Below are positions 1 to 64,000 of a stretch of 64,000 nt of DNA, piece after piece; position 1 is the stretch's first letter; the number at the start of each line of letters is the position of its first letter. The DNA comes from Catellatospora methionotrophica (GTDB lineage: Bacteria > Actinomycetota > Actinomycetes > Mycobacteriales > Micromonosporaceae). Location of the stretch: contig NZ_JAAOTJ010000001.1 of assembly GCF_011297335.1 (NCBI RefSeq), positions 1,054,001 through 1,118,000 of the forward strand, in the 5' to 3' direction. Position numbers and translations under genes: made by a program. Under the pieces are notes generated by a model. That model made no database searches, had not been told where the DNA came from, and saw only the letters and a program-made list of their open reading frames with translations.

Positions 1-3000
1 CTCGAACACGAACACGTCGGTCTGCTGCTGCGGGTTGTAGACGTACTTGGGCGTGAAGGTGTAGATGCCCATCTGGCAGCCGGCGAGGTCGTACGTCGCC
101 ACGACGCCGTCCAGGCCGTAGCCCAGGGCGTAGGAGCCGACGGTGTACTTGGCGTTGGCCGAGCACCATCCGCCGGTGTTGTTGGAGTCCCAGATCGACA
201 CGCCGGGGCCGAAGGTGGTCAGGTTCTGGTTGGCGTGCAGGTACATGGCGGTGCGGCAGCCGCCGTGGTCGTAGGCCTCCATGATGTCGGCGCCGGGGTT
301 CTTGTCGAAGTCGCCGATCAGCAGGGTGATGTTGGACAGCACCGACTGGGCGTCGGCGGCGAGCCAGTTCGTGGCGTTGGCGAAGAGGACCTCGTCGTTG
401 TTGGGGTTGGTGTCGCCGTGGGCGTCGACCGAGGCGAGCATGGTTTTGAGCATCCAGCGGGTGCTGTCGATGGCCTGGCCGAAGACGAGGTCGTCCTTGC
501 CGTCGGCGTTGACGTCGCCGGCGACGGGTTTGATCGACGCCAGGGCGTAGGGCAGGGTTTTGACCTGGATGTCGGCGAGCATGTCGCCGGTCGGGATGTT
601 GCCGGTCGAGCGCAGCAGCGACACCGTGGTGCTGCTCGGGCCCACGTTCTTGAACGCGGCGAAGTCCTGCTTGCCGTCGCCGTTGAAGTCGCCGCGCACG
701 ACCTTGGTGTCGGCGTCGGTGTAGGAGTTGGTGGTCATCAGCGACACCGGCTCCAGCAGGCTGCCATCGGCCCTGCCCGAGTACTGGTAGAACATGGCTT
801 TGCCGTTGCCCAGGTCACGGAACCCGGACAGGTCCGCGGTCCCGTCGCCGTTGACGTCGTCCTTCCTGCGCGGCTGCGCCAGGAGTTGCCCGTTGCCGTC
901 GACCATGCCGGTGGCGTCGAAGAACACCTGCATACTGGCCAGCTTGGAACTGGCGATACTGCCGTTGGCCGCGAACGCCCGCACGTACAGCATCGAGTCA
1001 CCCGCCGGGACGTTGCCGCCGTCGACCTCCCACGGGGTCACCATCACCGTGGCCGACCCGTCAGGCCCGGCAGGCACACTCACACTGCTGTCACCGACCC
1101 GGTCGGGGTGGAAGCCGTAGCTGTAACGCAGCACCTCCCCGCCGTCACCGGCACCCGGCCGCAACGTCACCGGGGTGCTACGCCCGAAGTTCAGCACCGG
1201 CCACAACTCGCCGTCACCGTTCGCGTCGACCATCGGCACACCCTCGATCACCGGGGCGTTGTCCAGCGACGTCGCGTCATACTGGATCTCACACGGCGGG
1301 CTCCAGCCCGACACGTCGACGACCGACGCGTCCGGTGCCAGATCCACCGCACGGGCCCGATAGGTGTAAACGGTATTCACCGCCAGGGCCTGGCCGCCCG
1401 GCACGGTGACGTTCAGGTAGCTGTTACGCGCCCCGACCGTGGACTCCACCAGCGGCCGCGCACTGCCGCCCAGCGGCGTGATCTCGACCTGAAGCCTGAC
1501 GTTCTGGGCGTCCTCATCACCGACATAGGCCGAGAACGTCGGGGTCAGCGTGTTGAGGTAGAGCCGCATACCGGCACCGGTGCGGCAGGTCGGGTCGCCC
1601 TGGGCCTTGACGTCGGAGACCGTCGGCACCCGGTTGTAGCTCAGCTTGATGTGCGGGGTCATGCCGCCCTCGGCGGAGGAGAACTTCTTCCACGACCCGA
1701 TGTTCCAGTTGTCCGACATGATCACGATACTGGCCGAGTCGCCACGGGCGTTGAACGTGTCGTCGATCGCGGCCGCGACGTCGACGTCGATCCAGCCCGC
1801 CGCGCAGCTGCTGTTCCAGCCCTTGGAGTCGGTCGACGAGCCAGCCGCCTCCATGTGCGTGGGCTCGTTGTTCCACTGCACCCACCCGGCGACGTGAGTG
1901 GTACGCGCCGCCTTCCAGGTCGTCGCGGTGCAGTTGTGCGACCACGTCTGCCACAGGTTCAGCTGCGCCGAGTGGATTTTCGCCCCGCCGAACGCGGTCA
2001 ACCCGTCAAACCGCAGGTAACTGCGCGCGTAACACTGGCAGCCGTCGTTGGTGTAGCCGACCTTCAACTCCGTCTTCGACTGGTTGTCCGACAGGTCGAT
2101 CGTGTTCTGCACGAACTCGTCGAACCCGACCCCGTGATCGACCTCGATACCCGGATCCACGACCACCGGATACCTCGTCGCGGGATCGTTGAGCCACGCC
2201 AGATCCGGAGCCAGCCGCACATCCCGACCGACCGTCCGGCCACCGCTCTCGACCTCGGCCACATCCACCGCGACCTTCGCCTGGCGCTTACGCTCACCGC
2301 GCGCGTCCAGACCTTGCGCGTCCCACATCAGCGCGACCGGCATCCGCGCCACCACACCCTGCGCGCCGCGGAACTCACCCGAGCCGTCCGGCTTGGCCAC
2401 GAACGACGCCTTGCCCGCCTTCAGGGGCGCCCGCAGGCCCGCCACCCGGGCCGCCGCCGCGCGGTCCTTCACGATGAAGAACTGCTCGAAACCCGTCGGC
2501 CGCGCCTCGACCACCAGATCGATACCGGCCGCCACCTCGGGATAGGTCGCCTTCGCGCCCTCGAGCACCGGCTCCGGCAGAACGCCGCTCCACCCGAAAC
2601 CCAGACGCTCACCCCCGGCGCTCAGCGTCGCCAGGTCATGCTCACCGGCACCGGCCTTACCCGAGATCACCAGATCATGCGGGTGCACCTTCGGCGCCAC
2701 CGTGCCATCAGCACGACGCTCCAGCGTGAAGTCGTAATCCAGCCACCGGCCATCACGCTGCAGCCGCACCGGACCAGCCGAGATCTCAGCGGTCTCACTG
2801 CCGTCCGGCTGCGCCCACACCCGCGTGGTCGCCGACGTCAACACCGGGATCTCCATCGCCCGGCCCATCTCCCGAGCAGATCGCCGCGCGGCGGCAATGC
2901 CGGCTGCGGCGACGTCGGCGCGACTGGCCGGCTTGGCAGCCACCGGCGTCACAGCGGTGACGGGAGCGGCTTCGGCCGGCGCCGCGGCGATAATGCTCGC

Positions 3001-3078
3001 CGAGCCGGCGATAAGAAGTGCTGCGGCTGCGGCCGCCTGTCTCCAGGCAGCACGAACCGCAGATGCGGGACGCATCAT
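1..3078 (-). CDS. Secreted DNRLRE/VCBS (FG-GAP) repeat protein, C-terminus off the left edge
   Basis: The frame is open from an ATG at 3078 to base 1, giving at least 1026 residues; the 3' end is missing. A GGGGGAA purine run precedes two adjacent ATG codons (3078 and 3075), and an Arg-containing hydrophobic signal peptide rich in Ala follows. Residues of roughly 90-250 resemble the region before DNRLRE domains in large actinobacterial surface proteins. Around 260-430 is a DNRLRE-like beta-sandwich (motif YLRFDG). The second half holds FG-GAP/VCBS calcium-binding units, for example DVNGDGTADL and DFNGDGKQDF. This is probably an exported, cell-wall-associated or secreted structural or adhesive protein. 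No catalytic motif is visible in the part present, but a C-terminal enzymatic or toxin domain beyond the window cannot be excluded. Confidence 0.85.
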   Translation of the reverse strand, partial: MMRPASAVRAAWRQAAAAAALLIAGSASIIAAAPAEAAPVTAVTPVAAKPASRADVAAAGIAAARRSAREMGRAMEIPVLTSATTRVWAQPDGSETAEISAGPVRLQRDGRWLDYDFTLERRADGTVAPKVHPHDLVISGKAGAGEHDLATLSAGGERLGFGWSGVLPEPVLEGAKATYPEVAAGIDLVVEARPTGFEQFFIVKDRAAAARVAGLRAPLKAGKASFVAKPDGSGEFRGAQGVVARMPVALMWDAQGLDARGERKRQAKVAVDVAEVESGGRTVGRDVRLAPDLAWLNDPATRYPVVVDPGIEVDHGVGFDEFVQNTIDLSDNQSKTELKVGYTNDGCQCYARSYLRFDGLTAFGGAKIHSAQLNLWQTWSHNCTATTWKAARTTHVAGWVQWNNEPTHMEAAGSSTDSKGWNSSCAAGWIDVDVAAAIDDTFNARGDSASIVIMSDNWNIGSWKKFSSAEGGMTPHIKLSYNRVPTVSDVKAQGDPTCRTGAGMRLYLNTLTPTFSAYVGDEDAQNVRLQVEITPLGGSARPLVESTVGARNSYLNVTVPGGQALAVNTVYTYRARAVDLAPDASVVDVSGWSPPCEIQYDATSLDNAPVIEGVPMVDANGDGELWPVLNFGRSTPVTLRPGAGDGGEVLRYSYGFHPDRVGDSSVSVPAGPDGSATVMVTPWEVDGGNVPAGDSMLYVRAFAANGSIASSKLASMQVFFDATGMVDGNGQLLAQPRRKDDVNGDGTADLSGFRDLGNGKAMFYQYSGRADGSLLEPVSLMTTNSYTDADTKVVRGDFNGDGKQDFAAFKNVGPSSTTVSLLRSTGNIPTGDMLADIQVKTLPYALASIKPVAGDVNADGKDDLVFGQAIDSTRWMLKTMLASVDAHGDTNPNNDEVLFANATNWLAADAQSVLSNITLLIGDFDKNPGADIMEAYDHGGCRTAMYLHANQNLTTFGPGVSIWDSNNTGGWCSANAKYTVGSYALGYGLDGVVATYDLAGCQMGIYTFTPKYVYNPQQQTDVFVFE

Positions 3079-3484
3079 GATGGTGTTCCCCCGTTGATAA
3101 TGGATGTTGGCAGTGAAGGTATGGAGATCCGTCAACACCGTCAAGAGGCCGGTCCCAACTGCTGGCCGATCGGCCCGACACTGGCTGACCGGACAGCCGA
3201 CACTGGCGGTTCAGCCGCCGGATCGGCACCCCGCGGATGATCCTTTGAGGTGCCGTCACGTAATGCGCCACATCAGACCGATCCGCGCCGGTTCGGCCAC
3301 GCCCAACCGACAACCGATCCCGGCGACGAACCAGCTGTCATCACCGCTGCTGTGGTCACATGGCAAACATGCGCCGGCTGTCCGATCCCTCCGCCACCGC
3401 GGAACGTGACGCGCTGCTCGCGGCGGCCCCTGACATCGCCGGCCGCGCCTGCGGGTGACCCGGACGAGCTGCGACGACGGCCGC
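3079..3484. other. Intergenic stretch with an 11-bp direct repeat
   Basis: About 400 bases without a convincing gene; the ORFs here lack ribosome binding sites and plausible composition. It contains two exact copies of CCGACACTGGC at 3175-3185 and 3197-3207. Their starts are 22 bp apart, about two helical turns, roughly 100-130 bp upstream of the start of the left-edge surface protein. Tandem direct repeats with this phasing are typical of activator sites, but no regulator can be assigned. Confidence 0.4.
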
Positions 3485-3682
3485 CTACCCGGCCGGGCGC
3501 AGTAGCGCGAGGATGCCGGTGTGGTGGGCGCTGGAGCGGGCGCAGGCCAGTGCCACACTGCACGGCAGGTGGCGGCCGCACGAGCAGCATCCATACAACG
3601 AGGGCCGGTGTCCGGCGAGCACGGCATGGGCGGCGGCCACCTGCTTGCGGGCGGTCTCGACGGCACCGGAATACTCGGCCAC
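3485..3682 (-). CDS. Small Cys-rich hypothetical protein (65 aa)
   Basis: The GTG start at 3682 has a strong ribosome binding site, GAGAGGAG, seven bases upstream, which is the main reason for calling this small ORF real. The N-terminal half is helical, with alternating Ala, Val and Lys. The centre carries a cluster of cysteines (GCCSCGRHLPC) that could bind a metal such as zinc. There is no signal peptide or membrane segment. I recognise no family. It stands alone between the surface protein and the CHAP proteins on the same strand. Confidence 0.55.
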   Translation of the reverse strand: MAEYSGAVETARKQVAAAHAVLAGHRPSLYGCCSCGRHLPCSVALACARSSAHHTGILALLRPAG

Positions 3683-3794
3683 GGCTGGCTCCTCTCGATC
3701 TAAGGGACCACCGCAATCTATGCAACAGCGCGTACGCGGCGTCGCACTCCGTGTGAGTCACAGCGCCCGGACATCGACATCAGCGCATCCGGGT

Positions 3795-3822
3795 GGGCCG
3801 GGCACCCAGCGGTGCCCGGCCC
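3795..3822 (-). terminator. Hairpin terminator after the first CHAP-domain gene
   Basis: A perfect 12-bp inverted repeat (GGGCCGGGCACC / GGTGCCCGGCCC) with a 4-nt loop lies about 30 bp beyond the stop codon of the CHAP gene at 3851. There is no U-tract, as is common for actinobacterial terminators. Confidence 0.75.
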
Positions 3823-3850
3823 AGTCCCCGGTCCTCGCGGTTACCCGGAC

Positions 3851-5344
3851 TCAGCTCGTCGCCCAGACGCCCCCGCTCAGCGCGACCGGATCGCCGTTGA
3901 TCGGGACGCCGGTGGCGGCGCTGGCGTTGAACGCCGTCCAACTGCCGTTCGCGACGAAGAACTGCCGCAGGTGGCCGTTGGTGTCCCGCGCCCAGACCGC
4001 ACCGCTGTCCGGGCTCGGGCTGCCCGTGATGTTCACCCCGGTCGCCGCGCTGACGTCGAATGCCGTCCAGCTGCCGTTCGCGACGAAGAACTGCCGCAGG
4101 TGGCCGTTGGTGTCACGGGCGAACAGCCCGCCGGGCCCGGGGGCCGGGTCGCCGGTGATGTTCACCCCGGTCGCCGCGCTCAGGTCGAACGCCGTCCAGC
4201 TCCCGTTCGCGACATAGAACTGCCGCAGATGACTGCCCGCGTCACGCACCCACACCACACCGTCCGCAGGAACCGGATCACCTGCCACCTGGACCCCCGT
4301 CGCAGCACTGGCGTTGAACGCCGTCCAGCCGCCGGCGACGTAGAACTGGCGCAGCTGGCCGTTGACGTCACGCGCCCACAGCCCGCCCGCTCCCGGAGCC
4401 GCGTCACCGGCGACGTTCACCCCGGTCGCCGCGCTCAGGTCGAACGCCGTCCAGCTCCCGTTCGCGACATAGAACTGCCGCAGATGACTGCCCGCGTCGC
4501 GCACCCACACCACACCGTCCGCAGGAACCGGGTCTCCCGCCACCTGCACCCCCGTCGCAGCACTGGCGTTGAACGCCGTCCAGCCGCCGCCGGCGACATA
4601 GAACTGGCGCAGCTGGCCGTTGGTGTCGCGCGCCCACAGGCCACCGGCCCCGGAGGCGGGGCTGCCGGCGACTGATACGCCGGTGGCGGCGCTGAGGTCG
4701 AAGGCGGTCCAGCTGCCGTTGGCCACGTAGAACTGCCGCAGGTGCCCGCCGGCCCCGACGTCGCGCAGGTGGATGAAGTTGTCCGGCCAGGTCGGCGAGG
4801 TCCGGGCGATGCGCAGCCGCCGGGTGACGTTGCTGCCGTAGCTGTCGTCGGTGATCTCGATGTAGTCGGCGTGCACGACCTCGACGTAGGCGACATGCCC
4901 GAGCCCGCTGTTCCACTGGGCGATGGCGCCGGTGACAGGGGTCTGGTCGACGAGCGCCCCGCCGGACGCGGCGCGGGTGTCCCACGCGTTGGCGTTGTCG
5001 TTCCAGCCTGGATCGGCCAGGCCGTTGGCAGCGAGGCGGTAGGCCGCGTAGAGAGTGCAGTTGTGGCGGCCGTAGGAGTTGACACTCGCCGCTGCGGCGT
5101 ACCGGGCGCCGGGCCAGCCCGTGTTCTGGCCGCTGTAGCCGCCGCCCGTGCACGCGTAGCCCGGATGCGGTGCGCAGACCACGGTCACGCCGCTCGAACC
5201 GGTGCCCGGAATGGGGTGGGTGGTGTTCGACACCGCGGCATGCGATGCGACCGCCGGCAGAAGCGCCACGGTGCTCGCGGTGGCGAAGGTCAGCACCGCG
5301 AGCCGCAGCATGCGGGTGGCCCGGTGTGTTCTGGAGTAGAGCAC
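3851..5344 (-). CDS. Secreted CHAP-domain protein with seven-fold lectin-like repeats
   Basis: The 497-aa product is probably exported: the GTG start at 5344 follows an AAGGAGA site, and residues 1-37 form a signal peptide with a charged start, hydrophobic core and AxA-like end. Residues of about 45-190 form a CHAP (NlpC/P60-like amidase/peptidase) domain, with the catalytic Cys in HNCTLY and His in GHVAYVE. The rest is seven units, each containing LRQFYVA or LRQFFVA followed by SWTAF and ATGV. They look like the blades of a PLL/tectonin-type beta-propeller, which may bind sugars. The likely role is cleavage or remodelling of peptidoglycan cross-links outside the cell. It is the close paralogue of the next CHAP gene upstream; the two differ in their C-terminal repeats. 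Confidence 0.85.
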   Translation of the reverse strand: MLYSRTHRATRMLRLAVLTFATASTVALLPAVASHAAVSNTTHPIPGTGSSGVTVVCAPHPGYACTGGGYSGQNTGWPGARYAAAASVNSYGRHNCTLYAAYRLAANGLADPGWNDNANAWDTRAASGGALVDQTPVTGAIAQWNSGLGHVAYVEVVHADYIEITDDSYGSNVTRRLRIARTSPTWPDNFIHLRDVGAGGHLRQFYVANGSWTAFDLSAATGVSVAGSPASGAGGLWARDTNGQLRQFYVAGGGWTAFNASAATGVQVAGDPVPADGVVWVRDAGSHLRQFYVANGSWTAFDLSAATGVNVAGDAAPGAGGLWARDVNGQLRQFYVAGGWTAFNASAATGVQVAGDPVPADGVVWVRDAGSHLRQFYVANGSWTAFDLSAATGVNITGDPAPGPGGLFARDTNGHLRQFFVANGSWTAFDVSAATGVNITGSPSPDSGAVWARDTNGHLRQFFVANGSWTAFNASAATGVPINGDPVALSGGVWATS

Positions 5345-5384
5345 GGGATCTCCTTGTGTTCGGGTGGGCGGGGATGGGATGGGG

Positions 5385-7010
5385 TCAGCGGCCGACCGGG
5401 GTGAGGCGGTTGCCTTCCCACGCGGTGGCGATGTGCCATGGGCGGGCGAGGGTCACGCCGCCGGTGGTGCCGTACCAGACGTTCATGTCGAGCATCCCGC
5501 CGTCGTGGCGGTAGAACGTCGCCAGATCCGGGCGGCCGTCACCGTTCAGATCGCCCACGCCCGCGGGCATGATCCGGGCCGCGTCCCAGCCCGACGCGGT
5601 CCAGGCTCCGGTGGGGCCACTCACTCCCCCGGTCTGGCCGTGCCAGATCCACAGGTTGGCCTCGTTGCCGTCGTAGCGGTAGAACGCGGCCACGTCGGCG
5701 CGGCCGTCGCCGTTGAAGTCACCGACCCCGGCGGGCGTGAGCCGCTGACCCTCCCAGGCTGTCGGGATGTGCCACGGCCGGGCGAGGGTGACCCCGCCGG
5801 TGGTGCCGTACCAGACGTTCATGTCGAGCATCCCGCCGTCGTGGCGGTAGAACGTCGCCAGATCCGGGCGGCCGTCACCGTTCAGATCACCCACGCCCGC
5901 GGGCATGATCCGCGTCGCGTCCCAGCCCGACGCGGTCCAGGCGATCACCGGCGCGCTCATCGCGCGGCCCGGCTGGCCGTACCAGATCCACAGGTTGACC
6001 TGGTTGCCGTCGTAGCGGTAGAACGCGGCCACATCGGCGCGGCCGTCGCCGTTGAAGTCACCGACTCCGGCGGGCGTGAGCCGCTGACCCTCCCAGGCAG
6101 CGTCGACGTGCCACGGCCGGCCTAGGGTGAAACCGCCGGCGGTGCCGTACCAGACGTTCATGTCGAGCATCCCGCCGTCGTGGCGGTAGAACGTGGCCAG
6201 GTCCGCCGAACCGTCACCGTCGAGGTCACCCTTGCCTGCCGGCATGATCCGGGTCGCGTCCCAGCCCGACGCCGTCCACGACCCGACGGGATCGCTGACG
6301 CCGCCCGGCTGCCCGTGCCATGTCCACAGGTTCACCTGGTCGCCGTCGTAGCGGTAGAAGGCGCTGACGTCGGTCGCGGTCACCGGGTCGACGACAACCA
6401 CGTCACGAAGGTGGATGAAGTTGTCCGGCCAGGTCGGCGAGGTCCGGGCGATGCGCAGCCGCCGGGTGACGTTGCTGCCGTAGCTGTCGTCGGTGATCTC
6501 GATGTAGTCGGGGTGAACGACCTCGACGTAGGCGACATGCCCGTACCCGCTGTTCCACTGGGCGATGGCGCCCACGGCGGGGTTCTGGTCGACGAGAGTT
6601 CCGGGGGCGCGGGTGTCCCACGCGTTGGCGTTGTCGTTCCAGCCCGGATCGGCCAGCCCGTTGGCGGCGAGCCGGTAGGCGGCATACAGGGTGCAGTTGT
6701 GGTAGCCGTGGCTGTTGGCACTCGCGATGCCCGCACCGTAGCGGGCGCCGGGCCAGCCCGCGCTCTGTCCGCCGTACCCGCCGGACGTACAGGAATAGGC
6801 CTGGTCAGGACCACACAGGACGGTCACTCCGGCGGAGCCGCCGCCTGGGATCGGGTGCGTCGACGATGACGCGCCCGCGTGGGCCGGCGCGGCGGGCAGG
6901 GCCACCGCGGCCAGCAGCAGCGCCAACACGGTGGCGCGCAGCGTGGCCGCGGCGCGGACGGGGAAAGGCGATGGGGCCTGCGGGGCGGCTGGAACTCGGT
7001 CGAACTTCAT
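5385..7010 (-). CDS. Secreted CHAP-domain protein with FG-GAP/VCBS repeats
   Basis: I start it at the ATG at 7010, preceded by AGAAGG, rather than at the longer frame, because a signal peptide then begins properly; the product is 541 aa. The CHAP domain (about residues 50-200) is nearly identical to that of the downstream gene, including HNCTLY and GHVAYVE. After residue ~215 come repeats alternating FYRYDG and FYRHDG segments with five calcium-binding GDxNGDGxxD-like loops, typical of FG-GAP/VCBS propellers. It is predicted to be an extracellular peptidoglycan amidase or peptidase with a propeller binding module. It lies only 40 bp upstream of the first CHAP gene and is probably a duplicate with an exchanged C-terminus. 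Confidence 0.85.
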   Translation of the reverse strand: MKFDRVPAAPQAPSPFPVRAAATLRATVLALLLAAVALPAAPAHAGASSSTHPIPGGGSAGVTVLCGPDQAYSCTSGGYGGQSAGWPGARYGAGIASANSHGYHNCTLYAAYRLAANGLADPGWNDNANAWDTRAPGTLVDQNPAVGAIAQWNSGYGHVAYVEVVHPDYIEITDDSYGSNVTRRLRIARTSPTWPDNFIHLRDVVVVDPVTATDVSAFYRYDGDQVNLWTWHGQPGGVSDPVGSWTASGWDATRIMPAGKGDLDGDGSADLATFYRHDGGMLDMNVWYGTAGGFTLGRPWHVDAAWEGQRLTPAGVGDFNGDGRADVAAFYRYDGNQVNLWIWYGQPGRAMSAPVIAWTASGWDATRIMPAGVGDLNGDGRPDLATFYRHDGGMLDMNVWYGTTGGVTLARPWHIPTAWEGQRLTPAGVGDFNGDGRADVAAFYRYDGNEANLWIWHGQTGGVSGPTGAWTASGWDAARIMPAGVGDLNGDGRPDLATFYRHDGGMLDMNVWYGTTGGVTLARPWHIATAWEGNRLTPVGR

Positions 7011-7089
7011 GGTCACTGCCTTCTGACGTCGGGGTGGAGCGCGACGTCTGAAGTACAGCGGCCGAGCCGTGCCGCGGCACGACCCTCGA

Positions 7090-7797
7090 TCAGGGGTCAA
7101 CGCTCGGGTCGGCCGCACGGGACCGGTACTCGCCGACTTCGCTCGCCGTGATCAGCCCGTCCTCGATCGCGCGCGCGAGCAGCGCCGCCTTCGTGGGGCT
7201 CGGCCGTCCCGCCTTGGCATATTTGATCCGCACCCGGTCGATGTACTGCGTGGCGGTGTGTACGGAGATGCCCATGCGCAGCGCCACCGAGGCTTTCGAC
7301 ATGCCCTGGAACCACAGCAGGAGGGCGTCGAGTTCGCGTTCGGACAGTTGTGGACGGCTGCCGCGGGTGTCGGCCCACATCGCCCCGGCGACCGACGGTG
7401 TGACGTAGGGACGGTCCGCGGCGGCTGCGGCCATCGTCTCGACGAAGTGCGCGGCTCCCTCGTGTTTGGCGAGGTAGGCGTATGCCCCGCGGTCGAGCAC
7501 GGCCAGGATGGTGTGCTCGTCGGTGTCGTGGGTGAACACGACGATCCGGCGGCCGGCGGCGCTCAGGTCCGCGACGCGGTCGAGCATCAGGACACCGCCC
7601 AGATTCAGGTCGAGGACCAGCACGTCGGCGTCGCCGCCGGGTCCGGCGAGAACGGCGTCGGGGTCTGATCCGCAGGCGACGACTCGCACCCGCTGCAGCG
7701 GGTCGCGGCTGATCCACGACTGGATGCCTTCCAGCACCACCGGGTGGTCGTCGATCAGTGCGACGTCGACGCGGCGTGCCAGGTGCTCCGCAGGCAT
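7090..7797 (-). CDS. LuxR-family (NarL-type) response regulator
   Basis: The 235-aa protein has an N-terminal receiver domain (about residues 10-125) with the acidic pair in IDDH, the probable phospho-acceptor Asp in LVLDLNL, the Thr in VFTHD and the Lys in YLAKH. A LuxR-type helix-turn-helix follows at about 150-215, starting LSERELDALL. It is the last gene of a three-gene operon. Its start lies 43 bp inside the end of the preceding sensor gene, so the two are translationally coupled. A later GTG nearby is possible as the true start, but this ATG keeps the whole receiver. Target genes are unknown. Confidence 0.85.
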   Translation of the reverse strand: MPAEHLARRVDVALIDDHPVVLEGIQSWISRDPLQRVRVVACGSDPDAVLAGPGGDADVLVLDLNLGGVLMLDRVADLSAAGRRIVVFTHDTDEHTILAVLDRGAYAYLAKHEGAAHFVETMAAAAADRPYVTPSVAGAMWADTRGSRPQLSERELDALLLWFQGMSKASVALRMGISVHTATQYIDRVRIKYAKAGRPSPTKAALLARAIEDGLITASEVGEYRSRAADPSVDP

Positions 7798-8882
7798 GTC
7801 AGGTCCCCTTCCCGATGGCAGTCGACGGTCACCGCCTGACCGGCCCGGGTGAGGACGCCGGGGTCGGCGTCTGCGTCGGCGACGACCCCGACGCTCACCC
7901 TGCCGTGCCCGGCGGCCACCGAGATCCGGGCGGCCGTGCGGGCCGCGGCGATCACATGCAGCGGCCCGTCGACCAGTGCTCGGCGTATCTGGGCTGGCAG
8001 CGGCGGGACGGTGCCGACTGCGTCCAGGTCGATCGACACTCCGCGCCGTTCGGCGATGTCTGCTGAGGCGCGCAGCTCGTGCAGCAGCGGCTGCGGCACG
8101 TCGTCGTGTTCGGCCAGCAGCCGGCGCAGCCGGGCAGCCTCGATCGCGGCTCGTCGCCGGACCGCAGGGTCGGCCGGGTCGGCGCTACCCGCAGCCACGG
8201 CGGCGAGCAGTTCGCTCGCGGTGCGCGCGCTGGTCTGGTAGCGGCTCTGGCGGGAGTGGTGCACAAGCTGCCCGGCGGCCTCGTGCGCGGCGATCCGATG
8301 GCGCTCGGCCGCGGCGGCCGCGGCGCGGGTCGCCTCGAACTCCAGCCGACGTGCTCCGAAGGCGAGCACCACCTGCAGCGCGGCGGTGCCGTACAGGATC
8401 ATGCCCCACCGGGCGACGTCGAGCTGCTGTACGCCGGCGGTGGCCGCCACAGTGAGGATCATCAGTACGCCGTTGACGGCCAGCAGGGCCAGCAGGTGGC
8501 CCAGCGGACGGCGCCACAGCAGGAGCTGGGCGAACCAGCCGACGGTGCCCCAGGACCAGTTGCCGAAACTGAAGGCGAGGTCGGGCGGGCTCATGGCGGT
8601 GACGGCGGGTGTGCCGACCAGGAGCAGACCCAGTCCGGCCGCGGTCGACCAGGCGGGCACGTCGCGGCCCGCCATCCGCAGCGCCGCGACCACTCCGACG
8701 AGGGCGTACGCAGCCCAGACCACCGTGCCGACGACGTTGCCGCCGGGGCGGTAGGCGTGCCAGTTGGTCAGCAGGGCGGTGAGGTCGTTGCCGACGTGCC
8801 AGCCACCGGCGACGAGGCAGGCGGCGACGGCGGTGCCGCGGGCGTACCGCGTCGCGACGACGGCGGCGGCGGGGTCACTCAT
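7755..8882 (-). CDS. Membrane sensor-kinase-like protein lacking clear ATPase motifs
   Basis: I start it at the ATG at 8882, which overlaps the stop of the upstream kinase by 8 bp; the product is 375 aa. The N-terminal half has several hydrophobic segments (about residues 15-165), then an Ala/Arg-rich helical linker and a cytoplasmic region. The arrangement matches NarL-type sensor kinases, but I cannot find the N box or the DxGxG/GxG nucleotide-binding motifs in the C-terminal part, which reads RRALVDGPLHVIAAA where a kinase would carry its N box. It may be a degenerate kinase that modulates the intact kinase encoded just upstream, or a sensor partner in a heterodimer. Confidence 0.65.
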   Translation of the reverse strand: MSDPAAAVVATRYARGTAVAACLVAGGWHVGNDLTALLTNWHAYRPGGNVVGTVVWAAYALVGVVAALRMAGRDVPAWSTAAGLGLLLVGTPAVTAMSPPDLAFSFGNWSWGTVGWFAQLLLWRRPLGHLLALLAVNGVLMILTVAATAGVQQLDVARWGMILYGTAALQVVLAFGARRLEFEATRAAAAAAERHRIAAHEAAGQLVHHSRQSRYQTSARTASELLAAVAAGSADPADPAVRRRAAIEAARLRRLLAEHDDVPQPLLHELRASADIAERRGVSIDLDAVGTVPPLPAQIRRALVDGPLHVIAAARTAARISVAAGHGRVSVGVVADADADPGVLTRAGQAVTVDCHREGDLTCLRSTWHAASTSH

Positions 8883-10011
8883 GGGGCCACTCGAACGTCC
8901 AGCGAGTTCCTTCGCCGGTAGCCGATGCGAGGTGAACGCGGCAGCCGACGGCGTCGAGTCGGCCCGTGATGGAGTTCCGCACACCGTAGCGGTGCGGGCC
9001 GACCGTGGTGAGGTCGAAACCCGCTCCGTGGTCGGCGACGTGGACGATCACGCGACCAGGTGGCGCCTCGACCCGTACCTCGACGTCGGGGACGCCCGCG
9101 TGGCGGCTCACGTTCACCAGTGCCTCGCCGACGGCGCAGCACAGCGCTTCGGCGACGTCACCGGGCACGGTGCACGCGGCGGATGCCAGCCGCACCCGCA
9201 GTTCCGGCGGCGCCTGGTCCACGACGGCGGCGAGCCGTTCCGGCAGTGACACCGCGCCGATTTCCGGTTTCGTGGCCGGACCGCTCAGCGCGCGTACGTC
9301 GGAGGCGGACCGCTGGCGCACGACCGCGGCGAACGGTGTGGTGTCGACCGCGGCGATCGTGGTCAGGGTGGCCAGAGCAGTGTCGTGCAGGAGGCTGAGC
9401 TGGCGCAGCTCGTCACCGCGGCGGGCCTGCTCGATCGCGGCGGCTCGGGCGTCGGCCTGGGCTGCGGCGAGGGTCACGTCCGCGTCCCGTCCGGCGCGGC
9501 GGACCAGTCCCATGACTGTCGCGATCAGCAGCACCTGCGCCACTGCCACGGCGCCCGCGCCGAGGGCCGGCACGCCGGCGAGCCGCAGGCCGAGGGCGAA
9601 CACGGCCGCCAGTGTCAGGCCGACCGGGACCGACACCTGCCAGGGCCAGACGAAACAGATGCCGAGCAGGCAGGTCGTCAGGAGGACCTGCACCCAGCTC
9701 GCGCCTGCGGTGACCTGTTGCAGCGGCACGAGTTGCCCGATGTTCAGGCAGGTCGCCGCAGTGATGAGTGTGTCAGCGCAGGTCAGTGCACCCGTCAGGC
9801 CGGTGCGCAGCGCGGTGTACGCGTATGCCGAGGTCCAGGCGGCCACCAGTGCCAGGACGGTCAGCGACGTCGCGGCGCTGACCGGGGCCACTAGGGTCAG
9901 CGGGACCAGGGTGACGGCCACGGCCATGAGGCCCAGCCTTGCCCAGGCGGCGAGCCGTGCGGTGGTGGCCCGCAGCGGCGGCGCGGAGGTGCCGACCGTC
10001 GCTGCGCCCAT
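8875..10011 (-). CDS. Sensor histidine kinase (HisKA_3/NarL type)
   Basis: This 378-aa membrane kinase has about five or six hydrophobic segments in residues 20-170, a coiled-coil-like Ala-rich linker, and a probable phospho-acceptor His in LSLLHDTALATL. The HATPase domain at about 285-378 contains the N box EALVNVSRHA, the G1 box VADHGAGFD and the G2-like GVRNSITGRL. It is the first gene of an operon with a degenerate kinase and a LuxR-type regulator, linked by short overlaps, and it presumably phosphorylates that regulator. The ATG at 10011 follows a weak GCAGG site. The signal sensed is unknown. Confidence 0.82.
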   Translation of the reverse strand: MGAATVGTSAPPLRATTARLAAWARLGLMAVAVTLVPLTLVAPVSAATSLTVLALVAAWTSAYAYTALRTGLTGALTCADTLITAATCLNIGQLVPLQQVTAGASWVQVLLTTCLLGICFVWPWQVSVPVGLTLAAVFALGLRLAGVPALGAGAVAVAQVLLIATVMGLVRRAGRDADVTLAAAQADARAAAIEQARRGDELRQLSLLHDTALATLTTIAAVDTTPFAAVVRQRSASDVRALSGPATKPEIGAVSLPERLAAVVDQAPPELRVRLASAACTVPGDVAEALCCAVGEALVNVSRHAGVPDVEVRVEAPPGRVIVHVADHGAGFDLTTVGPHRYGVRNSITGRLDAVGCRVHLASATGEGTRWTFEWPHE

Positions 10012-10222
10012 GATCCTGCCACCCTCTGCCGCCCTCGAACGTGGTGGCCCTCAGCAGCTCAGGCCATGGCATGCGCACGATATCGAGCTGTTCGGAGGGT
10101 CGCCATCGATCGATGAGCCGGCCCGGCGGATTGGCCCGAACGGCCTAACCCATCGGGGCACCGCACGGGCTGCCCCGTTCCCGTCCACGGCAGTCCGTAC
10201 GCAGCTCAAATACTATGATCGC

Positions 10223-10513
10223 CTACTCGACGGGTGGCCGGTCGTCGCAGCCCTCGACGAGGTAGGTGGAGTAGCCTGCCTTGATGCCCCAGTCGAGGAC
10301 CACGCCCTGGCAGTTGGTGGTGTGGCCGCCCTGCAGCTGGGTGCGGGCGGCGTCGGCGTAGTAGAGCCAGCCGCACTTGGTGTTCGCGGCGCACTGGCCG
10401 TAGGCGAGGGCGGGCGAGGCGGGGGCGATGCCGAACCCCAGCGCGGCCACCGCCGCGGCGATCATCAGTCGACGAACCATGCGGTCGATACTCATCAATG
10501 AATGCGCGCTCAC
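10223..10513 (-). CDS. Small secreted DUF6289-like protein
   Basis: The GTG start at 10513 overlaps the TGA of the upstream glycosidase gene (GTGA), which suggests coupled translation; an internal ATG at 10495 is the alternative. The 96-aa product has a signal peptide ending around ALAYG. The mature part of about 55 residues has four cysteines, the motif CGWLYYADAARTQL and a YSTY motif near the end. This resembles small actinobacterial exported proteins of family DUF6289, recalled from memory. The function is unknown; the cysteines probably form disulphides outside the cell. Confidence 0.7.
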   Translation of the reverse strand: MSAHSLMSIDRMVRRLMIAAAVAALGFGIAPASPALAYGQCAANTKCGWLYYADAARTQLQGGHTTNCQGVVLDWGIKAGYSTYLVEGCDDRPPVE

Positions 10514-12519
10514 GCAAGGCCGGGATCCACCGCCCAGGTGCTGTCCTCGGTGAACCCCGCGGGTGCGTCGAAGGGCTGGCCACCGCCGGGAACGGCGATG
10601 TGGACCGCGGACGCGTAGTGGCGCAGTCGCCGGTCGGGGAAGTTGTGCGAGCGCAGCGCCACCTCTCCCAGCCCGACGGGCACGGGGCAGAAGGTGGCGT
10701 CGGCGCGCAGCAGTGCCGACCCGTCGTCGGGGGCCAGCCGCACCCGGTAGCCCGCGTGGCGCAGGTACTCCCCCGGCAGCCCGGCGGCCTCGAACGATAC
10801 GCAGGACGGGTCGGCCAGGCCCGGGCGCACGATCAATGTCGCGTCACGACGGTCCGCCAGCGGGCTGCCGGAACCGATCGGCGCGATCACGGCCAGCCGG
10901 TCCTGGTGGCGCAGCCGCCGGTCGGCCTGGCCGGGTGTGGTCGCCCGCAACGACACGCTGTCGCCGGGCCGCAGCGGCGGGGTGAGCGCGGCCGGGATCA
11001 CCCGCTGCGCGGGCGAGCCGTTGCAGTCCCACAACTGCAGGCGGGTGCCGTTGCCGGTCGCACCGCCGGGCGAGTCCAGGCAGCGGCCGGAGCGCGGGTG
11101 GACCAGGGTCCCGTCGGGGCGGCGCAGCCACTGCTGGTTGGGCAGCTGGTTGCAGGACCAGATCTGCAGCGGAGTGCCGTTGCCGGTGGCGGCACCGGGC
11201 ACGTCGAGGCAGCGGCCGTTGACCGTGAGCGAGCCGTCCGGACGCCAGGTCCACCGCTGTACGGCGGCGGTGTTGCAGGTCCACAGCTGCACCGCTTCGC
11301 CGTCGGCGTCGCCGCCTGCGGCCGCGTCCACGCAGGTGCCGCCGACGGCGCTCAGGGCGCCGGTCTGCGCGACCGCCGGGGGCAGCAGCGCGGCGGCGGC
11401 GTGGGCACGGCATACGCCGTCGGTGCCGGGTTCGGTGGTGACCTGGGCCAGGCCGTTGCCGTCGAGCGGGACCAGGGTGGGACTGTAGTGGGGGCATACG
11501 CCGGTGGCGGCCGCGGGCACGCCGAGCGGGGCGGGCAGCACGTTCCAGCCGTCCAGTGCCGGGTTCGCGGTCAGCAGCGCCACGCCGTTGACCGCGGCGG
11601 TCGAGCCGTCGGCGTTGCGGATCTGCTGCGCCACCAGCAGCACCCGGCCGGACGCGGCGACCGCCAGGGTCGGTGTCGCCACCAGGTAGCGGCCGTCTGC
11701 GGTGCGGGCCAGCGGGCCGAGGTCGGCGGGGTCGCCCCAGTTCCAGCCGTCGGGTGAGGTGCGGTGGCGTACGGCGCAGTCGAACTGGCCGCCGTAGCCG
11801 CAGACCTCGTACGCCATCAGGTAGCTTCCGCCGGGCAGCCGCCGTACGGAGGGCATGCCGGGCCGGTGGCCCGCGGCGGTGCCGGTGACGGTCCAGGTGC
11901 GCTGACCCCACTGCCTGCCGTCGGTGGTGAGCACGCGGGCCAGCAGCTGGCTGTGGCCGGGTTGGCTCTCGTCGGCGAAGTGCAGCACCAGGCGTCCTGA
12001 GGCATCGACGGCGAACTCCGGCTCCCACAGGCCTCCGCTGTTCGCGGACTCGACCGCCGTCGACAGGTAGGTCCAGCTGCGGCCGAGGTCGCCGCTGTGC
12101 CAAACGCGCAGCGACATGCGCCGGGTGCCGCCGCCGTCCTGACCGATGCTGCCCGCCCACAGCAGTGTGCCCGCGGGCAGCGCACCGAGCTGGCGGGGCA
12201 GTTCGAACAGAGTGGTGCAGCACAGCCCCGCGCGGGCGGCGGTGTCGGCGACGGTGCCGACCCGGCGGTAGGTGACGCCGCCGTCGGTGCTCTCGCTGAT
12301 CGCGCCCACCGGGCCGCCGGGCGGGAAGCCGGTGGTGGTCAGCAGCAGGCGGCCGTTGGCGGTGCCGCTGTGGGCCAGGCGGACAGCGCGCGGGTACATG
12401 GCCGCGTCGGGGCTGACCGGGGTTCCGCCGACGGCGGCGGCCGGGCTCGGTGGTGTGGCGGCCAGTCCCGTGGCGGCGAGCAGCGCTGCGGTCAGGATGG
12501 CGAGTGGTCGCCGGAGCAT
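10510..12519 (-). CDS. Secreted sialidase-fold exo-glycosidase with ricin-type and AbfB modules
   Basis: The ATG at 12519 is preceded by AAGGGAG and starts a 669-aa product with a signal peptide (residues 1-32). Residues 35-390 have the repeats of a sialidase/GH93-like six-bladed propeller, with Asp-box-like motifs such as STDGGVTY and SGDLGRSW. Residues 390-510 carry a ricin B lectin domain with WTW, QQW and AQR positions of QxW-type repeats. The C-terminal ~150 residues resemble an AbfB (CBM42, arabinofuranose-binding) domain with RRLRHQ and RRLRHY repeats. The module set favours arabinan or arabinoxylan degradation over sialic acid cleavage. A LacI/CebR-like operator lies 30 bp upstream, which suggests sugar induction. 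Confidence 0.78.
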   Translation of the reverse strand: MLRRPLAILTAALLAATGLAATPPSPAAAVGGTPVSPDAAMYPRAVRLAHSGTANGRLLLTTTGFPPGGPVGAISESTDGGVTYRRVGTVADTAARAGLCCTTLFELPRQLGALPAGTLLWAGSIGQDGGGTRRMSLRVWHSGDLGRSWTYLSTAVESANSGGLWEPEFAVDASGRLVLHFADESQPGHSQLLARVLTTDGRQWGQRTWTVTGTAAGHRPGMPSVRRLPGGSYLMAYEVCGYGGQFDCAVRHRTSPDGWNWGDPADLGPLARTADGRYLVATPTLAVAASGRVLLVAQQIRNADGSTAAVNGVALLTANPALDGWNVLPAPLGVPAAATGVCPHYSPTLVPLDGNGLAQVTTEPGTDGVCRAHAAAALLPPAVAQTGALSAVGGTCVDAAAGGDADGEAVQLWTCNTAAVQRWTWRPDGSLTVNGRCLDVPGAATGNGTPLQIWSCNQLPNQQWLRRPDGTLVHPRSGRCLDSPGGATGNGTRLQLWDCNGSPAQRVIPAALTPPLRPGDSVSLRATTPGQADRRLRHQDRLAVIAPIGSGSPLADRRDATLIVRPGLADPSCVSFEAAGLPGEYLRHAGYRVRLAPDDGSALLRADATFCPVPVGLGEVALRSHNFPDRRLRHYASAVHIAVPGGGQPFDAPAGFTEDSTWAVDPGLA

Positions 12520-12548
12520 GGCGGCTCCCTTCAGGACGATTCCGGGAC

Positions 12549-12562
12549 TGGGAGCGCTCCCG
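12549..12562. promoter_or_regulatory. LacI/CebR-like operator TGGGAGCGCTCCCG
   Basis: The palindrome GGGAGCGCTCCC lies 30 bp upstream of the ATG of the secreted glycosidase. It matches 13 of 14 positions of the operator TGGGAGCGCTCCCA that I know for CebR-type LacI-family repressors of glycan utilisation in Streptomyces. Its position over the likely promoter or leader fits repression. A second copy lies at 25120-25133. Confidence 0.7.
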
Positions 12563-12690
12563 GATGGACGGAAGCGTAGGGCATCGACGACCGTCGACCA
12601 CATGTCTTTCGCAAACCCACCAGGCCGCTCCGTCGGCCCTGCGATCCGGCACAACGTGCGGGCGGCACAGCCGACGTGGCGGGCCTTACG

Positions 12691-12719
12691 CCGGTCCCGC
12701 CCGGACGGGGCGGGACCGG
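12691..12719 (-). terminator. Strong hairpin terminator after the M4 peptidase gene
   Basis: A perfect 12-bp stem (CCGGTCCCGCCC / GGGCGGGACCGG) with a 5-nt loop begins about 10 bp after the M4 peptidase stop codon. No U-tract follows. Confidence 0.8.
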
Positions 12720-12728
12720 CGCCGGTCA

Positions 12729-14951
12729 TCAGGGCAGGGCGTACTTGGACTTCAGGTAGTTCTGCGTGGCCACGCGGTCGGCGTCGCTGAGCCCGCTCGG
12801 GTAGACGAGCAGTTCGGCGAGGTCGCCCTGCATGAACGACGAGGAGTAGTACGCCCCGATCTGGTTGATCGACCAGCCGCCGGAGGCGGCGACCGGTGTC
12901 GAGGTGTACAGGGTCCCGTCGCGGTAGACCCGCAGGGTCGCGCCGTCGTACCGCACGACCAGGTCGTGGAAGACCCGGGTGTTGCCGACGGTGCTGGTCG
13001 TGGCGGGGATGCCGTTGCTGCCGTAGACGAGGGCCTGGGTGCCGTTCTCCCAGCGGAGCTGGTTGTTGGCGTTGTCGCCGCCGGGTCCGAGGATCATGCT
13101 GTACGTCTCGGTCGGTTTGGTGTTCTTGCCGACGACGAAAACGGTGAACGTGGTGGGGTTGACGGTGACCAGGCTCAGCGACTGGCTGCCGCCGAAACGC
13201 ACCACCGGCTTGCCGTTGACGACGGCGCCGACCAGGCTCGGCTGGCGGGCAGCCACGGGCATGCTCGCGTGGTGGCCGGTGCCGCTCTGGTCGGCCCAGT
13301 TGGTGACCTTGCCGGCGCTGGTGGTGACGCCGGTGTCGGCGCGCAGCCAGACGACGCTGCCCGCCGCGGGTGCCGCGCAGGGGTTGACGCCGATGACGTT
13401 GACCGCCGCCCAGGCCAGGTGCACGGCCTTGTGCTCGATGGAGCAGGAGCCGTAGAGGTCGGCCGCGGCGGCGAGGGTGCCGGTGCGGGCGGCGGCGTAG
13501 GTGGTGCCGGAGGTGAAGTACACGTCCAGCGCCCGGTACCAGATCTTCTCAGCCTTGGCGCGGCCGATGCCGACGACCGGCGCGGCCGAGCCGCAGATGG
13601 GGCTGGTGCCGTACGCGGTGGCCCCGGTGCCCACGGCGAGGTTGAAGAAGAAGTGGTTGCCGACCCCGGAGGAGTAGTGCGGGTCGACGCTCGGGGTGGT
13701 CGGGCCGTAACAGGTGTGCGAGGCGCCGTCGAGGCCCGGGTTGTACATGTAGCGCAGCGGCGCCCCGGTGCCGAAGATGTCGATCTTCTCGCCGACGGTG
13801 TAGTCGCCCGGGTCGGCGGTGACGCCCGCGTAGAACTCGACCATGTTGCCGAAGATGTCGCTGGTCGCCTCGTTGAGGCCGCCGGACTCACCGGAGTAGA
13901 TCAGCCCGGCCAGCGCCTGGGTGACGCCGTGGCTCATCTCGTGACCCGCCACGTCCAGCGCGGTCAGCGGCTTGAGGCCGCCCGCGCCGTCGCCGTAGGT
14001 CATCTGGACGCCGTCCCAGAACGCGTTGACGTAGCTGCTGCCGTAGTGCACGCGGGAGGTGACTCCCACACAGTCGCCCCAGATCCCGCACCGGCCGTGG
14101 ACGAGTTTGAAGTAGTCGTAGGTCTTGGCCGCGCCGAAGTGCGCGTCGGCTCCCGCGGTCTGCACGTGGGTGGGCAGGCCGTTGCCCCACACGTTGTCGG
14201 CGTCGGTCATCGTCGCGCAGCCGCCGCCGGTCGCGCCGCCCATGCTGCACACCCGGTTGTTGCCGTGCGACGGGTCGATCAGCGAGTACGTCACCGGCGA
14301 CGACGAGGTCAGCGTCGTGTCGAGCGGGACGGTGCCGGAGTACATGGAGTTGCCGGTGCCCAGCACGTGCTCGATCTCGTCGAAGCCGCCCAGGACCGCC
14401 CCGGTGCGGGCGTCGGTGATGACATGCAGCACCGACGGGGTCTGCCCGTCGGGGGCCCAGCCGCGCACGACGGTCTCCCAGGCCAGCTTCGGCGCAGCCG
14501 GGCGGCTGGCGTCAACGAACAGGTCAGGGACGCCGACCGTGGTCACCGTGCCGGTGAAGGCCCGTTCGGCGGCGGCCCGGGCCTCGTTCGCCGTGGTCTT
14601 CGGGGTGGTGGGGACGGCCAGCGGCGCGGTGAGGCTGGTCGAGGCGCCCGCGAACGCTCCGTCGCGGGCAGTGTGCACGACCAGGTCGCCTCCGTACACG
14701 CGCAGGCCGCGATAGGTCCGCTCGTAGCGGACGTGCCCGGTGCCGCCGGGGTCGGCGATCGTGCGGCGCACGGTGTAGGTCTCGGCGTCGGTTCCGTGGA
14801 TCGTGTCCCGGTGCCGGGCGAGCGCGGCGGTGGCCACGTCGGCCAGGGTCGGGGGTCCGGCCGGTGCCGCGGTGGCCGTGCCGCCCGACAGCGGGGTGAG
14901 CAGGGCGGCCAGCAGCAGTGCGCCGGTGGCGCCCGCGAGGGTACGTCGCAT
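12729..14951 (-). CDS. Secreted M4 (thermolysin-family) metallopeptidase with LamG-like C-terminus
   Basis: The ATG at 14951 follows GGAGAGGA and opens a 740-aa preproprotein: signal peptide (1-29), FTP/PepSY-type propeptide (about 30-215), then the M4 catalytic domain. The zinc motif is GHEMSH near residue 335, and the third ligand lies in GGLNEATSDIFG about 20 residues later. The conserved C-terminal M4 region continues to about residue 520 (HLAWAAVN). A LamG/concanavalin-like module occupies about 560-740 (WADQSGTGHHA). It is an extracellular neutral protease probably activated by propeptide removal; the lectin-like tail may bind substrate or cell surface. Upstream, 14952-15069 is AT-rich for this genome and probably holds the promoter. 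Confidence 0.93.
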   Translation of the reverse strand: MRRTLAGATGALLLAALLTPLSGGTATAAPAGPPTLADVATAALARHRDTIHGTDAETYTVRRTIADPGGTGHVRYERTYRGLRVYGGDLVVHTARDGAFAGASTSLTAPLAVPTTPKTTANEARAAAERAFTGTVTTVGVPDLFVDASRPAAPKLAWETVVRGWAPDGQTPSVLHVITDARTGAVLGGFDEIEHVLGTGNSMYSGTVPLDTTLTSSSPVTYSLIDPSHGNNRVCSMGGATGGGCATMTDADNVWGNGLPTHVQTAGADAHFGAAKTYDYFKLVHGRCGIWGDCVGVTSRVHYGSSYVNAFWDGVQMTYGDGAGGLKPLTALDVAGHEMSHGVTQALAGLIYSGESGGLNEATSDIFGNMVEFYAGVTADPGDYTVGEKIDIFGTGAPLRYMYNPGLDGASHTCYGPTTPSVDPHYSSGVGNHFFFNLAVGTGATAYGTSPICGSAAPVVGIGRAKAEKIWYRALDVYFTSGTTYAAARTGTLAAAADLYGSCSIEHKAVHLAWAAVNVIGVNPCAAPAAGSVVWLRADTGVTTSAGKVTNWADQSGTGHHASMPVAARQPSLVGAVVNGKPVVRFGGSQSLSLVTVNPTTFTVFVVGKNTKPTETYSMILGPGGDNANNQLRWENGTQALVYGSNGIPATTSTVGNTRVFHDLVVRYDGATLRVYRDGTLYTSTPVAASGGWSINQIGAYYSSSFMQGDLAELLVYPSGLSDADRVATQNYLKSKYALP

Positions 14952-15069
14952 GTGCGTCCTCTCCGAACAGCATGGTTTGCCGTGGATGTCGCCACGGCAG
15001 TCCATGTATATCGAAGACACTCACACACGTAAATATTGATGATCTACATTTTATCCGACAGCGTGAGCC

Positions 15070-16848
15070 TCACCGGTAAGCTGCGGCCTGGGTGGCGTAC
15101 AGGGCCGCGTACACCCCGTCGAGGCGGATCAGCTCGTCGTGGGTGCCCATCTCGCGCACTCCCCCGTCACCCATCACGATGATGAGGTCGGCGGCGCGGA
15201 CGGTCGAGAACCGGTGCGACACGAACACGGTCACCCCGCCGCTGTCGGCGGCGACCCGGGCCGCGCCGTCGGCGTACCGCGCGAACAACCGGTGCTCCGC
15301 CTCGGCGTCCAAGGCCGAGGCGGGCTCGTCGAGCACCATCAGCAGCGGGGCGTCGCGCATCATGGCCCGCCCGAGGGCGAACTGCTGCCACTGCCCCCCG
15401 GACACGTCGACGCCGCCGTCGGCGTGGCCGCGGCCCAGGCGGGTGTCCAGGCCGTACGGCAGGTGTTCGGTGACGGTGCTGTGGGCGCGGGCCAGGCCGG
15501 TGCGTACCGCGGTGTCGTCCTTGGCGCGGGGCAGGTCGCCGATGCCGACGGCGAGCCGGGCGGTCAGTTCGGGGCGGGCGTAGTCCTGGAACACCGCGGT
15601 GGTCCGGGCGCGCCAGGCGTCGAGGTCGAGGTGGCGCAGGTCGACGCCGTCGACCAGGATCTCGCCCTGGTCGGGTTCGTAGAACCGGTTGAGGAGCTTG
15701 ACCAGGGTCGTCTTGCCGGCTCCGTTCTCCCCGACGATCGCGACGGTGCTGCCGGCGGGTAGGAGCAGGTCGACGTCGTGCAGCACGGGTTCGGCCGCGC
15801 TGGGATAGGCGAACGTGACGTGGCGCAGGCGGATGCCTTCCAGGAGCCGCGCGGGCGGGGCCACCGGCGCGCCGGGCGTGGTGTGCGGGGCCCGGACGAG
15901 GTCGCGGACGTCGTCGAGGCGGCGCAGCGACCGGCCGCTGCGCACGAGCTGCTGGGTGATCGTGACGGCGGCGGTGACCTGCTGGTTGAGCTGCGAGGCC
16001 AGCACGACGGCGAGCACGACGTCACCGACGCCGGCGTGGCCGCGTACGGCGTCGCCGACGACCAGGACCAGGGCCGCTACGTAGCCGCAGGCGAACACGG
16101 CCTGCCCGGCGGCCCGCCACAGCCCGGCGGTCAGCTCGCCGCGCCAGATCCGGGCCGTGGCACGCCGCCAGTGGGCGGCGTAGCGCTGCTGCAGGTGCTC
16201 GACGAGGCCGAGTAGGCGCAGCTCCTTGGCCGAGGCGGCGTCGGTGGTCAGCTCGAACAGGTGCCGGGCCTGCCGGGTGTCGACGGTGCTGTCCTCGCGG
16301 GCCCGGTCGGCGGCGGCCTGGGCGCGGCGGCCGGCCAGCAGCGGCAGCGCCGCCAGCAACGGCAGCACCACCAGCGCCGGGTGCGCCAGGGTCAGCAGCA
16401 CGGTGGTCAGCAGCAGGCTGACGGCCAGGGAGCCGCCGGTCAGCACCGCCTGCAGTCCTTCGCCGATGCGCTGCAACTCGTCCTGGGCCAGGGCCATCCG
16501 GTCGGCGTGTTCGGGCCGTTCGTGGTGGTCCAGGTGCGCGGTGCCGTTGCTGATCGCGATGAGCTGCTCGTCGGTGCTGAGCACGTTGAGTTCGGACACC
16601 TCGAAGTACGCGATGTGCGCGAAGTGTGCGCAGGTCAGGGCCGCGATCGCGGCGGCCGCGACGGCCACGCCCGACCAGGCCGCGGCCTGGACCCGCCCGG
16701 CGGCGGCATTGTCGGTGAGGTGTTTGAGCGCGAGCGCGGCCAGCGGCACCGCGACGGCGTTGCCCGCCATCAGCGCCAGCGCGACCGTCATCTTGCGCCG
16801 GTCCTGCCGCCAGGACAGGCGCAGCAGGCCGGTGATCGCCTTCAGCAT
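15070..16848 (-). CDS. ABC exporter half-transporter (fused permease and ATPase)
   Basis: The 592-aa protein has an N-terminal transmembrane domain of about six helices (residues 15-300) and a C-terminal ATPase: Walker A GENGAGKTT, Q loop near AVFQDYARPEL, signature VSGGQWQQ, Walker B LLMVLDEP and switch SHRFS. The family exports lipids, peptides or natural products; position next to an NRPS suggests export of its product. It starts 4 bp after the stop of a second ABC half-unit, with which it probably forms a heterodimer. It is the last gene of the minus-strand NRPS operon. Confidence 0.9.
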   Translation of the reverse strand: MLKAITGLLRLSWRQDRRKMTVALALMAGNAVAVPLAALALKHLTDNAAAGRVQAAAWSGVAVAAAAIAALTCAHFAHIAYFEVSELNVLSTDEQLIAISNGTAHLDHHERPEHADRMALAQDELQRIGEGLQAVLTGGSLAVSLLLTTVLLTLAHPALVVLPLLAALPLLAGRRAQAAADRAREDSTVDTRQARHLFELTTDAASAKELRLLGLVEHLQQRYAAHWRRATARIWRGELTAGLWRAAGQAVFACGYVAALVLVVGDAVRGHAGVGDVVLAVVLASQLNQQVTAAVTITQQLVRSGRSLRRLDDVRDLVRAPHTTPGAPVAPPARLLEGIRLRHVTFAYPSAAEPVLHDVDLLLPAGSTVAIVGENGAGKTTLVKLLNRFYEPDQGEILVDGVDLRHLDLDAWRARTTAVFQDYARPELTARLAVGIGDLPRAKDDTAVRTGLARAHSTVTEHLPYGLDTRLGRGHADGGVDVSGGQWQQFALGRAMMRDAPLLMVLDEPASALDAEAEHRLFARYADGAARVAADSGGVTVFVSHRFSTVRAADLIIVMGDGGVREMGTHDELIRLDGVYAALYATQAAAYR

Positions 16849-16852
16849 CGGG

Positions 16853-18736
16853 TCATCCCACCTTCTGCGCGACCGGGTCGCTGTCGGGGTCGTCGGCGAA
16901 ACGTTCGGCCTGCAGGGCGAACATGGCCGCGTACCGGCCCCCGGCGGCGATGAGCTCGTCGTGGCTGCCCTGTTCGGCGACGCGGCCCTGGTCGAGCAGC
17001 ACGATCTGGTCGGCGAGCCGGACGCTGGACAGCCGGTGCGAGATGAGCAGGGTGGTGCGGCCGCGGGTCAGCTCGGCGAACCGGGCGAAGAACGCCGCCT
17101 CGGCGCGTACGTCGAGCGCGGCGGTGGGTTCGTCGAGGACCAGGACGGTGCTGCCGTGGTACAGGGCGAACATGGCGCGGGCGATGGCGATGCGCTGCCA
17201 CTGCCCGCCGGACAGGTCGACGCCGCCGTCGTAGGCCCGTGACAGCACCGTGTCCAGGCCCGCGGGCAGCGCGTCGAGGGCGTCGAGCAGCCCGGCGGCG
17301 TCGGCGGCGCGGCGTACGCCGGGGCGGTCGCCGAGGTGCTCGACCGCGCCGAAGCCGATGTTGGCCGCGGCGGACAGTTCGTAGCGGACGAAGTCCTGGA
17401 ACACCACGGCGATGCGCCGCTGCCAGTCACGAGCGGGCAGGTCGGCGATGTCGACGCCGTCGGCGCGGACCGTGCCGTCGCCGGGTGAGTACAGCCGGGC
17501 CAGGAGCTTGACCAAAGTGGTCTTGCCGGCCCCGTTGACGCCGACCAGGGCGGTGCACCGCCCGGCGGGGATGTGCAGGTCCAGGCCGTCGAAGACCGGT
17601 GCGGCGGCGCCGGGGTAGCCGAACCGCACCCCGGTGAAGTCGATCGCCGGGGCGGTGCCGGCCGGTGCCGTGCTCCGGCCGGTGTCGGCGGGTTCGGGGT
17701 GGCGGGCCATGGCCGTCTCGAACGCGGTGATGGCGGTCTCGGCGTTCATGCCGTACTGGGTCTGGGTGTCGGAGTCGGGATAGAACTCCCCCAGCCGGAT
17801 CAGCGCCATCACCGCCTGCAGCACCAGGGCGAGCCCGGCCAGGCCGTACGCGCCGTCGGCGGCCCGGATCCCGGCCAGGGCCAGCACGGCGGCGACCCCG
17901 AGCAGCCCGGCGGCGGTGTATGCCAGGTACGGGCGCAGGTAGATGCGGCGGCGTTCGGCCCACACCGGGGCCAGTGCGCGCCGGTAGACGTGCCGGTATC
18001 GTTCGGTCAGCCAGCCGGTCAGCCCGAACACGCGCAGTTCCTTGGCCGCGGCCGGGCCCATGGCCAGCCCGCGCAGGTAGCGGCTCTCGCGGCGGATCGC
18101 GGCGACGTCGCGGATCACGCGGGCGTAGCGGCGCAGGCCACCGCGCTGGCCGTGGCGGAACAGCAGGACGACCGCGAGCATCACCAGCGCCGCCCACGGC
18201 CCCAGCACCAGTGCGAGCACGACCGTGAACCCGGCGACCTGCGTGTACGGGCCGACGAGCGCTATCAGCCCGGCGTAGGCGGCACCCGGGGTGCGGAACG
18301 CGAACCGCAGCTCGTGGCTGGCCTCACCGAGTTCGTCGAGGACCGCCGGGTCCTCCAGCGGGGTGATCTCGCGGGTCGACAGCGACGCCTGGATGAGCCG
18401 GCGGTACATGTGCCCGTCGACGCGGCGGCTGAGCTGCTCGCCGACGGCTTTCTGCGCGGCTTCGGCCAGTTGCAGCGCGATCAGCGCGGCCCCCGCGGCG
18501 GCCAGCGGCCACCACACCCGCGACGGTGGGGCGGCGGCGTGCAGAACGGGTCCGATCTGCCCGACGGTGGTGCTGACAGCGATCGCGAACACGACGGGCA
18601 GCACGCCGCGGGCGACGCTGAGCGCCAGCCCGACGGCGGTCCAGGCGGTCCCGGCGGCGGGCAGCTGGCGCGCGATGCGCAGCCGGGCGGCGGCGGCCTC
18701 GCGCCACTGCCCGGCCGAGGTGGTGGGGGCGGTCAT
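16853..18736 (-). CDS. ABC exporter half-transporter, partner of the downstream unit
   Basis: At 627 aa it has the same layout as its neighbour: membrane region with about six helices (residues 25-330), then an ATPase with Walker A GVNGAGKTT, signature LSGGQWQR, Walker B VLVLDEPTAALD and switch ISHRLS. Both halves have canonical catalytic motifs, with small differences around the signature (LSGGQWQR against VSGGQWQQ), so a heterodimeric exporter is likely. It begins 4 bp after the sulfotransferase stop, which places it firmly in the operon. The likely cargo is the sulfated or unsulfated NRPS product. Confidence 0.9.
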   Translation of the reverse strand: MTAPTTSAGQWREAAAARLRIARQLPAAGTAWTAVGLALSVARGVLPVVFAIAVSTTVGQIGPVLHAAAPPSRVWWPLAAAGAALIALQLAEAAQKAVGEQLSRRVDGHMYRRLIQASLSTREITPLEDPAVLDELGEASHELRFAFRTPGAAYAGLIALVGPYTQVAGFTVVLALVLGPWAALVMLAVVLLFRHGQRGGLRRYARVIRDVAAIRRESRYLRGLAMGPAAAKELRVFGLTGWLTERYRHVYRRALAPVWAERRRIYLRPYLAYTAAGLLGVAAVLALAGIRAADGAYGLAGLALVLQAVMALIRLGEFYPDSDTQTQYGMNAETAITAFETAMARHPEPADTGRSTAPAGTAPAIDFTGVRFGYPGAAAPVFDGLDLHIPAGRCTALVGVNGAGKTTLVKLLARLYSPGDGTVRADGVDIADLPARDWQRRIAVVFQDFVRYELSAAANIGFGAVEHLGDRPGVRRAADAAGLLDALDALPAGLDTVLSRAYDGGVDLSGGQWQRIAIARAMFALYHGSTVLVLDEPTAALDVRAEAAFFARFAELTRGRTTLLISHRLSSVRLADQIVLLDQGRVAEQGSHDELIAAGGRYAAMFALQAERFADDPDSDPVAQKVG

Positions 18737-18740
18737 CGGG

Positions 18741-19715
18741 TCAGCCGAAGATCTCTTCTCGCAGCGGCGCGGGCAGGTCCAGTTCCCGCGCGCAGGAACG
18801 CACCGACTCCTGGTAGGAGGCGACGACCTCGGCGCTGTCGGCCACGGCCAGTTCCTCGTCGGTCAGGACGCTGACCTGCCGGTCGCGGAACCGGTACTCG
18901 TCGGCGTTGCCGTGCAGGCCGGGCACGACGTACGGCTCCGGCTCGACCGGGTGGTGGATCTTCGACTGGTCGGAGTTCAGGTCACCGGCCGCGCCCCAGC
19001 CGGTGAGCATCTGCGGACGGTACAGCCCGGCGATGCCGAGGCGGTCGAACAGCCGCGACACGGTCTGCTCGGGCGCGCGGCTGGACTCGTACGGGAAGTG
19101 CGTCACCGCCAGGCCCTGCGCGGCGGCGTAGTCGCGCATCAGGGCGTAGTTGAGGGTGCTGAGGGTGAAGTTCTCCACCACCCGCTTGCGCCCGATCTTG
19201 GCCTCCCACTTGGCCATCCACGAGTCCAGCGACGCGCGGGGCTGCCGGTCGAGGATCAGCAGCCGCAGCCGCTCGACCGGCCAGCCGGCTTCGATCAGGC
19301 AGCGGGCCGGGTTGAACAGCGCCTCGAACGGCACGTACGGTCCGGCCATCTCCTTGGCGAACAGCACCGGCTCGCCGTCGGGCAGCTTCCACGGCGAGCC
19401 TTCGCCGCCGGTGAGCACGAACCGGCCGATGGTCTTGACCGGCTGGTAGAACGCGGCGGCCCCGGCCATGCCGAACAGGTTCGTGACCGCGGTCGAACCG
19501 ACCCGGCAGCGCCCCCACCCGAGCACCAGCAGCGGGAAGTCGGCCGGGGCGCGGCCGGCGAACCCGTCGCGCAGGGTCCGCACGATCTGGGCGGTGACGT
19601 CGTCGACGGTGCTGGTGACGACCTGGTAGCGGCCGTCGGGCGGCAGCGGGGTGCTGTTCAGCGCGGGGTCACCGGCGGTGGCGAGCTGGTGCAGCAGCGG
19701 ATAGGGGTCGGTCAT
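18741..19715 (-). CDS. Sulfotransferase-family protein in the NRPS operon
   Basis: The 324-aa protein has a PAPS-binding-like P-loop near residue 70 (GWGRCRVGSTAVTNLFG), a central region rich in Arg and Trp, and a later Arg/Ser segment (YESSRAPEQTV) at the place of the 3'-phosphate site of sulfotransferases. It would transfer a sulfo group from PAPS to a hydroxyl or amine. A CAGGAGA site precedes its ATG, 24 bp after the NRPS stop, so it is co-transcribed with the NRPS and probably tailors that product. Sequence divergence from classical cytosolic sulfotransferases leaves the exact reaction open. Confidence 0.72.
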   Translation of the reverse strand: MTDPYPLLHQLATAGDPALNSTPLPPDGRYQVVTSTVDDVTAQIVRTLRDGFAGRAPADFPLLVLGWGRCRVGSTAVTNLFGMAGAAAFYQPVKTIGRFVLTGGEGSPWKLPDGEPVLFAKEMAGPYVPFEALFNPARCLIEAGWPVERLRLLILDRQPRASLDSWMAKWEAKIGRKRVVENFTLSTLNYALMRDYAAAQGLAVTHFPYESSRAPEQTVSRLFDRLGIAGLYRPQMLTGWGAAGDLNSDQSKIHHPVEPEPYVVPGLHGNADEYRFRDRQVSVLTDEELAVADSAEVVASYQESVRSCARELDLPAPLREEIFG

Positions 19716-19739
19716 CGGGTCTCCTGGCGGGTCGGGGGT

Positions 19740-22700
19740 TCAGCCGAGGTCAAGCAGAGTCGCGACGTCGGACAGCGCGACGGGGCGCAGCGCGGCCTCG
19801 CACAGCAGCGTCTCGACGCCGCGCAGGGCCCGCACGCAGGCGTCGGCGTCGACGCGGCGGGTGTCGGCCAGCAGGTGCAGGGCGCAGCCGCCGGGCAGGT
19901 ACGGCATGGCCAGGAAGAAGGTCATGTCGTGGCGGGCGACGGCGGCGATCTGCCGCACCGTGGTCTGCGCGGCCAGCGCGTCCAGGGCGGCCCGGTCGGG
20001 CCCGGCGGCCGCGACGTCGAAGTCGCGGCCCATCCGGGAGTCGTTGAAGTACACCGACATGTCGGCGTGCGCGCCCTCGGCCGCGATCAGCTCGTCGAGG
20101 GCCTGCGGCGGGTAGGTGGCGTGGAAGTAGGCCTCGGTGGAGTCGCGGTAGCAGCGCCGGATCGCGTCCTCGACGTCGCCGCCGACGACGTCGAAGACCA
20201 GCAGCGCGTTCTGGGCGATGCCGGTGGCCAGTTCCCGCTGCCGGGGGGTGTTGCGGTTACCGGCGATGAGCTTGACCACGGCCCGGTCCCGGCCGGTCAG
20301 CGCTGCCTGGATCAGCAGCGCCGCGGTCAGCACCACCGTCGACGACGACACCGCGGTCCGGCGGGCCAGCTCCGCCGCGGCGGCGGCGACGGCCGCGGAC
20401 TCCATGCGCCACGTGACCACCGGCAGCGGCCCGGCGTCACGGTCGGGGCCGTCGAAGATGCGCTCCGGCACCGCGGGCAGCTTCGCCCGCCAGTGGTCCA
20501 GGCACTGCCGCGCCCGGCGCGCCCCGGCCGGTGAGGCCTCGTAGGTCGCCTGGTCCAGCGGCTGCCAGCCGGGCGCGGGCAGGGCCCGTTCGGCCTCGAT
20601 GAGGGTGCGCAGCTCGCCCAGCAGCAGCTCCAGTGACCAGCCGTCCAGCGACACGTGCGAGGCGGCCACCGCCACGGCTTCGACGCCGCCGTCGACGCGC
20701 AGCAGCGCGAACCGGACCGGCCACTGCCGGTCCAGTGCGAACGCGGTGCCGGCCAGTTCGGCGGCCGCGGTGTCGGCGGCCTGGTCCAGCCGCGCGGCGG
20801 TGGTGTCGAGCAGCAGCGGCACGTACGCCCCGGCGCTGTGCTGGTGCTGGCGGGGCTCGTCGCTGAGCAGGGTCCGCAGGATCTGGTGGCGCGACACGAG
20901 CTGGGACCAGGCGGCGGTGACCCGCTCGACCGGGACCGGTGCGCCCAGCCGCAGCACCCGCTTGATGTTGAAGTCCTTGCTGGCTTCGCCGAACCACCGC
21001 ATCGGCCAGTACATGGCGGTCTGGCCCCAGGTCAGCGGAGCGGACGCGGCGGGCACGCCGGAGAACCGGGCCTGCACCGCGGCGTCGGAGGCCTGCGGAG
21101 CGGCCAGGCCGGGTGCGGTGGGCCGGTCCGCCGGGGTCACGGCGGCGGCTTGCGCGACGTCCTGGGCCGACTGGCCGTGCATCGCGGCGGCCAGGGAGCG
21201 CACCGTGCGACGGTCGAACAGGTCCGCGATGGCGACCGTCAGGCCCAGCTCCTCGTCCAGGCGGGTGACGACCTCGACGACCTGCATCGAGTCGCCGCCG
21301 AGCTCGAAGAAGTCGTCGTCGGCGCCGAGCCGGTCGACGCGCAGCACCGACGCGACCACGGCCGCGACCGCGGTCTGCAGGTCACCGGCCGGGGCGGCGT
21401 ACGCGGTGCTCAGCGCGGGCCGCACCGTCGGGGTGCCGGGCAGCCGCCGGGTGTCGACCTTGCCGTTCGGGGTCAGCGGATACTGCGCCACGTACAGGAA
21501 GCGGCTCGGGATGGACGCCTCGGGCAGCAGCCCGGCCGCGTGGGCGCGCAGTTGCGCCTCGCTGGGCGGTGTGTGCTCGTCGCTGCGCAGGTAGGCGACC
21601 AGGTGCAGGTCGTGGCCGTCGGGTTCGGCGATCACCACCGCCTCGGCGACGCCGGGGCAGCGGCGCAGCGCGTCCTCGACGGCGGGCGGCTCCACCCGCT
21701 GGCCACGGATCTTGACCTGCCGGTCGGCGCGACCGAGCACGTCCAGCACCCCGTCCGCGCCCATCCGCCCCAGGTCACCGGTGCGCAGCAGCCGCGCGCC
21801 GCCGCCGTCGGGGTGCGGGATCCACCGCTGGGCGGTCAGCACCGGCTGGCCGTGGTAGCCACGGCCGACGACGGCCCCACCCAGACAGATCTCCCCGGCC
21901 TGGCCCAGCGGCACCGCGACGCCCTGCTCGTCGACGATGTGCACCTCGGCGTTCGGGATCGGCGCGCCGACCGGCAGCCGCCGCCCGACGGTGCGGTCCG
22001 CGCCGATCCAGTACCAGGTCGCGCCGACGGTCTCGCTCATGCCGTAGTGGTTGCCGAACCCGGACCTGGGGCTGCCGGCGATCCACTTGTCGAACTCCGG
22101 TGTCAGATACAGCGGCTCGCTGCCGATCATCACCTGCCGCGCGAGGTCGTCGACCCCGCCGAGGGCGGTCATCGCCCGCACGTGCGACGGGGTCAGTTTC
22201 AGGAACCCGCACGGGGCCGCGCCGGTCAGCGCGATCAGGTCGTCGAACGCGACCGGCTCCGGCGCGACCTCCAGCTCCCAGTCGGCGACCAGCGCCGTGA
22301 ACAGCGTCATGACCGAACCGACGAAGTACAGCGGGGCGTGCAGCACGGCCCGTTCGCCCGGTGCGAACGCGAACTCCTCCGCGCACCAGCGCACGTAGTT
22401 GACCAGCTGGCGGTGGGTGCCGAGCACGCCCTTGGGCGCGCCGCTGGTGCCGGAGGTGTACATGATGAACGCCAGGTTCTCGGCCTGGCAGCCGCCGTCG
22501 CCCTCGTCGCCGACCACATCGGGCAGGTCGGTGACGTCCAGCACCGCCGCCGGGTAGCCGTCGGGTGCGCCACCCGCCGGGCCGGTCAGCAGCACCGGGT
22601 CGCCCGCGTCGGCCAGGATCCGCGCCCGGCGCGCGGCCGGGTCCACGACCGACAGCGGCAGGTACGCCGACCCGGCCGCCAGCACCCCCAGGATCGCCAC

Positions 22701-23162
22701 CACCGCGTCGACCGAACGGGGCAGCAGCACCGCGACCGGTGTCTCCGGTCCGGCGCCGTGGGCCCGCAGCACCCGCGCCGTGTGCCGGACCCGCGCCCGC
22801 AGCTCGCCCGCGGTGACCTCGACGCCCTGGCAGCGCACCGCGACCCGGCCGGGGTCGGCGGCCAGCGCCCGGTCGACGAGCACGTGCAGCGGGGTCCGGT
22901 CCAGCGGCGCGCGTGGCCCGGCCGCCACCGACAGGTCGGCGTCGACCGTGGCGTCGGCGCGGCGCGGATCGGGCGCCGGGCCGTCGCCGCCGCGCAGCGA
23001 CGCGGGGCGCAGGTCGGTCCACTGCTCGGCGATGTGCCGCGCGCACTGCTCGGCGGTGCCGGTGTACACCGGTGTCCAGCCGCCCGGCACGGCACGCTCG
23101 GCCGGCCACAGCGAGTACTGGTCCTCGCCGTTGACCACGGCGTGGTGGCGGTCCGCGCTCAC
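19740..23162 (-). CDS. NRPS with domains MbtH-A-PCP-C
   Basis: I place the start at the GTG at 23162, which overlaps the upstream TGA (GTGA); the protein is then 1140 aa. Residues 1-58 are a fused MbtH-like domain (NGEDQYSLWPAE). Residues 85-570 are an adenylation domain with A3 YTSGTSGAPKG, A5 NHYGMSETVG, A7 RTGDLGR and A10 NGKVDTR. The PCP has its Ser in GGDSMQ near residue 622. The C domain (about 705-1140) has SHVSLDG in place of HHxxxDG, so the second, catalytic His is kept. By hand alignment with GrsA the usual Asp235 of the binding pocket is replaced by a hydrophobic residue (HAPLYFVGS), which argues against an ordinary alpha-amino acid. A terminal C domain after A-PCP is uncommon and may pass the unit to an acceptor on another protein. 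Confidence 0.92.
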   Translation of the reverse strand: MSADRHHAVVNGEDQYSLWPAERAVPGGWTPVYTGTAEQCARHIAEQWTDLRPASLRGGDGPAPDPRRADATVDADLSVAAGPRAPLDRTPLHVLVDRALAADPGRVAVRCQGVEVTAGELRARVRHTARVLRAHGAGPETPVAVLLPRSVDAVVAILGVLAAGSAYLPLSVVDPAARRARILADAGDPVLLTGPAGGAPDGYPAAVLDVTDLPDVVGDEGDGGCQAENLAFIMYTSGTSGAPKGVLGTHRQLVNYVRWCAEEFAFAPGERAVLHAPLYFVGSVMTLFTALVADWELEVAPEPVAFDDLIALTGAAPCGFLKLTPSHVRAMTALGGVDDLARQVMIGSEPLYLTPEFDKWIAGSPRSGFGNHYGMSETVGATWYWIGADRTVGRRLPVGAPIPNAEVHIVDEQGVAVPLGQAGEICLGGAVVGRGYHGQPVLTAQRWIPHPDGGGARLLRTGDLGRMGADGVLDVLGRADRQVKIRGQRVEPPAVEDALRRCPGVAEAVVIAEPDGHDLHLVAYLRSDEHTPPSEAQLRAHAAGLLPEASIPSRFLYVAQYPLTPNGKVDTRRLPGTPTVRPALSTAYAAPAGDLQTAVAAVVASVLRVDRLGADDDFFELGGDSMQVVEVVTRLDEELGLTVAIADLFDRRTVRSLAAAMHGQSAQDVAQAAAVTPADRPTAPGLAAPQASDAAVQARFSGVPAASAPLTWGQTAMYWPMRWFGEASKDFNIKRVLRLGAPVPVERVTAAWSQLVSRHQILRTLLSDEPRQHQHSAGAYVPLLLDTTAARLDQAADTAAAELAGTAFALDRQWPVRFALLRVDGGVEAVAVAASHVSLDGWSLELLLGELRTLIEAERALPAPGWQPLDQATYEASPAGARRARQCLDHWRAKLPAVPERIFDGPDRDAGPLPVVTWRMESAAVAAAAAELARRTAVSSSTVVLTAALLIQAALTGRDRAVVKLIAGNRNTPRQRELATGIAQNALLVFDVVGGDVEDAIRRCYRDSTEAYFHATYPPQALDELIAAEGAHADMSVYFNDSRMGRDFDVAAAGPDRAALDALAAQTTVRQIAAVARHDMTFFLAMPYLPGGCALHLLADTRRVDADACVRALRGVETLLCEAALRPVALSDVATLLDLG

Positions 23163-24943
23163 GCGGGCACCCCGGCGCTGTCCTCGGCCAGTTCCAGCCG
23201 CTGGACCGGCTCGCGCCACGCCTCCTTGGCGTACCACTCGCCGCTGTAGGCCGTGATCGTCGGGGTCCAGCCGCCGTGCGCGTCGGCGTACGCGGCGATC
23301 TCCCGCCAGAACACGTCGACCAGCGCCGAGTAGCGGCACGCCACGCGCATGTCGGCCAGCGTGAACGGCGGCCCCTCCATGCGCACCAGCCGGATGTCGA
23401 ACGCGCCCCGGTACTGCCGCCCGCCGACCGTGAACGGCTGCTTCCACATCGCCGCACCGGGCGCGCGCAGCGTGTAGCGCACCCGGGCGGTGCTGTGGCC
23501 GCCGTGGCGCAGGTCGCCCCACTCGCCGATGTCGGGCACCAGCGGCGGGAAGAAGTAGTGCCGCTGGCGGGGCACCTCAACCCGGTCGAAGTTGCCGGGC
23601 ACGAAATGCCACCGGTTGTACATCATCCGCTGCGCGACCTGCCACAGGATGTCGGTGACGGCGGCGGCGGGCAGGTCGGCGGCCATCTGCGGGCTGGGCA
23701 GCACGCAGCAGAAGAAGTCCGGCTTCTTCAGCTCCGCCACGTCCTGGCCGTACTGCCCGGCGGGTCCGTCCAGCCGCGACAGGTCCCGGATGCCGCTGGA
23801 CATGCCGTAGTCGGCGCGGGCGTCGACGACCGCGCCGAGCACGATCCCCTCCAGGATCGCGCTCAGCTCGCGCTCGTCGCCGCCCGTGTGCGCGGCGCGC
23901 AGCGCGTCGGCGGTGGCCCGGCGCACCCACTCCCCGGCGTCGGCGTCGTCGTCGGCCAGGGCGGTGCTCGCCGGATACAGCGTCATCGGCAGGTCGTCCT
24001 GGACCCGCTGGTCGGGCTCCCACGGCATCAGGAACTCGTCCTTGGCGTAGGTCAGCCCGTTGACCCGCCGGTAGCGCATGTGCCCGCCCGCGTCGACGAG
24101 CCCGACGAGGTCCCCGGCGAGCGCGGCCAGTTCGGCCAGCGTCGCGGTGCTCAGCTGCCCGGTGGCCTGCTCGCCGAGGGCGCGCAGGTACGCCGCGCAG
24201 CGGGTGGTGAGCACCCGGCGCAGGCTGACGGCGCTGAGCTGGCGGCCGTTGAACTCCTCGAACCGGACCGCCCGCCCGGTGCGGAACAGCAGCTGGATCG
24301 CGGCGACGAACAGCCGCTCCTCCGGGCACCAGTCACCCGGCGCGCGTCCGCGCAGCGCGGGCAGGACCCCGTCCCGGATCAGGGTGCTGGAGCCGGAGTC
24401 GGAGCGGGAGAAGATCCGGCGTCCGATGTAGATCAGCACGGTCTCGACGCGTTCGACCCAGTCGATGACCTCCTCCAGCCGCTCGGCCAGCGTCCCGTCG
24501 GCGTTCCAGGAGTAGAGCATGTGGTCGAGTTCGTGGCGCTGGTGCTCCTCCTCGGCCTGGGTCGGCAGGCACTCCTCGTCGACCATCTCGATGATCCACT
24601 CAGGCAGTGCGAGTTCGGCGACCGTCTCGTCGGTGGGCAGGTCGCCTCGGGCGGGCTCGTGGACGGTCAGCTTGCCCAGCGGTGAGTGGGCGAGCACGAA
24701 CTGGGCCGGTGGCGCGTCGGCGCCCGGCGCGGTCAGGCGCAGCTGCTGGCGTCCGAGCAGGTGCCGGACGACGGCCTGCTCACGCAGGGTCAGTCCGTCG
24801 AACGCGGCGCGGAAGGGCACCTTGCCGGCCATGGTGAGCAGGCGCAGCACGGCCGCCTGGGCGCTGCCGCCGAACAGCGCGGCGGGATCGCGTACGTCGC
24901 GCAGCTCCTGGCTCCACTGGTCCAGTTTCGTGGTACGTCGCAC
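23159..24943 (-). CDS. Unknown 594-aa protein translationally coupled to the NRPS
   Basis: The GTG at 24943 follows GGAAGGCGGGAA and gives a 594-aa soluble protein; the longer upstream frame has no signal supporting it. I recognise no family. Visible features: an acidic/His stretch around residues 135-150 (EEEHQRHELDHMLYSW), a region RRIFSRSDSGSSTLIRD, a pair of Cys in PDFFCCVLPS, and a C-terminal part rich in aromatic residues (RHYFFPPLVPD, GEWGDLRHGGH, MWKQPFTVGG). There is no signal peptide or membrane helix. It is the first gene of the NRPS operon, and its stop overlaps the NRPS start by four bases, so a direct role in that pathway is likely, for example in making or modifying the activated unit. 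Confidence 0.72.
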   Translation of the reverse strand: MRRTTKLDQWSQELRDVRDPAALFGGSAQAAVLRLLTMAGKVPFRAAFDGLTLREQAVVRHLLGRQQLRLTAPGADAPPAQFVLAHSPLGKLTVHEPARGDLPTDETVAELALPEWIIEMVDEECLPTQAEEEHQRHELDHMLYSWNADGTLAERLEEVIDWVERVETVLIYIGRRIFSRSDSGSSTLIRDGVLPALRGRAPGDWCPEERLFVAAIQLLFRTGRAVRFEEFNGRQLSAVSLRRVLTTRCAAYLRALGEQATGQLSTATLAELAALAGDLVGLVDAGGHMRYRRVNGLTYAKDEFLMPWEPDQRVQDDLPMTLYPASTALADDDADAGEWVRRATADALRAAHTGGDERELSAILEGIVLGAVVDARADYGMSSGIRDLSRLDGPAGQYGQDVAELKKPDFFCCVLPSPQMAADLPAAAVTDILWQVAQRMMYNRWHFVPGNFDRVEVPRQRHYFFPPLVPDIGEWGDLRHGGHSTARVRYTLRAPGAAMWKQPFTVGGRQYRGAFDIRLVRMEGPPFTLADMRVACRYSALVDVFWREIAAYADAHGGWTPTITAYSGEWYAKEAWREPVQRLELAEDSAGVPA

Positions 24944-25119
24944 GTTCCCGCCTTCCGTCGCAGGGCAAGCCCGAAGCGGCGTACGCGGGACACCTGCTCG
25001 CACGACGACGGCCACCGGCGGCGCGGTGACAGCAGAGGGCGCGCGGCGACCGGCAGCCGACCTTGAGGTGGAGTTCCGTGACCTGGCCACGGCAAAGGAG
25101 ACGACGCGCCACCCCGATG

Positions 25120-25133
25120 TGGGAGCGCTCCCC
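25120..25133. promoter_or_regulatory. LacI/CebR-like operator TGGGAGCGCTCCCC
   Basis: This is the second exact copy of the core TGGGAGCGCTCCC in the window. It lies 177 bp upstream of the unknown protein that heads the NRPS operon and 153 bp upstream of the M23 peptidase gene, so it could control either direction. It matches the CebR-type operator (TGGGAGCGCTCCCA, from memory) at 13 of 14 positions. Confidence 0.6.
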
Positions 25134-25161
25134 GACAAAGAAGTATCACCGACGTCTATAG

Positions 25162-25184
25162 ATCTGTCAATATCGTTAACAGAT
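25162..25184. promoter_or_regulatory. Inverted repeat ATCTGT-N11-ACAGAT in AT-rich DNA
   Basis: Six-base arms flank an 11-bp AT-rich centre in the divergent intergenic region. The arm length and spacing suit a dimeric regulator. No regulator can be assigned. Confidence 0.4.
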
Positions 25185-25285
25185 TATTTCCACTTTGGAT
25201 GATCGCCGCCACCCGATCCGGTATGTACGCGCGTTGTACGCGACCGTTGCTACCTTCACCGACCACACCCTCAAGGAGATGGTCG

Positions 25286-26620
25286 ATGAACGTTCGTGCA
25301 GCGCGGCGAACCTGGTGGAACCTGGCCGCCGTGACAATCATGGGCGCGCTGGCGCTCGTGCCGGCACAGCCCGCGGCCGCGCAGACCGGCGCGATGATCC
25401 AGCCCGTGGACGGGGTCGTCACCGGCGTGCTGGCCAACCGGTGCGGCAGCACCGACAGCGACCACTACGGCGTCGACATCGCCGCCAACAGCGGCAAGGC
25501 CATCGGGGCGGCCTACCCCGGCACGGTGACCTTCGCCGGCTGGACCTCCGGCGGCGGCAACTCCGTCACCGTCAGCCACAGCGCCGGTTACACCACCCGG
25601 TACCTGCACATGGTCCAGGCGCCCTCGGTCGGCGCCGGGCAGACGGTCGGCCAGGGGCAACTGCTCGGATACGTCGGCAGCACCGGCAACTCCACCGGAC
25701 CGCACCTGCACTTCGAGATCCGGCGCAACAACGCCGTCCAGGACCTGAGCCCGGCGTACGGCTGTGGCGGCACCGTCACCAAGGGCGCCCCGATCAACCT
25801 GCCGTTCGCCGACCTGCCCGCCGCCGGCGCGGTCACCGAACGCTTCGCCTTCGTCAACACGGCAGGCGTGCTCCACGTCAAGGACGGCGCGTACACGCCG
25901 TGGCAGCCGGTCAACGCCGGTGGCGCGACGAAGACCGCGCTCGGCGGGAACTGGATCGGCTGGATCCAGAGCGGCGACTTCTACGCCAAGGACGGCGTCT
26001 ACGGCGGCTGGCTGACCATGGCAGGCGGCGGCCAGGTCCGCGACATCGCCATCAGCGGCAACCGGTTCGCGTTCGTCAACACCGCCGGTGTCGCCTACGT
26101 CAAGGACGGACCGTACGCGGCCTGGCAGGCGATCAACTCCGGCGGCGCGACACGGATCGAGCTCGACGGCGACTGGATCGGCGTGATCCAGGGCGGCAGC
26201 TTCCTGGCCAAGCAGGGCATCTACGGCGGCTGGCTGACCATGGCCGGCGGCGGGCAGGTCCGCGACATCGCCATCAGCGGCGAGCGGTTCGCGTTCGTCA
26301 ACGCGGCCGGGATCCTCAGCGCCAAGGACGGGGCGTACACGTCCTGGCGGGCGGTCAACGCGGGCGGCGCGAGCAGGGTGGTGCTCGCGGGGAACTGGAT
26401 CGGCTGGATCCAGTCGGGCGACTTCTACGTCAAGGCCGGGCTGTACGCCGACTGGGTGGCGCTGGCCACGGGTGGGCAGGTGCGTGACGTCGCGGTCAAC
26501 GGCCAGGACTGGTTCGGGTTCATCGGCAGCGGCAGCTTCCACGCCAAGCAGGGCCTGTACACGTCGTGGCTGACGATGGCGGGCGGCGGGCAGGTCAGCG
26601 ACATCGCCGTCGGGGGCTGA
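25286..26620 (+). CDS. Secreted M23 (LytM) metallopeptidase with lectin-like repeats
   Basis: The ATG at 25286 is preceded by AAGGAG at the right distance and starts a 444-aa product with a signal peptide ending near QPAAAQ. The M23 domain (about residues 35-165) has the metal ligands in HYGVDIA and GPHLHFEI, as expected for a zinc glycyl-glycine-type or D,D-endopeptidase acting on peptidoglycan. The C-terminal ~270 residues are repeats built from RFAFVN, VKDG or AKDG, and NWIGWIQSGDFY units, probably a beta-propeller or wall-binding module. It stands between the NRPS operon and the SARP gene but has its own terminator and no evident biosynthetic role. Confidence 0.9.
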   Translation: MNVRAARRTWWNLAAVTIMGALALVPAQPAAAQTGAMIQPVDGVVTGVLANRCGSTDSDHYGVDIAANSGKAIGAAYPGTVTFAGWTSGGGNSVTVSHSAGYTTRYLHMVQAPSVGAGQTVGQGQLLGYVGSTGNSTGPHLHFEIRRNNAVQDLSPAYGCGGTVTKGAPINLPFADLPAAGAVTERFAFVNTAGVLHVKDGAYTPWQPVNAGGATKTALGGNWIGWIQSGDFYAKDGVYGGWLTMAGGGQVRDIAISGNRFAFVNTAGVAYVKDGPYAAWQAINSGGATRIELDGDWIGVIQGGSFLAKQGIYGGWLTMAGGGQVRDIAISGERFAFVNAAGILSAKDGAYTSWRAVNAGGASRVVLAGNWIGWIQSGDFYVKAGLYADWVALATGGQVRDVAVNGQDWFGFIGSGSFHAKQGLYTSWLTMAGGGQVSDIAVGG

Positions 26621-26628
26621 CGCGGGCC

Positions 26629-26654
26629 GGCGGGAGCGCGTGCGCGCTCCCGCC
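26629..26654 (+). terminator. Hairpin terminator after the M23 peptidase gene
   Basis: A perfect inverted repeat (GGCGGGAGCGCG / CGCGCTCCCGCC) begins eight bases after the stop codon. The two arms are separated by only two bases, so the innermost pairs must open to form a loop. Confidence 0.8.
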
Positions 26655-26720
26655 CCGTGCGGCCTTGCCGCCGTTCGGTGGAGCCGACACCAACCTTGCG
26701 CGGAGTGAGGAGTGCCGAAC

Positions 26721-26735
26721 GTTGAGTCACTCAAC
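26721..26735. promoter_or_regulatory. 15-bp palindrome GTTGAGTCACTCAAC upstream of the SARP gene
   Basis: A perfect 7-1-7 inverted repeat lies about 190 bp upstream of the SARP start. It overlaps one of two CAACCTTG copies. It is a plausible operator for the pathway regulator, but the cognate protein is unknown. Confidence 0.45.
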
Positions 26736-26927
26736 CTTGAGAAACGATCGGCGATCGGGTGATCCGGCACTACCCATACGGCCGAATGGATGAGGCCATG
26801 GGGTCGGCCTCGGCGTCGCGGACTGGTTCATCGATACAGCGCCATGATTGGCTAGGGCGACCGGGGCAGTTGATCTCTCCGCCTCGCGGAACGACTCGCA
26901 TCGACGCGTATGGGGGCGGGTGTGCAG

Positions 26928-28706
26928 ATGCTAGAGGTGGATCTGCTGGGACCGGTCGAGGTCCGAGTGCCGGGGCACACCGTTTCGCTGTCGCCACTCG
27001 AACGCAACCTGGTGGTCGTCCTCGCCCTGGCCAAGGGAACCGTCGTATCCACGGCCAGGATCATCGACTGCATGTGGGGCGAGCGGCCCCCGGCGTCGCC
27101 GCGGTCGCGGGTGCAGGGCCTCGTCTCGTCACTGCGCCGCAAGGTGGGCGAGGCGCTGCTGACCCGGCATCCCGGCTACCTGCTCGATCCGGCGGCCTGC
27201 GTGGTGGATGTGGACAGGTGCCAGGAGCTGGCGCGCCAGTCGCGCCTGGCCCAGTCCCCCGGCGAGATCGCCGGCTGGCTCAGGCAGTCGCTGGCCGTCT
27301 GGCGCGGAGAGGCACTGGACGGCGTCGACGTGCCCGGCGTGGAGGTGGACCGGGCGCGCCTGGGCGAGCTGCGCGTCGCGTTGCTGGAGGAGCGGTTCGC
27401 CGCCGAGCTCGACGCGGGCAACCATGCGGAGGTGGTCGGCGAGATCAGTGCCGCGGTGGCCGAACATCCGCTGCGTGAGCGGCTGGCGGGGCAGCTCATG
27501 GCGGCGCTGTACCGGTGCCGCCGGCAGGCCGACGCGCTGAAGGCGTACCAGGCGCTGCGCGATCGGCTCGCCGAGGAGTTGGGCGGCGATCCCTGCGCGG
27601 AGCTGCGCAACCTGCACGCGTCCATTCTCCGGGGCGAGGACGACTACGCGCCGTCCATGCCGGAGCGGCCACGGCGCGGCGAGCTCAGACCCGCGCAGCT
27701 TCCGGCGAGCGTCGGCCACTTCACCGGCCGCGAGCGGGAGATGTCGGTGCTCACCAGAGCGGTGGACACCGACTACGACGAACCCCAGATCCTGCTGGTG
27801 TCGGGGGCGGGCGGTCTGGGCAAGACCGCGCTGGTGGTGCGCTGGGCTCAGCTGAGTGCGGCGCGTTTCCCGGATGGACAGATCTTCCTCGACCTGCACG
27901 GCGATCAGACCCCGCCCGCGGAGGTCGCGGCGGCGGCGCTGGCGGCGCTGGGCACGGCAGCCGAGGACGTCCCGCCGACGGCAGACGGGCGGGCGGCGCT
28001 CTACCGCACGCTGCTCAGCGGGCGGCAGGTGCTGATCATCGCCGACGACGCCGACTCCGTGGGGCAGGTTCTGCCGCTGGTGCCGCCGGAACCGGGCAGC
28101 CGCCTGGTGGTGACAAGCCGTCGGCGGCTTCCCGCGCTGGCCACCCACCACGCGGTGCAGGCGCTGGCGATCGGGCCGCTCGGCCCGCAGGACACCTACG
28201 AACTGCTGGCCCGGATCGTGGGTCGGCAGCGCCTGGCGGATCGGGCGCTGACCCGCGTCGTCGCGTGGTGCGGCGGCTGGCCGCTGGCGATCCGGTCGGT
28301 GGCCGCGCTGCTGGCGGCCCGACCAGGCCAATCCATCGCCTCCTTCGCCGACGAGCTGTGGGAGCAGGGCGACGGGCTCGTCCTCGGCGGCGAGCAGCGC
28401 AGCGTCCAGGCCGCGCTGGCCGGGGCGTACGCGACACTGAGCCCTGCGGCGGCACACCTGTTCATCCGCCTGGGGCTGACCGGCCAGCCGTCGTTCCAGC
28501 TGCGCAGCGCCGCCGCCGACGCCCATCTGGGCCACACCCGGCGGCTGTTCGACGAGCTGGTCGCGGCGAACCTCATCGTGGCGGCCGGGTCGGACGGCTA
28601 CCGGTTCCACGATCTGGTGCACCGCTTCGCCGTGCGCTGTGCCGATGAACTCAACGCATGGCGGATCCCCATCGAATCCGTGGTCGATTTACAGCGGCTG
28701 ATGTGA
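26928..28706 (+). CDS. SARP/AfsR-type pathway regulator with NB-ARC ATPase domain and a TTA codon
   Basis: The 592-aa product (ATG at 26928, seven bases after GGGGGCGGG; in-frame starts at 26910 and 26922 are alternatives) has an OmpR-like winged-helix DNA-binding domain (about 1-90), a BTAD domain (about 95-245; YQALRDRLAEELG), and an NB-ARC domain with P-loop GAGGLGKT near residue 297 and Walker B VLIIADDAD. AfsR-family proteins lacking the TPR tail are typical cluster activators. The gene lies 39 bp upstream of the plus-strand biosynthetic operon and may also control the minus-strand NRPS operon. The fifth codon from the end is TTA (28689-28691), the rare leucine codon read by the bldA tRNA, so its translation may be developmentally limited. 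Confidence 0.9.
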   Translation: MLEVDLLGPVEVRVPGHTVSLSPLERNLVVVLALAKGTVVSTARIIDCMWGERPPASPRSRVQGLVSSLRRKVGEALLTRHPGYLLDPAACVVDVDRCQELARQSRLAQSPGEIAGWLRQSLAVWRGEALDGVDVPGVEVDRARLGELRVALLEERFAAELDAGNHAEVVGEISAAVAEHPLRERLAGQLMAALYRCRRQADALKAYQALRDRLAEELGGDPCAELRNLHASILRGEDDYAPSMPERPRRGELRPAQLPASVGHFTGREREMSVLTRAVDTDYDEPQILLVSGAGGLGKTALVVRWAQLSAARFPDGQIFLDLHGDQTPPAEVAAAALAALGTAAEDVPPTADGRAALYRTLLSGRQVLIIADDADSVGQVLPLVPPEPGSRLVVTSRRRLPALATHHAVQALAIGPLGPQDTYELLARIVGRQRLADRALTRVVAWCGGWPLAIRSVAALLAARPGQSIASFADELWEQGDGLVLGGEQRSVQAALAGAYATLSPAAAHLFIRLGLTGQPSFQLRSAAADAHLGHTRRLFDELVAANLIVAAGSDGYRFHDLVHRFAVRCADELNAWRIPIESVVDLQRLM

Positions 28707-28745
28707 TGGTCACCTCCTGACCCGCGAGGGGGGAGGAGGTGTCAC

Positions 28746-30179
28746 GTGAGCCTGATCGAGGCGTTTCTCGCAGCCGCCGAGACGTATCCGCAGCGGACGG
28801 CGATCGACCACAACGGGCGGTCGATCCGCTACGCGGAGCTGGCCCAAGCCGTATGGGCGGTGGCGGACCTGCTCGGGCCGAGTCCCGGCACGGTCGGGGT
28901 CCCGGTGACGTACTCGCCGGGCACGATCGCCACGATGCTGGGGATCTGGGCCGCCGGGGGCGCGTACTGCCCGGTGGATCCGGCGTTCCCGGCGCAGCGG
29001 CAGCAGGCGATGCTGACGGCGGCCGGCTGCCGGACCGTGTTCGACCCGGCCGACGTGCCCTGGCACGCCACCGGAAGCCGCGCGCCCCACCGGCCCCTGG
29101 CCGCGGTCGACGCCGAACGGCCCGCGTACATCCTGTTCACCTCAGGCTCGACCGGCCAGCCCAAGCCGGTGGTCACGCCCCGGCGCGCGATCGCCACGAC
29201 GGTCGGCTCGCTGCGCGACCTGTTCGACATCGCGGCAGACGACCGGGTCCTGCAGTTCGCCTCGCTGAACTGGGACACCTGCTTCGAGGAGATCCTGCCG
29301 ACACTGACCGCGGGGGCCTGCCTGGTCATGAACGACGAGGCCCACACCGGCTCCTTCGTCCGGTTCCTGCGCCTGGTCGAGCGCCAGGCGGTCACGGTCC
29401 TGGATCTGCCGACGGCGTTCTGGCACGAACTCGTGCACTACCTGGTGGAGGACCGCTTCGCGCTGCCGGCGGACCTGCGCCTGGTCATCATCGGCGGGGA
29501 GGCCGCCAGCCCGGCCCGGCTCAGCGACTGGGCCGCGCTGGACACCGCACACCTCAGGCTGCTGAACACGTACGGCTGCACCGAGACGACGCTCATCACG
29601 CACGCGGGCGACCTGTGCGGGCCGCAGGCCAAGAACCAGCCGGACACCTTCACCCAGGTCCCGATCGGCTGGCCGCTGCCGCACGTCCTGCAGCACGTCA
29701 GCGAACAGGGTGAGCTGACCATCGGCGGGCCCTGCCTGGCGCTGGGCTACCGGGGCCTGCCGGAGGCGACCGAGCAGCGCTTCACGACCGTCGGCGGGGT
29801 GCGGTTCTTCCGCACCGGCGACCGGGTCGAAGCGGCGCCGGACGGGATGCTGACCCACTGCGGCAGGCTCGACAGCGAGATCAAGATCCGGGGCATCCGG
29901 GTCAACCCGGCCGAGGTCGAAGTGCACCTGGCCGCCCACCCGTCGGTGGCGGCGGTGGTCGTCGCCGGGGTCACCGTCGCCGATCACGTGGCGCTGGCCG
30001 CGTTCGTGGTGCCGCGGCCGCACGCCGACCCGGCCGCCCTGGACGCCGAGCTGCGCGCGTTCCTGGACAGCCGGGTCCCCCGGCATCTCGTACCCAGCCG
30101 GATATCGATCGTCGGCGAACTGCCGCACACCGCCACCGGCAAGATCGACCGCGAATTCATGAGGAGGCACCTGTCATGA
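28746..30179 (+). CDS. Stand-alone NRPS adenylation domain for a basic amino acid (beta-lysine-like code)
   Basis: The GTG at 28746 follows GGGAGGAGG. The 477-aa protein is an A domain alone: A3 FTSGSTGQPKP, A5 NTYGCTETTL, A7 FRTGDRV, A8 IRGIRVNPAEVE and A10 TATGKIDRE. By hand alignment to GrsA its ten-residue code is about D-T-E-D-I-G-T-L-I-K. Two acidic pocket residues suggest a positively charged side chain, and the code is very close to the one I recall for beta-lysine activation in viomycin-type pathways. It would load the PCP encoded by the next gene, whose ATG overlaps its TGA. Lysine or another diamino acid remains possible, and no aminomutase gene is in the window. Confidence 0.85.
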   Translation: MSLIEAFLAAAETYPQRTAIDHNGRSIRYAELAQAVWAVADLLGPSPGTVGVPVTYSPGTIATMLGIWAAGGAYCPVDPAFPAQRQQAMLTAAGCRTVFDPADVPWHATGSRAPHRPLAAVDAERPAYILFTSGSTGQPKPVVTPRRAIATTVGSLRDLFDIAADDRVLQFASLNWDTCFEEILPTLTAGACLVMNDEAHTGSFVRFLRLVERQAVTVLDLPTAFWHELVHYLVEDRFALPADLRLVIIGGEAASPARLSDWAALDTAHLRLLNTYGCTETTLITHAGDLCGPQAKNQPDTFTQVPIGWPLPHVLQHVSEQGELTIGGPCLALGYRGLPEATEQRFTTVGGVRFFRTGDRVEAAPDGMLTHCGRLDSEIKIRGIRVNPAEVEVHLAAHPSVAAVVVAGVTVADHVALAAFVVPRPHADPAALDAELRAFLDSRVPRHLVPSRISIVGELPHTATGKIDREFMRRHLS

Positions 30180-30394
30180 GCGTTGAGGGCGTCTCGGCCA
30201 TCTTCGGCCGCGTACTGCAGGTCGGCGACGTGGGGAGCGAGTCCGACTTCTTCACACTGGGCGGCGACTCGCTGCTGGCCACCCGCGTGCTGAGCGCGGT
30301 GGCCCGCGAATACGGAGTCGAGCTGTCGTTCGACGACTTCGCCGACGCGCCCACCCCGGCCGCGCTGGCTGAACGCATCGCGAGCCTGCGGTGA
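30176..30394 (+). CDS. Stand-alone peptidyl carrier protein
   Basis: At 72 aa this is a discrete carrier domain with the phosphopantetheine Ser in GGDSLLATRV near residue 32 and the usual four-helix pattern. Its ATG overlaps the stop of the A-domain gene and its stop overlaps the start of the amine oxidase gene. The order suggests that the adenylated amino acid is held on this PCP while the oxidase acts on it. Confidence 0.92.
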   Translation: MSVEGVSAIFGRVLQVGDVGSESDFFTLGGDSLLATRVLSAVAREYGVELSFDDFADAPTPAALAERIASLR

Positions 30395-31722
30395 GCCGAG
30401 TGGTCGTCGTCGGGGCGGGCCTGGCGGGCCTGACCGCCGCCACCGACCTGAGCCGGGCCGGGGTCGAGGTGACCGTGCTGGAGGCCCGCGACCGGGTCGG
30501 CGGGCGTACGCACGGCATCGAGGTAGCCCCCGGAGCGTGGATCGACGCCGGTGCCGCCTACCTCGGCGACCGGCACACCGACCTGGCCAAGACCATCGCC
30601 GACCTGGGCCTCAAGACGGTCCCGACCACGATGCGGGGACAGAGCCGGTTCGTGCTCGGCCACGGCCGGGTCACCCGCGAGGGCCGCTTCCCGCCGCTGA
30701 GCGCGGTGGCCCTGGGCGACCTGTTCGACCGCCTCGACGACCTGGTCCAGCGCGTACGCGTGGACGCCCCGTGGCGCTCCGGCATCCCCGACGACGAGAC
30801 CGCCGCCGCCTGGGCGCAGCGCGAACTCACCCGTCCCGACGCGCGTGCGTTCTTCCCGCTGTTCCTCGGCGAGATGATGGCCGCCGACCCGGCCGACGTC
30901 TCCGTCCTGCACATGGCGTTCTACCTGGCCAGCGGCGGCGGCCTGCGCTACCTCAACGCGTTCGAGGGCGGCGCGCAGGACAGCCGCGTCGACGCGGGCG
31001 CCCACCAGTTGTGCCGCCGCCTGGCCGACGGCCTCGGTCCGGGCGTGGTCCGCCTGGACACGGCGGTGCACACCATCGACCAGACCGGACGGTCCGCCAC
31101 GGTCCACAGCGCGAGCGCGACGTACACCTGCGACGCCGTCGTGGTCGCCGTGCCACCCGCGCTCGCCGACGAGATCCGGCTGCTGCCCGACGCGCCGGTG
31201 CGGCGCACGACGCCGGGCACCGCACCGGGCCGCGCAGTGAAGGTGCACCTGATCTACCCCACGCCGCTGTGGCGTGAGCAGGGACTGTCGGGCTGGTCGG
31301 TCAACGCCGACGGGCCGCTGATGTCCACCGTCGACGACTCCCCCGCCTACGGGGAGGTCGGCGTGCTGACCGGCTTCGTCACCGGGCGCGAGGCGACCCG
31401 GTACGCGGCGCTGACACCTGCCGAGCAGCGCCGCGAAGCCCTCGCCCAGGCGGCGGCGATCTTCCCGAGCCTGCCGGAGCCGACCGGGTTCCAGGTGAGC
31501 AACTGGGTCACCGAGCGGTACAGCCGGGGCTGCTACGCGGCGCTGCTCGGCCCCGGCGACTGGAACCTGCTCGGCCCGCACCTGACGACCCCGCACGGCC
31601 GCGTCCACTGGGCGGGCGCGGAGACCAGCACCGAGTACTTCGGGCTCATGGAAGGCGCGATCCGCTCCGGGCACCGCGCTGCCGCACAAATCCTGGCACA
31701 GCACCGACCCCAGCAAGCATGA
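30391..31722 (+). CDS. Flavin-dependent amine oxidase (MAO family)
   Basis: The 443-aa protein has the N-terminal dinucleotide-binding motif VVGAGLAGLTAATDL, the adjacent ARDRVGGRTHG of the MAO family, and a C-terminal FAD-binding segment (VHWAGAETSTEYFGLMEGAIRSG lies at about 405-427). Such enzymes oxidise amines, or desaturate next to nitrogen, using oxygen. The GTG start overlaps the PCP stop (GTGA). With an A domain and PCP directly upstream, its substrate is probably the carrier-bound amino acid or the amine derived from it. It could instead act on a later free intermediate. Confidence 0.9.
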   Translation: MSRVVVVGAGLAGLTAATDLSRAGVEVTVLEARDRVGGRTHGIEVAPGAWIDAGAAYLGDRHTDLAKTIADLGLKTVPTTMRGQSRFVLGHGRVTREGRFPPLSAVALGDLFDRLDDLVQRVRVDAPWRSGIPDDETAAAWAQRELTRPDARAFFPLFLGEMMAADPADVSVLHMAFYLASGGGLRYLNAFEGGAQDSRVDAGAHQLCRRLADGLGPGVVRLDTAVHTIDQTGRSATVHSASATYTCDAVVVAVPPALADEIRLLPDAPVRRTTPGTAPGRAVKVHLIYPTPLWREQGLSGWSVNADGPLMSTVDDSPAYGEVGVLTGFVTGREATRYAALTPAEQRREALAQAAAIFPSLPEPTGFQVSNWVTERYSRGCYAALLGPGDWNLLGPHLTTPHGRVHWAGAETSTEYFGLMEGAIRSGHRAAAQILAQHRPQQA

Positions 31723-31734
31723 GAGGAGACGACG

Positions 31735-33435
31735 GTGAGTGACCCCACCCCCATCGCACCCCTGGCGGTACGCCAGCAGTTCATGACCGAGCCGCGGCTC
31801 GGCGCGGGCAACTTCCTCGACTACGCCGCCGCGATGAACCCCCACCGCGACGTGCCCTACGCGTTCACCCACCACACCGACCACCGGGGCGCGGTCGTGC
31901 TGCGCGGGCACAGCCTGCGTGACCTGGTCGCCCTGCGCGACCAGTACGCCAAGTGGTACCACGCCAACGGGGTGCGCCCCGGCGAGCCGGTGGGCGTCGT
32001 CGTCGCCGAAGGCCTCGCGCCGATCGTGCACTTCATGGCGCTCAACGCGCTGGGCGCCATCCCGGCGCTGGTCAACGACGCGATGCGCATCGACGTGATG
32101 GTGCGCTACCTCAACCACGTCGGGGTCGTGGGCGTGGTCGCCGACGACACCACCCGCCTGCTCAGCGCCTACCGGCAGGACCCGCGGCAGCGGCCGCGTT
32201 TCATCGCCCTGGCCGCCGAGGTCGCCGCCTTCGACGCCGCGGCGGCTCCGCTGCCGGAGGGATACCCGTTCAAGCACGCCGACGACGACATCGTCGCGCT
32301 GATCCACTCCTCGGGCACCACCGGCACGCCGAAGTCGACGATGCTGGGCCACCGGTCGTTCTGGGACGGCAAGCAGCCCCGCATGACCCGCTTCCCGGCC
32401 GAGCCGTACGACCGGCTGATGTCGCTCATGCCGCACACCCACGCCGGCGGCCTGAGCTACTTCCTCACCGCGACCCTGCTCGGGCTGCCGACCGTCGTCA
32501 TGGGCGACTGGCGGCGCGTCACGGTCGAGCCGGTGATGGAGGCGTTCCAGCCGACCATGCTCGCCTCGTTCCCCCGCACCTACGTCGAACTGGCCACCGG
32601 CGACCTGCCGGTCAAGGGCGCGGCCAGGGTCCATTCGTGGTTCAACACCGCCGACGCGGCCCACTACGGGCACGTCCGTCGCCTGGTGACGCTCGGCGAG
32701 CGCCCGGCCGGGCTGATCAAACCCTGGCTGCTGCCGTCCGAGGCGGCCGACGAGCAGCCGCTGCCGGGATCGCGCTACGTCGACGGCCTGGGCTCATCCG
32801 AGATGGGCATGGCCCTGTTCGGTGGCCTGTTCACACCTGAGACGCCGCGCAACGACCGGTGCGTGGGCAAGCCGACCGAGGTCTGCACCGCCACCGTGCT
32901 CGACGACGACGGCAACGAGGTCCCCGTCGGCACCGCCGGCATGCTGGCGATCAAGAGCCCGTCGCTGACGCCCGGCTACTGGAAGGCCGAGCGGCTGACC
33001 GAGAGCTTCGAGCTCAACGGCTGGTGGCTCACCGGCGACGTGGCCCGCCAGGACGCCGACGGCAACTTCTACCACCTCGACCGCACCGTCGACGTCATCG
33101 ACACCGCCGCCGGGCCGGTCTACAGCCTGGAACTGGAGGAGGTCCTGCTCGCCGACTGCGCCGAACTCGTCCGCGACGGCGTGGTGATCGGGGTGCCCGC
33201 CCGCGACGGGATCGCCCAGGAACCGATCGCGGTGGTGCAACTGCAGGCCGATGCGCCCGAGCGCACGCCCGAGGCGATCCTCGACCGCGCCAACAAGCAA
33301 CTGCTCGACAAGGGCCTGCATCCGCTGGCGGCCGTCACCGTCGCCGAGACGGCCGGGGACTACCCGCTGGGCCCGACCGGCAAGGTCCTCAAGCGGGAGC
33401 TGCGCACCAGATTCTCGTCCCTGCTGCGGCCGTGA
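31735..33435 (+). CDS. Acyl-adenylating enzyme (AMP-binding, CoA-ligase-like)
   Basis: The 566-aa GTG-started protein has the ANL fold: P-loop HSSGTTGTPKSTM near residue 195, an A5-like GLGSSEMGMALF, A7 LTGDVARQD, and the C-terminal catalytic Lys in GPTGKVLKRE. It activates a carboxylic acid as the acyl-AMP and probably transfers it to CoA or a carrier. It is more similar in layout to acyl-CoA synthetases than to NRPS A domains, so an amino acid substrate is not assumed. It lies 12 bp after the oxidase gene with GAGAGGAGA as ribosome binding site. Confidence 0.85.
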   Translation: MSDPTPIAPLAVRQQFMTEPRLGAGNFLDYAAAMNPHRDVPYAFTHHTDHRGAVVLRGHSLRDLVALRDQYAKWYHANGVRPGEPVGVVVAEGLAPIVHFMALNALGAIPALVNDAMRIDVMVRYLNHVGVVGVVADDTTRLLSAYRQDPRQRPRFIALAAEVAAFDAAAAPLPEGYPFKHADDDIVALIHSSGTTGTPKSTMLGHRSFWDGKQPRMTRFPAEPYDRLMSLMPHTHAGGLSYFLTATLLGLPTVVMGDWRRVTVEPVMEAFQPTMLASFPRTYVELATGDLPVKGAARVHSWFNTADAAHYGHVRRLVTLGERPAGLIKPWLLPSEAADEQPLPGSRYVDGLGSSEMGMALFGGLFTPETPRNDRCVGKPTEVCTATVLDDDGNEVPVGTAGMLAIKSPSLTPGYWKAERLTESFELNGWWLTGDVARQDADGNFYHLDRTVDVIDTAAGPVYSLELEEVLLADCAELVRDGVVIGVPARDGIAQEPIAVVQLQADAPERTPEAILDRANKQLLDKGLHPLAAVTVAETAGDYPLGPTGKVLKRELRTRFSSLLRP

Positions 33436-33446
33436 GGAGGACGACC

Positions 33447-34481
33447 ATGCCTGACCACGACGGCACGCTGCGCCGCATGTGCTGGGTCTTCCCCGACCGG
33501 GAGTCGACCATGGCCCTGGCGATGTGGCACCCGTTCTTCTGGGACACCTACGCCGAAGTCGCCGAGGAACTAGGGATGACCTGGTGCCGCCACGCACCCG
33601 ACGCCATCACCGTCGACGGTCTCGACACCGGCAAACCCCGCGTGTTCCACGAGGGCGAACCGGTCACCCCCGGCGACACCCTGTTCATCACCGCCCTGTA
33701 CTCGCTGCCGTACCAGGCGATGGACATCTTCAACCAGTACGCCCTCTACGCCGTGCTCGAACAGCTCGGCTTCTACCTGCCGTTCCCGCCGGGCCTGTCC
33801 CCGATCGCCAACGACAAGCTGGCGACCCTGCTGTACTTCGCCGACTCCCCGATCCCGCCCATCCCCACCGTCCGGGTCGGCACCGGCCGCGACACCGGCA
33901 AGTACGGCTATGAGGCCGCGCTGGACAACCTGACCTATCCGGCGATCGTCAAACCGTCGGGCTGGTGCGGCGGCGGCGGGGTCAACCTGGCCCGCAGCGC
34001 CGAGGACATCCGGGGCCTGGCAACCCTCGCCCAGGGCGGCGACACGTCCCTGGTGATCCAGCCCTACCTCGGCGACGGCACCGTCGACTACCGGGTCTAC
34101 GTCATCGACGGCGAACCCCACCCCCACGTGCTGCGTCGTACGCCCGAAGCCGGGTCGCCGGTGTCCAACGCCAGCCGCGGCGGGATCATGGACTTCCCGC
34201 CCGTGCCACCGGAACTGGCCGAGGCGGCCGCCTACTTCGCCCGCAAGCTGCCGATCCCGTTCTTCTGCATCGACTTCCTGCACGACGGCGAGCGGTTCTG
34301 GTTCTCCGAACTCGAACCCGACGGCGTGATCGCCCCCGAGTTCGACGACCCGGACCGGACCCTGCAACGCGACATGATCCGCGCCCGCTTCACCGCGTAC
34401 CGCAGCGGGCACCGGCGCTGGCTGGCCTCCGGCGGCGCGCTGTCCTTCAACCCGGCCAACCTCGGACTGGTGACACGATGA
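33447..34481 (+). CDS. ATP-grasp ligase
   Basis: The ATG at 33447 follows GAGGAGG, just after the previous stop, and gives 344 aa. The central and C-terminal parts show the ATP-grasp pattern: the Lys/glycine loop in PAIVKPSGWCGGGG near residue 170, IQPYLGDGTVDYRVYVIDG, and metal-binding acidic residues in FCIDFLHDG and FSELEPDG. RimK-like ATP-grasp enzymes join a carboxyl group, as the acyl phosphate, to an amine. In this operon it probably forms an amide bond without an NRPS C domain. Its partners are not predictable. Confidence 0.82.
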   Translation: MPDHDGTLRRMCWVFPDRESTMALAMWHPFFWDTYAEVAEELGMTWCRHAPDAITVDGLDTGKPRVFHEGEPVTPGDTLFITALYSLPYQAMDIFNQYALYAVLEQLGFYLPFPPGLSPIANDKLATLLYFADSPIPPIPTVRVGTGRDTGKYGYEAALDNLTYPAIVKPSGWCGGGGVNLARSAEDIRGLATLAQGGDTSLVIQPYLGDGTVDYRVYVIDGEPHPHVLRRTPEAGSPVSNASRGGIMDFPPVPPELAEAAAYFARKLPIPFFCIDFLHDGERFWFSELEPDGVIAPEFDDPDRTLQRDMIRARFTAYRSGHRRWLASGGALSFNPANLGLVTR

Positions 34482-35701
34482 CCGCCTTCTCGCTGACAGC
34501 CCCGGCCGCCGAGCCGCGCCTGCCCGTCGCGCAGCACAACCTGCGGCTGCTCAAGACGGTGCCCGGCCTGGCATCGCGCTACGCCGACCACGACAAGCTG
34601 CTCACCCTCGACGACGTGGCCGCCGTGCCGCCGCTGGCCAAGGACGACCTCAACGTCGCCCTCGCCCACCTGGAACCGAAAGCCCGGCAGGGCGCCACGT
34701 GGCTGTTCCAGAGCGGCGGCAGCACCGGCGCGCCGAAGGTCGGCTACGCGCCCACCGGCTTCTACATGCAGGGCGTATGGGACCACTGGAAGGCCCTCGA
34801 CCGCGACGACGTGTTCGTCAACGCGTGGGGCGCGGGCCGGATGTGGGGCGCGCACTTCCTCGCCGGCGCGTACGCCGACCACGCCGGCAGCCAGGTCATC
34901 GCGCTCGGTTCGGTGACCGCCGACGAGTACGCCGACTGGCTGTCGTTCTTCCACACCCGGCAGGTGACCGCGCTCGGCGGCACCCCCAGCGTGCTACGGC
35001 TGTGGTTCGCCAACGCCCGCGCGGCAGGCCTGGAACTGCCGCACCTGCGCAAGTTGCTGTGGCTCGGCGAGGCCTGGCACAGCGCGCTCGACGACGACAT
35101 CGCCGCGGTCGCCCCGCACGCCCAGCGCTGGGGCATGTTCGGCAGCACCGAGACCTGGGTCGTGGGCACCAACTCCCCGCAGTGCCCGCCCGACTGCTTC
35201 CACACGCTGCCCGAACAGCTCGTCCACGTCGGCGGCGACGAACTGCTCGACTTCACCACCCTCAACCCCGACATGCTCAACCCGGTGCTGCGCTACCAGA
35301 CCGGCGACGCCGGAGAGCTCGTCGACTGCCCCTGCGGCGGCGGGCAGGTGATGCGGGTGCTGGGCCGCCGCGACAGCGTCGTGCAGGTACGCGGGCTCGG
35401 CCTGCACGTCGACGACATCATCGCGGCCGCCGAACGGCAGCCGGGCGTGTCCCGCGCACAGATCGTCATCACCGAGCAGCGCGGCCGGGCCGCCGCCGTG
35501 ACGCTGCTGGTGCTGGCCGGCGGCGACTTCGACACCGACGCCGCCGGGCGGCTGCGCCAGGAACTGCTGTCCTCGACGTTCACGCTCAGCACCGCGTTCC
35601 TGCACGACCCGCAGTCTTTCCAGGTTCAGATCACCGACTCGCTGATCGCCAACGACCGCACCGGCAAGACCGCCAACTTCGTCCAGCGGGAGCAGCAGTG
35701 A
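34478..35701 (+). CDS. PaaK-like adenylate-forming enzyme (first copy)
   Basis: The 407-aa product overlaps its upstream neighbour by ATGA. It has the phosphate-binding loop FQSGGSTGAPKV near residue 80, FGSTETWV as the A5-like motif, YQTGDAGELVDC as the A7-like motif and a small C-terminal domain (VVQVRGLGLHVDDI). The size and the DCPCGGGQV segment match phenylacetate-CoA-ligase-like enzymes, which activate aryl or short carboxylic acids. It is one of two PaaK-like genes in the operon. Confidence 0.83.
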   Translation: MTAFSLTAPAAEPRLPVAQHNLRLLKTVPGLASRYADHDKLLTLDDVAAVPPLAKDDLNVALAHLEPKARQGATWLFQSGGSTGAPKVGYAPTGFYMQGVWDHWKALDRDDVFVNAWGAGRMWGAHFLAGAYADHAGSQVIALGSVTADEYADWLSFFHTRQVTALGGTPSVLRLWFANARAAGLELPHLRKLLWLGEAWHSALDDDIAAVAPHAQRWGMFGSTETWVVGTNSPQCPPDCFHTLPEQLVHVGGDELLDFTTLNPDMLNPVLRYQTGDAGELVDCPCGGGQVMRVLGRRDSVVQVRGLGLHVDDIIAAAERQPGVSRAQIVITEQRGRAAAVTLLVLAGGDFDTDAAGRLRQELLSSTFTLSTAFLHDPQSFQVQITDSLIANDRTGKTANFVQREQQ

Positions 35702-36984
35702 AACTGCCGCAGTCGCTCGGGCGGCAGTTCAACCTGTTCTGGGCCGGCAGCGCCGTCAGCAACGTCGGCGACCGGATCACGACGTTCGTCGTACCCACCG
35801 TCATGATCTTCGCGTTGCACTCGTCGGCCCTGGAGGTCGGCATCGTCGCGATGGCGCAGTACCTGGGCATCCCGCTGATCGGGCCGATCGCCGGGGTCCT
35901 GGTCGACCGCTGGGACAAGCGCCTGACCATGGTGGCCTGCGACCTCATCCGGCTCGCCGCCGTGGCCGCCATCCCCGTGGCGTACTGGCTCGGCGTGCTG
36001 TCCACACCGCTGCTGTTCGGGTGCGTCGCCGCCATCAGCGCCGCGACGATCTTCTTCAACGTGGGCGCCCTGGTCGCCGTGCCCGCCGCCATGGACCAGG
36101 CACAGCTGGTCCGGGCGTACTCCCGCCTGGAGGGCACCCGCTCGGTGACCGAGGTCGCCGGCCCGTCGATCGCCGCCGGGCTCTACAGCGCCCTGGGCGT
36201 CGCCGCGCTGCTCGTCGACGCGGCCAGCTACCTGATCTCGGCGACCTGCTTCCGCTACATGCGCCCCTGGGGCGTCAAGGCGACCCTGCAGGGGTCGGTG
36301 TGGTCCCGGCTGACCCTGGGATTCCGGCTCAACTGGGCCGACCCGGTCCTGCGCCGCGTGTCGGTCGCCGCGATCACGCTCAACTCCGGCGGCCCGATCT
36401 TCGTCACCGTGCTGCCGATCCTGGCCTACCAGGGCCTCGGACTGTCGGTCGGCGCGTTCGGCGCGGCCATGTCCGTCGCCGCCGTCGGTGCGCTGCTCGG
36501 GGCCGTCGTCGCGCCCAAAATCGCCGGGCGGCTCGGCGCGGGCCGGACCATGGCCTGGGCCCTGCTGCTGCACTGCCTGGTCGGACTCGGCGTGCTCACC
36601 GCACCGGCGCTGCCCGCCGGGCCGGTGATCGCCGTGACCATGGGCTGCTACGGCTTCTTCATGTCCTGCATCAACGTCTGCAGCGCCCCGATCCGCCAGT
36701 CCCGCATGAGCGCCGACAACCAGGGCGTCATGCACGCCGCGTTCCGGACCCTGACCTGGGGCATCATCCCGCTGGCCGCGTTCGTCGGCGGGCTGGGGGT
36801 CAACCTGCTCACCGCACCGCTGGGCATACTCGACGCGGCCCGGTGGACGATGGCGGGAGGCACCATCCTGGCGGCGTTCTCGTTCGTCTCCGCGATCCGC
36901 CTTCAGCCGCTGCTGGACCAGGCCGACCGCGATCGCGCGGCCGCCGCCGCACCGGTCGCCGCACTCGCGGACACCCCGTCATGA
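35698..36984 (+). CDS. MFS exporter
   Basis: The 428-aa protein starts with a GTG overlapping the upstream TGA. It has about 12 hydrophobic segments and the loop DRWDKRLTM between helices 2 and 3, as in MFS efflux proteins of the multidrug/macrolide type. It likely exports the pathway product and gives self-resistance. It resembles in general layout the MFS protein of the right-hand operon. Confidence 0.9.
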   Translation: MKLPQSLGRQFNLFWAGSAVSNVGDRITTFVVPTVMIFALHSSALEVGIVAMAQYLGIPLIGPIAGVLVDRWDKRLTMVACDLIRLAAVAAIPVAYWLGVLSTPLLFGCVAAISAATIFFNVGALVAVPAAMDQAQLVRAYSRLEGTRSVTEVAGPSIAAGLYSALGVAALLVDAASYLISATCFRYMRPWGVKATLQGSVWSRLTLGFRLNWADPVLRRVSVAAITLNSGGPIFVTVLPILAYQGLGLSVGAFGAAMSVAAVGALLGAVVAPKIAGRLGAGRTMAWALLLHCLVGLGVLTAPALPAGPVIAVTMGCYGFFMSCINVCSAPIRQSRMSADNQGVMHAAFRTLTWGIIPLAAFVGGLGVNLLTAPLGILDAARWTMAGGTILAAFSFVSAIRLQPLLDQADRDRAAAAAPVAALADTPS

Positions 36985-37829
36985 AGACCGTCCTCATCAC
37001 CGGAACCTCCTCGGGCATCGGACTGGCCACGGCGGTGGCCGCCGCGCAGGCCGGATACACCGTGCTCGCCACCATGCGCGACCCCGGCCGGGCACAGCCG
37101 CTGCTGGACGCCGCCCACACGGCCGGTGTCACGGTCGACGTACGCCGCCTCGACGTCACCGACGCCGCGTCGATCACCGACTGCGTCGAGGCGGCGGTCG
37201 ACACCTACGGGCGGCTCGACGCGGTCGTCAACAACGCGGGCATCTCCAACTTCGACCCGACCATGGAGATGTCGACCATGGACGACCTGCGCGCCAACCT
37301 GGAGGTCAACTTCTTCGGCGTCATCGCCGTCAGCCGCGCCGCGATGACCCACCTGCGCGCGGCAGGCGGCCGGCTGGTCACCATCGGCAGCGTGCACGGC
37401 ATCGTCGGGCAGCCCTTCAACGAGGCGTACTGCGCCGCCAAGTTCGCCGTCGAGGGCTTCATGGAAAGCCTCGCCCCGGTCGCCGCAGCCCACGGCGTCA
37501 AGGTGTCGGTCGTCGTGCCCGGCTTCGTGCTCGGCACCCGCTTCGGCGTGTTCCCCGACGTCAACCGCAAGACCATCCAGGCCGCCTCCGGCCCGTACGC
37601 CCCGACGTTCGCGGCGTACTTCGACTGGGTCGTCGGCCACGGCTGGGCGGCGACCGGGCAACAGGCCCAGGAGGTGGCCGACACCGTGATCCGCACCCTG
37701 ACCGCCGACGATCCGCCGTTCCGCGTCGCGACCAGCCAGTGGGCCCAGGACTATTTGTCCGAGAAACTCGCCGACCGCACCGGCGACCGCGTCCAGGCCC
37801 TGGCCCGCACCTGGATCGGCCACGCATGA
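36981..37829 (+). CDS. Short-chain dehydrogenase/reductase
   Basis: The 282-aa classical SDR has the cofactor motif TGTSSGIG near residue 8, the NNAG motif near 84, the catalytic Ser in TIGSVHG and the YCAAK pair near 152-156. The NAD(P)H-dependent oxidation or reduction of a hydroxyl/carbonyl group is expected. The Asp/Arg pattern after the second strand (TMRDP) favours NADP(H) weakly. It is coupled to the MFS gene upstream and the thioesterase gene downstream by ATGA overlaps. Confidence 0.9.
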   Translation: MKTVLITGTSSGIGLATAVAAAQAGYTVLATMRDPGRAQPLLDAAHTAGVTVDVRRLDVTDAASITDCVEAAVDTYGRLDAVVNNAGISNFDPTMEMSTMDDLRANLEVNFFGVIAVSRAAMTHLRAAGGRLVTIGSVHGIVGQPFNEAYCAAKFAVEGFMESLAPVAAAHGVKVSVVVPGFVLGTRFGVFPDVNRKTIQAASGPYAPTFAAYFDWVVGHGWAATGQQAQEVADTVIRTLTADDPPFRVATSQWAQDYLSEKLADRTGDRVQALARTWIGHA

Positions 37830-38206
37830 CCGCCGTCGAGGATCCGGCCTGCCAGGCTCTCGGCATCCGGCTGGAGCACGTGGACGCCGGCCGGGCGAGG
37901 CTGCGCATGCTGGCCACCCCCGCGATGGCGAACCTGCACGGCACCGTCCACGGCGGCTACCTGTTCCTGCTCGCCGACGCGGCCTTCGCGTACGCCAGCA
38001 ACAGCCACGGCCGCCCGGCCGTGGCCCACAGCGCCCAGATCACGTTCGTGCGCGCCGCCGAAGTCGGCGACCACCTCGTCGCCGAGGCCGCCGAAGTCAC
38101 CCGCCACGGCCGCAGCGGCGTCTACGACGTGACCATCACCCGCCACACCACCGAGGTCATCGCCGTGTTCCGCGGCAACAGCATGACCGTCGCGACCATC
38201 CGCTGA
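37826..38206 (+). CDS. PaaI-like hotdog thioesterase
   Basis: The 126-aa protein has the hotdog-fold signature of PaaI thioesterases: NLHGTVHGGYLFLLADAAF, with the probable catalytic Asp in LADAAF, followed by HSAQITFVRAAEVGD. It would hydrolyse an acyl-CoA or acyl-carrier thioester. In an operon with CoA-ligase-like enzymes it may release an intermediate or remove misloaded acyl groups. Coupled to the SDR gene by an ATGA overlap. Confidence 0.88.
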   Translation: MTAVEDPACQALGIRLEHVDAGRARLRMLATPAMANLHGTVHGGYLFLLADAAFAYASNSHGRPAVAHSAQITFVRAAEVGDHLVAEAAEVTRHGRSGVYDVTITRHTTEVIAVFRGNSMTVATIR

Positions 38207-38226
38207 GCAGCCACCAGGAGACAGCC

Positions 38227-39483
38227 ATGCCGGCCAAGTCACTCGCCGACCTCGTCGACTTCGCCCGCCGCAACTCGCCGTTCTACGCCGAGCTCTACCG
38301 CGACGTGCCGCAGACCATCACCGACCTCACCCAGCTGCCGATCGTCGACCAGGCGGCGTTCTGGGCGGCGAACCGCTGGCCGGACAACCGGCTGCTGACC
38401 GGGCCGCTGACCGACGCGGGCGTGTACAAGTCCGGCGGCACGACCGGCGCCCCGAAATTCTCGCCGTGGACCCGCACCGAGCACGCCGACTCGCTGACGG
38501 CGTTCGGCGCCGGCATGGTCCAGGCGGGTCTGCGGCCGGGGCACCGGGTCGCCAACCTGTTCCGCGCCGGCGAACTCTACGGCGGTTTCCTCTACATCGA
38601 GGGCGCGCTGCACCACGCGCCGGTGGACAACGTGCGGCTGCCCGTCGGCGGCGCGTCGAACGAGTACATCGTCCAGCTCGTCGAAGACTTCGGGGTCGAC
38701 GTGATCGCCAGCGAGCCGATGAAGCTGGCGTCGTTGGCCGAGCACATCGTGCGCACCGGGTACGCCGCGGACGGCATCGAACTGGTCCTGTTCGCCGGGG
38801 ACATCCTCTTCAACGACCTGCGCCCGCTGCTGTCCCGCGCGTTCCCCAAGGCGGCGGTGGCCTCGCTCGGCTACGCCTCGGTCGACGCCGGACTGGTCGG
38901 CGGCCCGGTGCCGGGCGACGACGTGCGCGTACACGAAGCGTTCCCGCACCGGACGCTGGTCGAGATCGTCGACGACGCGACCGGCGAACCCGTCACCGAG
39001 ACCGGCGTGGTCGGCCGGGTCCTCGTCACGAACCTGTTCCGGACGCTGATGCCCATCATCCGCTACCCCGCGGGCGACCGCGCCGAGTGGGTGGACCCGC
39101 AGCGCCAGCGTTTCCGCCTGATGGGCCGCTCCGGCGAGGGCGCCCGGCTCGGCGCGGTTTCCATGCCCACCGAAGACATCCGCGACGTGCTCATCGCGGC
39201 CGACGCCGACCGCGTCGTGACCGGGATGCAGCTGGTCACGCGTCGCTGGGACGGCAGGAACGGGCTCATCCTGCGCCTGGCGAGCCTGGACGGACCGCCG
39301 GACGGGCTGACCGAGCACCTGATCGAGGCCGTCTACCAGGCGCGCCCGATGTATCCGGCCGAGGTCAAGGCCGGTGCCATCCACGACCTGCGCATCGAGT
39401 GGGTGACCCGCGACGGGCTGGTGACCAACCCCCGGACGGGCAAACTCGTCCAGGTCATCGACGAGCGCCCCGTCGACGAGTGA
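38227..39483 (+). CDS. PaaK-like adenylate-forming enzyme (second copy)
   Basis: This 418-aa protein has the P-loop YKSGGTTGAPKFSPW near residue 67, an acidic FAGDILFND segment, and a short C-terminal domain with FRLMGRSGEGARLG. It is clearly related in fold to the other PaaK-like protein of the operon but differs strongly in sequence, so it should have a separate carboxylic substrate. The ribosome binding site CAGGAGA precedes the ATG. It is the last gene of the plus-strand operon. Confidence 0.82.
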   Translation: MPAKSLADLVDFARRNSPFYAELYRDVPQTITDLTQLPIVDQAAFWAANRWPDNRLLTGPLTDAGVYKSGGTTGAPKFSPWTRTEHADSLTAFGAGMVQAGLRPGHRVANLFRAGELYGGFLYIEGALHHAPVDNVRLPVGGASNEYIVQLVEDFGVDVIASEPMKLASLAEHIVRTGYAADGIELVLFAGDILFNDLRPLLSRAFPKAAVASLGYASVDAGLVGGPVPGDDVRVHEAFPHRTLVEIVDDATGEPVTETGVVGRVLVTNLFRTLMPIIRYPAGDRAEWVDPQRQRFRLMGRSGEGARLGAVSMPTEDIRDVLIAADADRVVTGMQLVTRRWDGRNGLILRLASLDGPPDGLTEHLIEAVYQARPMYPAEVKAGAIHDLRIEWVTRDGLVTNPRTGKLVQVIDERPVDE

Positions 39484-39501
39484 ACGGTAGGAATGCGCTG
39501 A

Positions 39502-39810
39502 TCAGGCGTTGATCAGGCGCTGGCGGCTCAGCTGGTAGCTGTGCGCGCCGGGATGACCCAGGGGCAGCAGGCAGCCGTGGTCGGCCTGTCCGGGGCAGCG
39601 CTGCTTCTTGACGATCTCGCGTCCGCAGTCGGACCAGTGCACCCACCAGGTGCCGCCCCACGTCTCGACGCCGGTCGCCACGTGCGGCTCGGGATGCCTG
39701 CCCTGTAGGTCGCAGAAGACCACGGCGTCGGGTGCGGCGGGGGCCAGGAAGGCACGCTCGGCCGCGGACAGCTCCAGCTGCCGGGAACACTTCAAGATCA
39801 GATCACGCAC
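39502..39810 (-). CDS. Small hypothetical protein with Cys and Trp motifs (about 102 aa)
   Basis: The frame runs to a stop facing the end of the plus-strand operon. I start it at the GTG at 39810; a longer frame exists but its N-terminal extension is Arg/Pro-rich and looks noncoding. The product carries TWWVHWSDCGREIV, RCPGQADHGCLLPLGHPG and two Cys-His pairs that could bind metal. No family is recognised. It is probably unrelated to the biosynthetic operon it faces. Confidence 0.5.
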   Translation of the reverse strand: MRDLILKCSRQLELSAAERAFLAPAAPDAVVFCDLQGRHPEPHVATGVETWGGTWWVHWSDCGREIVKKQRCPGQADHGCLLPLGHPGAHSYQLSRQRLINA

Positions 39811-39968
39811 ATGCCGAGCGTACTGGAACAAACCGTTCAGAACGGTCGATCGGCGAGGCCGCTGCCGCCCTGGAGTTCCGGCAGCGGCCCGGACCACGGC
39901 AGGAGGGTGGCCGACCGGCCGCGCGGGCGTCGGGCAGCTCCGATCCTCGACGCGGCCGTTCGCGGCGT

Positions 39969-40391
39969 TCACCCGGCCACCGGCGTCCGAGCAGGTCCAC
40001 GTCCGGCGCGCGCGGCCGGTCTCGCACCGGCCAGCTCGAACACCTGGATGCGGGTCGTCGCGCCGCGACGCCACTCGTCGCGGCAGTCGCACTCCGCGTC
40101 ATGCGCCGCCGGGCTCCCGGTGATCTGGCAGTAGACGGCTCGGCTGTCGTGCCAGAGCAGGACCTGCTGAATCACGCGCGGGCAGCTGAAGGCCCGCTCC
40201 GGGGCCGGATCGAAGGTGGCCCACAACCGTGCCAGCCCTTCCCCGCGCAGCCCCAGCCCCTGCGCGGCCCTGGCCGCCGCCTCGCGTAATCCGGCCAGGT
40301 CACGACTGTCCACCATCGCCTCCTCGACGCTGATGCCGTGAAGTATGGTCAGCCAGCAGGGCGGCGTGTTGTCACCGTCGGTCGCGCGCAT
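39969..40391 (-). CDS. Hypothetical protein (140 aa)
   Basis: The frame from the ATG at 40391 gives a 140-aa protein with a helical N-terminal half (DLAGLREAAARAAQGLGLRG), a hydrophobic core strand (VIQQVLLWHDSRAVYCQI) and a Cys motif HDAECDCRDEW. The basic, Ala/Pro-rich C-terminus may be disordered. The ribosome binding site is weak. I recognise no family. The competing ORFs in other frames here are Arg-rich and look like shadows. Confidence 0.45.
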   Translation of the reverse strand: MRATDGDNTPPCWLTILHGISVEEAMVDSRDLAGLREAAARAAQGLGLRGEGLARLWATFDPAPERAFSCPRVIQQVLLWHDSRAVYCQITGSPAAHDAECDCRDEWRRGATTRIQVFELAGARPAARAGRGPARTPVAG

Positions 40392-40461
40392 GAACCGCCG
40401 TTACCCAGTGTGATCGCTCGAAAACATGTGAATCACGCTCAAATCATTCCCGGGTAGCGTG

Positions 40462-41142
40462 TCAGCGCTGGAGGACGTCGCGCTTCCGGTTCTCGAACTC
40501 CGCCGTGCTCAGCTCTCCAGCGGTCCGCCGGTCGGCGAGCTGCCGGATCAGGGCCACCCTGTCGATCGCGGGCGCGGGGTCGGCGAGGTCGGCTTTGAGC
40601 AGGTCGAACTCCGCACGGGTGAGTGCCCCGGTGCTGCGCAGCGCGTTCAGCGTCTTCATCCGTGACCAGGTGTCAGGCGCGGCCGGCGCGGGGGCGTCAC
40701 GCCGCCGCAGGTGACCCTTACGGCGCTGCCGCACCAGCTGCACGATCCCGATGATCCCGACGACCAGGCCCATCGGGATGTTCACCGCCGCCACGATGGA
40801 CGCGCCCAGCCTCGCGTCCGGCGGCATCGACTCCTGGTTGAGCACCTTGAGCAGCAGCGCGATACCGCCGCCGGCGAAGCCGACCGTCCACAGGATCTGC
40901 CCCGCGCCGGGGCCGACGAAGTTCCGCTTACTGGCGATGATCGCGGCGATCCACATCAGCGCTCCGACAAAGGACAGCCAGAACAGGGAGTCGTGACCCT
41001 CCGGGCAGGGACGCGCGATCACGTACGGACCACCCGACGCGCAGCTGCCGATGTCGAGCACCTGGTTGAGCCCGAGGCCCAGCAACACGATGCCGACCAG
41101 GCCGACGACCAGGCTCGTACCCTCACGCACCAAGGACTTCAT
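40462..41142 (-). CDS. Membrane protein with C-terminal SHOCT-like repeats
   Basis: I start it at the ATG at 41142, six bases after GGGAG, giving 226 aa. Four hydrophobic segments lie within residues 8-135. The cytoplasmic tail has two short SHOCT-like helical motifs (GALTRAEFDLLKADL and AGELSTAEFENRKRDVL), found at the ends of many membrane or oligomerising proteins. The function is unknown. It is divergent from the downstream M23 peptidase gene. Confidence 0.75.
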   Translation of the reverse strand: MKSLVREGTSLVVGLVGIVLLGLGLNQVLDIGSCASGGPYVIARPCPEGHDSLFWLSFVGALMWIAAIIASKRNFVGPGAGQILWTVGFAGGGIALLLKVLNQESMPPDARLGASIVAAVNIPMGLVVGIIGIVQLVRQRRKGHLRRRDAPAPAAPDTWSRMKTLNALRSTGALTRAEFDLLKADLADPAPAIDRVALIRQLADRRTAGELSTAEFENRKRDVLQR

Positions 41143-41390
41143 CAACGCTCCCGACAGGACGCGACTGCGGCGATCGCAGACCCGCACAGACTGCCACCAC
41201 CGCGGGCGAAGCCCTGTCCGGAAAGCGACCAACCAGGTCGGCGGTTGTGCACCGGTTGTATGCGCGCCGTCATAACATCCGCGCACGCACCGATCCACAG
41301 CGGTTGATCCGGTCCCCGGCCCTGTCGTGACGTGCGCGTCCCCGAGCACGCCCCGGCCACGGCAGCCGCGGCCCACCGAAAGGCACTCCC

Positions 41391-42695
41391 TTGAGAAGAG
41401 GACTCTCCCGCGCCCTCGCGGGCCTGTGCGCGACCCTGCTGGGCGTGCTCGCGGTCGGGGTCGGACCCGCCCGCGCCGCCGGTCCGATGCCGTTCTTCCA
41501 GCTCCCGTTCCCGTGCGGGGAGACGTGGCGGCTGGCGACCTACAGCGGCCACGGCGCGTACAACATCGACATGACCTTCACCGGCGGCGGCAGCAACGGC
41601 CGGACCATCGTCGCCTCGGCAGGCGGGGCGGTCGCGAGCAAGGGCACCACGCCCCGTGGCGGCAACTACGTGACGCTGGACCACGGCAACGGCTGGCGCA
41701 CCACGTACTACCACCTGATCGCGCAGTCGCCGCTCGGCGTCGGGCAGTACGTCATCACCGGGCAGCCGATCGCGCAGGTGGGCAGCACCGGCAACTCCAC
41801 GGGTCCGCACCTGCACTACGAGGTGACCCGCGACGGTTCCGGCACCGAGGCGTGGTTCAACGGCTCGCCCTCCGGCATCAACAGCGAGGGTGCCGCAGCG
41901 CGCAACGTCACCAGCGCCAACTGCGGCGTCGCCGCGGGCCAGGTGTACGAGGCGGCCAGCAACAACGGCTGGCGTCCGCAGGCGGTGTCCGGGCCGGGCG
42001 GTGCGGTGACCGGGGTGGCCACGGCCGCCATCGGGGTCAACGGCACGAAGGTCCTGTACAGCCTGAACGGCGGCATGATCTTCGAGGCGGCCAGCGACAA
42101 CAGCTGGCGCAACCTGCACACCGGCGTCGTCGGAGCCCAGGGCACGGCCCTGGCGGCGCTCAACGTCAACGGCGTCAAGCTGGTCTACAACGTCGTCGAC
42201 GGATACGTGCACGAGGCCGCCAGCAACAACGGCTGGCGCAACCTCAACACCGGCATCGGCGGGGTCGCCAACAACTCGATCGCGGCGATCCAGGTGTCGG
42301 GCGTCAAGTACGTCTACAGCATCGTCGGCGGATACGTGCACGAGGCCAGCAGCGCCAACGGCTGGCGCAACCTGAACACGGGCGTGCCGGGTGCGGCCGT
42401 CGCCGCGATCACCGTCGGGACCACGAAGGTCCTCTACGTGATCAACAACAATGCCGTGTACGAGGCGACCAGCGCCACCGGTTGGGCCAACAACTGGACC
42501 GGCATCTCCGGCATCACCTTCAACACCATCGCCGCGACCAACCTCAACGGCGTGAAGCTGATCTACACCACGGTCGGCGGCTACGTCCACGAGGCCGCCA
42601 GCAACAACGCCTGGCGCAACCTCAACACCAACGTCGGCGGCTCACGGATCGGCGTGCTGACCCTCAGCGGAGTCAAGTACCTGTACGCGTCCTGA
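41391..42695 (+). CDS. Secreted M23 (LytM) metallopeptidase with repeat tail (second copy)
   Basis: The probable TTG start at 41391 follows GAAAGG and is needed to keep the signal peptide (about residues 1-29). The M23 domain at about 35-165 contains HGAYNID and GPHLHYEV, the zinc-binding pattern of LytM-type peptidoglycan endopeptidases. Five or six repeats follow, with units of YVHEAASNNGWRNLNTG and GVKLVYN, probably propeller blades that bind wall or surface sugars. Its repeats differ from those of the other M23 protein in the window. A strong terminator follows. Confidence 0.88.
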   Translation: MRRGLSRALAGLCATLLGVLAVGVGPARAAGPMPFFQLPFPCGETWRLATYSGHGAYNIDMTFTGGGSNGRTIVASAGGAVASKGTTPRGGNYVTLDHGNGWRTTYYHLIAQSPLGVGQYVITGQPIAQVGSTGNSTGPHLHYEVTRDGSGTEAWFNGSPSGINSEGAAARNVTSANCGVAAGQVYEAASNNGWRPQAVSGPGGAVTGVATAAIGVNGTKVLYSLNGGMIFEAASDNSWRNLHTGVVGAQGTALAALNVNGVKLVYNVVDGYVHEAASNNGWRNLNTGIGGVANNSIAAIQVSGVKYVYSIVGGYVHEASSANGWRNLNTGVPGAAVAAITVGTTKVLYVINNNAVYEATSATGWANNWTGISGITFNTIAATNLNGVKLIYTTVGGYVHEAASNNAWRNLNTNVGGSRIGVLTLSGVKYLYAS

Positions 42696-42704
42696 TCCCC
42701 GGCC

Positions 42705-42744
42705 GGGGCCGCGGTTCGATCCTTCCCCATGGAACCGCGGCCCC
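42705..42744. terminator. Bidirectional hairpin terminator between convergent genes
   Basis: A perfect 13-bp inverted repeat (GGGGCCGCGGTTC / GAACCGCGGCCCC) with a 14-nt loop lies between the M23 peptidase stop and the convergent LysR stop, and can serve both. Confidence 0.8.
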
Positions 42745-42763
42745 CCGACCGCGGCGTGCGCTA

Positions 42764-43723
42764 TCAGCCACGCTGACCGTTGGCGTGCAGCCACGCCTGG
42801 TAGTGCGGGCGGCGGCTGGCGTAGGCCCAGTACGCCTCGCGGGCCAGGCGCACCAGCCCGTCGAACATGTACGCCACCGGCCCCTGCTCACGGCACAGCA
42901 GCAGGTGACGCATCTTCACCGGATCACCGGCCAGCGGCCTGACCACCACGCCGTCGGTGCCGTCGAAGACCGCCTGGCAGGCCGCGATCGCCCGCCGCGT
43001 GGCGATCAGCTCACGCAGCGGCTGCGCGTCGGCGACCGTATACAGCACCCGTGGCCTGAACCCGGCCTGCTCGCACGCCACGAGGAAGCAGTCGGGCCAG
43101 CCGGAGCCGTCCGGCGGGCTCAGCGCCCAAGGCTCGGCGGCCAGGTCGGCCAGGTCGACCCGGTCCTGACCGGCCAGGCGGTGCTGCTGCGACATCGCGA
43201 CGAACACCGGTTCCACCGCGACGACCTCGGCCAGCACCGAGACCGGCTGGCGCAGCGGGAATCCCGGGTAGTCGACGGTGGCGACGGCGTCCAGGCGCTC
43301 GGCCAGCAGCAGTTCCCACAGCAGGCGGGGCGAGTACTCGGTGGTGAGGCGGACCTCGGCCTCGGGCAGCAGGTCGCTGAGGCGGTCGGCCAGACCGACC
43401 GACACCGCCCCGGCGATCCCGCCGAGCCGGATGACGGGCCGTTCGGTCGACGGGTGCTGCCGGGCGCTGCTGCGTAGTTCGTCCATCGCCAGCAGCACCC
43501 CGCGGGCCCGGGTGAGCAGGTACTGGCCCAGCGGGGTCGGGGTCACGCCGCGCCGGCCACGCAGGAAGACCTGCGCGCCGAGTTCGCGTTCCACGCGTTG
43601 CAGCTGGGCGGTGAGCGCCGGTTGCGATACGCCGAGCAGGGTCGCGGCCTTGGTCAGGCTGCCGGAGTCGGCGATCACACACAGAGAATGCAAATGTCGC
43701 AATTCGAGCTCCACGAGCGGCAC
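42764..43723 (-). CDS. LysR-family transcriptional regulator
   Basis: The 319-aa protein has an N-terminal winged helix-turn-helix (about residues 8-65; SLTKAATLLGVSQPALTAQLQRVE) and a C-terminal effector-binding domain of the periplasmic-binding-protein type. The GTG start follows GAGGTGA. LysR regulators often control the divergent gene, here the M64 peptidase 190 bp away. A role in the neighbouring biosynthetic operons cannot be excluded. Confidence 0.9.
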   Translation of the reverse strand: MPLVELELRHLHSLCVIADSGSLTKAATLLGVSQPALTAQLQRVERELGAQVFLRGRRGVTPTPLGQYLLTRARGVLLAMDELRSSARQHPSTERPVIRLGGIAGAVSVGLADRLSDLLPEAEVRLTTEYSPRLLWELLLAERLDAVATVDYPGFPLRQPVSVLAEVVAVEPVFVAMSQQHRLAGQDRVDLADLAAEPWALSPPDGSGWPDCFLVACEQAGFRPRVLYTVADAQPLRELIATRRAIAACQAVFDGTDGVVVRPLAGDPVKMRHLLLCREQGPVAYMFDGLVRLAREAYWAYASRRPHYQAWLHANGQRG

Positions 43724-43913
43724 GTTATGTCACCTCGGCCTCGTGGGGAAGGCCGTGCGGGGTTCCAGCCATCATCTGGCAGTTATGGCGCATCGGGATT
43801 GCCGGTGCGGTACCGCCGGGCGGCACAGTGAGACGCCATCCACGCACCGTTGTCGATGTCTTCGGCTCGGCGGCGGCGGGCGTTTCCCGTACCAGCCCTC
43901 AGAGGAGGCGCCC

Positions 43914-45191
43914 ATGCGCCGAGATCCCCTGCGTCTCACCGCGGCCGCGCTGCTGTCCGCGGCCCTGACCCTCGCCGCCACGCCCGCCGCCGCCGTGCCG
44001 CAGGACCGGCAGTGGCGGGAGGTGTTCTCCCCCGACGGCACCATCGCCAGCATGCTGCTGCCCGCCGAGCGCACCGCCACGATGAGCCCCGACAGCCGGG
44101 CCGCCGCGGCGGCCGCCGCCGTGGTCGCGATCCAGAACACCGGGCCGTCGAGCGAGCGGTTCGACCTCGTCGTCGTCGGTGACGGGTACACGTCGGCGGA
44201 GATGGGACTGCTGCGCCAGCACGCCCAGGCCAAGTGGGACGAGATCGCCGCGACCGCACCCTGGAGCACACACCGGGCATCGGTCAACGTGTGGCTGGTC
44301 GAGGTCGTCTCACCCCAGTCCGGTGTGGACAACGACCCGACCCAGGGGGTCAGCCGCAACACCGCGCTCGACATGTACTTCTGGTGCGGCGGCATCGAGC
44401 GCCTGCTGTGCCTCAACGAGACCAAGGCCAAGCAGTACGCCGCGCAGGCCCCCGCCGTCGACGCCATCATCGCGGTCGGCAACACCACCAAGTACGGCGG
44501 CGCGGGTTATCCGAGCCTGGCGACCGCCTCCGGCGGCAACGCCCGGTCGGGGCAGATCGCCATCCACGAGCTGGGCCACTCGGTGGGCGGGCTCGCCGAC
44601 GAGTACTGGACCGCGGGCACCACCTACACCGGCTCCGAGCCACGCGAGATCAACGTGACCAAGTCGTCGGGCTGCGCCAAGTGGTCGTCGTATCTGGGCC
44701 GGGCCACCCCGGACGGCGGGACTATCGGCTGCTTCCAGGGCGGGCACCAGTACGCCAACGGCATCTACCGGCCTTCGCAGGACTCGCTGATGCGTACGCT
44801 GGGCAAGCCGTTCAACCTGGTCGGCCTGGACGCGATGGACCGCGCCATCCGCGCGAAGATCGGCGGTGGCGGGGGCGGCGGCTGCACCGGGTACCAGAAC
44901 ACCCGCAGCGGCAGCCTGACCAGCGGCGGTTCGGCCTTCCAGCCGGACGGGACCTACTACTACACGGCGGCGTCGGGCACGCACCGCGCCTGCCTGGACG
45001 GCCCCGCAGGTGCCGAGTTCAACCTGCAGCTGCAGAAGTGGAACGGGTCCGCCTGGACGGTCGTGGCCAGTGCCGCGACCAGCGGACCCGACGAGACGCT
45101 CACCTACAGCGGCACCGCCGGCTACTACACGTACCTGCTGCAGTCGGCGTCGGGCGCCGGTTCGTACACCTTCGCCTACAGCGCGCCGTGA
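43914..45191 (+). CDS. Secreted M64-family metallopeptidase
   Basis: The ATG at 43914 follows AGAGGAGG and starts a 425-aa product with an Ala-rich signal peptide (about 1-28). The catalytic domain has FDLVVVGDGYTSAEMG, typical of family M64 (IgA-peptidase-like), and the zinc motif HELGHSVGGLADEY near residue 219. A Gly-rich linker precedes a C-terminal prepeptidase-like or lectin-like domain (about 320-425) of the type found in exported proteases. It is an extracellular protease of unknown target. Its stop overlaps the convergent thioesterase gene by 16 bp. Confidence 0.88.
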   Translation: MRRDPLRLTAAALLSAALTLAATPAAAVPQDRQWREVFSPDGTIASMLLPAERTATMSPDSRAAAAAAAVVAIQNTGPSSERFDLVVVGDGYTSAEMGLLRQHAQAKWDEIAATAPWSTHRASVNVWLVEVVSPQSGVDNDPTQGVSRNTALDMYFWCGGIERLLCLNETKAKQYAAQAPAVDAIIAVGNTTKYGGAGYPSLATASGGNARSGQIAIHELGHSVGGLADEYWTAGTTYTGSEPREINVTKSSGCAKWSSYLGRATPDGGTIGCFQGGHQYANGIYRPSQDSLMRTLGKPFNLVGLDAMDRAIRAKIGGGGGGGCTGYQNTRSGSLTSGGSAFQPDGTYYYTAASGTHRACLDGPAGAEFNLQLQKWNGSAWTVVASAATSGPDETLTYSGTAGYYTYLLQSASGAGSYTFAYSAP

Positions 45192-46009
45192 CACCGGTCG
45201 GGGGCGTCGACAGGCGCCCCCGACCGTCCGAGCCGCCCCTGCAGCGGTCCGGGCGGCGGGTCGCCCAGCGCCGCCAGGGTGCGGGCGATCTCGCGCAGCA
45301 CCGGGCCGGGGTCGTCGTGCAGGAAGAAGTGGCCGCCGTCGAACACGCGCCGCAGCAGGCCCCGGCTGGTGTGGGCCCGCCAGCCCTCCTGGTCGCGCGG
45401 CTGCGCCAGCGGATCTGCGGCACCCGCCAGCGTGATGATCGGAACAGGTAGCGCGATCCCGTCCGGCCGAGCCGCGCCGAACAGGCCCAGGTCGGCGCGC
45501 AGCGTCGGCAGGACCAGCCTCATCAGCTCGGCCTCGGCGGCCATCTCGGCCGTCAGGCCGCCCAGGCGCACCAGCGTGGCTACGAGCAGGTCGTCGTCGA
45601 GGCCGTGCAGGTCCACGGGCGGCGGCTGCTGCGGCGGCAGGCTGCCGGACACGAACACGCAGACCGGTCCGGGTCGCCCGGACGCCGCCAGACGGCCCGC
45701 GAGGTGGTGTGCCAGCCTGCCGCCCATGCTGTGCCCGAACAGCGCGTACGGGCGGCCGGTCCCGGCGGCGTGCCCGCCCACGACCTCGGCGAGCTGTGCG
45801 GTGAGCACGTCGAGGTCGGCGACCGGCGCCTCGGCCATCCGGGTGCCGTGGCCGGGCAGCTCGACCGGCAGGAACTCCACACCCTGGCAGGCCCAGCCGG
45901 CGTAGGAGCGGGCCGCTCCCCCGGCGTGCGGCAGGCAGAAAACGGAGACTCCACGGCCGGTGCCGCCGTACGGCAGCCAGCGCGTGGAGACGAGGTCGCG
46001 CACGGTCAA
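45176..46009 (-). CDS. Type II thioesterase
   Basis: The 277-aa alpha/beta hydrolase has the nucleophile motif GHSMGGR near residue 94, an Asp in AGAADPLA and the His in GGHFFLHDD, the catalytic triad of editing thioesterases. These remove wrong or stalled acyl groups from PCP and ACP domains. It is the last gene of the right-hand biosynthetic operon, about 80 bp after the VOC gene. Because no type I thioesterase domain is present in the assembly line, it could also help release the product. The last 16 bp overlap the convergent M64 gene. Confidence 0.9.
   Translation of the reverse strand: MTVRDLVSTRWLPYGGTGRGVSVFCLPHAGGAARSYAGWACQGVEFLPVELPGHGTRMAEAPVADLDVLTAQLAEVVGGHAAGTGRPYALFGHSMGGRLAHHLAGRLAASGRPGPVCVFVSGSLPPQQPPPVDLHGLDDDLLVATLVRLGGLTAEMAAEAELMRLVLPTLRADLGLFGAARPDGIALPVPIITLAGAADPLAQPRDQEGWRAHTSRGLLRRVFDGGHFFLHDDPGPVLREIARTLAALGDPPPGPLQGRLGRSGAPVDAPDRCHGAL
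45195..45226 (+). terminator. Hairpin terminator after the M64 gene, inside the end of the thioesterase gene
   Basis: A perfect 12-bp inverted repeat (CGGTCGGGGGCG / CGCCCCCGACCG) with an 8-nt loop follows the M64 stop by 3 bp. It lies within the last codons of the convergent thioesterase gene, so the thioesterase mRNA would also form it. Confidence 0.72.
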
Positions 46010-46090
46010 CGGGGTTCCTCACGGTGTTCGGAAGTGGAGTCTGTTCGCCGGGCACCCGCTGAGGTGCCCGGCGTTCACGGTACGCGCTCC

Positions 46091-46552
46091 TCAGCCGACG
46101 GCCTGGCGCTGCCGGGGCAGCTCGGCGACCGGCCGCACGCGGGGCTCGGCGTACTGGACGAGTTCGACGAGCAGCCCGGTCGCGGGCCCGAGGTGCACGA
46201 AGGCGATCTGCAGGCCGGGCTGGCCGCCGGGGCGCGGCTCGTCGTCGACCAGCACCGCGCCCCGCGCCCGCAGCACGGCCAGCTCCGCGACGATGTCGTC
46301 GACCTCGAACGCGACGTGGTGCAGGCCCGGCCCGCTGCGCCGCAGGTGCCCGGTGACCTGGCTGGACGGCCCGGCCGGGGTGACGATCTCGATCGCGGTC
46401 GGGTCGCCCTCGCGCCGCCAGAACTGGCACTCCACGTCGTAGGTCGCGACGATGTCGTGCTCGTCGGGGTTCATGGTCAGCATCCGCAGGCCGGTCGCGG
46501 CGGCTTTCAGGTCGGCGGCGACCATGCCGACGTGGTCGATGCGCAGGATCAT
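46091..46552 (-). CDS. VOC-family protein (methylmalonyl-CoA epimerase-like)
   Basis: The 153-aa protein has the two-unit vicinal oxygen chelate pattern: a metal-ligand His at IDHVGM near residue 7, a second His in LHHVAFEVDD, and a Glu in LLVELVQY near the end. The overall form resembles methylmalonyl-CoA epimerases. Its ATG overlaps the stop of the ACP gene (ATGA). It may epimerise or isomerise an FkbH-derived or carrier-bound intermediate, rather than serving primary metabolism. Confidence 0.75.
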   Translation of the reverse strand: MILRIDHVGMVAADLKAAATGLRMLTMNPDEHDIVATYDVECQFWRREGDPTAIEIVTPAGPSSQVTGHLRRSGPGLHHVAFEVDDIVAELAVLRARGAVLVDDEPRPGGQPGLQIAFVHLGPATGLLVELVQYAEPRVRPVAELPRQRQAVG

Positions 46553-46785
46553 CGGTCCCCCAGCGCGGTGCTCACCAGGTCGGACAGCTGCCCGACGTCG
46601 CCGACGGCCAGGTAGGTGCGCAGGTCGAGCTGTACGCCGAACTCGTCCTCGATGTCGGTGAGCAGCCGCAGCGCGGCCAGGCTCGTCCAGTTGGCGAGGC
46701 TGTGGAAACTCGACGCCGGGGAGATGCCGGGCAGCTCGGTGACCCGCTCGACGAGTTCGACGACGGTGCCGGTGACATCAGACAT
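46549..46785 (-). CDS. Acyl carrier protein of FkbH type (WTSL motif)
   Basis: The 78-aa protein has the carrier-protein helix pattern, with the probable phosphopantetheine Ser in NWTSLAALRLL near residue 34. The usual Asp before Ser is Thr, as in the other small ACP of this operon. It starts 8 bp inside the end of the FkbH gene, so it probably receives the unit loaded by that enzyme. Carrier partners of FkbH proteins are commonly separate small ACPs like this. Confidence 0.85.
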   Translation of the reverse strand: MSDVTGTVVELVERVTELPGISPASSFHSLANWTSLAALRLLTDIEDEFGVQLDLRTYLAVGDVGQLSDLVSTALGDR

Positions 46786-48655
46786 GGGCAGGTTCCTTCC
46801 ACTCCAGGGTGATCCATGCGGGCACGGCCGGGACGGCCGCGCTGAGGTCGAGGGTGTACGCGGTGACCCCGTCGGTGTCGGCGCCCTCGGTGAACGTCTC
46901 GACCAGCGACGCGGCGGCCTTGTTGCGGTCGCCGCGCCGGTAGTCGGCGGCGAGGGTGTCGGCGGCTGCGCCACGGGCGAGCGCGGCGAGGTGGGCGAGC
47001 ACTGCCTGCTCGACGCCGCGGGAGAACACCCGGCAGCTGAGCACGAAGTTCTCGATGGTCCACCGGTCGCCTGCCGTGGCGACCCAGGCCGCGCCGACCA
47101 GGCCCTCGCGGCCGAACCGGTCGGCCACCTCGAACCCGAGCACGAGGTGGTCGGCGGAGGCGGCCATCTCGCGGGTGCGGGGTTCGCCGTGGGCGCGGGG
47201 GTGCAGGTTGAACTGGTTGGTGCGCGCGGCGAGCTGCACGATCCGGGGAAGGGTGTACTCGTCGGCGGGGGTGACCGTGACGGTGAGCCCCAGCCCGGCG
47301 AGGTAGTCGCCGGTGGACACGAACGACGCGGCGAACTGCTCCCGGTCGGCGCGGGCGCGGTACATGCCGGTGCGCTCGCGGTCGGTGGCGGTCGTGGCCA
47401 GCGCGCCGAAGAACTGCGGTTCCAGGACGGCGGCGGCGTGCCCGGCGGGGTCGCCGCTGAGCCTGACCACGCGGACCTCGGGGATCTCCCGGGCGACGAG
47501 TTCGCATTCGAAGGAGCTGTCGTCGACGAACACGACGCTGTCCAGGCCGATGTTGAGGGTCTGCACGATCTGGCGGATGTTGTGGTCCTTGCGTCCCCAG
47601 TTCGCGACGGTCGCCACGAAGTCGTCGGGGCGCAGCGTGAGTTCGGGGTGGGCGGCCAGCACGGCGTCGACGTTGGCCTGCTCGTTCTTGCTGCACACGG
47701 CGAGCAGCACGCCCTGGCGGCGCAGCGCTTGCAGGCTCTGCTGCAGGTCGGTGTAGCAGTTGCCGGGGTAGGCGCCGCCGACCTGGATGCCTTCGGGGCC
47801 GTCGTCGCCGAGTACGCCGCCCCACAGGGTGTTGTCGAGGTCGACGATGGCGAGTTTGGCGGACAGGCCCGCGGTGACGCGGCAGAACGCGGCGGCTTCG
47901 CGGGCGTACGCGGCTTCGGCGCCGATGGTCCAGGCCATGCTGGCGAAGCGGTAGAGGCGGTCGTCGCGTACGGGGCCAGGGTGGTCGGCGAGCAGCGCTT
48001 CGAAGTCGAGGACGTGTACGGCCGGGTGCCGGGTCGGCAGGTCGAGCAGGTGCTGGTTGACGGCGCGCCAGGCGCGGCCGAGGGCGGCCCGGCCGCCGTA
48101 GCTGATGACGCGGCGCTGCTGGTTGCGGGCCAGCGGCACGGTGTGCAGGACGACGGTGCCGGTGGTGCGCTGGGTGAACCCGGCGACGGCGTGCTCGATC
48201 ATGTCGAGGCGGTGCCCGGTCGCGTCGGTGAGGGTGGTCAGGTCGGTGGGGTCCCAGTCGCGGGGCAGCAGCGCCCCGTCGTGCAGCAGGCACAGCGTGA
48301 CGTCGGGGGCGAATGCGGCCAGGTCCGAGCCGGGGTCGCTGAGTTCGACCAGGAGCTGGTCGAAGCCGCAGACGTGCAGCTGTGGCGCGATCCCGGCGCG
48401 CAGCAGTTCGGCGTGCAGGATCGGGGCGATGTTCTCGGCGGTGAACGTGGCCGCGACCGCGACCCGCAGCGGCCGCACGGTCCGGCCGTCGGGGGTGAAC
48501 CGGACCGGTGCGACGGCGGCCAGGCCGCGGCCCGCTTCGCGCAGCGCCTTGGGGGTGCTGAGGGTGGCGAGGTCGGCGAGCAGGTCAGGGTCGGCGGGTG
48601 CGGCCGGGTCGCGCAGCGCGCGTACGCGGGCCAGGACGTCGTTCTCGGTGGTCAT
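46778..48655 (-). CDS. FkbH-like HAD-IIIC protein
   Basis: The 625-aa protein has three parts: an N-terminal domain (about 60-230) starting VAVAATFTAENI, a HAD domain with the intact DxDxT-type loop VDLDNTLWGG near residue 272, SKNE and VFVDDSSFE, and a GNAT-like C-terminal domain (about 430-600; DRFGREGLVGA). FkbH proteins take 1,3-bisphosphoglycerate and load glyceryl units on an ACP for methoxymalonyl or tetronate biosynthesis. The intact catalytic residues suggest this is the active FkbH of the pathway. No methyltransferase or glyceryl-ACP dehydrogenase gene is visible nearby. Confidence 0.9.
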   Translation of the reverse strand: MTTENDVLARVRALRDPAAPADPDLLADLATLSTPKALREAGRGLAAVAPVRFTPDGRTVRPLRVAVAATFTAENIAPILHAELLRAGIAPQLHVCGFDQLLVELSDPGSDLAAFAPDVTLCLLHDGALLPRDWDPTDLTTLTDATGHRLDMIEHAVAGFTQRTTGTVVLHTVPLARNQQRRVISYGGRAALGRAWRAVNQHLLDLPTRHPAVHVLDFEALLADHPGPVRDDRLYRFASMAWTIGAEAAYAREAAAFCRVTAGLSAKLAIVDLDNTLWGGVLGDDGPEGIQVGGAYPGNCYTDLQQSLQALRRQGVLLAVCSKNEQANVDAVLAAHPELTLRPDDFVATVANWGRKDHNIRQIVQTLNIGLDSVVFVDDSSFECELVAREIPEVRVVRLSGDPAGHAAAVLEPQFFGALATTATDRERTGMYRARADREQFAASFVSTGDYLAGLGLTVTVTPADEYTLPRIVQLAARTNQFNLHPRAHGEPRTREMAASADHLVLGFEVADRFGREGLVGAAWVATAGDRWTIENFVLSCRVFSRGVEQAVLAHLAALARGAAADTLAADYRRGDRNKAAASLVETFTEGADTDGVTAYTLDLSAAVPAVPAWITLEWKEPAHV

Positions 48656-48671
48656 GTCTTCTCCGTCTCTC

Positions 48672-51260
48672 TCACACCTGCAGCAGCGTGCAGATCCAGT
48701 GCATGCCGCTGCTGGTGCTGGTCAGTGCCACCACGTCGCCGGGGTTCAGTTCCCCGGCCGCCTGTAGGCGGCGCAGGGTGACGAGCTGGTCGGCGCAGCC
48801 GATGTGGCCGTGGTCCAGGGCCGCTTCGACGTTGGTGTGCTGCAGCGCTATGTCGAGGTCCTTGGCCAGGTCGGCGAGCTGGCGGCCGTTGTCGTTGAAG
48901 TGGATGACGCGGGCGATGTCGGCGCGGGTCAGCCCGGCGGTGGCGCAGGCCCGGTCGACGACCTCGCGGCTGCGCGCGCGGATCATCGACACGAACCGGT
49001 ACATGGCGCGTACGTCGCCGTTGAAGAACGCGTCGAGGCGGTCCTGCGGGTTGCGTACGTGCGGCTGGTCGGGCTGCCCGGCCAGGAACGGGTTGGCCGC
49101 GCCGCCGACGTCCATGCGCATGAAGTCGGCGTACGTGCCGTCGGAGATGGTCTCGGTGGTCAGCCAGCGGTAGCCGCCGTGGTCGCGGCGCAGCACCGCC
49201 GCGGCGGCCCCGTCGGAGTAGATGCTGGTGTTCATCGCCATGCGGTTCCAGTACGGTTCGGCGACCCGGTTCGCGCCGATGAGCAGCGCGGTCCGGTAGC
49301 CGGGGTGCAGGGCGAACTTTCCGGCGACCAGGTCGAACGCGGCGACGCCACCGCCGCAGGCCTGGTTGACCAGGACCGCTTCGGCGCGGTGTGCGCCCAG
49401 CCGGGCCTGGGTGGCCGCGGCCGGGTCCCAGTACAGGTATTCGGCGAGGTCGGCGATGGCGAGCACGACCAGGTCGACGTCCTCGGCGGCGACGCCGGCC
49501 TCGGCCAGGGCCTGGCGTCCGGCGTCGGCGGCCAGGTCGGTCAGGCCGACGCCGTCGGGGGCGCGGTGGAACGTGCGGTATCCCCAGCCGCGGATCCGGT
49601 CCAGTTCGTCGGTGTACGCCGGGGCGAGCTCGGCGACCTGGGACGGTTCGGGCAGGGCCTGTCCGATCGCGACGATGCCGAACGGCACCGCGGCGCGCTG
49701 CGGGGCGCGGGCCGGGGCGGCCTGCTCCCAGGTGAGCGCGTGCAGCGTGCCCGCCTGCCCGGCGGCGGTGCCGGGCAGGCCGCGCAGGAACGTCAGCGCG
49801 GCCCCGTTGTGCGCGGTCTCCCGGTAGCGGAACACGACGTCGGCACCGTCGGCGCGGGCCGTGATCTCGGCGAGGACCGCGTCCTCGACCTGGCGGCCCA
49901 GCACCGGGCAGGACAGCGAGAACAGGTCGACGGTGCACACCCCGTCGGCGCGGCGCAGCCCGACCGCGCCGCTGAGGCCGTAGTCGCCGAACCGGTCCCG
50001 TACCGAGACGGCAAGGACTTCGCCGTCGTAGCCGGCGATGGCGGCGGCGTCCTGGTCGTTGCCGAGGGTGAAGTCCTTGGCGCGGGCCACCACCTCGGCG
50101 ACCTTGTCCAGCCGCCCGGCCGCCGGGTGGACGTCGACGACGACGTTGAGGTTGGCGACGAAGTCGTCCAGCGACACCGGCGACGGCGTGGCCTCGACCG
50201 GGGCCGCGACCACCACCGCCGGGCCGGTGACCAGGGGTGCGGGCCGGTCGTACAGGCCCGCGGCGGCCAGTGTCGCGGGCCACGTCTCCGGCTGCGGCCC
50301 GAGCAGCACCGCCCGGCCGGGCATCAGGTCCGCGTCGGTGGTCACCAGGACCGCCGAACCTTGCGGGACGCCGAGCGACGTGGCGACCTCGGCGAGCCGT
50401 ACGTCGGCCGGGCCGGAGTGGATCGCGGTCGCCGCGGCGTGGGTGACCAGTTCGGGGCAGTGCGCGGCCAGCCCGGTCCAGACGGCGTGGTCGGTGGCGC
50501 ACACGCCGATCCGGGTGCCGGAGCGGGCCAGCGCCCGCAGCGGTCCGCGCAGGGCGGCGGCGGGCGCGCCGGACAGGGTGTCGGCGTCGACCACGACCGC
50601 GCGTACGCCTGCCCCGTACCGGCCCGCTAGCAGCCGGGCGAGCTGCCCGCCGAGGTGGGCGAACAGCTCCTCGGTGTAGGGCACCTTCGCGAGGGCGAAC
50701 ATCGCCGGGTGGTGGGCGCGGGCCGCGCCGACGTCGCGGATCGCGTCCTCGGCGTCGGCGAGCAGGACCCCGGGCCGCCCGGCGAGCTGGGCCCGGACGG
50801 CTTCGCGGGCCTGGGTGGCCAGGGCAGCTGTTCCGGCGACGGCGGCGGTGTCGCCGACGCCGAGGTCGCGTTCGTCGGGCAGGGCGGGCAGGACGAACAC
50901 GAGGGTCGCCTGCCAGCGCCCGGCGGCGGCCAGGGCCGCGTCGGCGATGTCGGCCAGGTCCGGGGTCCAGCGGGGTCCGGCCGGGCCGAGTTCCTCGAAC
51001 CGCGGGGCGGTGACCAGCACGTCGGGTGCGGCGGCCGCGGTCTCGCCCTGGTCGTCGAGGCACTGGCGGATGATCTGATCGAACGGTCCGACGTGGAACC
51101 GGGCGGGCAGCCCGGCCTGGTGCAGCGGCAGGCCGAGGTACGGCACGAGCTGGTCGGCGGTGTAGCTGGCCAGCAGGCTGATCCTCAGCACCGCCGGGGC
51201 GGCCTCGCGGACGGCCTGTTTCCAGGCCGAGCGCTGCTGGTGCGGGGTGAGGGTGCTCAT
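48672..51260 (-). CDS. Fusion of a degenerate FkbH-like protein and a KAS III-like domain
   Basis: The 862-aa protein joins an FkbH-like half to a KAS III-like half. Residues 1-515 follow FkbH: N-terminal domain (ISLLASYTADQL), a HAD-like core and the C-terminal DRFGDYGLSGA / LSCPVLGRQVEDAVL region, which closely mirrors the FkbH gene downstream. The HAD site is weakened: VVDADTLSG replaces DLDNTLW, and the lysine and DDS motifs are lost. Residues ~520-862 have a KAS III fold with the active Cys in NQACGGGVAAFD near 633 and GHIGCADQL near the end. That C-H pattern resembles acyltransferase-like KAS III enzymes more than FabH. It probably condenses or transfers an ACP-bound unit. Confidence 0.88.
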   Translation of the reverse strand: MSTLTPHQQRSAWKQAVREAAPAVLRISLLASYTADQLVPYLGLPLHQAGLPARFHVGPFDQIIRQCLDDQGETAAAAPDVLVTAPRFEELGPAGPRWTPDLADIADAALAAAGRWQATLVFVLPALPDERDLGVGDTAAVAGTAALATQAREAVRAQLAGRPGVLLADAEDAIRDVGAARAHHPAMFALAKVPYTEELFAHLGGQLARLLAGRYGAGVRAVVVDADTLSGAPAAALRGPLRALARSGTRIGVCATDHAVWTGLAAHCPELVTHAAATAIHSGPADVRLAEVATSLGVPQGSAVLVTTDADLMPGRAVLLGPQPETWPATLAAAGLYDRPAPLVTGPAVVVAAPVEATPSPVSLDDFVANLNVVVDVHPAAGRLDKVAEVVARAKDFTLGNDQDAAAIAGYDGEVLAVSVRDRFGDYGLSGAVGLRRADGVCTVDLFSLSCPVLGRQVEDAVLAEITARADGADVVFRYRETAHNGAALTFLRGLPGTAAGQAGTLHALTWEQAAPARAPQRAAVPFGIVAIGQALPEPSQVAELAPAYTDELDRIRGWGYRTFHRAPDGVGLTDLAADAGRQALAEAGVAAEDVDLVVLAIADLAEYLYWDPAAATQARLGAHRAEAVLVNQACGGGVAAFDLVAGKFALHPGYRTALLIGANRVAEPYWNRMAMNTSIYSDGAAAAVLRRDHGGYRWLTTETISDGTYADFMRMDVGGAANPFLAGQPDQPHVRNPQDRLDAFFNGDVRAMYRFVSMIRARSREVVDRACATAGLTRADIARVIHFNDNGRQLADLAKDLDIALQHTNVEAALDHGHIGCADQLVTLRRLQAAGELNPGDVVALTSTSSGMHWICTLLQV

Positions 51261-51505
51261 ACGGCGGCTCCCTTGCCGCGTAGCAGGTCCCGCAGGAAGC
51301 CGATCGACGGCACGTCGCGGACCTCCTCGTACGCGAACGACACCGCGTAGACCTCTTCCAGGGTCACGACCAGCTGCAGGTGGCGCAGGCTGGTCCAGGC
51401 GGGCAGGGTGGCGGGGGTGTCGGCGTCGGTGACGGTCCCCGGGTCGAGGTCCAGCACGTCGGCGATCAGGTCGTGCAGCTGGGCGGGTTCGGCGACCGTG
51501 GTCAT
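51257..51505 (-). CDS. Acyl carrier protein of FkbH type (second WTSL copy)
   Basis: This 82-aa protein carries AWTSLRHLQLVVTLEE near residue 38, with Thr before the probable phosphopantetheine Ser, exactly as in the ACP at the far end of the FkbH genes. Both its ends overlap neighbours by ATGA, with the MFS gene before it and the FkbH/KAS III fusion after it. It may be the partner of that fusion. Confidence 0.83.
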   Translation of the reverse strand: MTTVAEPAQLHDLIADVLDLDPGTVTDADTPATLPAWTSLRHLQLVVTLEEVYAVSFAYEEVRDVPSIGFLRDLLRGKGAAV

Positions 51506-52890
51506 CGGGCCGCCCCCGCCTCGACGGGCTGCTTGGCCTCGACCGGGGTGTCGGTGGCCGGGTCGGGCTCGGCTGCCGCGGTCTCCGGTGCGACGTCGGG
51601 CATGATCGTCTCGATGCGGCGCAGGCTGGGCGTCAGGAACGACACCACGGCCAGCAGGGTGCCGAGCACACCGATGGCGACGAAGACCAGGCCGATACCG
51701 CCGACCGAGCCGGTGCCGACCACGCCGCCGAACAGCTTCGCGCCCGTCTCTCCCTCGGCCATCCACGGGACGATGACGTACTCCAGCAGCGGCCCGGCGA
51801 TCAGCGTCGCGATCGGCACGGACAGCTCCTCGACGAACTGCCGGGCGGCGAAGACGCGGCCCTGGTAGTGCGGCTCGACCTTCTCCTGCCAGACCGAGGT
51901 GGCGTAGCCGTCGATGACGGGGATGCACATGTGCACCACGATCAGCGCGAAGCCGAGCACGAGCAGCACGTCGGAGATGCCGTACACGATCCGGCCGATG
52001 ACGCTGAACGCGACGGTGGCCCACAGCACGTAGCGCATCTTGTCGCGGGGGGTCTTGAGCAGCGCGACCAGGATCGTGCCGCCGATGCCGCCGATCGCGC
52101 CGGTGGCCAGCACCAGCGCCAGGGCGTCGGCGTCGTCGCCGGTGCGCTCCAGCACCATCGGGCGCAGCAGCAGCCAGCCGATGGACGCCAGGATGTTGAT
52201 GACGATCAGGAAGATCTCCAGGTTGCGCAGCGGGCGGCTGCGCATGATGAAGGTGAACCCGAGGCGGCAGTCCTGCCAGAACGTCGACGGTGCGGTGTCG
52301 GCCGGTCGCGGCGGGATCGCCGGGATCGCGATGAGCAGCACCGATCCGATGGCGAACAGGTAGGACAGGCTGTCCAGGGCCAGCACCAGCTCGATGCTGG
52401 TGGTGGCGAGCAGCAGCGCGGCCAGCAGCGGCGCGAACAGTTCCGGGGTGGTGCGGACCGCGAACATCATGGCGTTGGCGCGCGGGTAGTTGCCGCGCTC
52501 CATCATCAGCGTGATCGTGGCCTGGAACACCGGGACCTGGAACGCCACGAACGCGCCGGTGACGAAGTTGAGCACGTACAGCTGCCACAGGTTCGCGGTG
52601 TTCGTCAGGAACAGGGCCAGCAGCACGAGCGTGGCCAGCGCGGTGCCGACCTCGGCGAGCATGAGGGTGGTGCGGCGGTTCCAGCGGTCGATGATCGCCC
52701 CGGCGATGGGGCTGAACACGACCGTCGCGGCGAACGCGAAGAACAGCGTGAGGGTGAACTGGGTGGTGCTGCCGGTCTGGTCCCACACCCAGACACTGAC
52801 CGCGAAGTTGGTCATCCGGGTGCCGAGCACGGACAGGAACTGTCCGACCCACAGCACGGAGAAAGCCGCGAATCCGGTGGGACGTCGCAT
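51502..52890 (-). CDS. MFS exporter of the right-hand operon
   Basis: The 462-aa protein has about 12 hydrophobic segments and the loop DRWNRRTTLM after the second helix, as in MFS drug exporters. A charged C-terminal tail of about 45 residues is rich in Pro, Ala and Glu. The ATG shares one base with the stop of the large NRPS (TAATG). It likely exports the NRPS/PKS product. Confidence 0.9.
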   Translation of the reverse strand: MRRPTGFAAFSVLWVGQFLSVLGTRMTNFAVSVWVWDQTGSTTQFTLTLFFAFAATVVFSPIAGAIIDRWNRRTTLMLAEVGTALATLVLLALFLTNTANLWQLYVLNFVTGAFVAFQVPVFQATITLMMERGNYPRANAMMFAVRTTPELFAPLLAALLLATTSIELVLALDSLSYLFAIGSVLLIAIPAIPPRPADTAPSTFWQDCRLGFTFIMRSRPLRNLEIFLIVINILASIGWLLLRPMVLERTGDDADALALVLATGAIGGIGGTILVALLKTPRDKMRYVLWATVAFSVIGRIVYGISDVLLVLGFALIVVHMCIPVIDGYATSVWQEKVEPHYQGRVFAARQFVEELSVPIATLIAGPLLEYVIVPWMAEGETGAKLFGGVVGTGSVGGIGLVFVAIGVLGTLLAVVSFLTPSLRRIETIMPDVAPETAAAEPDPATDTPVEAKQPVEAGAAR

Positions 52891-55800
52891 TATCGTGAGG
52901 TTCCTTTCTGGAGGGGAGCCGAGGCCTGGTCGAGGAGACCGGTCAGCCGTGCGCAGAGCTCGTCGAGGAACGCCTGCGCGGTCTCGGCGGTGTAGACGGT
53001 GGTGCTGTAGCCGACGTCGAGCCGGAGCCGACCGGCGACGATCACGCCGCCGACGTCGAGGTCGTACGGCCACCGGCCGGCGCCGTCGTCGGTGTCGCCG
53101 TAGGGGGCGTCGCAGACGTCGAACAGGTCGTCGGCCTGGGAGACCTCGTCGAAGCCGAAGTTGCCCATGTAGTTGAGCGCGATGCGGGGCTGCACGAGTT
53201 CGCCCAGCTGCGCGCGTACGGCGTCGTCGGTGGTGGCGTAGCGCAGCACGCCGTAGCCGATGCCGTTGTCGGGGACCTCGGCCAGCTGCGCGGCGACGTG
53301 CGCGGCGCGTGCGGCCGGGTCGCCGCCGTCGGGCAGGGCCAGCAGCACCGGGTACATGACCTGGAACCAGCCGGTGGTCCGGTTGAGGTCGATGTCGGCG
53401 AACAGGTCCTCGCGCCCGTGGCCGGTGGTGGCCAGCAGGCATTCCCGGCCGCCGGTGCGGGCCGCGACGGCCTCGGTGACCGCCCACATGATCAGGTCGC
53501 GGACGCCGAAGCGCAGCCGCCGCACCACGTCGTGCAGGCCGTCGGTCTGCTCGGTGGTCAGCGTGGTGCTGAGCATCGCCCCCGCGGCCAGGGTGGTGAC
53601 CCCGGCCAGGTCCGGCGGGACCATGGTCGCCTGCTCGGCGGTGCGGCCCAGCCAGTACGGCAGCTGGGCGGTCATGTCGTGGGTGGACAGCCGCTGCGCC
53701 CAGGTGCTGTACGCGCTGGTCCTGGGCGGCAGGTGCGGCTGCTGTCCGGCGTCGAGCTGGGTGCACAGCGTGCGCAGGTCGCCGAGCAGCAGGTCGCGGG
53801 AGATCGCGTCGACCACCAGGTGGTGGGTGATGATCAGGATCCGGTCCGGCCGGTCCGGGCCGGTCGCGAAGTGCAGCACCCGGCACATCGGCCCGGCGGT
53901 CGCGTCCAGGGTCGGCTGCGCGGCGGCGGCCAGCGCCTCCATCGCCGCGTCCTGCTCGGCCGTGGTCCGGCCGGTCAGGTCGTGGCTGACGAACGGCACC
54001 GCATCGGAGCCTTCGGCGTGGTGCTGGCGCAGCGTGCCGTCCTCACCACGCACGAACCGCAGCCGCAGCGACGCGTGGTGCTCGGCCAGCAGCCGCACCG
54101 CCTCGCCCAGGTGTTCGGCGGCGATCGGGCGCAGCACGTCGAGGTAGTAGGGGTGGTTGAACCACGACGGGTTGTCCATCGTGGCGGCGACCTCCTCGAA
54201 CCACCACAGCTGCGCCGGGGTCAGCGGCACCGGCCCGGCGGCCAGGTCCGTGCACACCGCCGCGGGCGCGGCGGTGTCGCGGTCCAGGTCCAGTTCGGCG
54301 ATGGTGCGCCGCTCGGTCAGCTGCCGCGCCGACAGCGTGATGCCCGCCTCGGCGGCGTGGAACGCGACCGTGATGGCCAGCAGCGAGTCGCCGCCGAGTG
54401 CGTAGAAGTCGTCGTGGATGCCGACGTCGGTGGTGTGCAGGACCTCGGCCCAGATCGCGGCCAGGGCCCGTTCGCGGTCGGTGCGCGGTGCGGCGACCTG
54501 TCCACGGGCCGATCGCCTGCGCCCGGTCCGGACCGCGTCGGCGATGGCGTCGGCGGTGGACAGGTCCTCGGCGAGTTCGGCGAGCAGGTCGGCGGCCAGC
54601 GGCGCGGGTGCGGCCGGGTGTGCGGCCGGGGCGTCGAGCTGCCACAGGTGCGCGGTGGGCAGGGCCGGGTCGAGGGTGAGCGCGCCGGGCGGCGGGCTGC
54701 CGACGCGTACCGCGCCGACGGTCACCAGCGCCGCGAGCTCCGGCAGGAACGGCCGGGTGCCGAGCACGACCTCGCGGCCGTGGGAGAGTTGTTCGCGCAG
54801 CACCGCGACCAGTTCCGGCCCGAAATCGGCGGGGTCTACAGTCACCGTGCCCACCTGCGGGTGGTGTCGCCGCCGGGCGAGCCGGGCCACCGTGGTGGCC
54901 AGCGCGGTCTCGAACATCTCGGTGTACGCCGCGCCGTCGCGCCCCGGGTACGGGTCGGTGACGCCGTAGCGGGCCGCCCACCCGTCCATCGCGATCACCC
55001 GTACCGCGGGCTGGGTCGCGGCGAACGCCGCCAGCCGGTCGGTGAGCCCGCCCAGCACACCCGCCCAGCGCGGCCCGGTGTGCTCCGCCGAGGCGGGACA
55101 CACGCCGATGACCAGCTCCGTGCCGGTCCGTGCCTGGTGCGCGTCGACCGCGACAGCCAGCTCCGACAGCGCCCGCTCCCAGACGGTCACCGCCACGGGC
55201 AGCGAGACCGCGCCCGGCAGCAGGTCCTGCCAGCGCAGCAGGACCACGTCCAGCACCGTGTCCCGGAACGGGCCCTCGCCGTCCAGTAGCGGGCGGCGCA
55301 CCTGCCCGGCGGGCGTGGCACGCACCGTCAGGCCGGGCTCGCCGAGCACCTGCGACCAGAACCGCAGCGTCGGCTCCAGCGCCCGGACCGGGAACGACGT
55401 CGCCAGCCCGACCACGTCGCCGACCTGCACCGGCGCGGCCGCCTCCACGGCCAGGACCGTGTCCGGGGCGGTGACCAGGTCGGTCAGCAGCCGGCCGAAC
55501 CGGTCGACGACCGCTTGGGCGCGCTCGGCGCTGAACAGCTCGGCCGAGTACGTGAAGTCGGCCTCCAGCAGGTCCCCGACCCAGTCGAGGGTGAACAGCA
55601 CGTCGAAGTCCGCACCGGCCGCGCCGACCGGCAGCGGCTCCACGTCCAGGCCCGGCAGGCGCGGCGGCTCCTCGGCGGCGTCGGCGTAGTTGAGCACGCA
55701 GCGCAGCGAGTGCCGCGACGAGTCGCGGGGCAGCCGCAACGCCTCCATGATCTTCGGGAACGGCACGCGCTGGTGGGCCTGGGCGTCCTTGACGGTCGCG

Positions 55801-58800
55801 TGCAGGCGGCGCACCAGCCGCCGGAACGTCAGCCCGCCCGACACGTCCAACCGCAGCGGCAGCAGGTCGGCGAAGCACCCGATGACGCCGCTGAGCTCGG
55901 CCCGGTCCCGGCCGCTGGTCGGCATGCCGATGACCAGGTCGGACTGGCCGGACTCCTGCTGCAGCAGCGCCGCGAACACGGTCAGCAGCACGCTGTACGG
56001 GGTGACCCCCTCGGCCCTGGCCAGCTCCCGGACCGCGACCCCGACCTCGGCGGAGAACATCCGCCCGGCCCGGCCCGCGACGTCGCCGTCCGCACCGGAC
56101 GGGCTGTCGCCGGGCAGCTCCACCGGGGACGCCGCATCGCGCAGCCGGTCACGCCAGTACGCCAGGTGCGCGTCGACCTGTGGACCGGACAGCCACTGCT
56201 GCTGGTCGTAGGCGAAGTCGCCGTACTGCACGGCGACCTCCGGCAGCGGTGAGGGCAGGCCCGCGGTGTACGCGTCGTACAGCACCGCCAGCTCGTCGAG
56301 GAAGATCCCCCACGAGGTGCTGTCGCAGATGATGTGGTGCATCCCGACCAGCAGCTGGTGCTCGTCCGGCCCGGAACGCAGCACCTGCACCCGGACCAGC
56401 GGCCCGTCAGCCAGCGAGTACGCGAAACCCGCGTGCGCGTCGACCGCACGCTGCAGGTCGGCGGCCGACGCGATGTCGACCGGCTCGCACCAGGCGGTCA
56501 GCTCGGCGTGCACCACCGGCCGGGGCAGGCCCCGGTGCTCGGCGTACGTGGTGCGCAGCACCTCGTGGCGGCGCACGATCTCGGCGACGGCCCGGCGCAG
56601 CACCTCGACGTCCAGCGGCCCGCGCAGTGTCGCGGCGAACATCGTGTTGTGCCGGGCGTCGTCGCTGTCGAGCTGGCTGGTCGCCCAGAGCCGCTGCTGG
56701 ATCGACGACGCCACCGGCACCGCGCCGGCCGGGGCGGGCCGCAGCACGTCGGCCTCCTGCCCGTCGGCGGCGTCGACGACCGCGGCCAGCGCCGCCAGGG
56801 TCGGGTTGGTGAACAGGGCGTACAGCGACACCTCCCGGCCGAACTCGCGGCGCAGCGCCGACAAAAGCTGGGTGGCCAGCAGCGAGTGCCCGCCCAGGGC
56901 GAAGAAGTCGGAGTTCGCGCCGACCTGCTCCACCCGCAGCACCTCGCGCCAGATCACGGCCAGCCGCTGCTCGGTGTCCGTGTTCGGCTCGACGAGCTGC
57001 TCCGCGCTGACCGCGGTGGCGCGCGGCGCGACCCGTTCGGCGATCTCGGCCGGGTCGGCCAGCCGCTCGGCGGCGTACGCGGCCCGCTCCGGTTCGGCCT
57101 GCGGCGTCGGCAGGCGGCGCACCGCGATGGCGGCCAGCGCCGCGAAGGAGACCGGCGGGTACGGGATGTGCCCGAGCTCGTCGGTGACCGCGTCGTGGGT
57201 GATCTCGTACGGGTGCTCCTCGGCCCAGTCGACGGTCACGCCCGCGACGGTGTGGGCCAGCGCGGCGAGCCGGTCGTCGAGCCGCGCGAACAGCCCGGAC
57301 AGCCCCCGCTCGGCGGCCGCCGGGGACGCGGGGCAGCGCAGCAGGGCCAGCGGCGCTGCCGTGCGGGCGCGATACCCGGCGACGGCGGCCTCGAAGTCGC
57401 GCATCGCCGCGTCGGCGACGGCGGCCGGGTCCGCGCCGGTCTCGGCCCGGCGCAGCCAGTCCTCCCAGCGCAGCAGCCCGACCGTCGCGGCCGCGTCACC
57501 GGGGGCGAGCAGATGTTGCACGAGCTGCCCGTACGGGGCGAGCCGCACCGTGGTCGGGGCCTGGGCGAAGTCGAGCCAGCAGCGCAGCGGGTCGGCCAGC
57601 AGGTCGGCGGTGAACGTCGCGCCGACCACGACCTGCGGCCGGGCCGTCGACGCGAGCTGCCACAGCGCCGTGTCGGGCGCGGCGACCATCTCCGACAGCA
57701 CCGCCGAGGTCCGCTCGGCCAGGCGGGCCACGGTGCCGGGCAGGTACAGGTCGGCGTTGTAGTCCAGCACCAGCTCGTCGCCGCCGGACCGGCGCGACAG
57801 GGTCACGAACAGGTCGAAGTCGGTGAGCTGGTTGTCGACCGGGACCGGCGTGAACCGGACCCCGGCCGCGTCGCGCTCGGCGGCACCGGCGTCGGTGACC
57901 GTGAACATCACCTGGAACAGCGGGTTGATGCCCGGATCGCGCAGCGGCGCGACCTCCTCCACGACCCGCGCGTACGGGGCGTCCTGGTGCCGGTACGCCT
58001 CCCCGGTGCTCTGGTGCGTACGCCGCACGGCCTCGCGGACCGTCGGCTGCCCGGACAGGTCCAGCCGCAGCACCAGCATGTTCGCGAACGAGCCGATCAG
58101 CGGCTCCAGCTCGGTACGCGGCCGCCCCGCGCCCGGCGTACCCACGACCAGGTCTTCCTGCCCGGTGGTGTGGGCCAGGGCCGTGGTGAACCCGGCCAGC
58201 GCGACGGCGTTGAACGCGACCCCGGACTGCTGGGCCAGCGACGCCATCGCCGCCGACAGCGTCGGGGGCAGGGCCAGTACGTGCCTGCCGCCACGGTGGG
58301 TCTGCACCGGCGGGCGGCGCAGGTCCGGGCGCGGCGTGCTGGTCAGCGGCGCACCGGCGAGCCGGTCCCGCCAGTACGCCAGGTGCCCGTCGAGGGCCGC
58401 CAGCGCGCCGGGTTCGCGCTGGGCGCGGACGTAGGCGGCGAAGTCGGTCCGCAGCGGCGGCAGGTCGGCCGGGACACCCTGGGCGAACTGGCGGTAGAAC
58501 GCGACCAGCTCGGTGGCGAACACGTCACCGGACCAGGCGTCGTAGACGATGTGGTGCACGACGAGCAGCAGCCGGTGCCGGTCGTCGGCCAGGGCCAGCA
58601 GGCACGCGGCCAGCTGCGGCCCGGCGGTCAGGTCGAACGGGGCCAGGCCGTGCTCGACGGCGGTCTGCTCGGCCCGTGCCCGCTGCTGCTCGGCGGGCAG
58701 CCCGCGCAGGTCCACCACCGGCAGGGCGACGTCCACGTCGGACAGCACCCGCTGGTACGGGCCCTGGTCGTCCTCGGCGAACGCGAGCCGCAGCGACTGC

Positions 58801-59051
58801 TGGCGGGCCACGACGGCGTTGAGCGCCGCGCGCAGCGCGCCGGTGTCCAGCGGGCCGTCCAGGTCCAGGGCGAACGGCACGTTGTAGACGGCGGTGCCCG
58901 GCTCCATACGATCGAGGAACCACAGCTGTTCCTGGGTGAACGACAGCGGCAGCCGCTGCGGGCGCGCCTGGCGTGCGGCCAGGCGCTGGCGTAGCAGCTC
59001 ACGCTGCTCGGCGGTGAGGTCGGTCAGCTGGGCTGACATCTCCTGGGTCAT
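52890..59051 (-). CDS. A-domain-less NRPS: C-X-PCP-C-X-PCP-E-like
   Basis: The 2053-aa protein begins after GGGGGAGCC at an ATG. C1 spans about 35-465 (HHIVYDAWS near 165); X1 about 470-645; PCP1 has GGHSLL near 720; C2 about 780-1200 (HHIICDSTS near 905); X2 about 1205-1475; PCP2 has GGDSLL near 1553; the last domain, about 1605-2040, has HHLVVDAIS. No A-domain motif (A3 loop, YxTGD, terminal Lys) occurs anywhere. X1 starts VVVGATFTADLLADPLRCWL and resembles the N-terminal part of the FkbH proteins of this operon; X2 (ATSFPVRALEPTLRFW) is a longer homologue. The last domain has epimerase-like motifs (GHGRE, TTGWFQVMYP, GIGYG, LNYMGNF), but Thr stands at the usual catalytic Glu before GHGRE. 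Its PCPs must be loaded in trans. Confidence 0.93.
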   Translation of the reverse strand: MTQEMSAQLTDLTAEQRELLRQRLAARQARPQRLPLSFTQEQLWFLDRMEPGTAVYNVPFALDLDGPLDTGALRAALNAVVARQQSLRLAFAEDDQGPYQRVLSDVDVALPVVDLRGLPAEQQRARAEQTAVEHGLAPFDLTAGPQLAACLLALADDRHRLLLVVHHIVYDAWSGDVFATELVAFYRQFAQGVPADLPPLRTDFAAYVRAQREPGALAALDGHLAYWRDRLAGAPLTSTPRPDLRRPPVQTHRGGRHVLALPPTLSAAMASLAQQSGVAFNAVALAGFTTALAHTTGQEDLVVGTPGAGRPRTELEPLIGSFANMLVLRLDLSGQPTVREAVRRTHQSTGEAYRHQDAPYARVVEEVAPLRDPGINPLFQVMFTVTDAGAAERDAAGVRFTPVPVDNQLTDFDLFVTLSRRSGGDELVLDYNADLYLPGTVARLAERTSAVLSEMVAAPDTALWQLASTARPQVVVGATFTADLLADPLRCWLDFAQAPTTVRLAPYGQLVQHLLAPGDAAATVGLLRWEDWLRRAETGADPAAVADAAMRDFEAAVAGYRARTAAPLALLRCPASPAAAERGLSGLFARLDDRLAALAHTVAGVTVDWAEEHPYEITHDAVTDELGHIPYPPVSFAALAAIAVRRLPTPQAEPERAAYAAERLADPAEIAERVAPRATAVSAEQLVEPNTDTEQRLAVIWREVLRVEQVGANSDFFALGGHSLLATQLLSALRREFGREVSLYALFTNPTLAALAAVVDAADGQEADVLRPAPAGAVPVASSIQQRLWATSQLDSDDARHNTMFAATLRGPLDVEVLRRAVAEIVRRHEVLRTTYAEHRGLPRPVVHAELTAWCEPVDIASAADLQRAVDAHAGFAYSLADGPLVRVQVLRSGPDEHQLLVGMHHIICDSTSWGIFLDELAVLYDAYTAGLPSPLPEVAVQYGDFAYDQQQWLSGPQVDAHLAYWRDRLRDAASPVELPGDSPSGADGDVAGRAGRMFSAEVGVAVRELARAEGVTPYSVLLTVFAALLQQESGQSDLVIGMPTSGRDRAELSGVIGCFADLLPLRLDVSGGLTFRRLVRRLHATVKDAQAHQRVPFPKIMEALRLPRDSSRHSLRCVLNYADAAEEPPRLPGLDVEPLPVGAAGADFDVLFTLDWVGDLLEADFTYSAELFSAERAQAVVDRFGRLLTDLVTAPDTVLAVEAAAPVQVGDVVGLATSFPVRALEPTLRFWSQVLGEPGLTVRATPAGQVRRPLLDGEGPFRDTVLDVVLLRWQDLLPGAVSLPVAVTVWERALSELAVAVDAHQARTGTELVIGVCPASAEHTGPRWAGVLGGLTDRLAAFAATQPAVRVIAMDGWAARYGVTDPYPGRDGAAYTEMFETALATTVARLARRRHHPQVGTVTVDPADFGPELVAVLREQLSHGREVVLGTRPFLPELAALVTVGAVRVGSPPPGALTLDPALPTAHLWQLDAPAAHPAAPAPLAADLLAELAEDLSTADAIADAVRTGRRRSARGQVAAPRTDRERALAAIWAEVLHTTDVGIHDDFYALGGDSLLAITVAFHAAEAGITLSARQLTERRTIAELDLDRDTAAPAAVCTDLAAGPVPLTPAQLWWFEEVAATMDNPSWFNHPYYLDVLRPIAAEHLGEAVRLLAEHHASLRLRFVRGEDGTLRQHHAEGSDAVPFVSHDLTGRTTAEQDAAMEALAAAAQPTLDATAGPMCRVLHFATGPDRPDRILIITHHLVVDAISRDLLLGDLRTLCTQLDAGQQPHLPPRTSAYSTWAQRLSTHDMTAQLPYWLGRTAEQATMVPPDLAGVTTLAAGAMLSTTLTTEQTDGLHDVVRRLRFGVRDLIMWAVTEAVAARTGGRECLLATTGHGREDLFADIDLNRTTGWFQVMYPVLLALPDGGDPAARAAHVAAQLAEVPDNGIGYGVLRYATTDDAVRAQLGELVQPRIALNYMGNFGFDEVSQADDLFDVCDAPYGDTDDGAGRWPYDLDVGGVIVAGRLRLDVGYSTTVYTAETAQAFLDELCARLTGLLDQASAPLQKGTSR

Positions 59052-59067
59052 CGGTGGCTCCCCCGGT

Positions 59068-59247
59068 TCAGCGGACGCTGAGCGGACGCAGGTCCGTCCA
59101 CACGCGCTCGATGTGGTCGAGGCACTCCGGCTGGGTGCCCTGGTATCCGGCGTCGCGCCAGCCGGGAGCGTTCTCCCGGTCGGCGGGCCAGATCGAGTAC
59201 TGCTCCTCGTGGTTGACGACCACCCGGAAAAGCTGCTGCTCGGTCAC
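59068..59247 (-). CDS. MbtH-like protein
   Basis: This 59-aa protein has [19 protein letters not shown] and a closing [10 protein letters not shown], the core MbtH pattern with conserved Trp residues. MbtH proteins bind and activate A domains. The only A domain of this operon is in the first visible gene at the right edge, so that is the likely partner. The GTG start overlaps the PKS stop (GTGA) and follows AAGGA. Confidence 0.93.
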
Positions 59248-62216
59248 GACAGGTCCTTCCGCTGCGTCTGGTTCAGTTCGTGGGCGACCTGCTCCGGCGA
59301 CATCGCCGCGATCTCGGCGAGCAGGTCGGCAAGGTCGTCGGTGGGCTGCTGCGGCCGCTCGGCGAGCAGGCCGGTGACCGTGGCCGCGAGGCCCGCGATC
59401 GTGGGCGTCTCGAACAGGGCGCTGGTGGGCAGGTCGACGCCGAACGCCTCCCGGATCCGCGCGACGATCTTCGTGCCGAGCAGCGAGTGCCCGCCGAGGC
59501 TGAAGAAGTCCTGGTCCGGGCCGATCTGCGCGATGCCCAGCAGGTCGGCCCAGATCTGGTGGACGACCTCCAGCGGCGTGCCGCGCGGCCCGGCCGTGAC
59601 CACGGCCGGGGCGGTCTCGGCGGCGAGCGTGCCACCGGCCTCGACCCAGTGCCGCTCGCGCGCGAACGGGTACGTCGGCAGCGGCACCCGGCGGCGGCCG
59701 GTCGGGTCGCCGAGGTCGGCGTCGACCCCGGCCAGCCACATCCGGCCCACGGCGGCGGCCATCGCGATCCGGTCGTCGCCGGCGTTCTTCGGGCCCGGCA
59801 GCGACGGGGTGCTGCGCTGCTCGGCCTCGGGGTGCTGGCGGGCCAGGGTGGTCAGCGCCGCCCCGGGACCGACCTCCAGCAGCAGGTACGGCCCGGCCAG
59901 CAGCCGCCGTACGCAGTCGTCGAAGCGGACCGGTTCGCGCAGTTGGCGGGCCCAGTACTTCGGGTCGGCGGCGTCGTGGTCGGACAGCCACTCCCCGGTC
60001 ACGTTCGACAGCACCGGCAGCCGCGGCGGGTGCGCCGGGAACCGGGCCACGTGCTCGGCGAACTCGGCCAGGACCGGTTCCATCATCGCCGAGTGGAACG
60101 CGTGCGAGGTGTGCAGCGGCCGGGTCGGCACGCCGTCGGCGGCCAGCGCGGCCGCGAACGCCTCGACCTGCGCGGCCGGTCCCGACACCACCGACAGCGT
60201 CGGGGCGTTGGCGGCGGCCAGTTCCACGCCGAGGGGCAGCCGCTCGGCCAGCCGGGCGGCGGGCAGCGGCACCGACAGCATCGCGCCGGGTGGCATCGAC
60301 TGCATCAGGCGGCCGCGTTCGGCGATGATCGCCAGCGCGTCGGGCAGGGTGAACACCCCGGCCAGGCACGCCGCGACGTACTCGCCGATGCTGTGCCCGA
60401 CCGCCGCCGCCGGGCGTACGCCCCGGTGCATCCACAGCCGGGCCAGCGCGTACTCGACCGTGAACAGGGCGGGCTGGGTGATCCGGGTCTGGCGCAGCAG
60501 CGCGTCGTCGCGGTCGCGGTAGAGCACGTGCCGCAGGTCCACGCCCAGCAGCGGCGTGAGCAGGTCGGCGCACTCGTCCAGGTGCCGGGCGAACTCCGGC
60601 TCGGTGCGGTACAACTGCTCGGCCATGCCCGCGTACTGCGCGCCCTGCCCGGGGAACAGGAACGCCACGGTCCCGTCGGTCAGGTCGCCGGTGGCGGTGT
60701 CCAGGGTGGCCGGTGCCCCGAGCGCGGCGACGGCCTGCTCGGCGGTGCGGCAGGCCACGGCCAGCCGGTGCTCGAAGCGGCGGCGGGTCTCGCGCAGCGT
60801 GTAGGCGACATCGCCCAGGTCGGCGTCGGTGCCGGACAGGTGCTCGCGCAGCCGGTCGCGGGCGTCGTCCAGAGCCTGCGGGGTACGCGCCGACAGCACG
60901 AGCACGTGCTCGGCCGCCGCCGACGGCGTGACCTCGACGGCGGGCGGCTGCTCCACGATGACGTGGGCGTTGGTGCCGCCGATCCCGAACGAGCTGACCC
61001 CGGCGCGGCGCGGCACCCCGGTCACCGGCCACGACTCGGGCGCGGTGTTGACGTACAGGCTCCCGCCCGCCAGGGCCGGGTGCGGCTGGGTGAAGTAGGG
61101 GCTGGGCGGGACGACGCCGTCGCGTACCGCCAGGCAGGCCTTGATCAGGCCGGTGACGCCGGCGGCGACGTCGAGGTGGCCGGTGACGGCCTTGACCGAG
61201 CCGAGCGCGCGCCGGCCGGTGCCGAACACCTCCTGCAGCGCGGCGAGTTCGACCTGGTCACCGAGGGCGGTGCCGGTGCCGTGCGCCTCCAGGTAGCCGA
61301 TGGTCGCCGGGTCGACGTCGGCGGCCCGCAGCGCGGTCCGGATGACGTCGGCCTGCCCGTCGACGCTCGGGGCGGTGTAGCCGACCTTGGCCCGGCCGTC
61401 GTTGTTGACCGCCGAACCCTTGATCACAGCGTGGATCGTGTCGCCGTCGGCGAGCGCGTCGGCCAGCCGCCGCAGCGCGACGACCGCGACGCCGCTGCCG
61501 CCGACGGTGCCGGTCGCGGCCGTGTCGAACGGGCGGCACACCCCGTCGCGGGACATGATCCCGCCCGGCTCGTACCGGTACCCGGCCGCCAGCGGCAGCC
61601 GCAGGTACGCCGCCCCGGCCAGCGCGACGTCGCACTCCCCCGCCAGCAGCGCCTGACCGGCCAGGTGCACCGCGACCAGCGACGACGAGCACGCCGTCTG
61701 CACGGCCACGGCCGGGCCGCGCAACCCCAGGTGGTACGCGACCCGGGTCGCCACGGCGTCCTTGTCGTTGGCCACCGACATCTCGTACTCCGACCCGGCC
61801 CGCTCCCCGGCGGGCAGCAGGTGGTGCAGCAGGTAGCCGCTCAGCGCGGTCGCGGCGTACACGCCCACGGACAGCTCGTCGACGTCGGCGACGTGCCCGG
61901 CCGACTCCAGCGCCTGCCACGCGCACTCCAGGAACAGCCGCTGCTGCGGGTCGATCAGCCGGGCGTCACGCGGCGAGTAGCCGAAGAACCCCGCGTCGAA
62001 CCGGTCCGCGCCGTCCAGCACCCCGAACACCGGCACGTAGTCCGGGCGGGTGCGCTCGGCCTCGGGCACCGACCCGGCCAGCTCCTCGGCCGTGAACCGG
62101 GTCGACACCGGCTTGCCCGCGAGCACGTCGCGCCACAGCCCGGCCACGTCGCCGCTGCCGGGGAACCGACCGGCCAGGCCGACTACCGCGAGGTCGAGTC
62201 CACTGTCGTCGCTCAT
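59244..62216 (-). CDS. Type I PKS module KS-AT-ACP
   Basis: The 990-aa protein starts with an ATG that overlaps the stop of the A-PCP gene. The KS (about 8-430) has the active Cys in TACSSSL near 174, HGTGT, and GHLDVAAG. The AT (about 540-830) has GHSIGE near 606 and HAFHS near 703, the pattern of malonyl-CoA specificity. The ACP has GGHSLLGT near 910. There is no KR, DH or ER, so one malonyl extension leaving a beta-keto group is expected, on the amino-acyl unit from the A-PCP protein. An N-terminal docking region is not evident. Confidence 0.95.
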
Positions 62217-64000
62217 CGTCTCCCCATCTCCGCCCGCACCCGCCGGGTGCGCGCTGCCAGTGCCGCGCGGCCGTCGACCGCCGGGGCCGTCCGCGCCGCG
62301 GCGGGGGCCGCGGTGTCCTCGTCGAGGAACCGGGCCAGCCGCGCCACGGTCGGGTACCGGAACAGGTCGACGGCGGCGATCTGCACGCCGAGCGCGTCCC
62401 GTAGTCCCGCGTGGACCCGGACCAGCAGCATCGAGTTGCCGCCCAGGTCGAAGAAGTTGTCGTCGGCGCCGATCCGGTCCAGGCCCAGCACGGCCCGCCA
62501 CACGTCGGCGACGGCCTGCTCGGTCGCCCCGCGCGGGGCCCGGTACGGCGTGCCCAGCTGCGGCCGGGCCGCCGTCGGCGCGGGCAGGGCCCGCTGGTCG
62601 AGCTTGCCGTTCGGGGTCGTCGGCAGGTCGGCCACCTCGACGAACGCGGCCGGGACCATGAACTCGGGCAGGTCGCGCAGCAGCTCGGTGCGCAGCGCGT
62701 CGGCGCTGACCCCGCCCGGCCGCTGCGCCACCACGTATCCGACGAGGCGTTTGTGTCCGGGCTGGTCCTCGCGGACGACGACCGCGCAGCGGGCGACCCC
62801 GGCGCAGTCGCGCAGCCGGGCCTCGACCTCGCCGGGCTCGACCCGGTTGCCGCGGATCTTCACCTGCCCGTCGCGGCGGCCCAGGATGTCCAGGCTGCCG
62901 TCGGCCCGCCAGCGCGCCAGGTCACCGGTGCGGTACAGGCGCGCGCCCGGCTCGGCCGCGTACGGGTCCGGCACGAACGCGGCCGCGGTCAGCGCGGCCC
63001 GGCCCAGGTAGCCCCGTCCCACGGCCGCCCCGCCGATGAACAGCTCCCCGGCGACGCCGATCGGCACGGGCCGCATCCGCGCGTCGAGCACGTGGATGCT
63101 CGCCCCGGTCATCGGCGTGCCGATCGGGACGGCCGGGCCGCCGGTGTACCGCCCGCCGGTGACCATCACCGACGTCTCGGTCGGGCCGTACGTGTTGAAG
63201 AAGGCGCGGCCGTGCTGCCACGCGGCGGCGACGTCGACCGGGCAGCTCTCCCCGCCGACGGTCAGCACCCGCAGCTCGGGAACCTGCGCCGGGTCCATCG
63301 CCTGCAAGGCGACCGGCGGCACGTCGAGCATCGTGATGCGCCGCCGGGCCAGGGTGCGCGCCAGGTCGGGGCCGGGCATCCGGTCGTGGCGGGCCACGAT
63401 GTGCAGCTCGGCGCCGGCGCACAGGGCGGTGAGCATGTCCGACACGGCCGCGTCGAAGCCGGGTCCGTGGAACTGCAGCACCCGGTCGCCGGCCGTGATC
63501 GCGAGCAGGTCGTCGATGGCGTCGGCGAGGTTGCTCAGCCCCCGGTGGGTGCTCACCACACCCTTGGGCCGACCGGTGGAACCGGACGTGTAGATCAGGT
63601 ACGCGGCCTCGTCGGGACCCGGCGTGACATCCGGGCGCGGCGCGTCCGGCAGGTCCTCGACGCGCAGCAGCACCGGCCCGGCGGGTACCGCGGGCGCGGT
63701 CGCCGCGTCGGTGAGCACCAGCACGGCCTCGGAGTCGGCGAGCAGGTAGCGGATGCGTTCGGCGGGCAGGTCGGGGTCGATCGGCACGTACACGGCCCCA
63801 GCGGCGAGCACACCGAGGAACGCCGCTACGGCCTGCGGGCCTGGTCGCAGCCATACCGCGACGGGCGTCTCCGGTCCGTCCACGGCGTCGTAGACCGCAG
63901 CGGCGATGCTGCCCGCCAAGGTGTGCAGTTCGCCGTAGGTCGTCCGCCGATCGTCGCAGTCGACGGCGATGCGGTCCGGGTCGATCGCGGCGATCCGGTC
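62213..64000 (-). CDS. NRPS A-PCP protein, N-terminus off the right edge
   Basis: The frame is open to the last base, so the start is outside the window. The A domain has A3 IYTSGSTGRPKG, A5 NTYGPTETS, A7 YRTGDLARW, A8 KIRGNRVEPGEVE and A10 NGKLDQR. The pocket keeps an Asp at the 235-like position (GFDAAVSD) and has another acidic residue (MLDVPP), which suggests an amino-acid substrate with a polar or basic group, tentatively. The PCP has GGNSMLLV instead of GGDS; the serine is present. A helical tail ends [13 protein letters not shown]. It acts as loading or first module for the PKS that follows with an ATGA overlap. What precedes the A domain, perhaps a C domain, is unknown. Confidence 0.9.
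   Translation of the reverse strand, partial: DRIAAIDPDRIAVDCDDRRTTYGELHTLAGSIAAAVYDAVDGPETPVAVWLRPGPQAVAAFLGVLAAGAVYVPIDPDLPAERIRYLLADSEAVLVLTDAATAPAVPAGPVLLRVEDLPDAPRPDVTPGPDEAAYLIYTSGSTGRPKGVVSTHRGLSNLADAIDDLLAITAGDRVLQFHGPGFDAAVSDMLTALCAGAELHIVARHDRMPGPDLARTLARRRITMLDVPPVALQAMDPAQVPELRVLTVGGESCPVDVAAAWQHGRAFFNTYGPTETSVMVTGGRYTGGPAVPIGTPMTGASIHVLDARMRPVPIGVAGELFIGGAAVGRGYLGRAALTAAAFVPDPYAAEPGARLYRTGDLARWRADGSLDILGRRDGQVKIRGNRVEPGEVEARLRDCAGVARCAVVVREDQPGHKRLVGYVVAQRPGGVSADALRTELLRDLPEFMVPAAFVEVADLPTTPNGKLDQRALPAPTAARPQLGTPYRAPRGATEQAVADVWRAVLGLDRIGADDNFFDLGGNSMLLVRVHAGLRDALGVQIAAVDLFRYPTVARLARFLDEDTAAPAAARTAPAVDGRAALAARTRRVRAEMGRR

Follow-up and report, generated by a model that had tools for sequence, protein, structure and literature searches.

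Tandem NRPS modules with an FkbH-type N-domain, devoid of HAD and GNAT-like parts, in place of adenylation domains in Catellatospora methionotrophica and related actinobacteria

In characterised systems, FkbH proteins load glyceryl units onto an ACP or a T domain. The NRPSs for vioprolide, cystomanamide and corramycin are described with C-FkbH-T modules in place of adenylation (A) domains, and for vioprolide and corramycin the FkbH of the module is described as loading glycerate. The order ...-C-FkbH is described for foxicin FoxBII, tetronate sets comprise a KASIII (AbyA1), an FkbH (AbyA2) and an ACP (AbyA3), and publications describe A domains that are missing or dead being complemented in trans.

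In this work, we analysed a stretch of 64,000 nucleotides of Catellatospora methionotrophica DNA (the window), in which a reverse-strand frame (52890-59051) is open across 2053 aa and shows a codon bias typical of coding sequence (GC at the three codon positions 0.77/0.52/0.95). The encoded protein has the order C-X1-T-C-X2-T-C* (Table 1), X1 spanning about residues 469-660 and X2 about residues 1209-1490. As in the vioprolide, cystomanamide and corramycin NRPSs, an FkbH-family domain lies between C and T; compared by description, the published domains are glycerate-loading, whereas the C-X-T modules lack the HAD and GNAT-like parts and, unlike the published modules, come as a tandem pair. They are a HAD- and GNAT-less variant of already known C-FkbH-T modules. 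The initial annotation had stated that no characterised example of such a role was known; the published C-FkbH-T modules are a precedent for FkbH in place of A.

Table 1. Features of the 2053-aa NRPS and of its neighbours (positions in the window)
Feature	Position	Strand	Basis or remark
F1, intact FkbH (TIGR01686 273 bits, DLDNTL)	46778..48655	-	
K3, KASIII-like domain, fused to F2	48672..49685	-	
F2, FkbH part, aa 1-515: SGNH-like, unrecognisable HAD (1.2 bits, DADTL), GNAT-like with S-C	49716..51260	-	
Discrete acyl carrier protein, 82 aa	51257..51505	-	Named by eye; conserved beside F2
MFS exporter	51502..52889 (start approximate)	-	
C3, E-like C-terminal domain, aa 1606-2050, TTGHGRE	52902..54236	-	Pfam, NCBIfam, motif
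T2 carrier domain, aa 1526-1595, Ser in GGDSL	54267..54476	-	Pfam and motif
X2 tail, aa 1401-1490, probable HAD remnant	54582..54851	-	Model and transitive profile match
X2 SGNH-like part, aa 1209-1400, more decayed copy	54852..55427	-	
C2 condensation domain, aa 776-1205, HHIICDSTS	55437..56726	-	Pfam and motif
T1 carrier domain, aa 691-765, Ser in GGHSL	56757..56981	-	Pfam and motif
X1, aa 469-660, FkbH-type SGNH-like N-domain without HAD or GNAT-like part	57072..57647	-	
C1 condensation domain, aa 31-465, HHIVYDAWS	57657..58961	-	Pfam and motif
MbtH-like protein	59068..59247	-	Named by eye
KS-AT-T polyketide module, directly upstream of the NRPS	59244..62228 (upper end approximate)	-	
A-T module, reaching near the window edge	62213..63919	-	Matches A-T beside KS-AT-T in relatives

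The claim of the initial annotation that A-domain motifs are missing was borne out. Pfam (E up to 10) detected three Condensation and two PP-binding stretches only, with no A domain or AMP-binding similarity, and NCBIfam (E up to 0.01) gave general NRPS models plus TIGR01720 in the C-terminal region, with no adenylation model. Excised X1 and X2 had no match in Pfam or NCBIfam, TIGR01686 included (E up to 1). A degenerate A domain was rejected, as no adenylation match was found in the whole protein or in the excised domains.

X1 and X2 are related to each other (BLASTP E = 1e-11, 32 %), and BLASTP against the nearby FkbH proteins is weak (E = 0.010 and 0.76 for X1, 0.19 and 2.5 for X2, against F1 and F2, respectively). 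Against a profile built from the N-domains of 21 carrier-fused FkbHs, X1 scored 118.9, X2 69.3, F2 54.4 and F1 33.5 bits, the next best of the 587 window ORFs reaching 4.1 bits. At the sequence level, the likeness to the FkbH N-domain is far above chance and not specific to F1 and F2. Phylogenetic analysis grouped X1 and X2 with carrier-fused FkbHs (FkbH-T and C-FkbH-T), away from F1 and F2 (97/94 split), in a tree with long branches for many X and unsure positions for single X2 rows; the F2 row of L087 (run of N) was excluded and letters X were stripped from rows. An origin of X as a copy of F1 or F2 is not supported by this placement. Hence, of the likeness to two nearby FkbHs noted initially, the homology to the FkbH N-domain stands, but the closest kin are carrier-fused FkbHs. 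In a second tree (partial C of L092 excluded), C1 and C2 grouped with C domains of six intact actinobacterial C-FkbH proteins (93/99), apart from those of A-T-C-A-T modules.

Structure models were obtained with pLDDT of 88.8 (X1) and 83.4 (X2). With the X1 model, Foldseek ranked BF1531 (PDB 3slr) third by E-value (TM 0.56), the best E-values belonging to chains of an unrelated RpiR domain (TM 0.32). The X2 model matched BF1531 over 297 alignment columns; its alignment included intact FkbH rows, which may favour an FkbH-like model. When A2 was searched by sequence against the PDB, 3slr was missed (one unrelated match, E 0.0075), and the match of A3 to 3slr (2e-24) was not counted as evidence because it is carried by HAD columns from intact rows. 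BF1531, which is not an NRPS, shares its fold with X1 (SGNH-like part) and X2; it has a phosphatase domain with DLDNT, a motif absent from X. Together with the profile scores, these model matches uphold the reading of an FkbH-N-like domain where A should be in both modules.

The predicted folds of X1 and X2 also resemble GDSL esterases. SGNH hydrolases use as nucleophile the Ser of a GDS motif. This motif is absent from X and from the aligned intact carrier-fused FkbHs, its place being taken in X1 and intact FkbHs by A-[TS]-F-[TV] or a similar sequence; an SGNH hydrolase was therefore rejected, and the suggestion that X might act as a hydrolase found no support. A plain C-T linker was rejected in view of the models with an FkbH-like fold and of a stand-alone X gene, seen in one genome only (G249), which overlaps an ACP gene, with an F2-like gene about 3 kb further on; such a gene beside an ACP argues against a linker. 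The two alternatives the initial annotation had named, degenerate A domain or linker, are thus rejected on profile searches, fold and this gene.

X1 and X2 keep the SGNH-like N-domain of FkbH, without the HAD motif and without the GNAT-like part with S-C. The motif DxDxT[LV] occurs in 0/22 C-X-T rows (L084 ending inside X1, L081 inside X2) versus 23/28 other rows, and none of the 22 has a match in the GNAT library. A looser HAD pattern found nothing at the HAD place of C-X-T rows and chance strings elsewhere; the X2 tail of G177 yields DPDGVE, but has VVEAGAE at the assigned motif place. In the window, the X2 tail has DPADF where intact FkbH has DxDxT. This tail is probably a HAD-domain remnant, as suggested by the structure model and a transitive profile match; directly, it has no HAD match (HAD profile -0.3 bits; hhalign 4.5 % probability). 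HAD relics were scored in nine of 18 X tails (19.5-56 bits versus at most 5.6 for shuffles), six tails scoring no higher than about their shuffles. In 19/19 clusters scored, the better preserved of the two X domains retains 20-29 of the 32 FkbH consensus columns, the 20/32 threshold having been read off after scoring; G249, G015 and L091, devoid of the HAD motif, were excluded from the reference profile for column and tail scores. Many clusters show strong decay of X2, above all those of Lentzea and Amycolatopsis. X is under purifying selection in the five pairs compared, with dN/dS of 0.20-0.42 (0.11-0.34 for C domains).

Our search for other C-X-T proteins, as the initial annotation had proposed, revealed HAD- and GNAT-less C-X-T in 20 related actinobacterial clusters, two partly in view, from Micromonospora and relatives, Lentzea, Amycolatopsis, Saccharothrix, Streptosporangium and Streptomyces. 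Duplicates were counted once (G246 = L072, G204 = L073, G242 = L084+L104); G459 (C-X in a 2286-aa frame, piece only) stands outside the 20, and the survey leaves out matches in G162 and on G113 contig C90. An ACP and F2 lie nearby in 19 of the 20 clusters, and all seven C-X-T genomes identified among 300 have an F2-type protein; G254 has F2-type fragments without an X match. In F2 the HAD motif is broken (18/18 rows reaching that place; with the HAD profile, 17 rows score -2.4 to 10.1 bits and 12 F1 rows 74-153 bits), S-C of the GNAT-like part being present in 18/18 F2 rows, as in 11 F1 and 11 FkbH-T/C-FkbH-T rows. A D-x-D pair persists at the former HAD motif in 11/18 F2 rows, and F2 may therefore retain some residual HAD function.

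We consider, with a probability of about 0.5, that X is a non-catalytic carrier-protein platform, that the T domains are charged in trans and that F2 is the best loader candidate. Descent of both modules from C-FkbH-T NRPS modules is almost certain, and X is very likely not catalytic as FkbH. As the catalytic core of FkbH is lost in X1 and X2, carrier units probably come from separate proteins, with T1 and T2 rather likely loaded in trans. In glycerate-loading C-FkbH-T modules, loss of the HAD phosphatase core and of the GNAT-like transferase would have left the SGNH-like N-domain as X, which would have given up thioester formation; its most likely role would be to recognise or position a carrier protein, without catalysis. 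T1, T2 and perhaps the discrete ACP would then be charged in trans, and the chain from the upstream KS-AT-T would be passed by C1 and C2 over T1 and T2. F2, with its degenerate HAD and its GNAT-like domain with an invariant Cys, would be the most likely loader, a tentative assignment suggested by co-occurrence. It is somewhat unlikely that X and F2 together form a split, phosphatase-free FkbH loading T1, T2 and ACP with a non-glycerate acyl unit, or with 3-phosphoglycerate keeping its phosphate for later elimination; if so, units would be put on NRPS carriers without an A domain, an AT or an active FkbH.

X may instead be a mere structural stand-in for the A domain, with A domains of the A-T-C-A-T protein or elsewhere charging T1 and T2 in trans. 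Trans complementation has the published precedent cited above, MbtH occurs in many clusters, a free-standing A gene and genes resembling CoA ligases lie at 28.7-35.7 kb in the window, G177 has a further A domain adjoining F2, and the many A domains elsewhere in C-X-T genomes may serve this purpose. However, M. lupini (100 kb), HK10 (75 kb) and G186 (60 kb) yielded no A domains (E < 1e-8) beyond the two of A-T-C-A-T, a free-standing A thus not being present throughout, and the stand-alone X gene and the constant F2 are left unexplained; we regard this reading as unlikely. Little credence is given to loading of glycerate by F1 with X as its docking site. Intact F1 is present in 12 clusters, its HAD motif kept in 12/12, and could load glycerate in trans there, in line with the FkbH activity described on ACPs and T domains. 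It was not found, though, beside F2 in six clusters with F2 in view, some sequence pieces ending soon after, and three of ten genomes (G177, two contigs and complete; G695 and G696, completeness not stated) have no FkbH above the TIGR01686 cut-off genome-wide. Moreover, K3, F1 and ACP match AbyA1-AbyA3 in kind and size, by published description, which would give F1 another job; C-X-T modules do not figure in these tetronate descriptions, and F2 is extra here.

The X modules might also be relays or dying modules on which nothing is loaded, the chain passing through or C1, C2 and C3 doing another reaction. The decay of X is graded, that of X2 fitting slow loss as well, and the residue after HHxxxD is not G in many C1 and C2. 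Epimerization domains have their catalytic Glu in EGHGR; C3 shows [TV][TA]GHGR, the Glu being lost, in 12 named loci showing C3 with the motif, five G rows (two repeating named loci) and the window. We nevertheless find this decidedly unlikely, given the purifying selection, the retention of HHxxxD in C1 and C2 with one C2 excepted (Amycolatopsis C2 having HQ for HH), the Ser present in all T1 and T2 in view (GGHSF in three Streptomyces T1) and both T domains retained in clusters seen in full.

In the X domains tried (window, L074 and one of L086), Pfam and NCBIfam gave no match over cut-off; annotation with these libraries would therefore present such proteins as C-T-C-T-C with gaps and may mispredict the product. 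Neither a product of C-X-T clusters nor a HAD-less form of C-FkbH-T was found in a search of open-licence papers. The C-X-T family represents a natural dissection of FkbH into carrier recognition, transfer and dephosphorylation.

Other FkbH architectures lie close to these modules. Stand-alone FkbH-T proteins of the same bacterial family (e.g. G010 and G075) have an N-domain in the tree group of X, together with the HAD motif and the GNAT-like part but no C domain. C followed by FkbH in actinobacteria is common to the C-X-T proteins, FoxBII as described and six proteins (L116, L118-L122) that, from length and order, appear foxicin-like. Each of the six has one FkbH with, unlike X, an intact HAD motif (DGD[ED]TLW, 6/6), and the tree places their C domains close to C2, with a long branch.

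Condensation and carrier domains, in the order C, T, C, T, C, were the only Pfam families retrieved in the 2053-aa NRPS (up to E = 10). Once excised, the X1 and X2 regions matched neither Pfam nor NCBIfam (up to E = 1), so that no profile tried calls them A domains, and the absence of A domains claimed by the initial annotation was confirmed. X1 and X2 are related (E = 1e-11). A profile built from 21 N-terminal domains of carrier-fused FkbH gave 118.9 bits for X1 and 69.3 bits for X2, followed by F2, the FkbH-like protein with degenerate HAD (54.4 bits), F1, the intact nearby FkbH (33.5 bits), and the next-best of 587 window ORFs (4.1 bits). The FkbH likeness that this annotation had noticed is therefore real though weak, since X1 and F1 matched at only E = 0.010 in a plain BLASTP comparison.

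AlphaFold2 models of X1 (pLDDT 88.8, pTM 0.81) and X2 (pLDDT 83.4, pTM 0.78) were compared with the PDB using Foldseek, and both matched the FkbH-like protein BF1531 (3slr). For X1, 3slr ranked third by E (TM 0.56), below two chains of one unrelated protein (TM 0.32), and GDSL esterases were matched at a TM of about 0.5. For X2, 3slr was the best match (297 alignment columns, TM 0.51), which in the predicted model is long enough to cover the SGNH-like domain and part of the HAD domain.

Features of the window discussed in this part
Feature	Position	Strand
2053-aa NRPS	52890-59051	-
C3, E-like C-terminal domain of the NRPS	52902-54236	-
F2-K3, degenerate-HAD FkbH-like protein fused to KASIII-like domain	48672-51260	-
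Second biosynthetic gene set	15070-39483	
Secreted protein, M23-peptidase-like start	25199-26620	+
Secreted protein, M23-peptidase-like start	41391-42695	+
Metallopeptidase-like secreted protein	43278-45191	+

Further C-X-T proteins, whose search had been proposed along with that claim, were sought in 300 genomes of the family, the named GTDB collection and 394 genomes of the class. After removal of duplicates, 20 C-X-T-C-X-T clusters were obtained: the window, G048, G186, G177, Micromonospora HK10, M. lupini, Micromonospora MH99 (two contigs), Streptosporangium KLBMP 9127, five Lentzea, one actinomycete MAG, Amycolatopsis eburnea, Saccharothrix ALI-22-I, S. diastatochromogenes ATCC 12309 (ending at the contig end), Streptomyces IBSBF 2953, Streptomyces 150FB and Streptomyces humi. 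The second X of Amycolatopsis and Saccharothrix was not found by BLAST and was recovered by profile (19.9 and 57.2 bits, respectively); the third C is absent from both. The Lentzea orthologues (loci L075, L076, L077, L079 and L082) carry a tandem pair of T domains after X2.

The FkbH HAD motif was found in 0/22 C-X-T rows versus 23/28 other rows compared alongside, and is also missing from the second MH99 contig; motif-bearing C-FkbH proteins do exist (L085, L092, L116, L118-L122). HAD relics devoid of the motif were detected by profile in 9 of the 18 X tails scored (shuffles at most 5.6 bits), namely in HK10, M. lupini, G177, Streptosporangium and S. diastatochromogenes for X1 (19.5-31 bits) and in Streptosporangium and three Streptomyces for X2 (22-56 bits); three other tails stood a few bits over their own shuffles and six not above. 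The X2 tail of the window was not recognised directly as HAD (profile, -0.3 bits; hhalign, 4.5% probability), and two-profile hhalign comparison matched this tail and its orthologues to the relatives' relic tails (E 1.3e-10), which in turn matched intact HAD (E 1.6e-13). As X tails range from HAD relics to shuffle level, the window X looks like an advanced stage of graded HAD loss.

In the N-domain tree (84 domains), X1, X2, FkbH-T and C-FkbH-T were split from F1 and F2 (support 97/94), many X2 rows being long and of unsure exact position. In the C-domain tree (55 domains), C1 and C2 grouped with the C domains of six intact actinobacterial C-FkbH proteins (support 93/99), and C domains from A modules of the same clusters lay apart. 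The six occupy a long branch, and the C domains of L085 and L091 fell outside the group. Another degenerate FkbH, a 458-aa FkbH-T without GNAT part and with the broken HAD motif AECDGVLWDG, was observed in G015 (L052, 9313-10689).

Across five pairs, dN/dS was 0.23-0.35 for X1 and 0.20-0.42 for X2, and 0.16-0.23, 0.20-0.34 and 0.11-0.31 for C1, C2 and C3. X was also scored on 32 columns that hardly vary among intact carrier-fused FkbH; of these, the better copy kept 20-29 in 19/19 clusters scored, which are related and thus represent few events, not 19 independent ones. The other copy kept 7-20 columns in 16/18 clusters and 23-24 in G177 and Streptosporangium. The better copy was X1 in 13 clusters and X2 in five (X2 unscored in one), which fits one good X sufficing. 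The R and D of [LV]LRW[EQA]D are invariant in two alignments (A2 and A3) that omit some rows; in X2 of L. xinjiangensis, W replaces this R.

Clusters share A-T modules, KS-AT-T, C-X-T-C-X-T-(C*), MFS, MbtH, ACP and F2; K3 and F1 are shared in part, and gene order and content differ. In Micromonospora, the A and KS modules are found on the opposite strand at a distance of about 20 kb; around the MAG cluster they were not in the stretch examined; MbtH and MFS were unmatched in three Streptomyces clusters. F2 and K3 parts occupy separate reading frames in Lentzea. ACP and F2-type proteins occur in 19/20 clusters, the 20th piece stopping too early. Full-length F2-type matches were found in 7/7 C-X-T genomes identified among the 300 family genomes; G254 has F2-type fragments and no X was found there. 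The HAD motif is absent from all 18 F2 rows reaching that place (a D-x-D pair persists in 11), and DLDNTL is present in F1 (12/12). HAD profile scores are -2.4 to 10.1 bits for F2 rows against 74-153 bits for F1 rows. The GNAT-like part is kept in F2 with an S-C pair common to 40/40 aligned rows (18 F2, 11 F1, 11 FkbH-T or C-FkbH-T).

In the literature used for the FkbH/NRPS and tetronate comparisons (PMC8949500, PMC10099666, PMC5318452, PMC3625739), known C-FkbH-T modules are described as loading glycerate. Such cis loading is unexpected here because the HAD and GNAT-like parts are lost. The T1 and T2 domains in view have retained the T Ser, and HHxxxD is preserved in C1 and C2 apart from a single C2 that reads HQ; given these retained sites and the lost catalytic FkbH parts, the T1/T2 carriers would most likely be charged in trans. 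An intact FkbH is unlikely to load glycerate as a general rule, because 3 of 10 genomes searched with TIGR01686 (G177, G695, G696) had no match over the cut-off. K3, F1 and the ACP resemble the tetronate set AbyA1-A3 described in these sources, so that F1 would have its own job. A free-standing A domain is not constant: the 100-kb region that includes the M. lupini cluster contains two A domains only (E < 1e-8), and the matches listed genome-wide agree with this.

That X is a mere linker is spoken against by one genome, G249. Its X, with the SGNH-like part and DPLRT at the HAD position, is a separate protein of 410 aa, and its gene shares 13 nt with that of a discrete ACP, assuming that the ACP starts at its ATG. 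X is thus able to exist without covalently joined C and T, and this single case argues for a role with carrier proteins. T-C* and T-C-A proteins are encoded upstream; the F2-like gene, matched as a split hit in the search of the 300 family genomes, lies about 3 kb on, and its product has T-C instead of S-C. Among the open-licence papers listed for FkbH with NRPS and related topics, no title or abstract opening mentioned HAD-less FkbH domains in NRPSs.

Epimerization domains carry the motif EGHGRE. C3 has TTGHGRE at this place, together with HHLVVDAISR, and since the same loss is seen in relatives, C3 is probably not an epimerase.

The second gene set, several of whose gene names were assigned by eye, includes ABC exporters, sulfotransferase-like, CoA-ligase-like, PaaK-like and ATP-grasp-like genes, an MbtH-A-T-C fusion, a free A domain and an amine oxidase; its genes matched weakly near relatives' clusters. 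Also by eye, the two M23-peptidase-like proteins (HLHFEIR and HLHYEV, respectively) contain short repeats, and the metallopeptidase-like protein contains HELGHSVGGLADEY.
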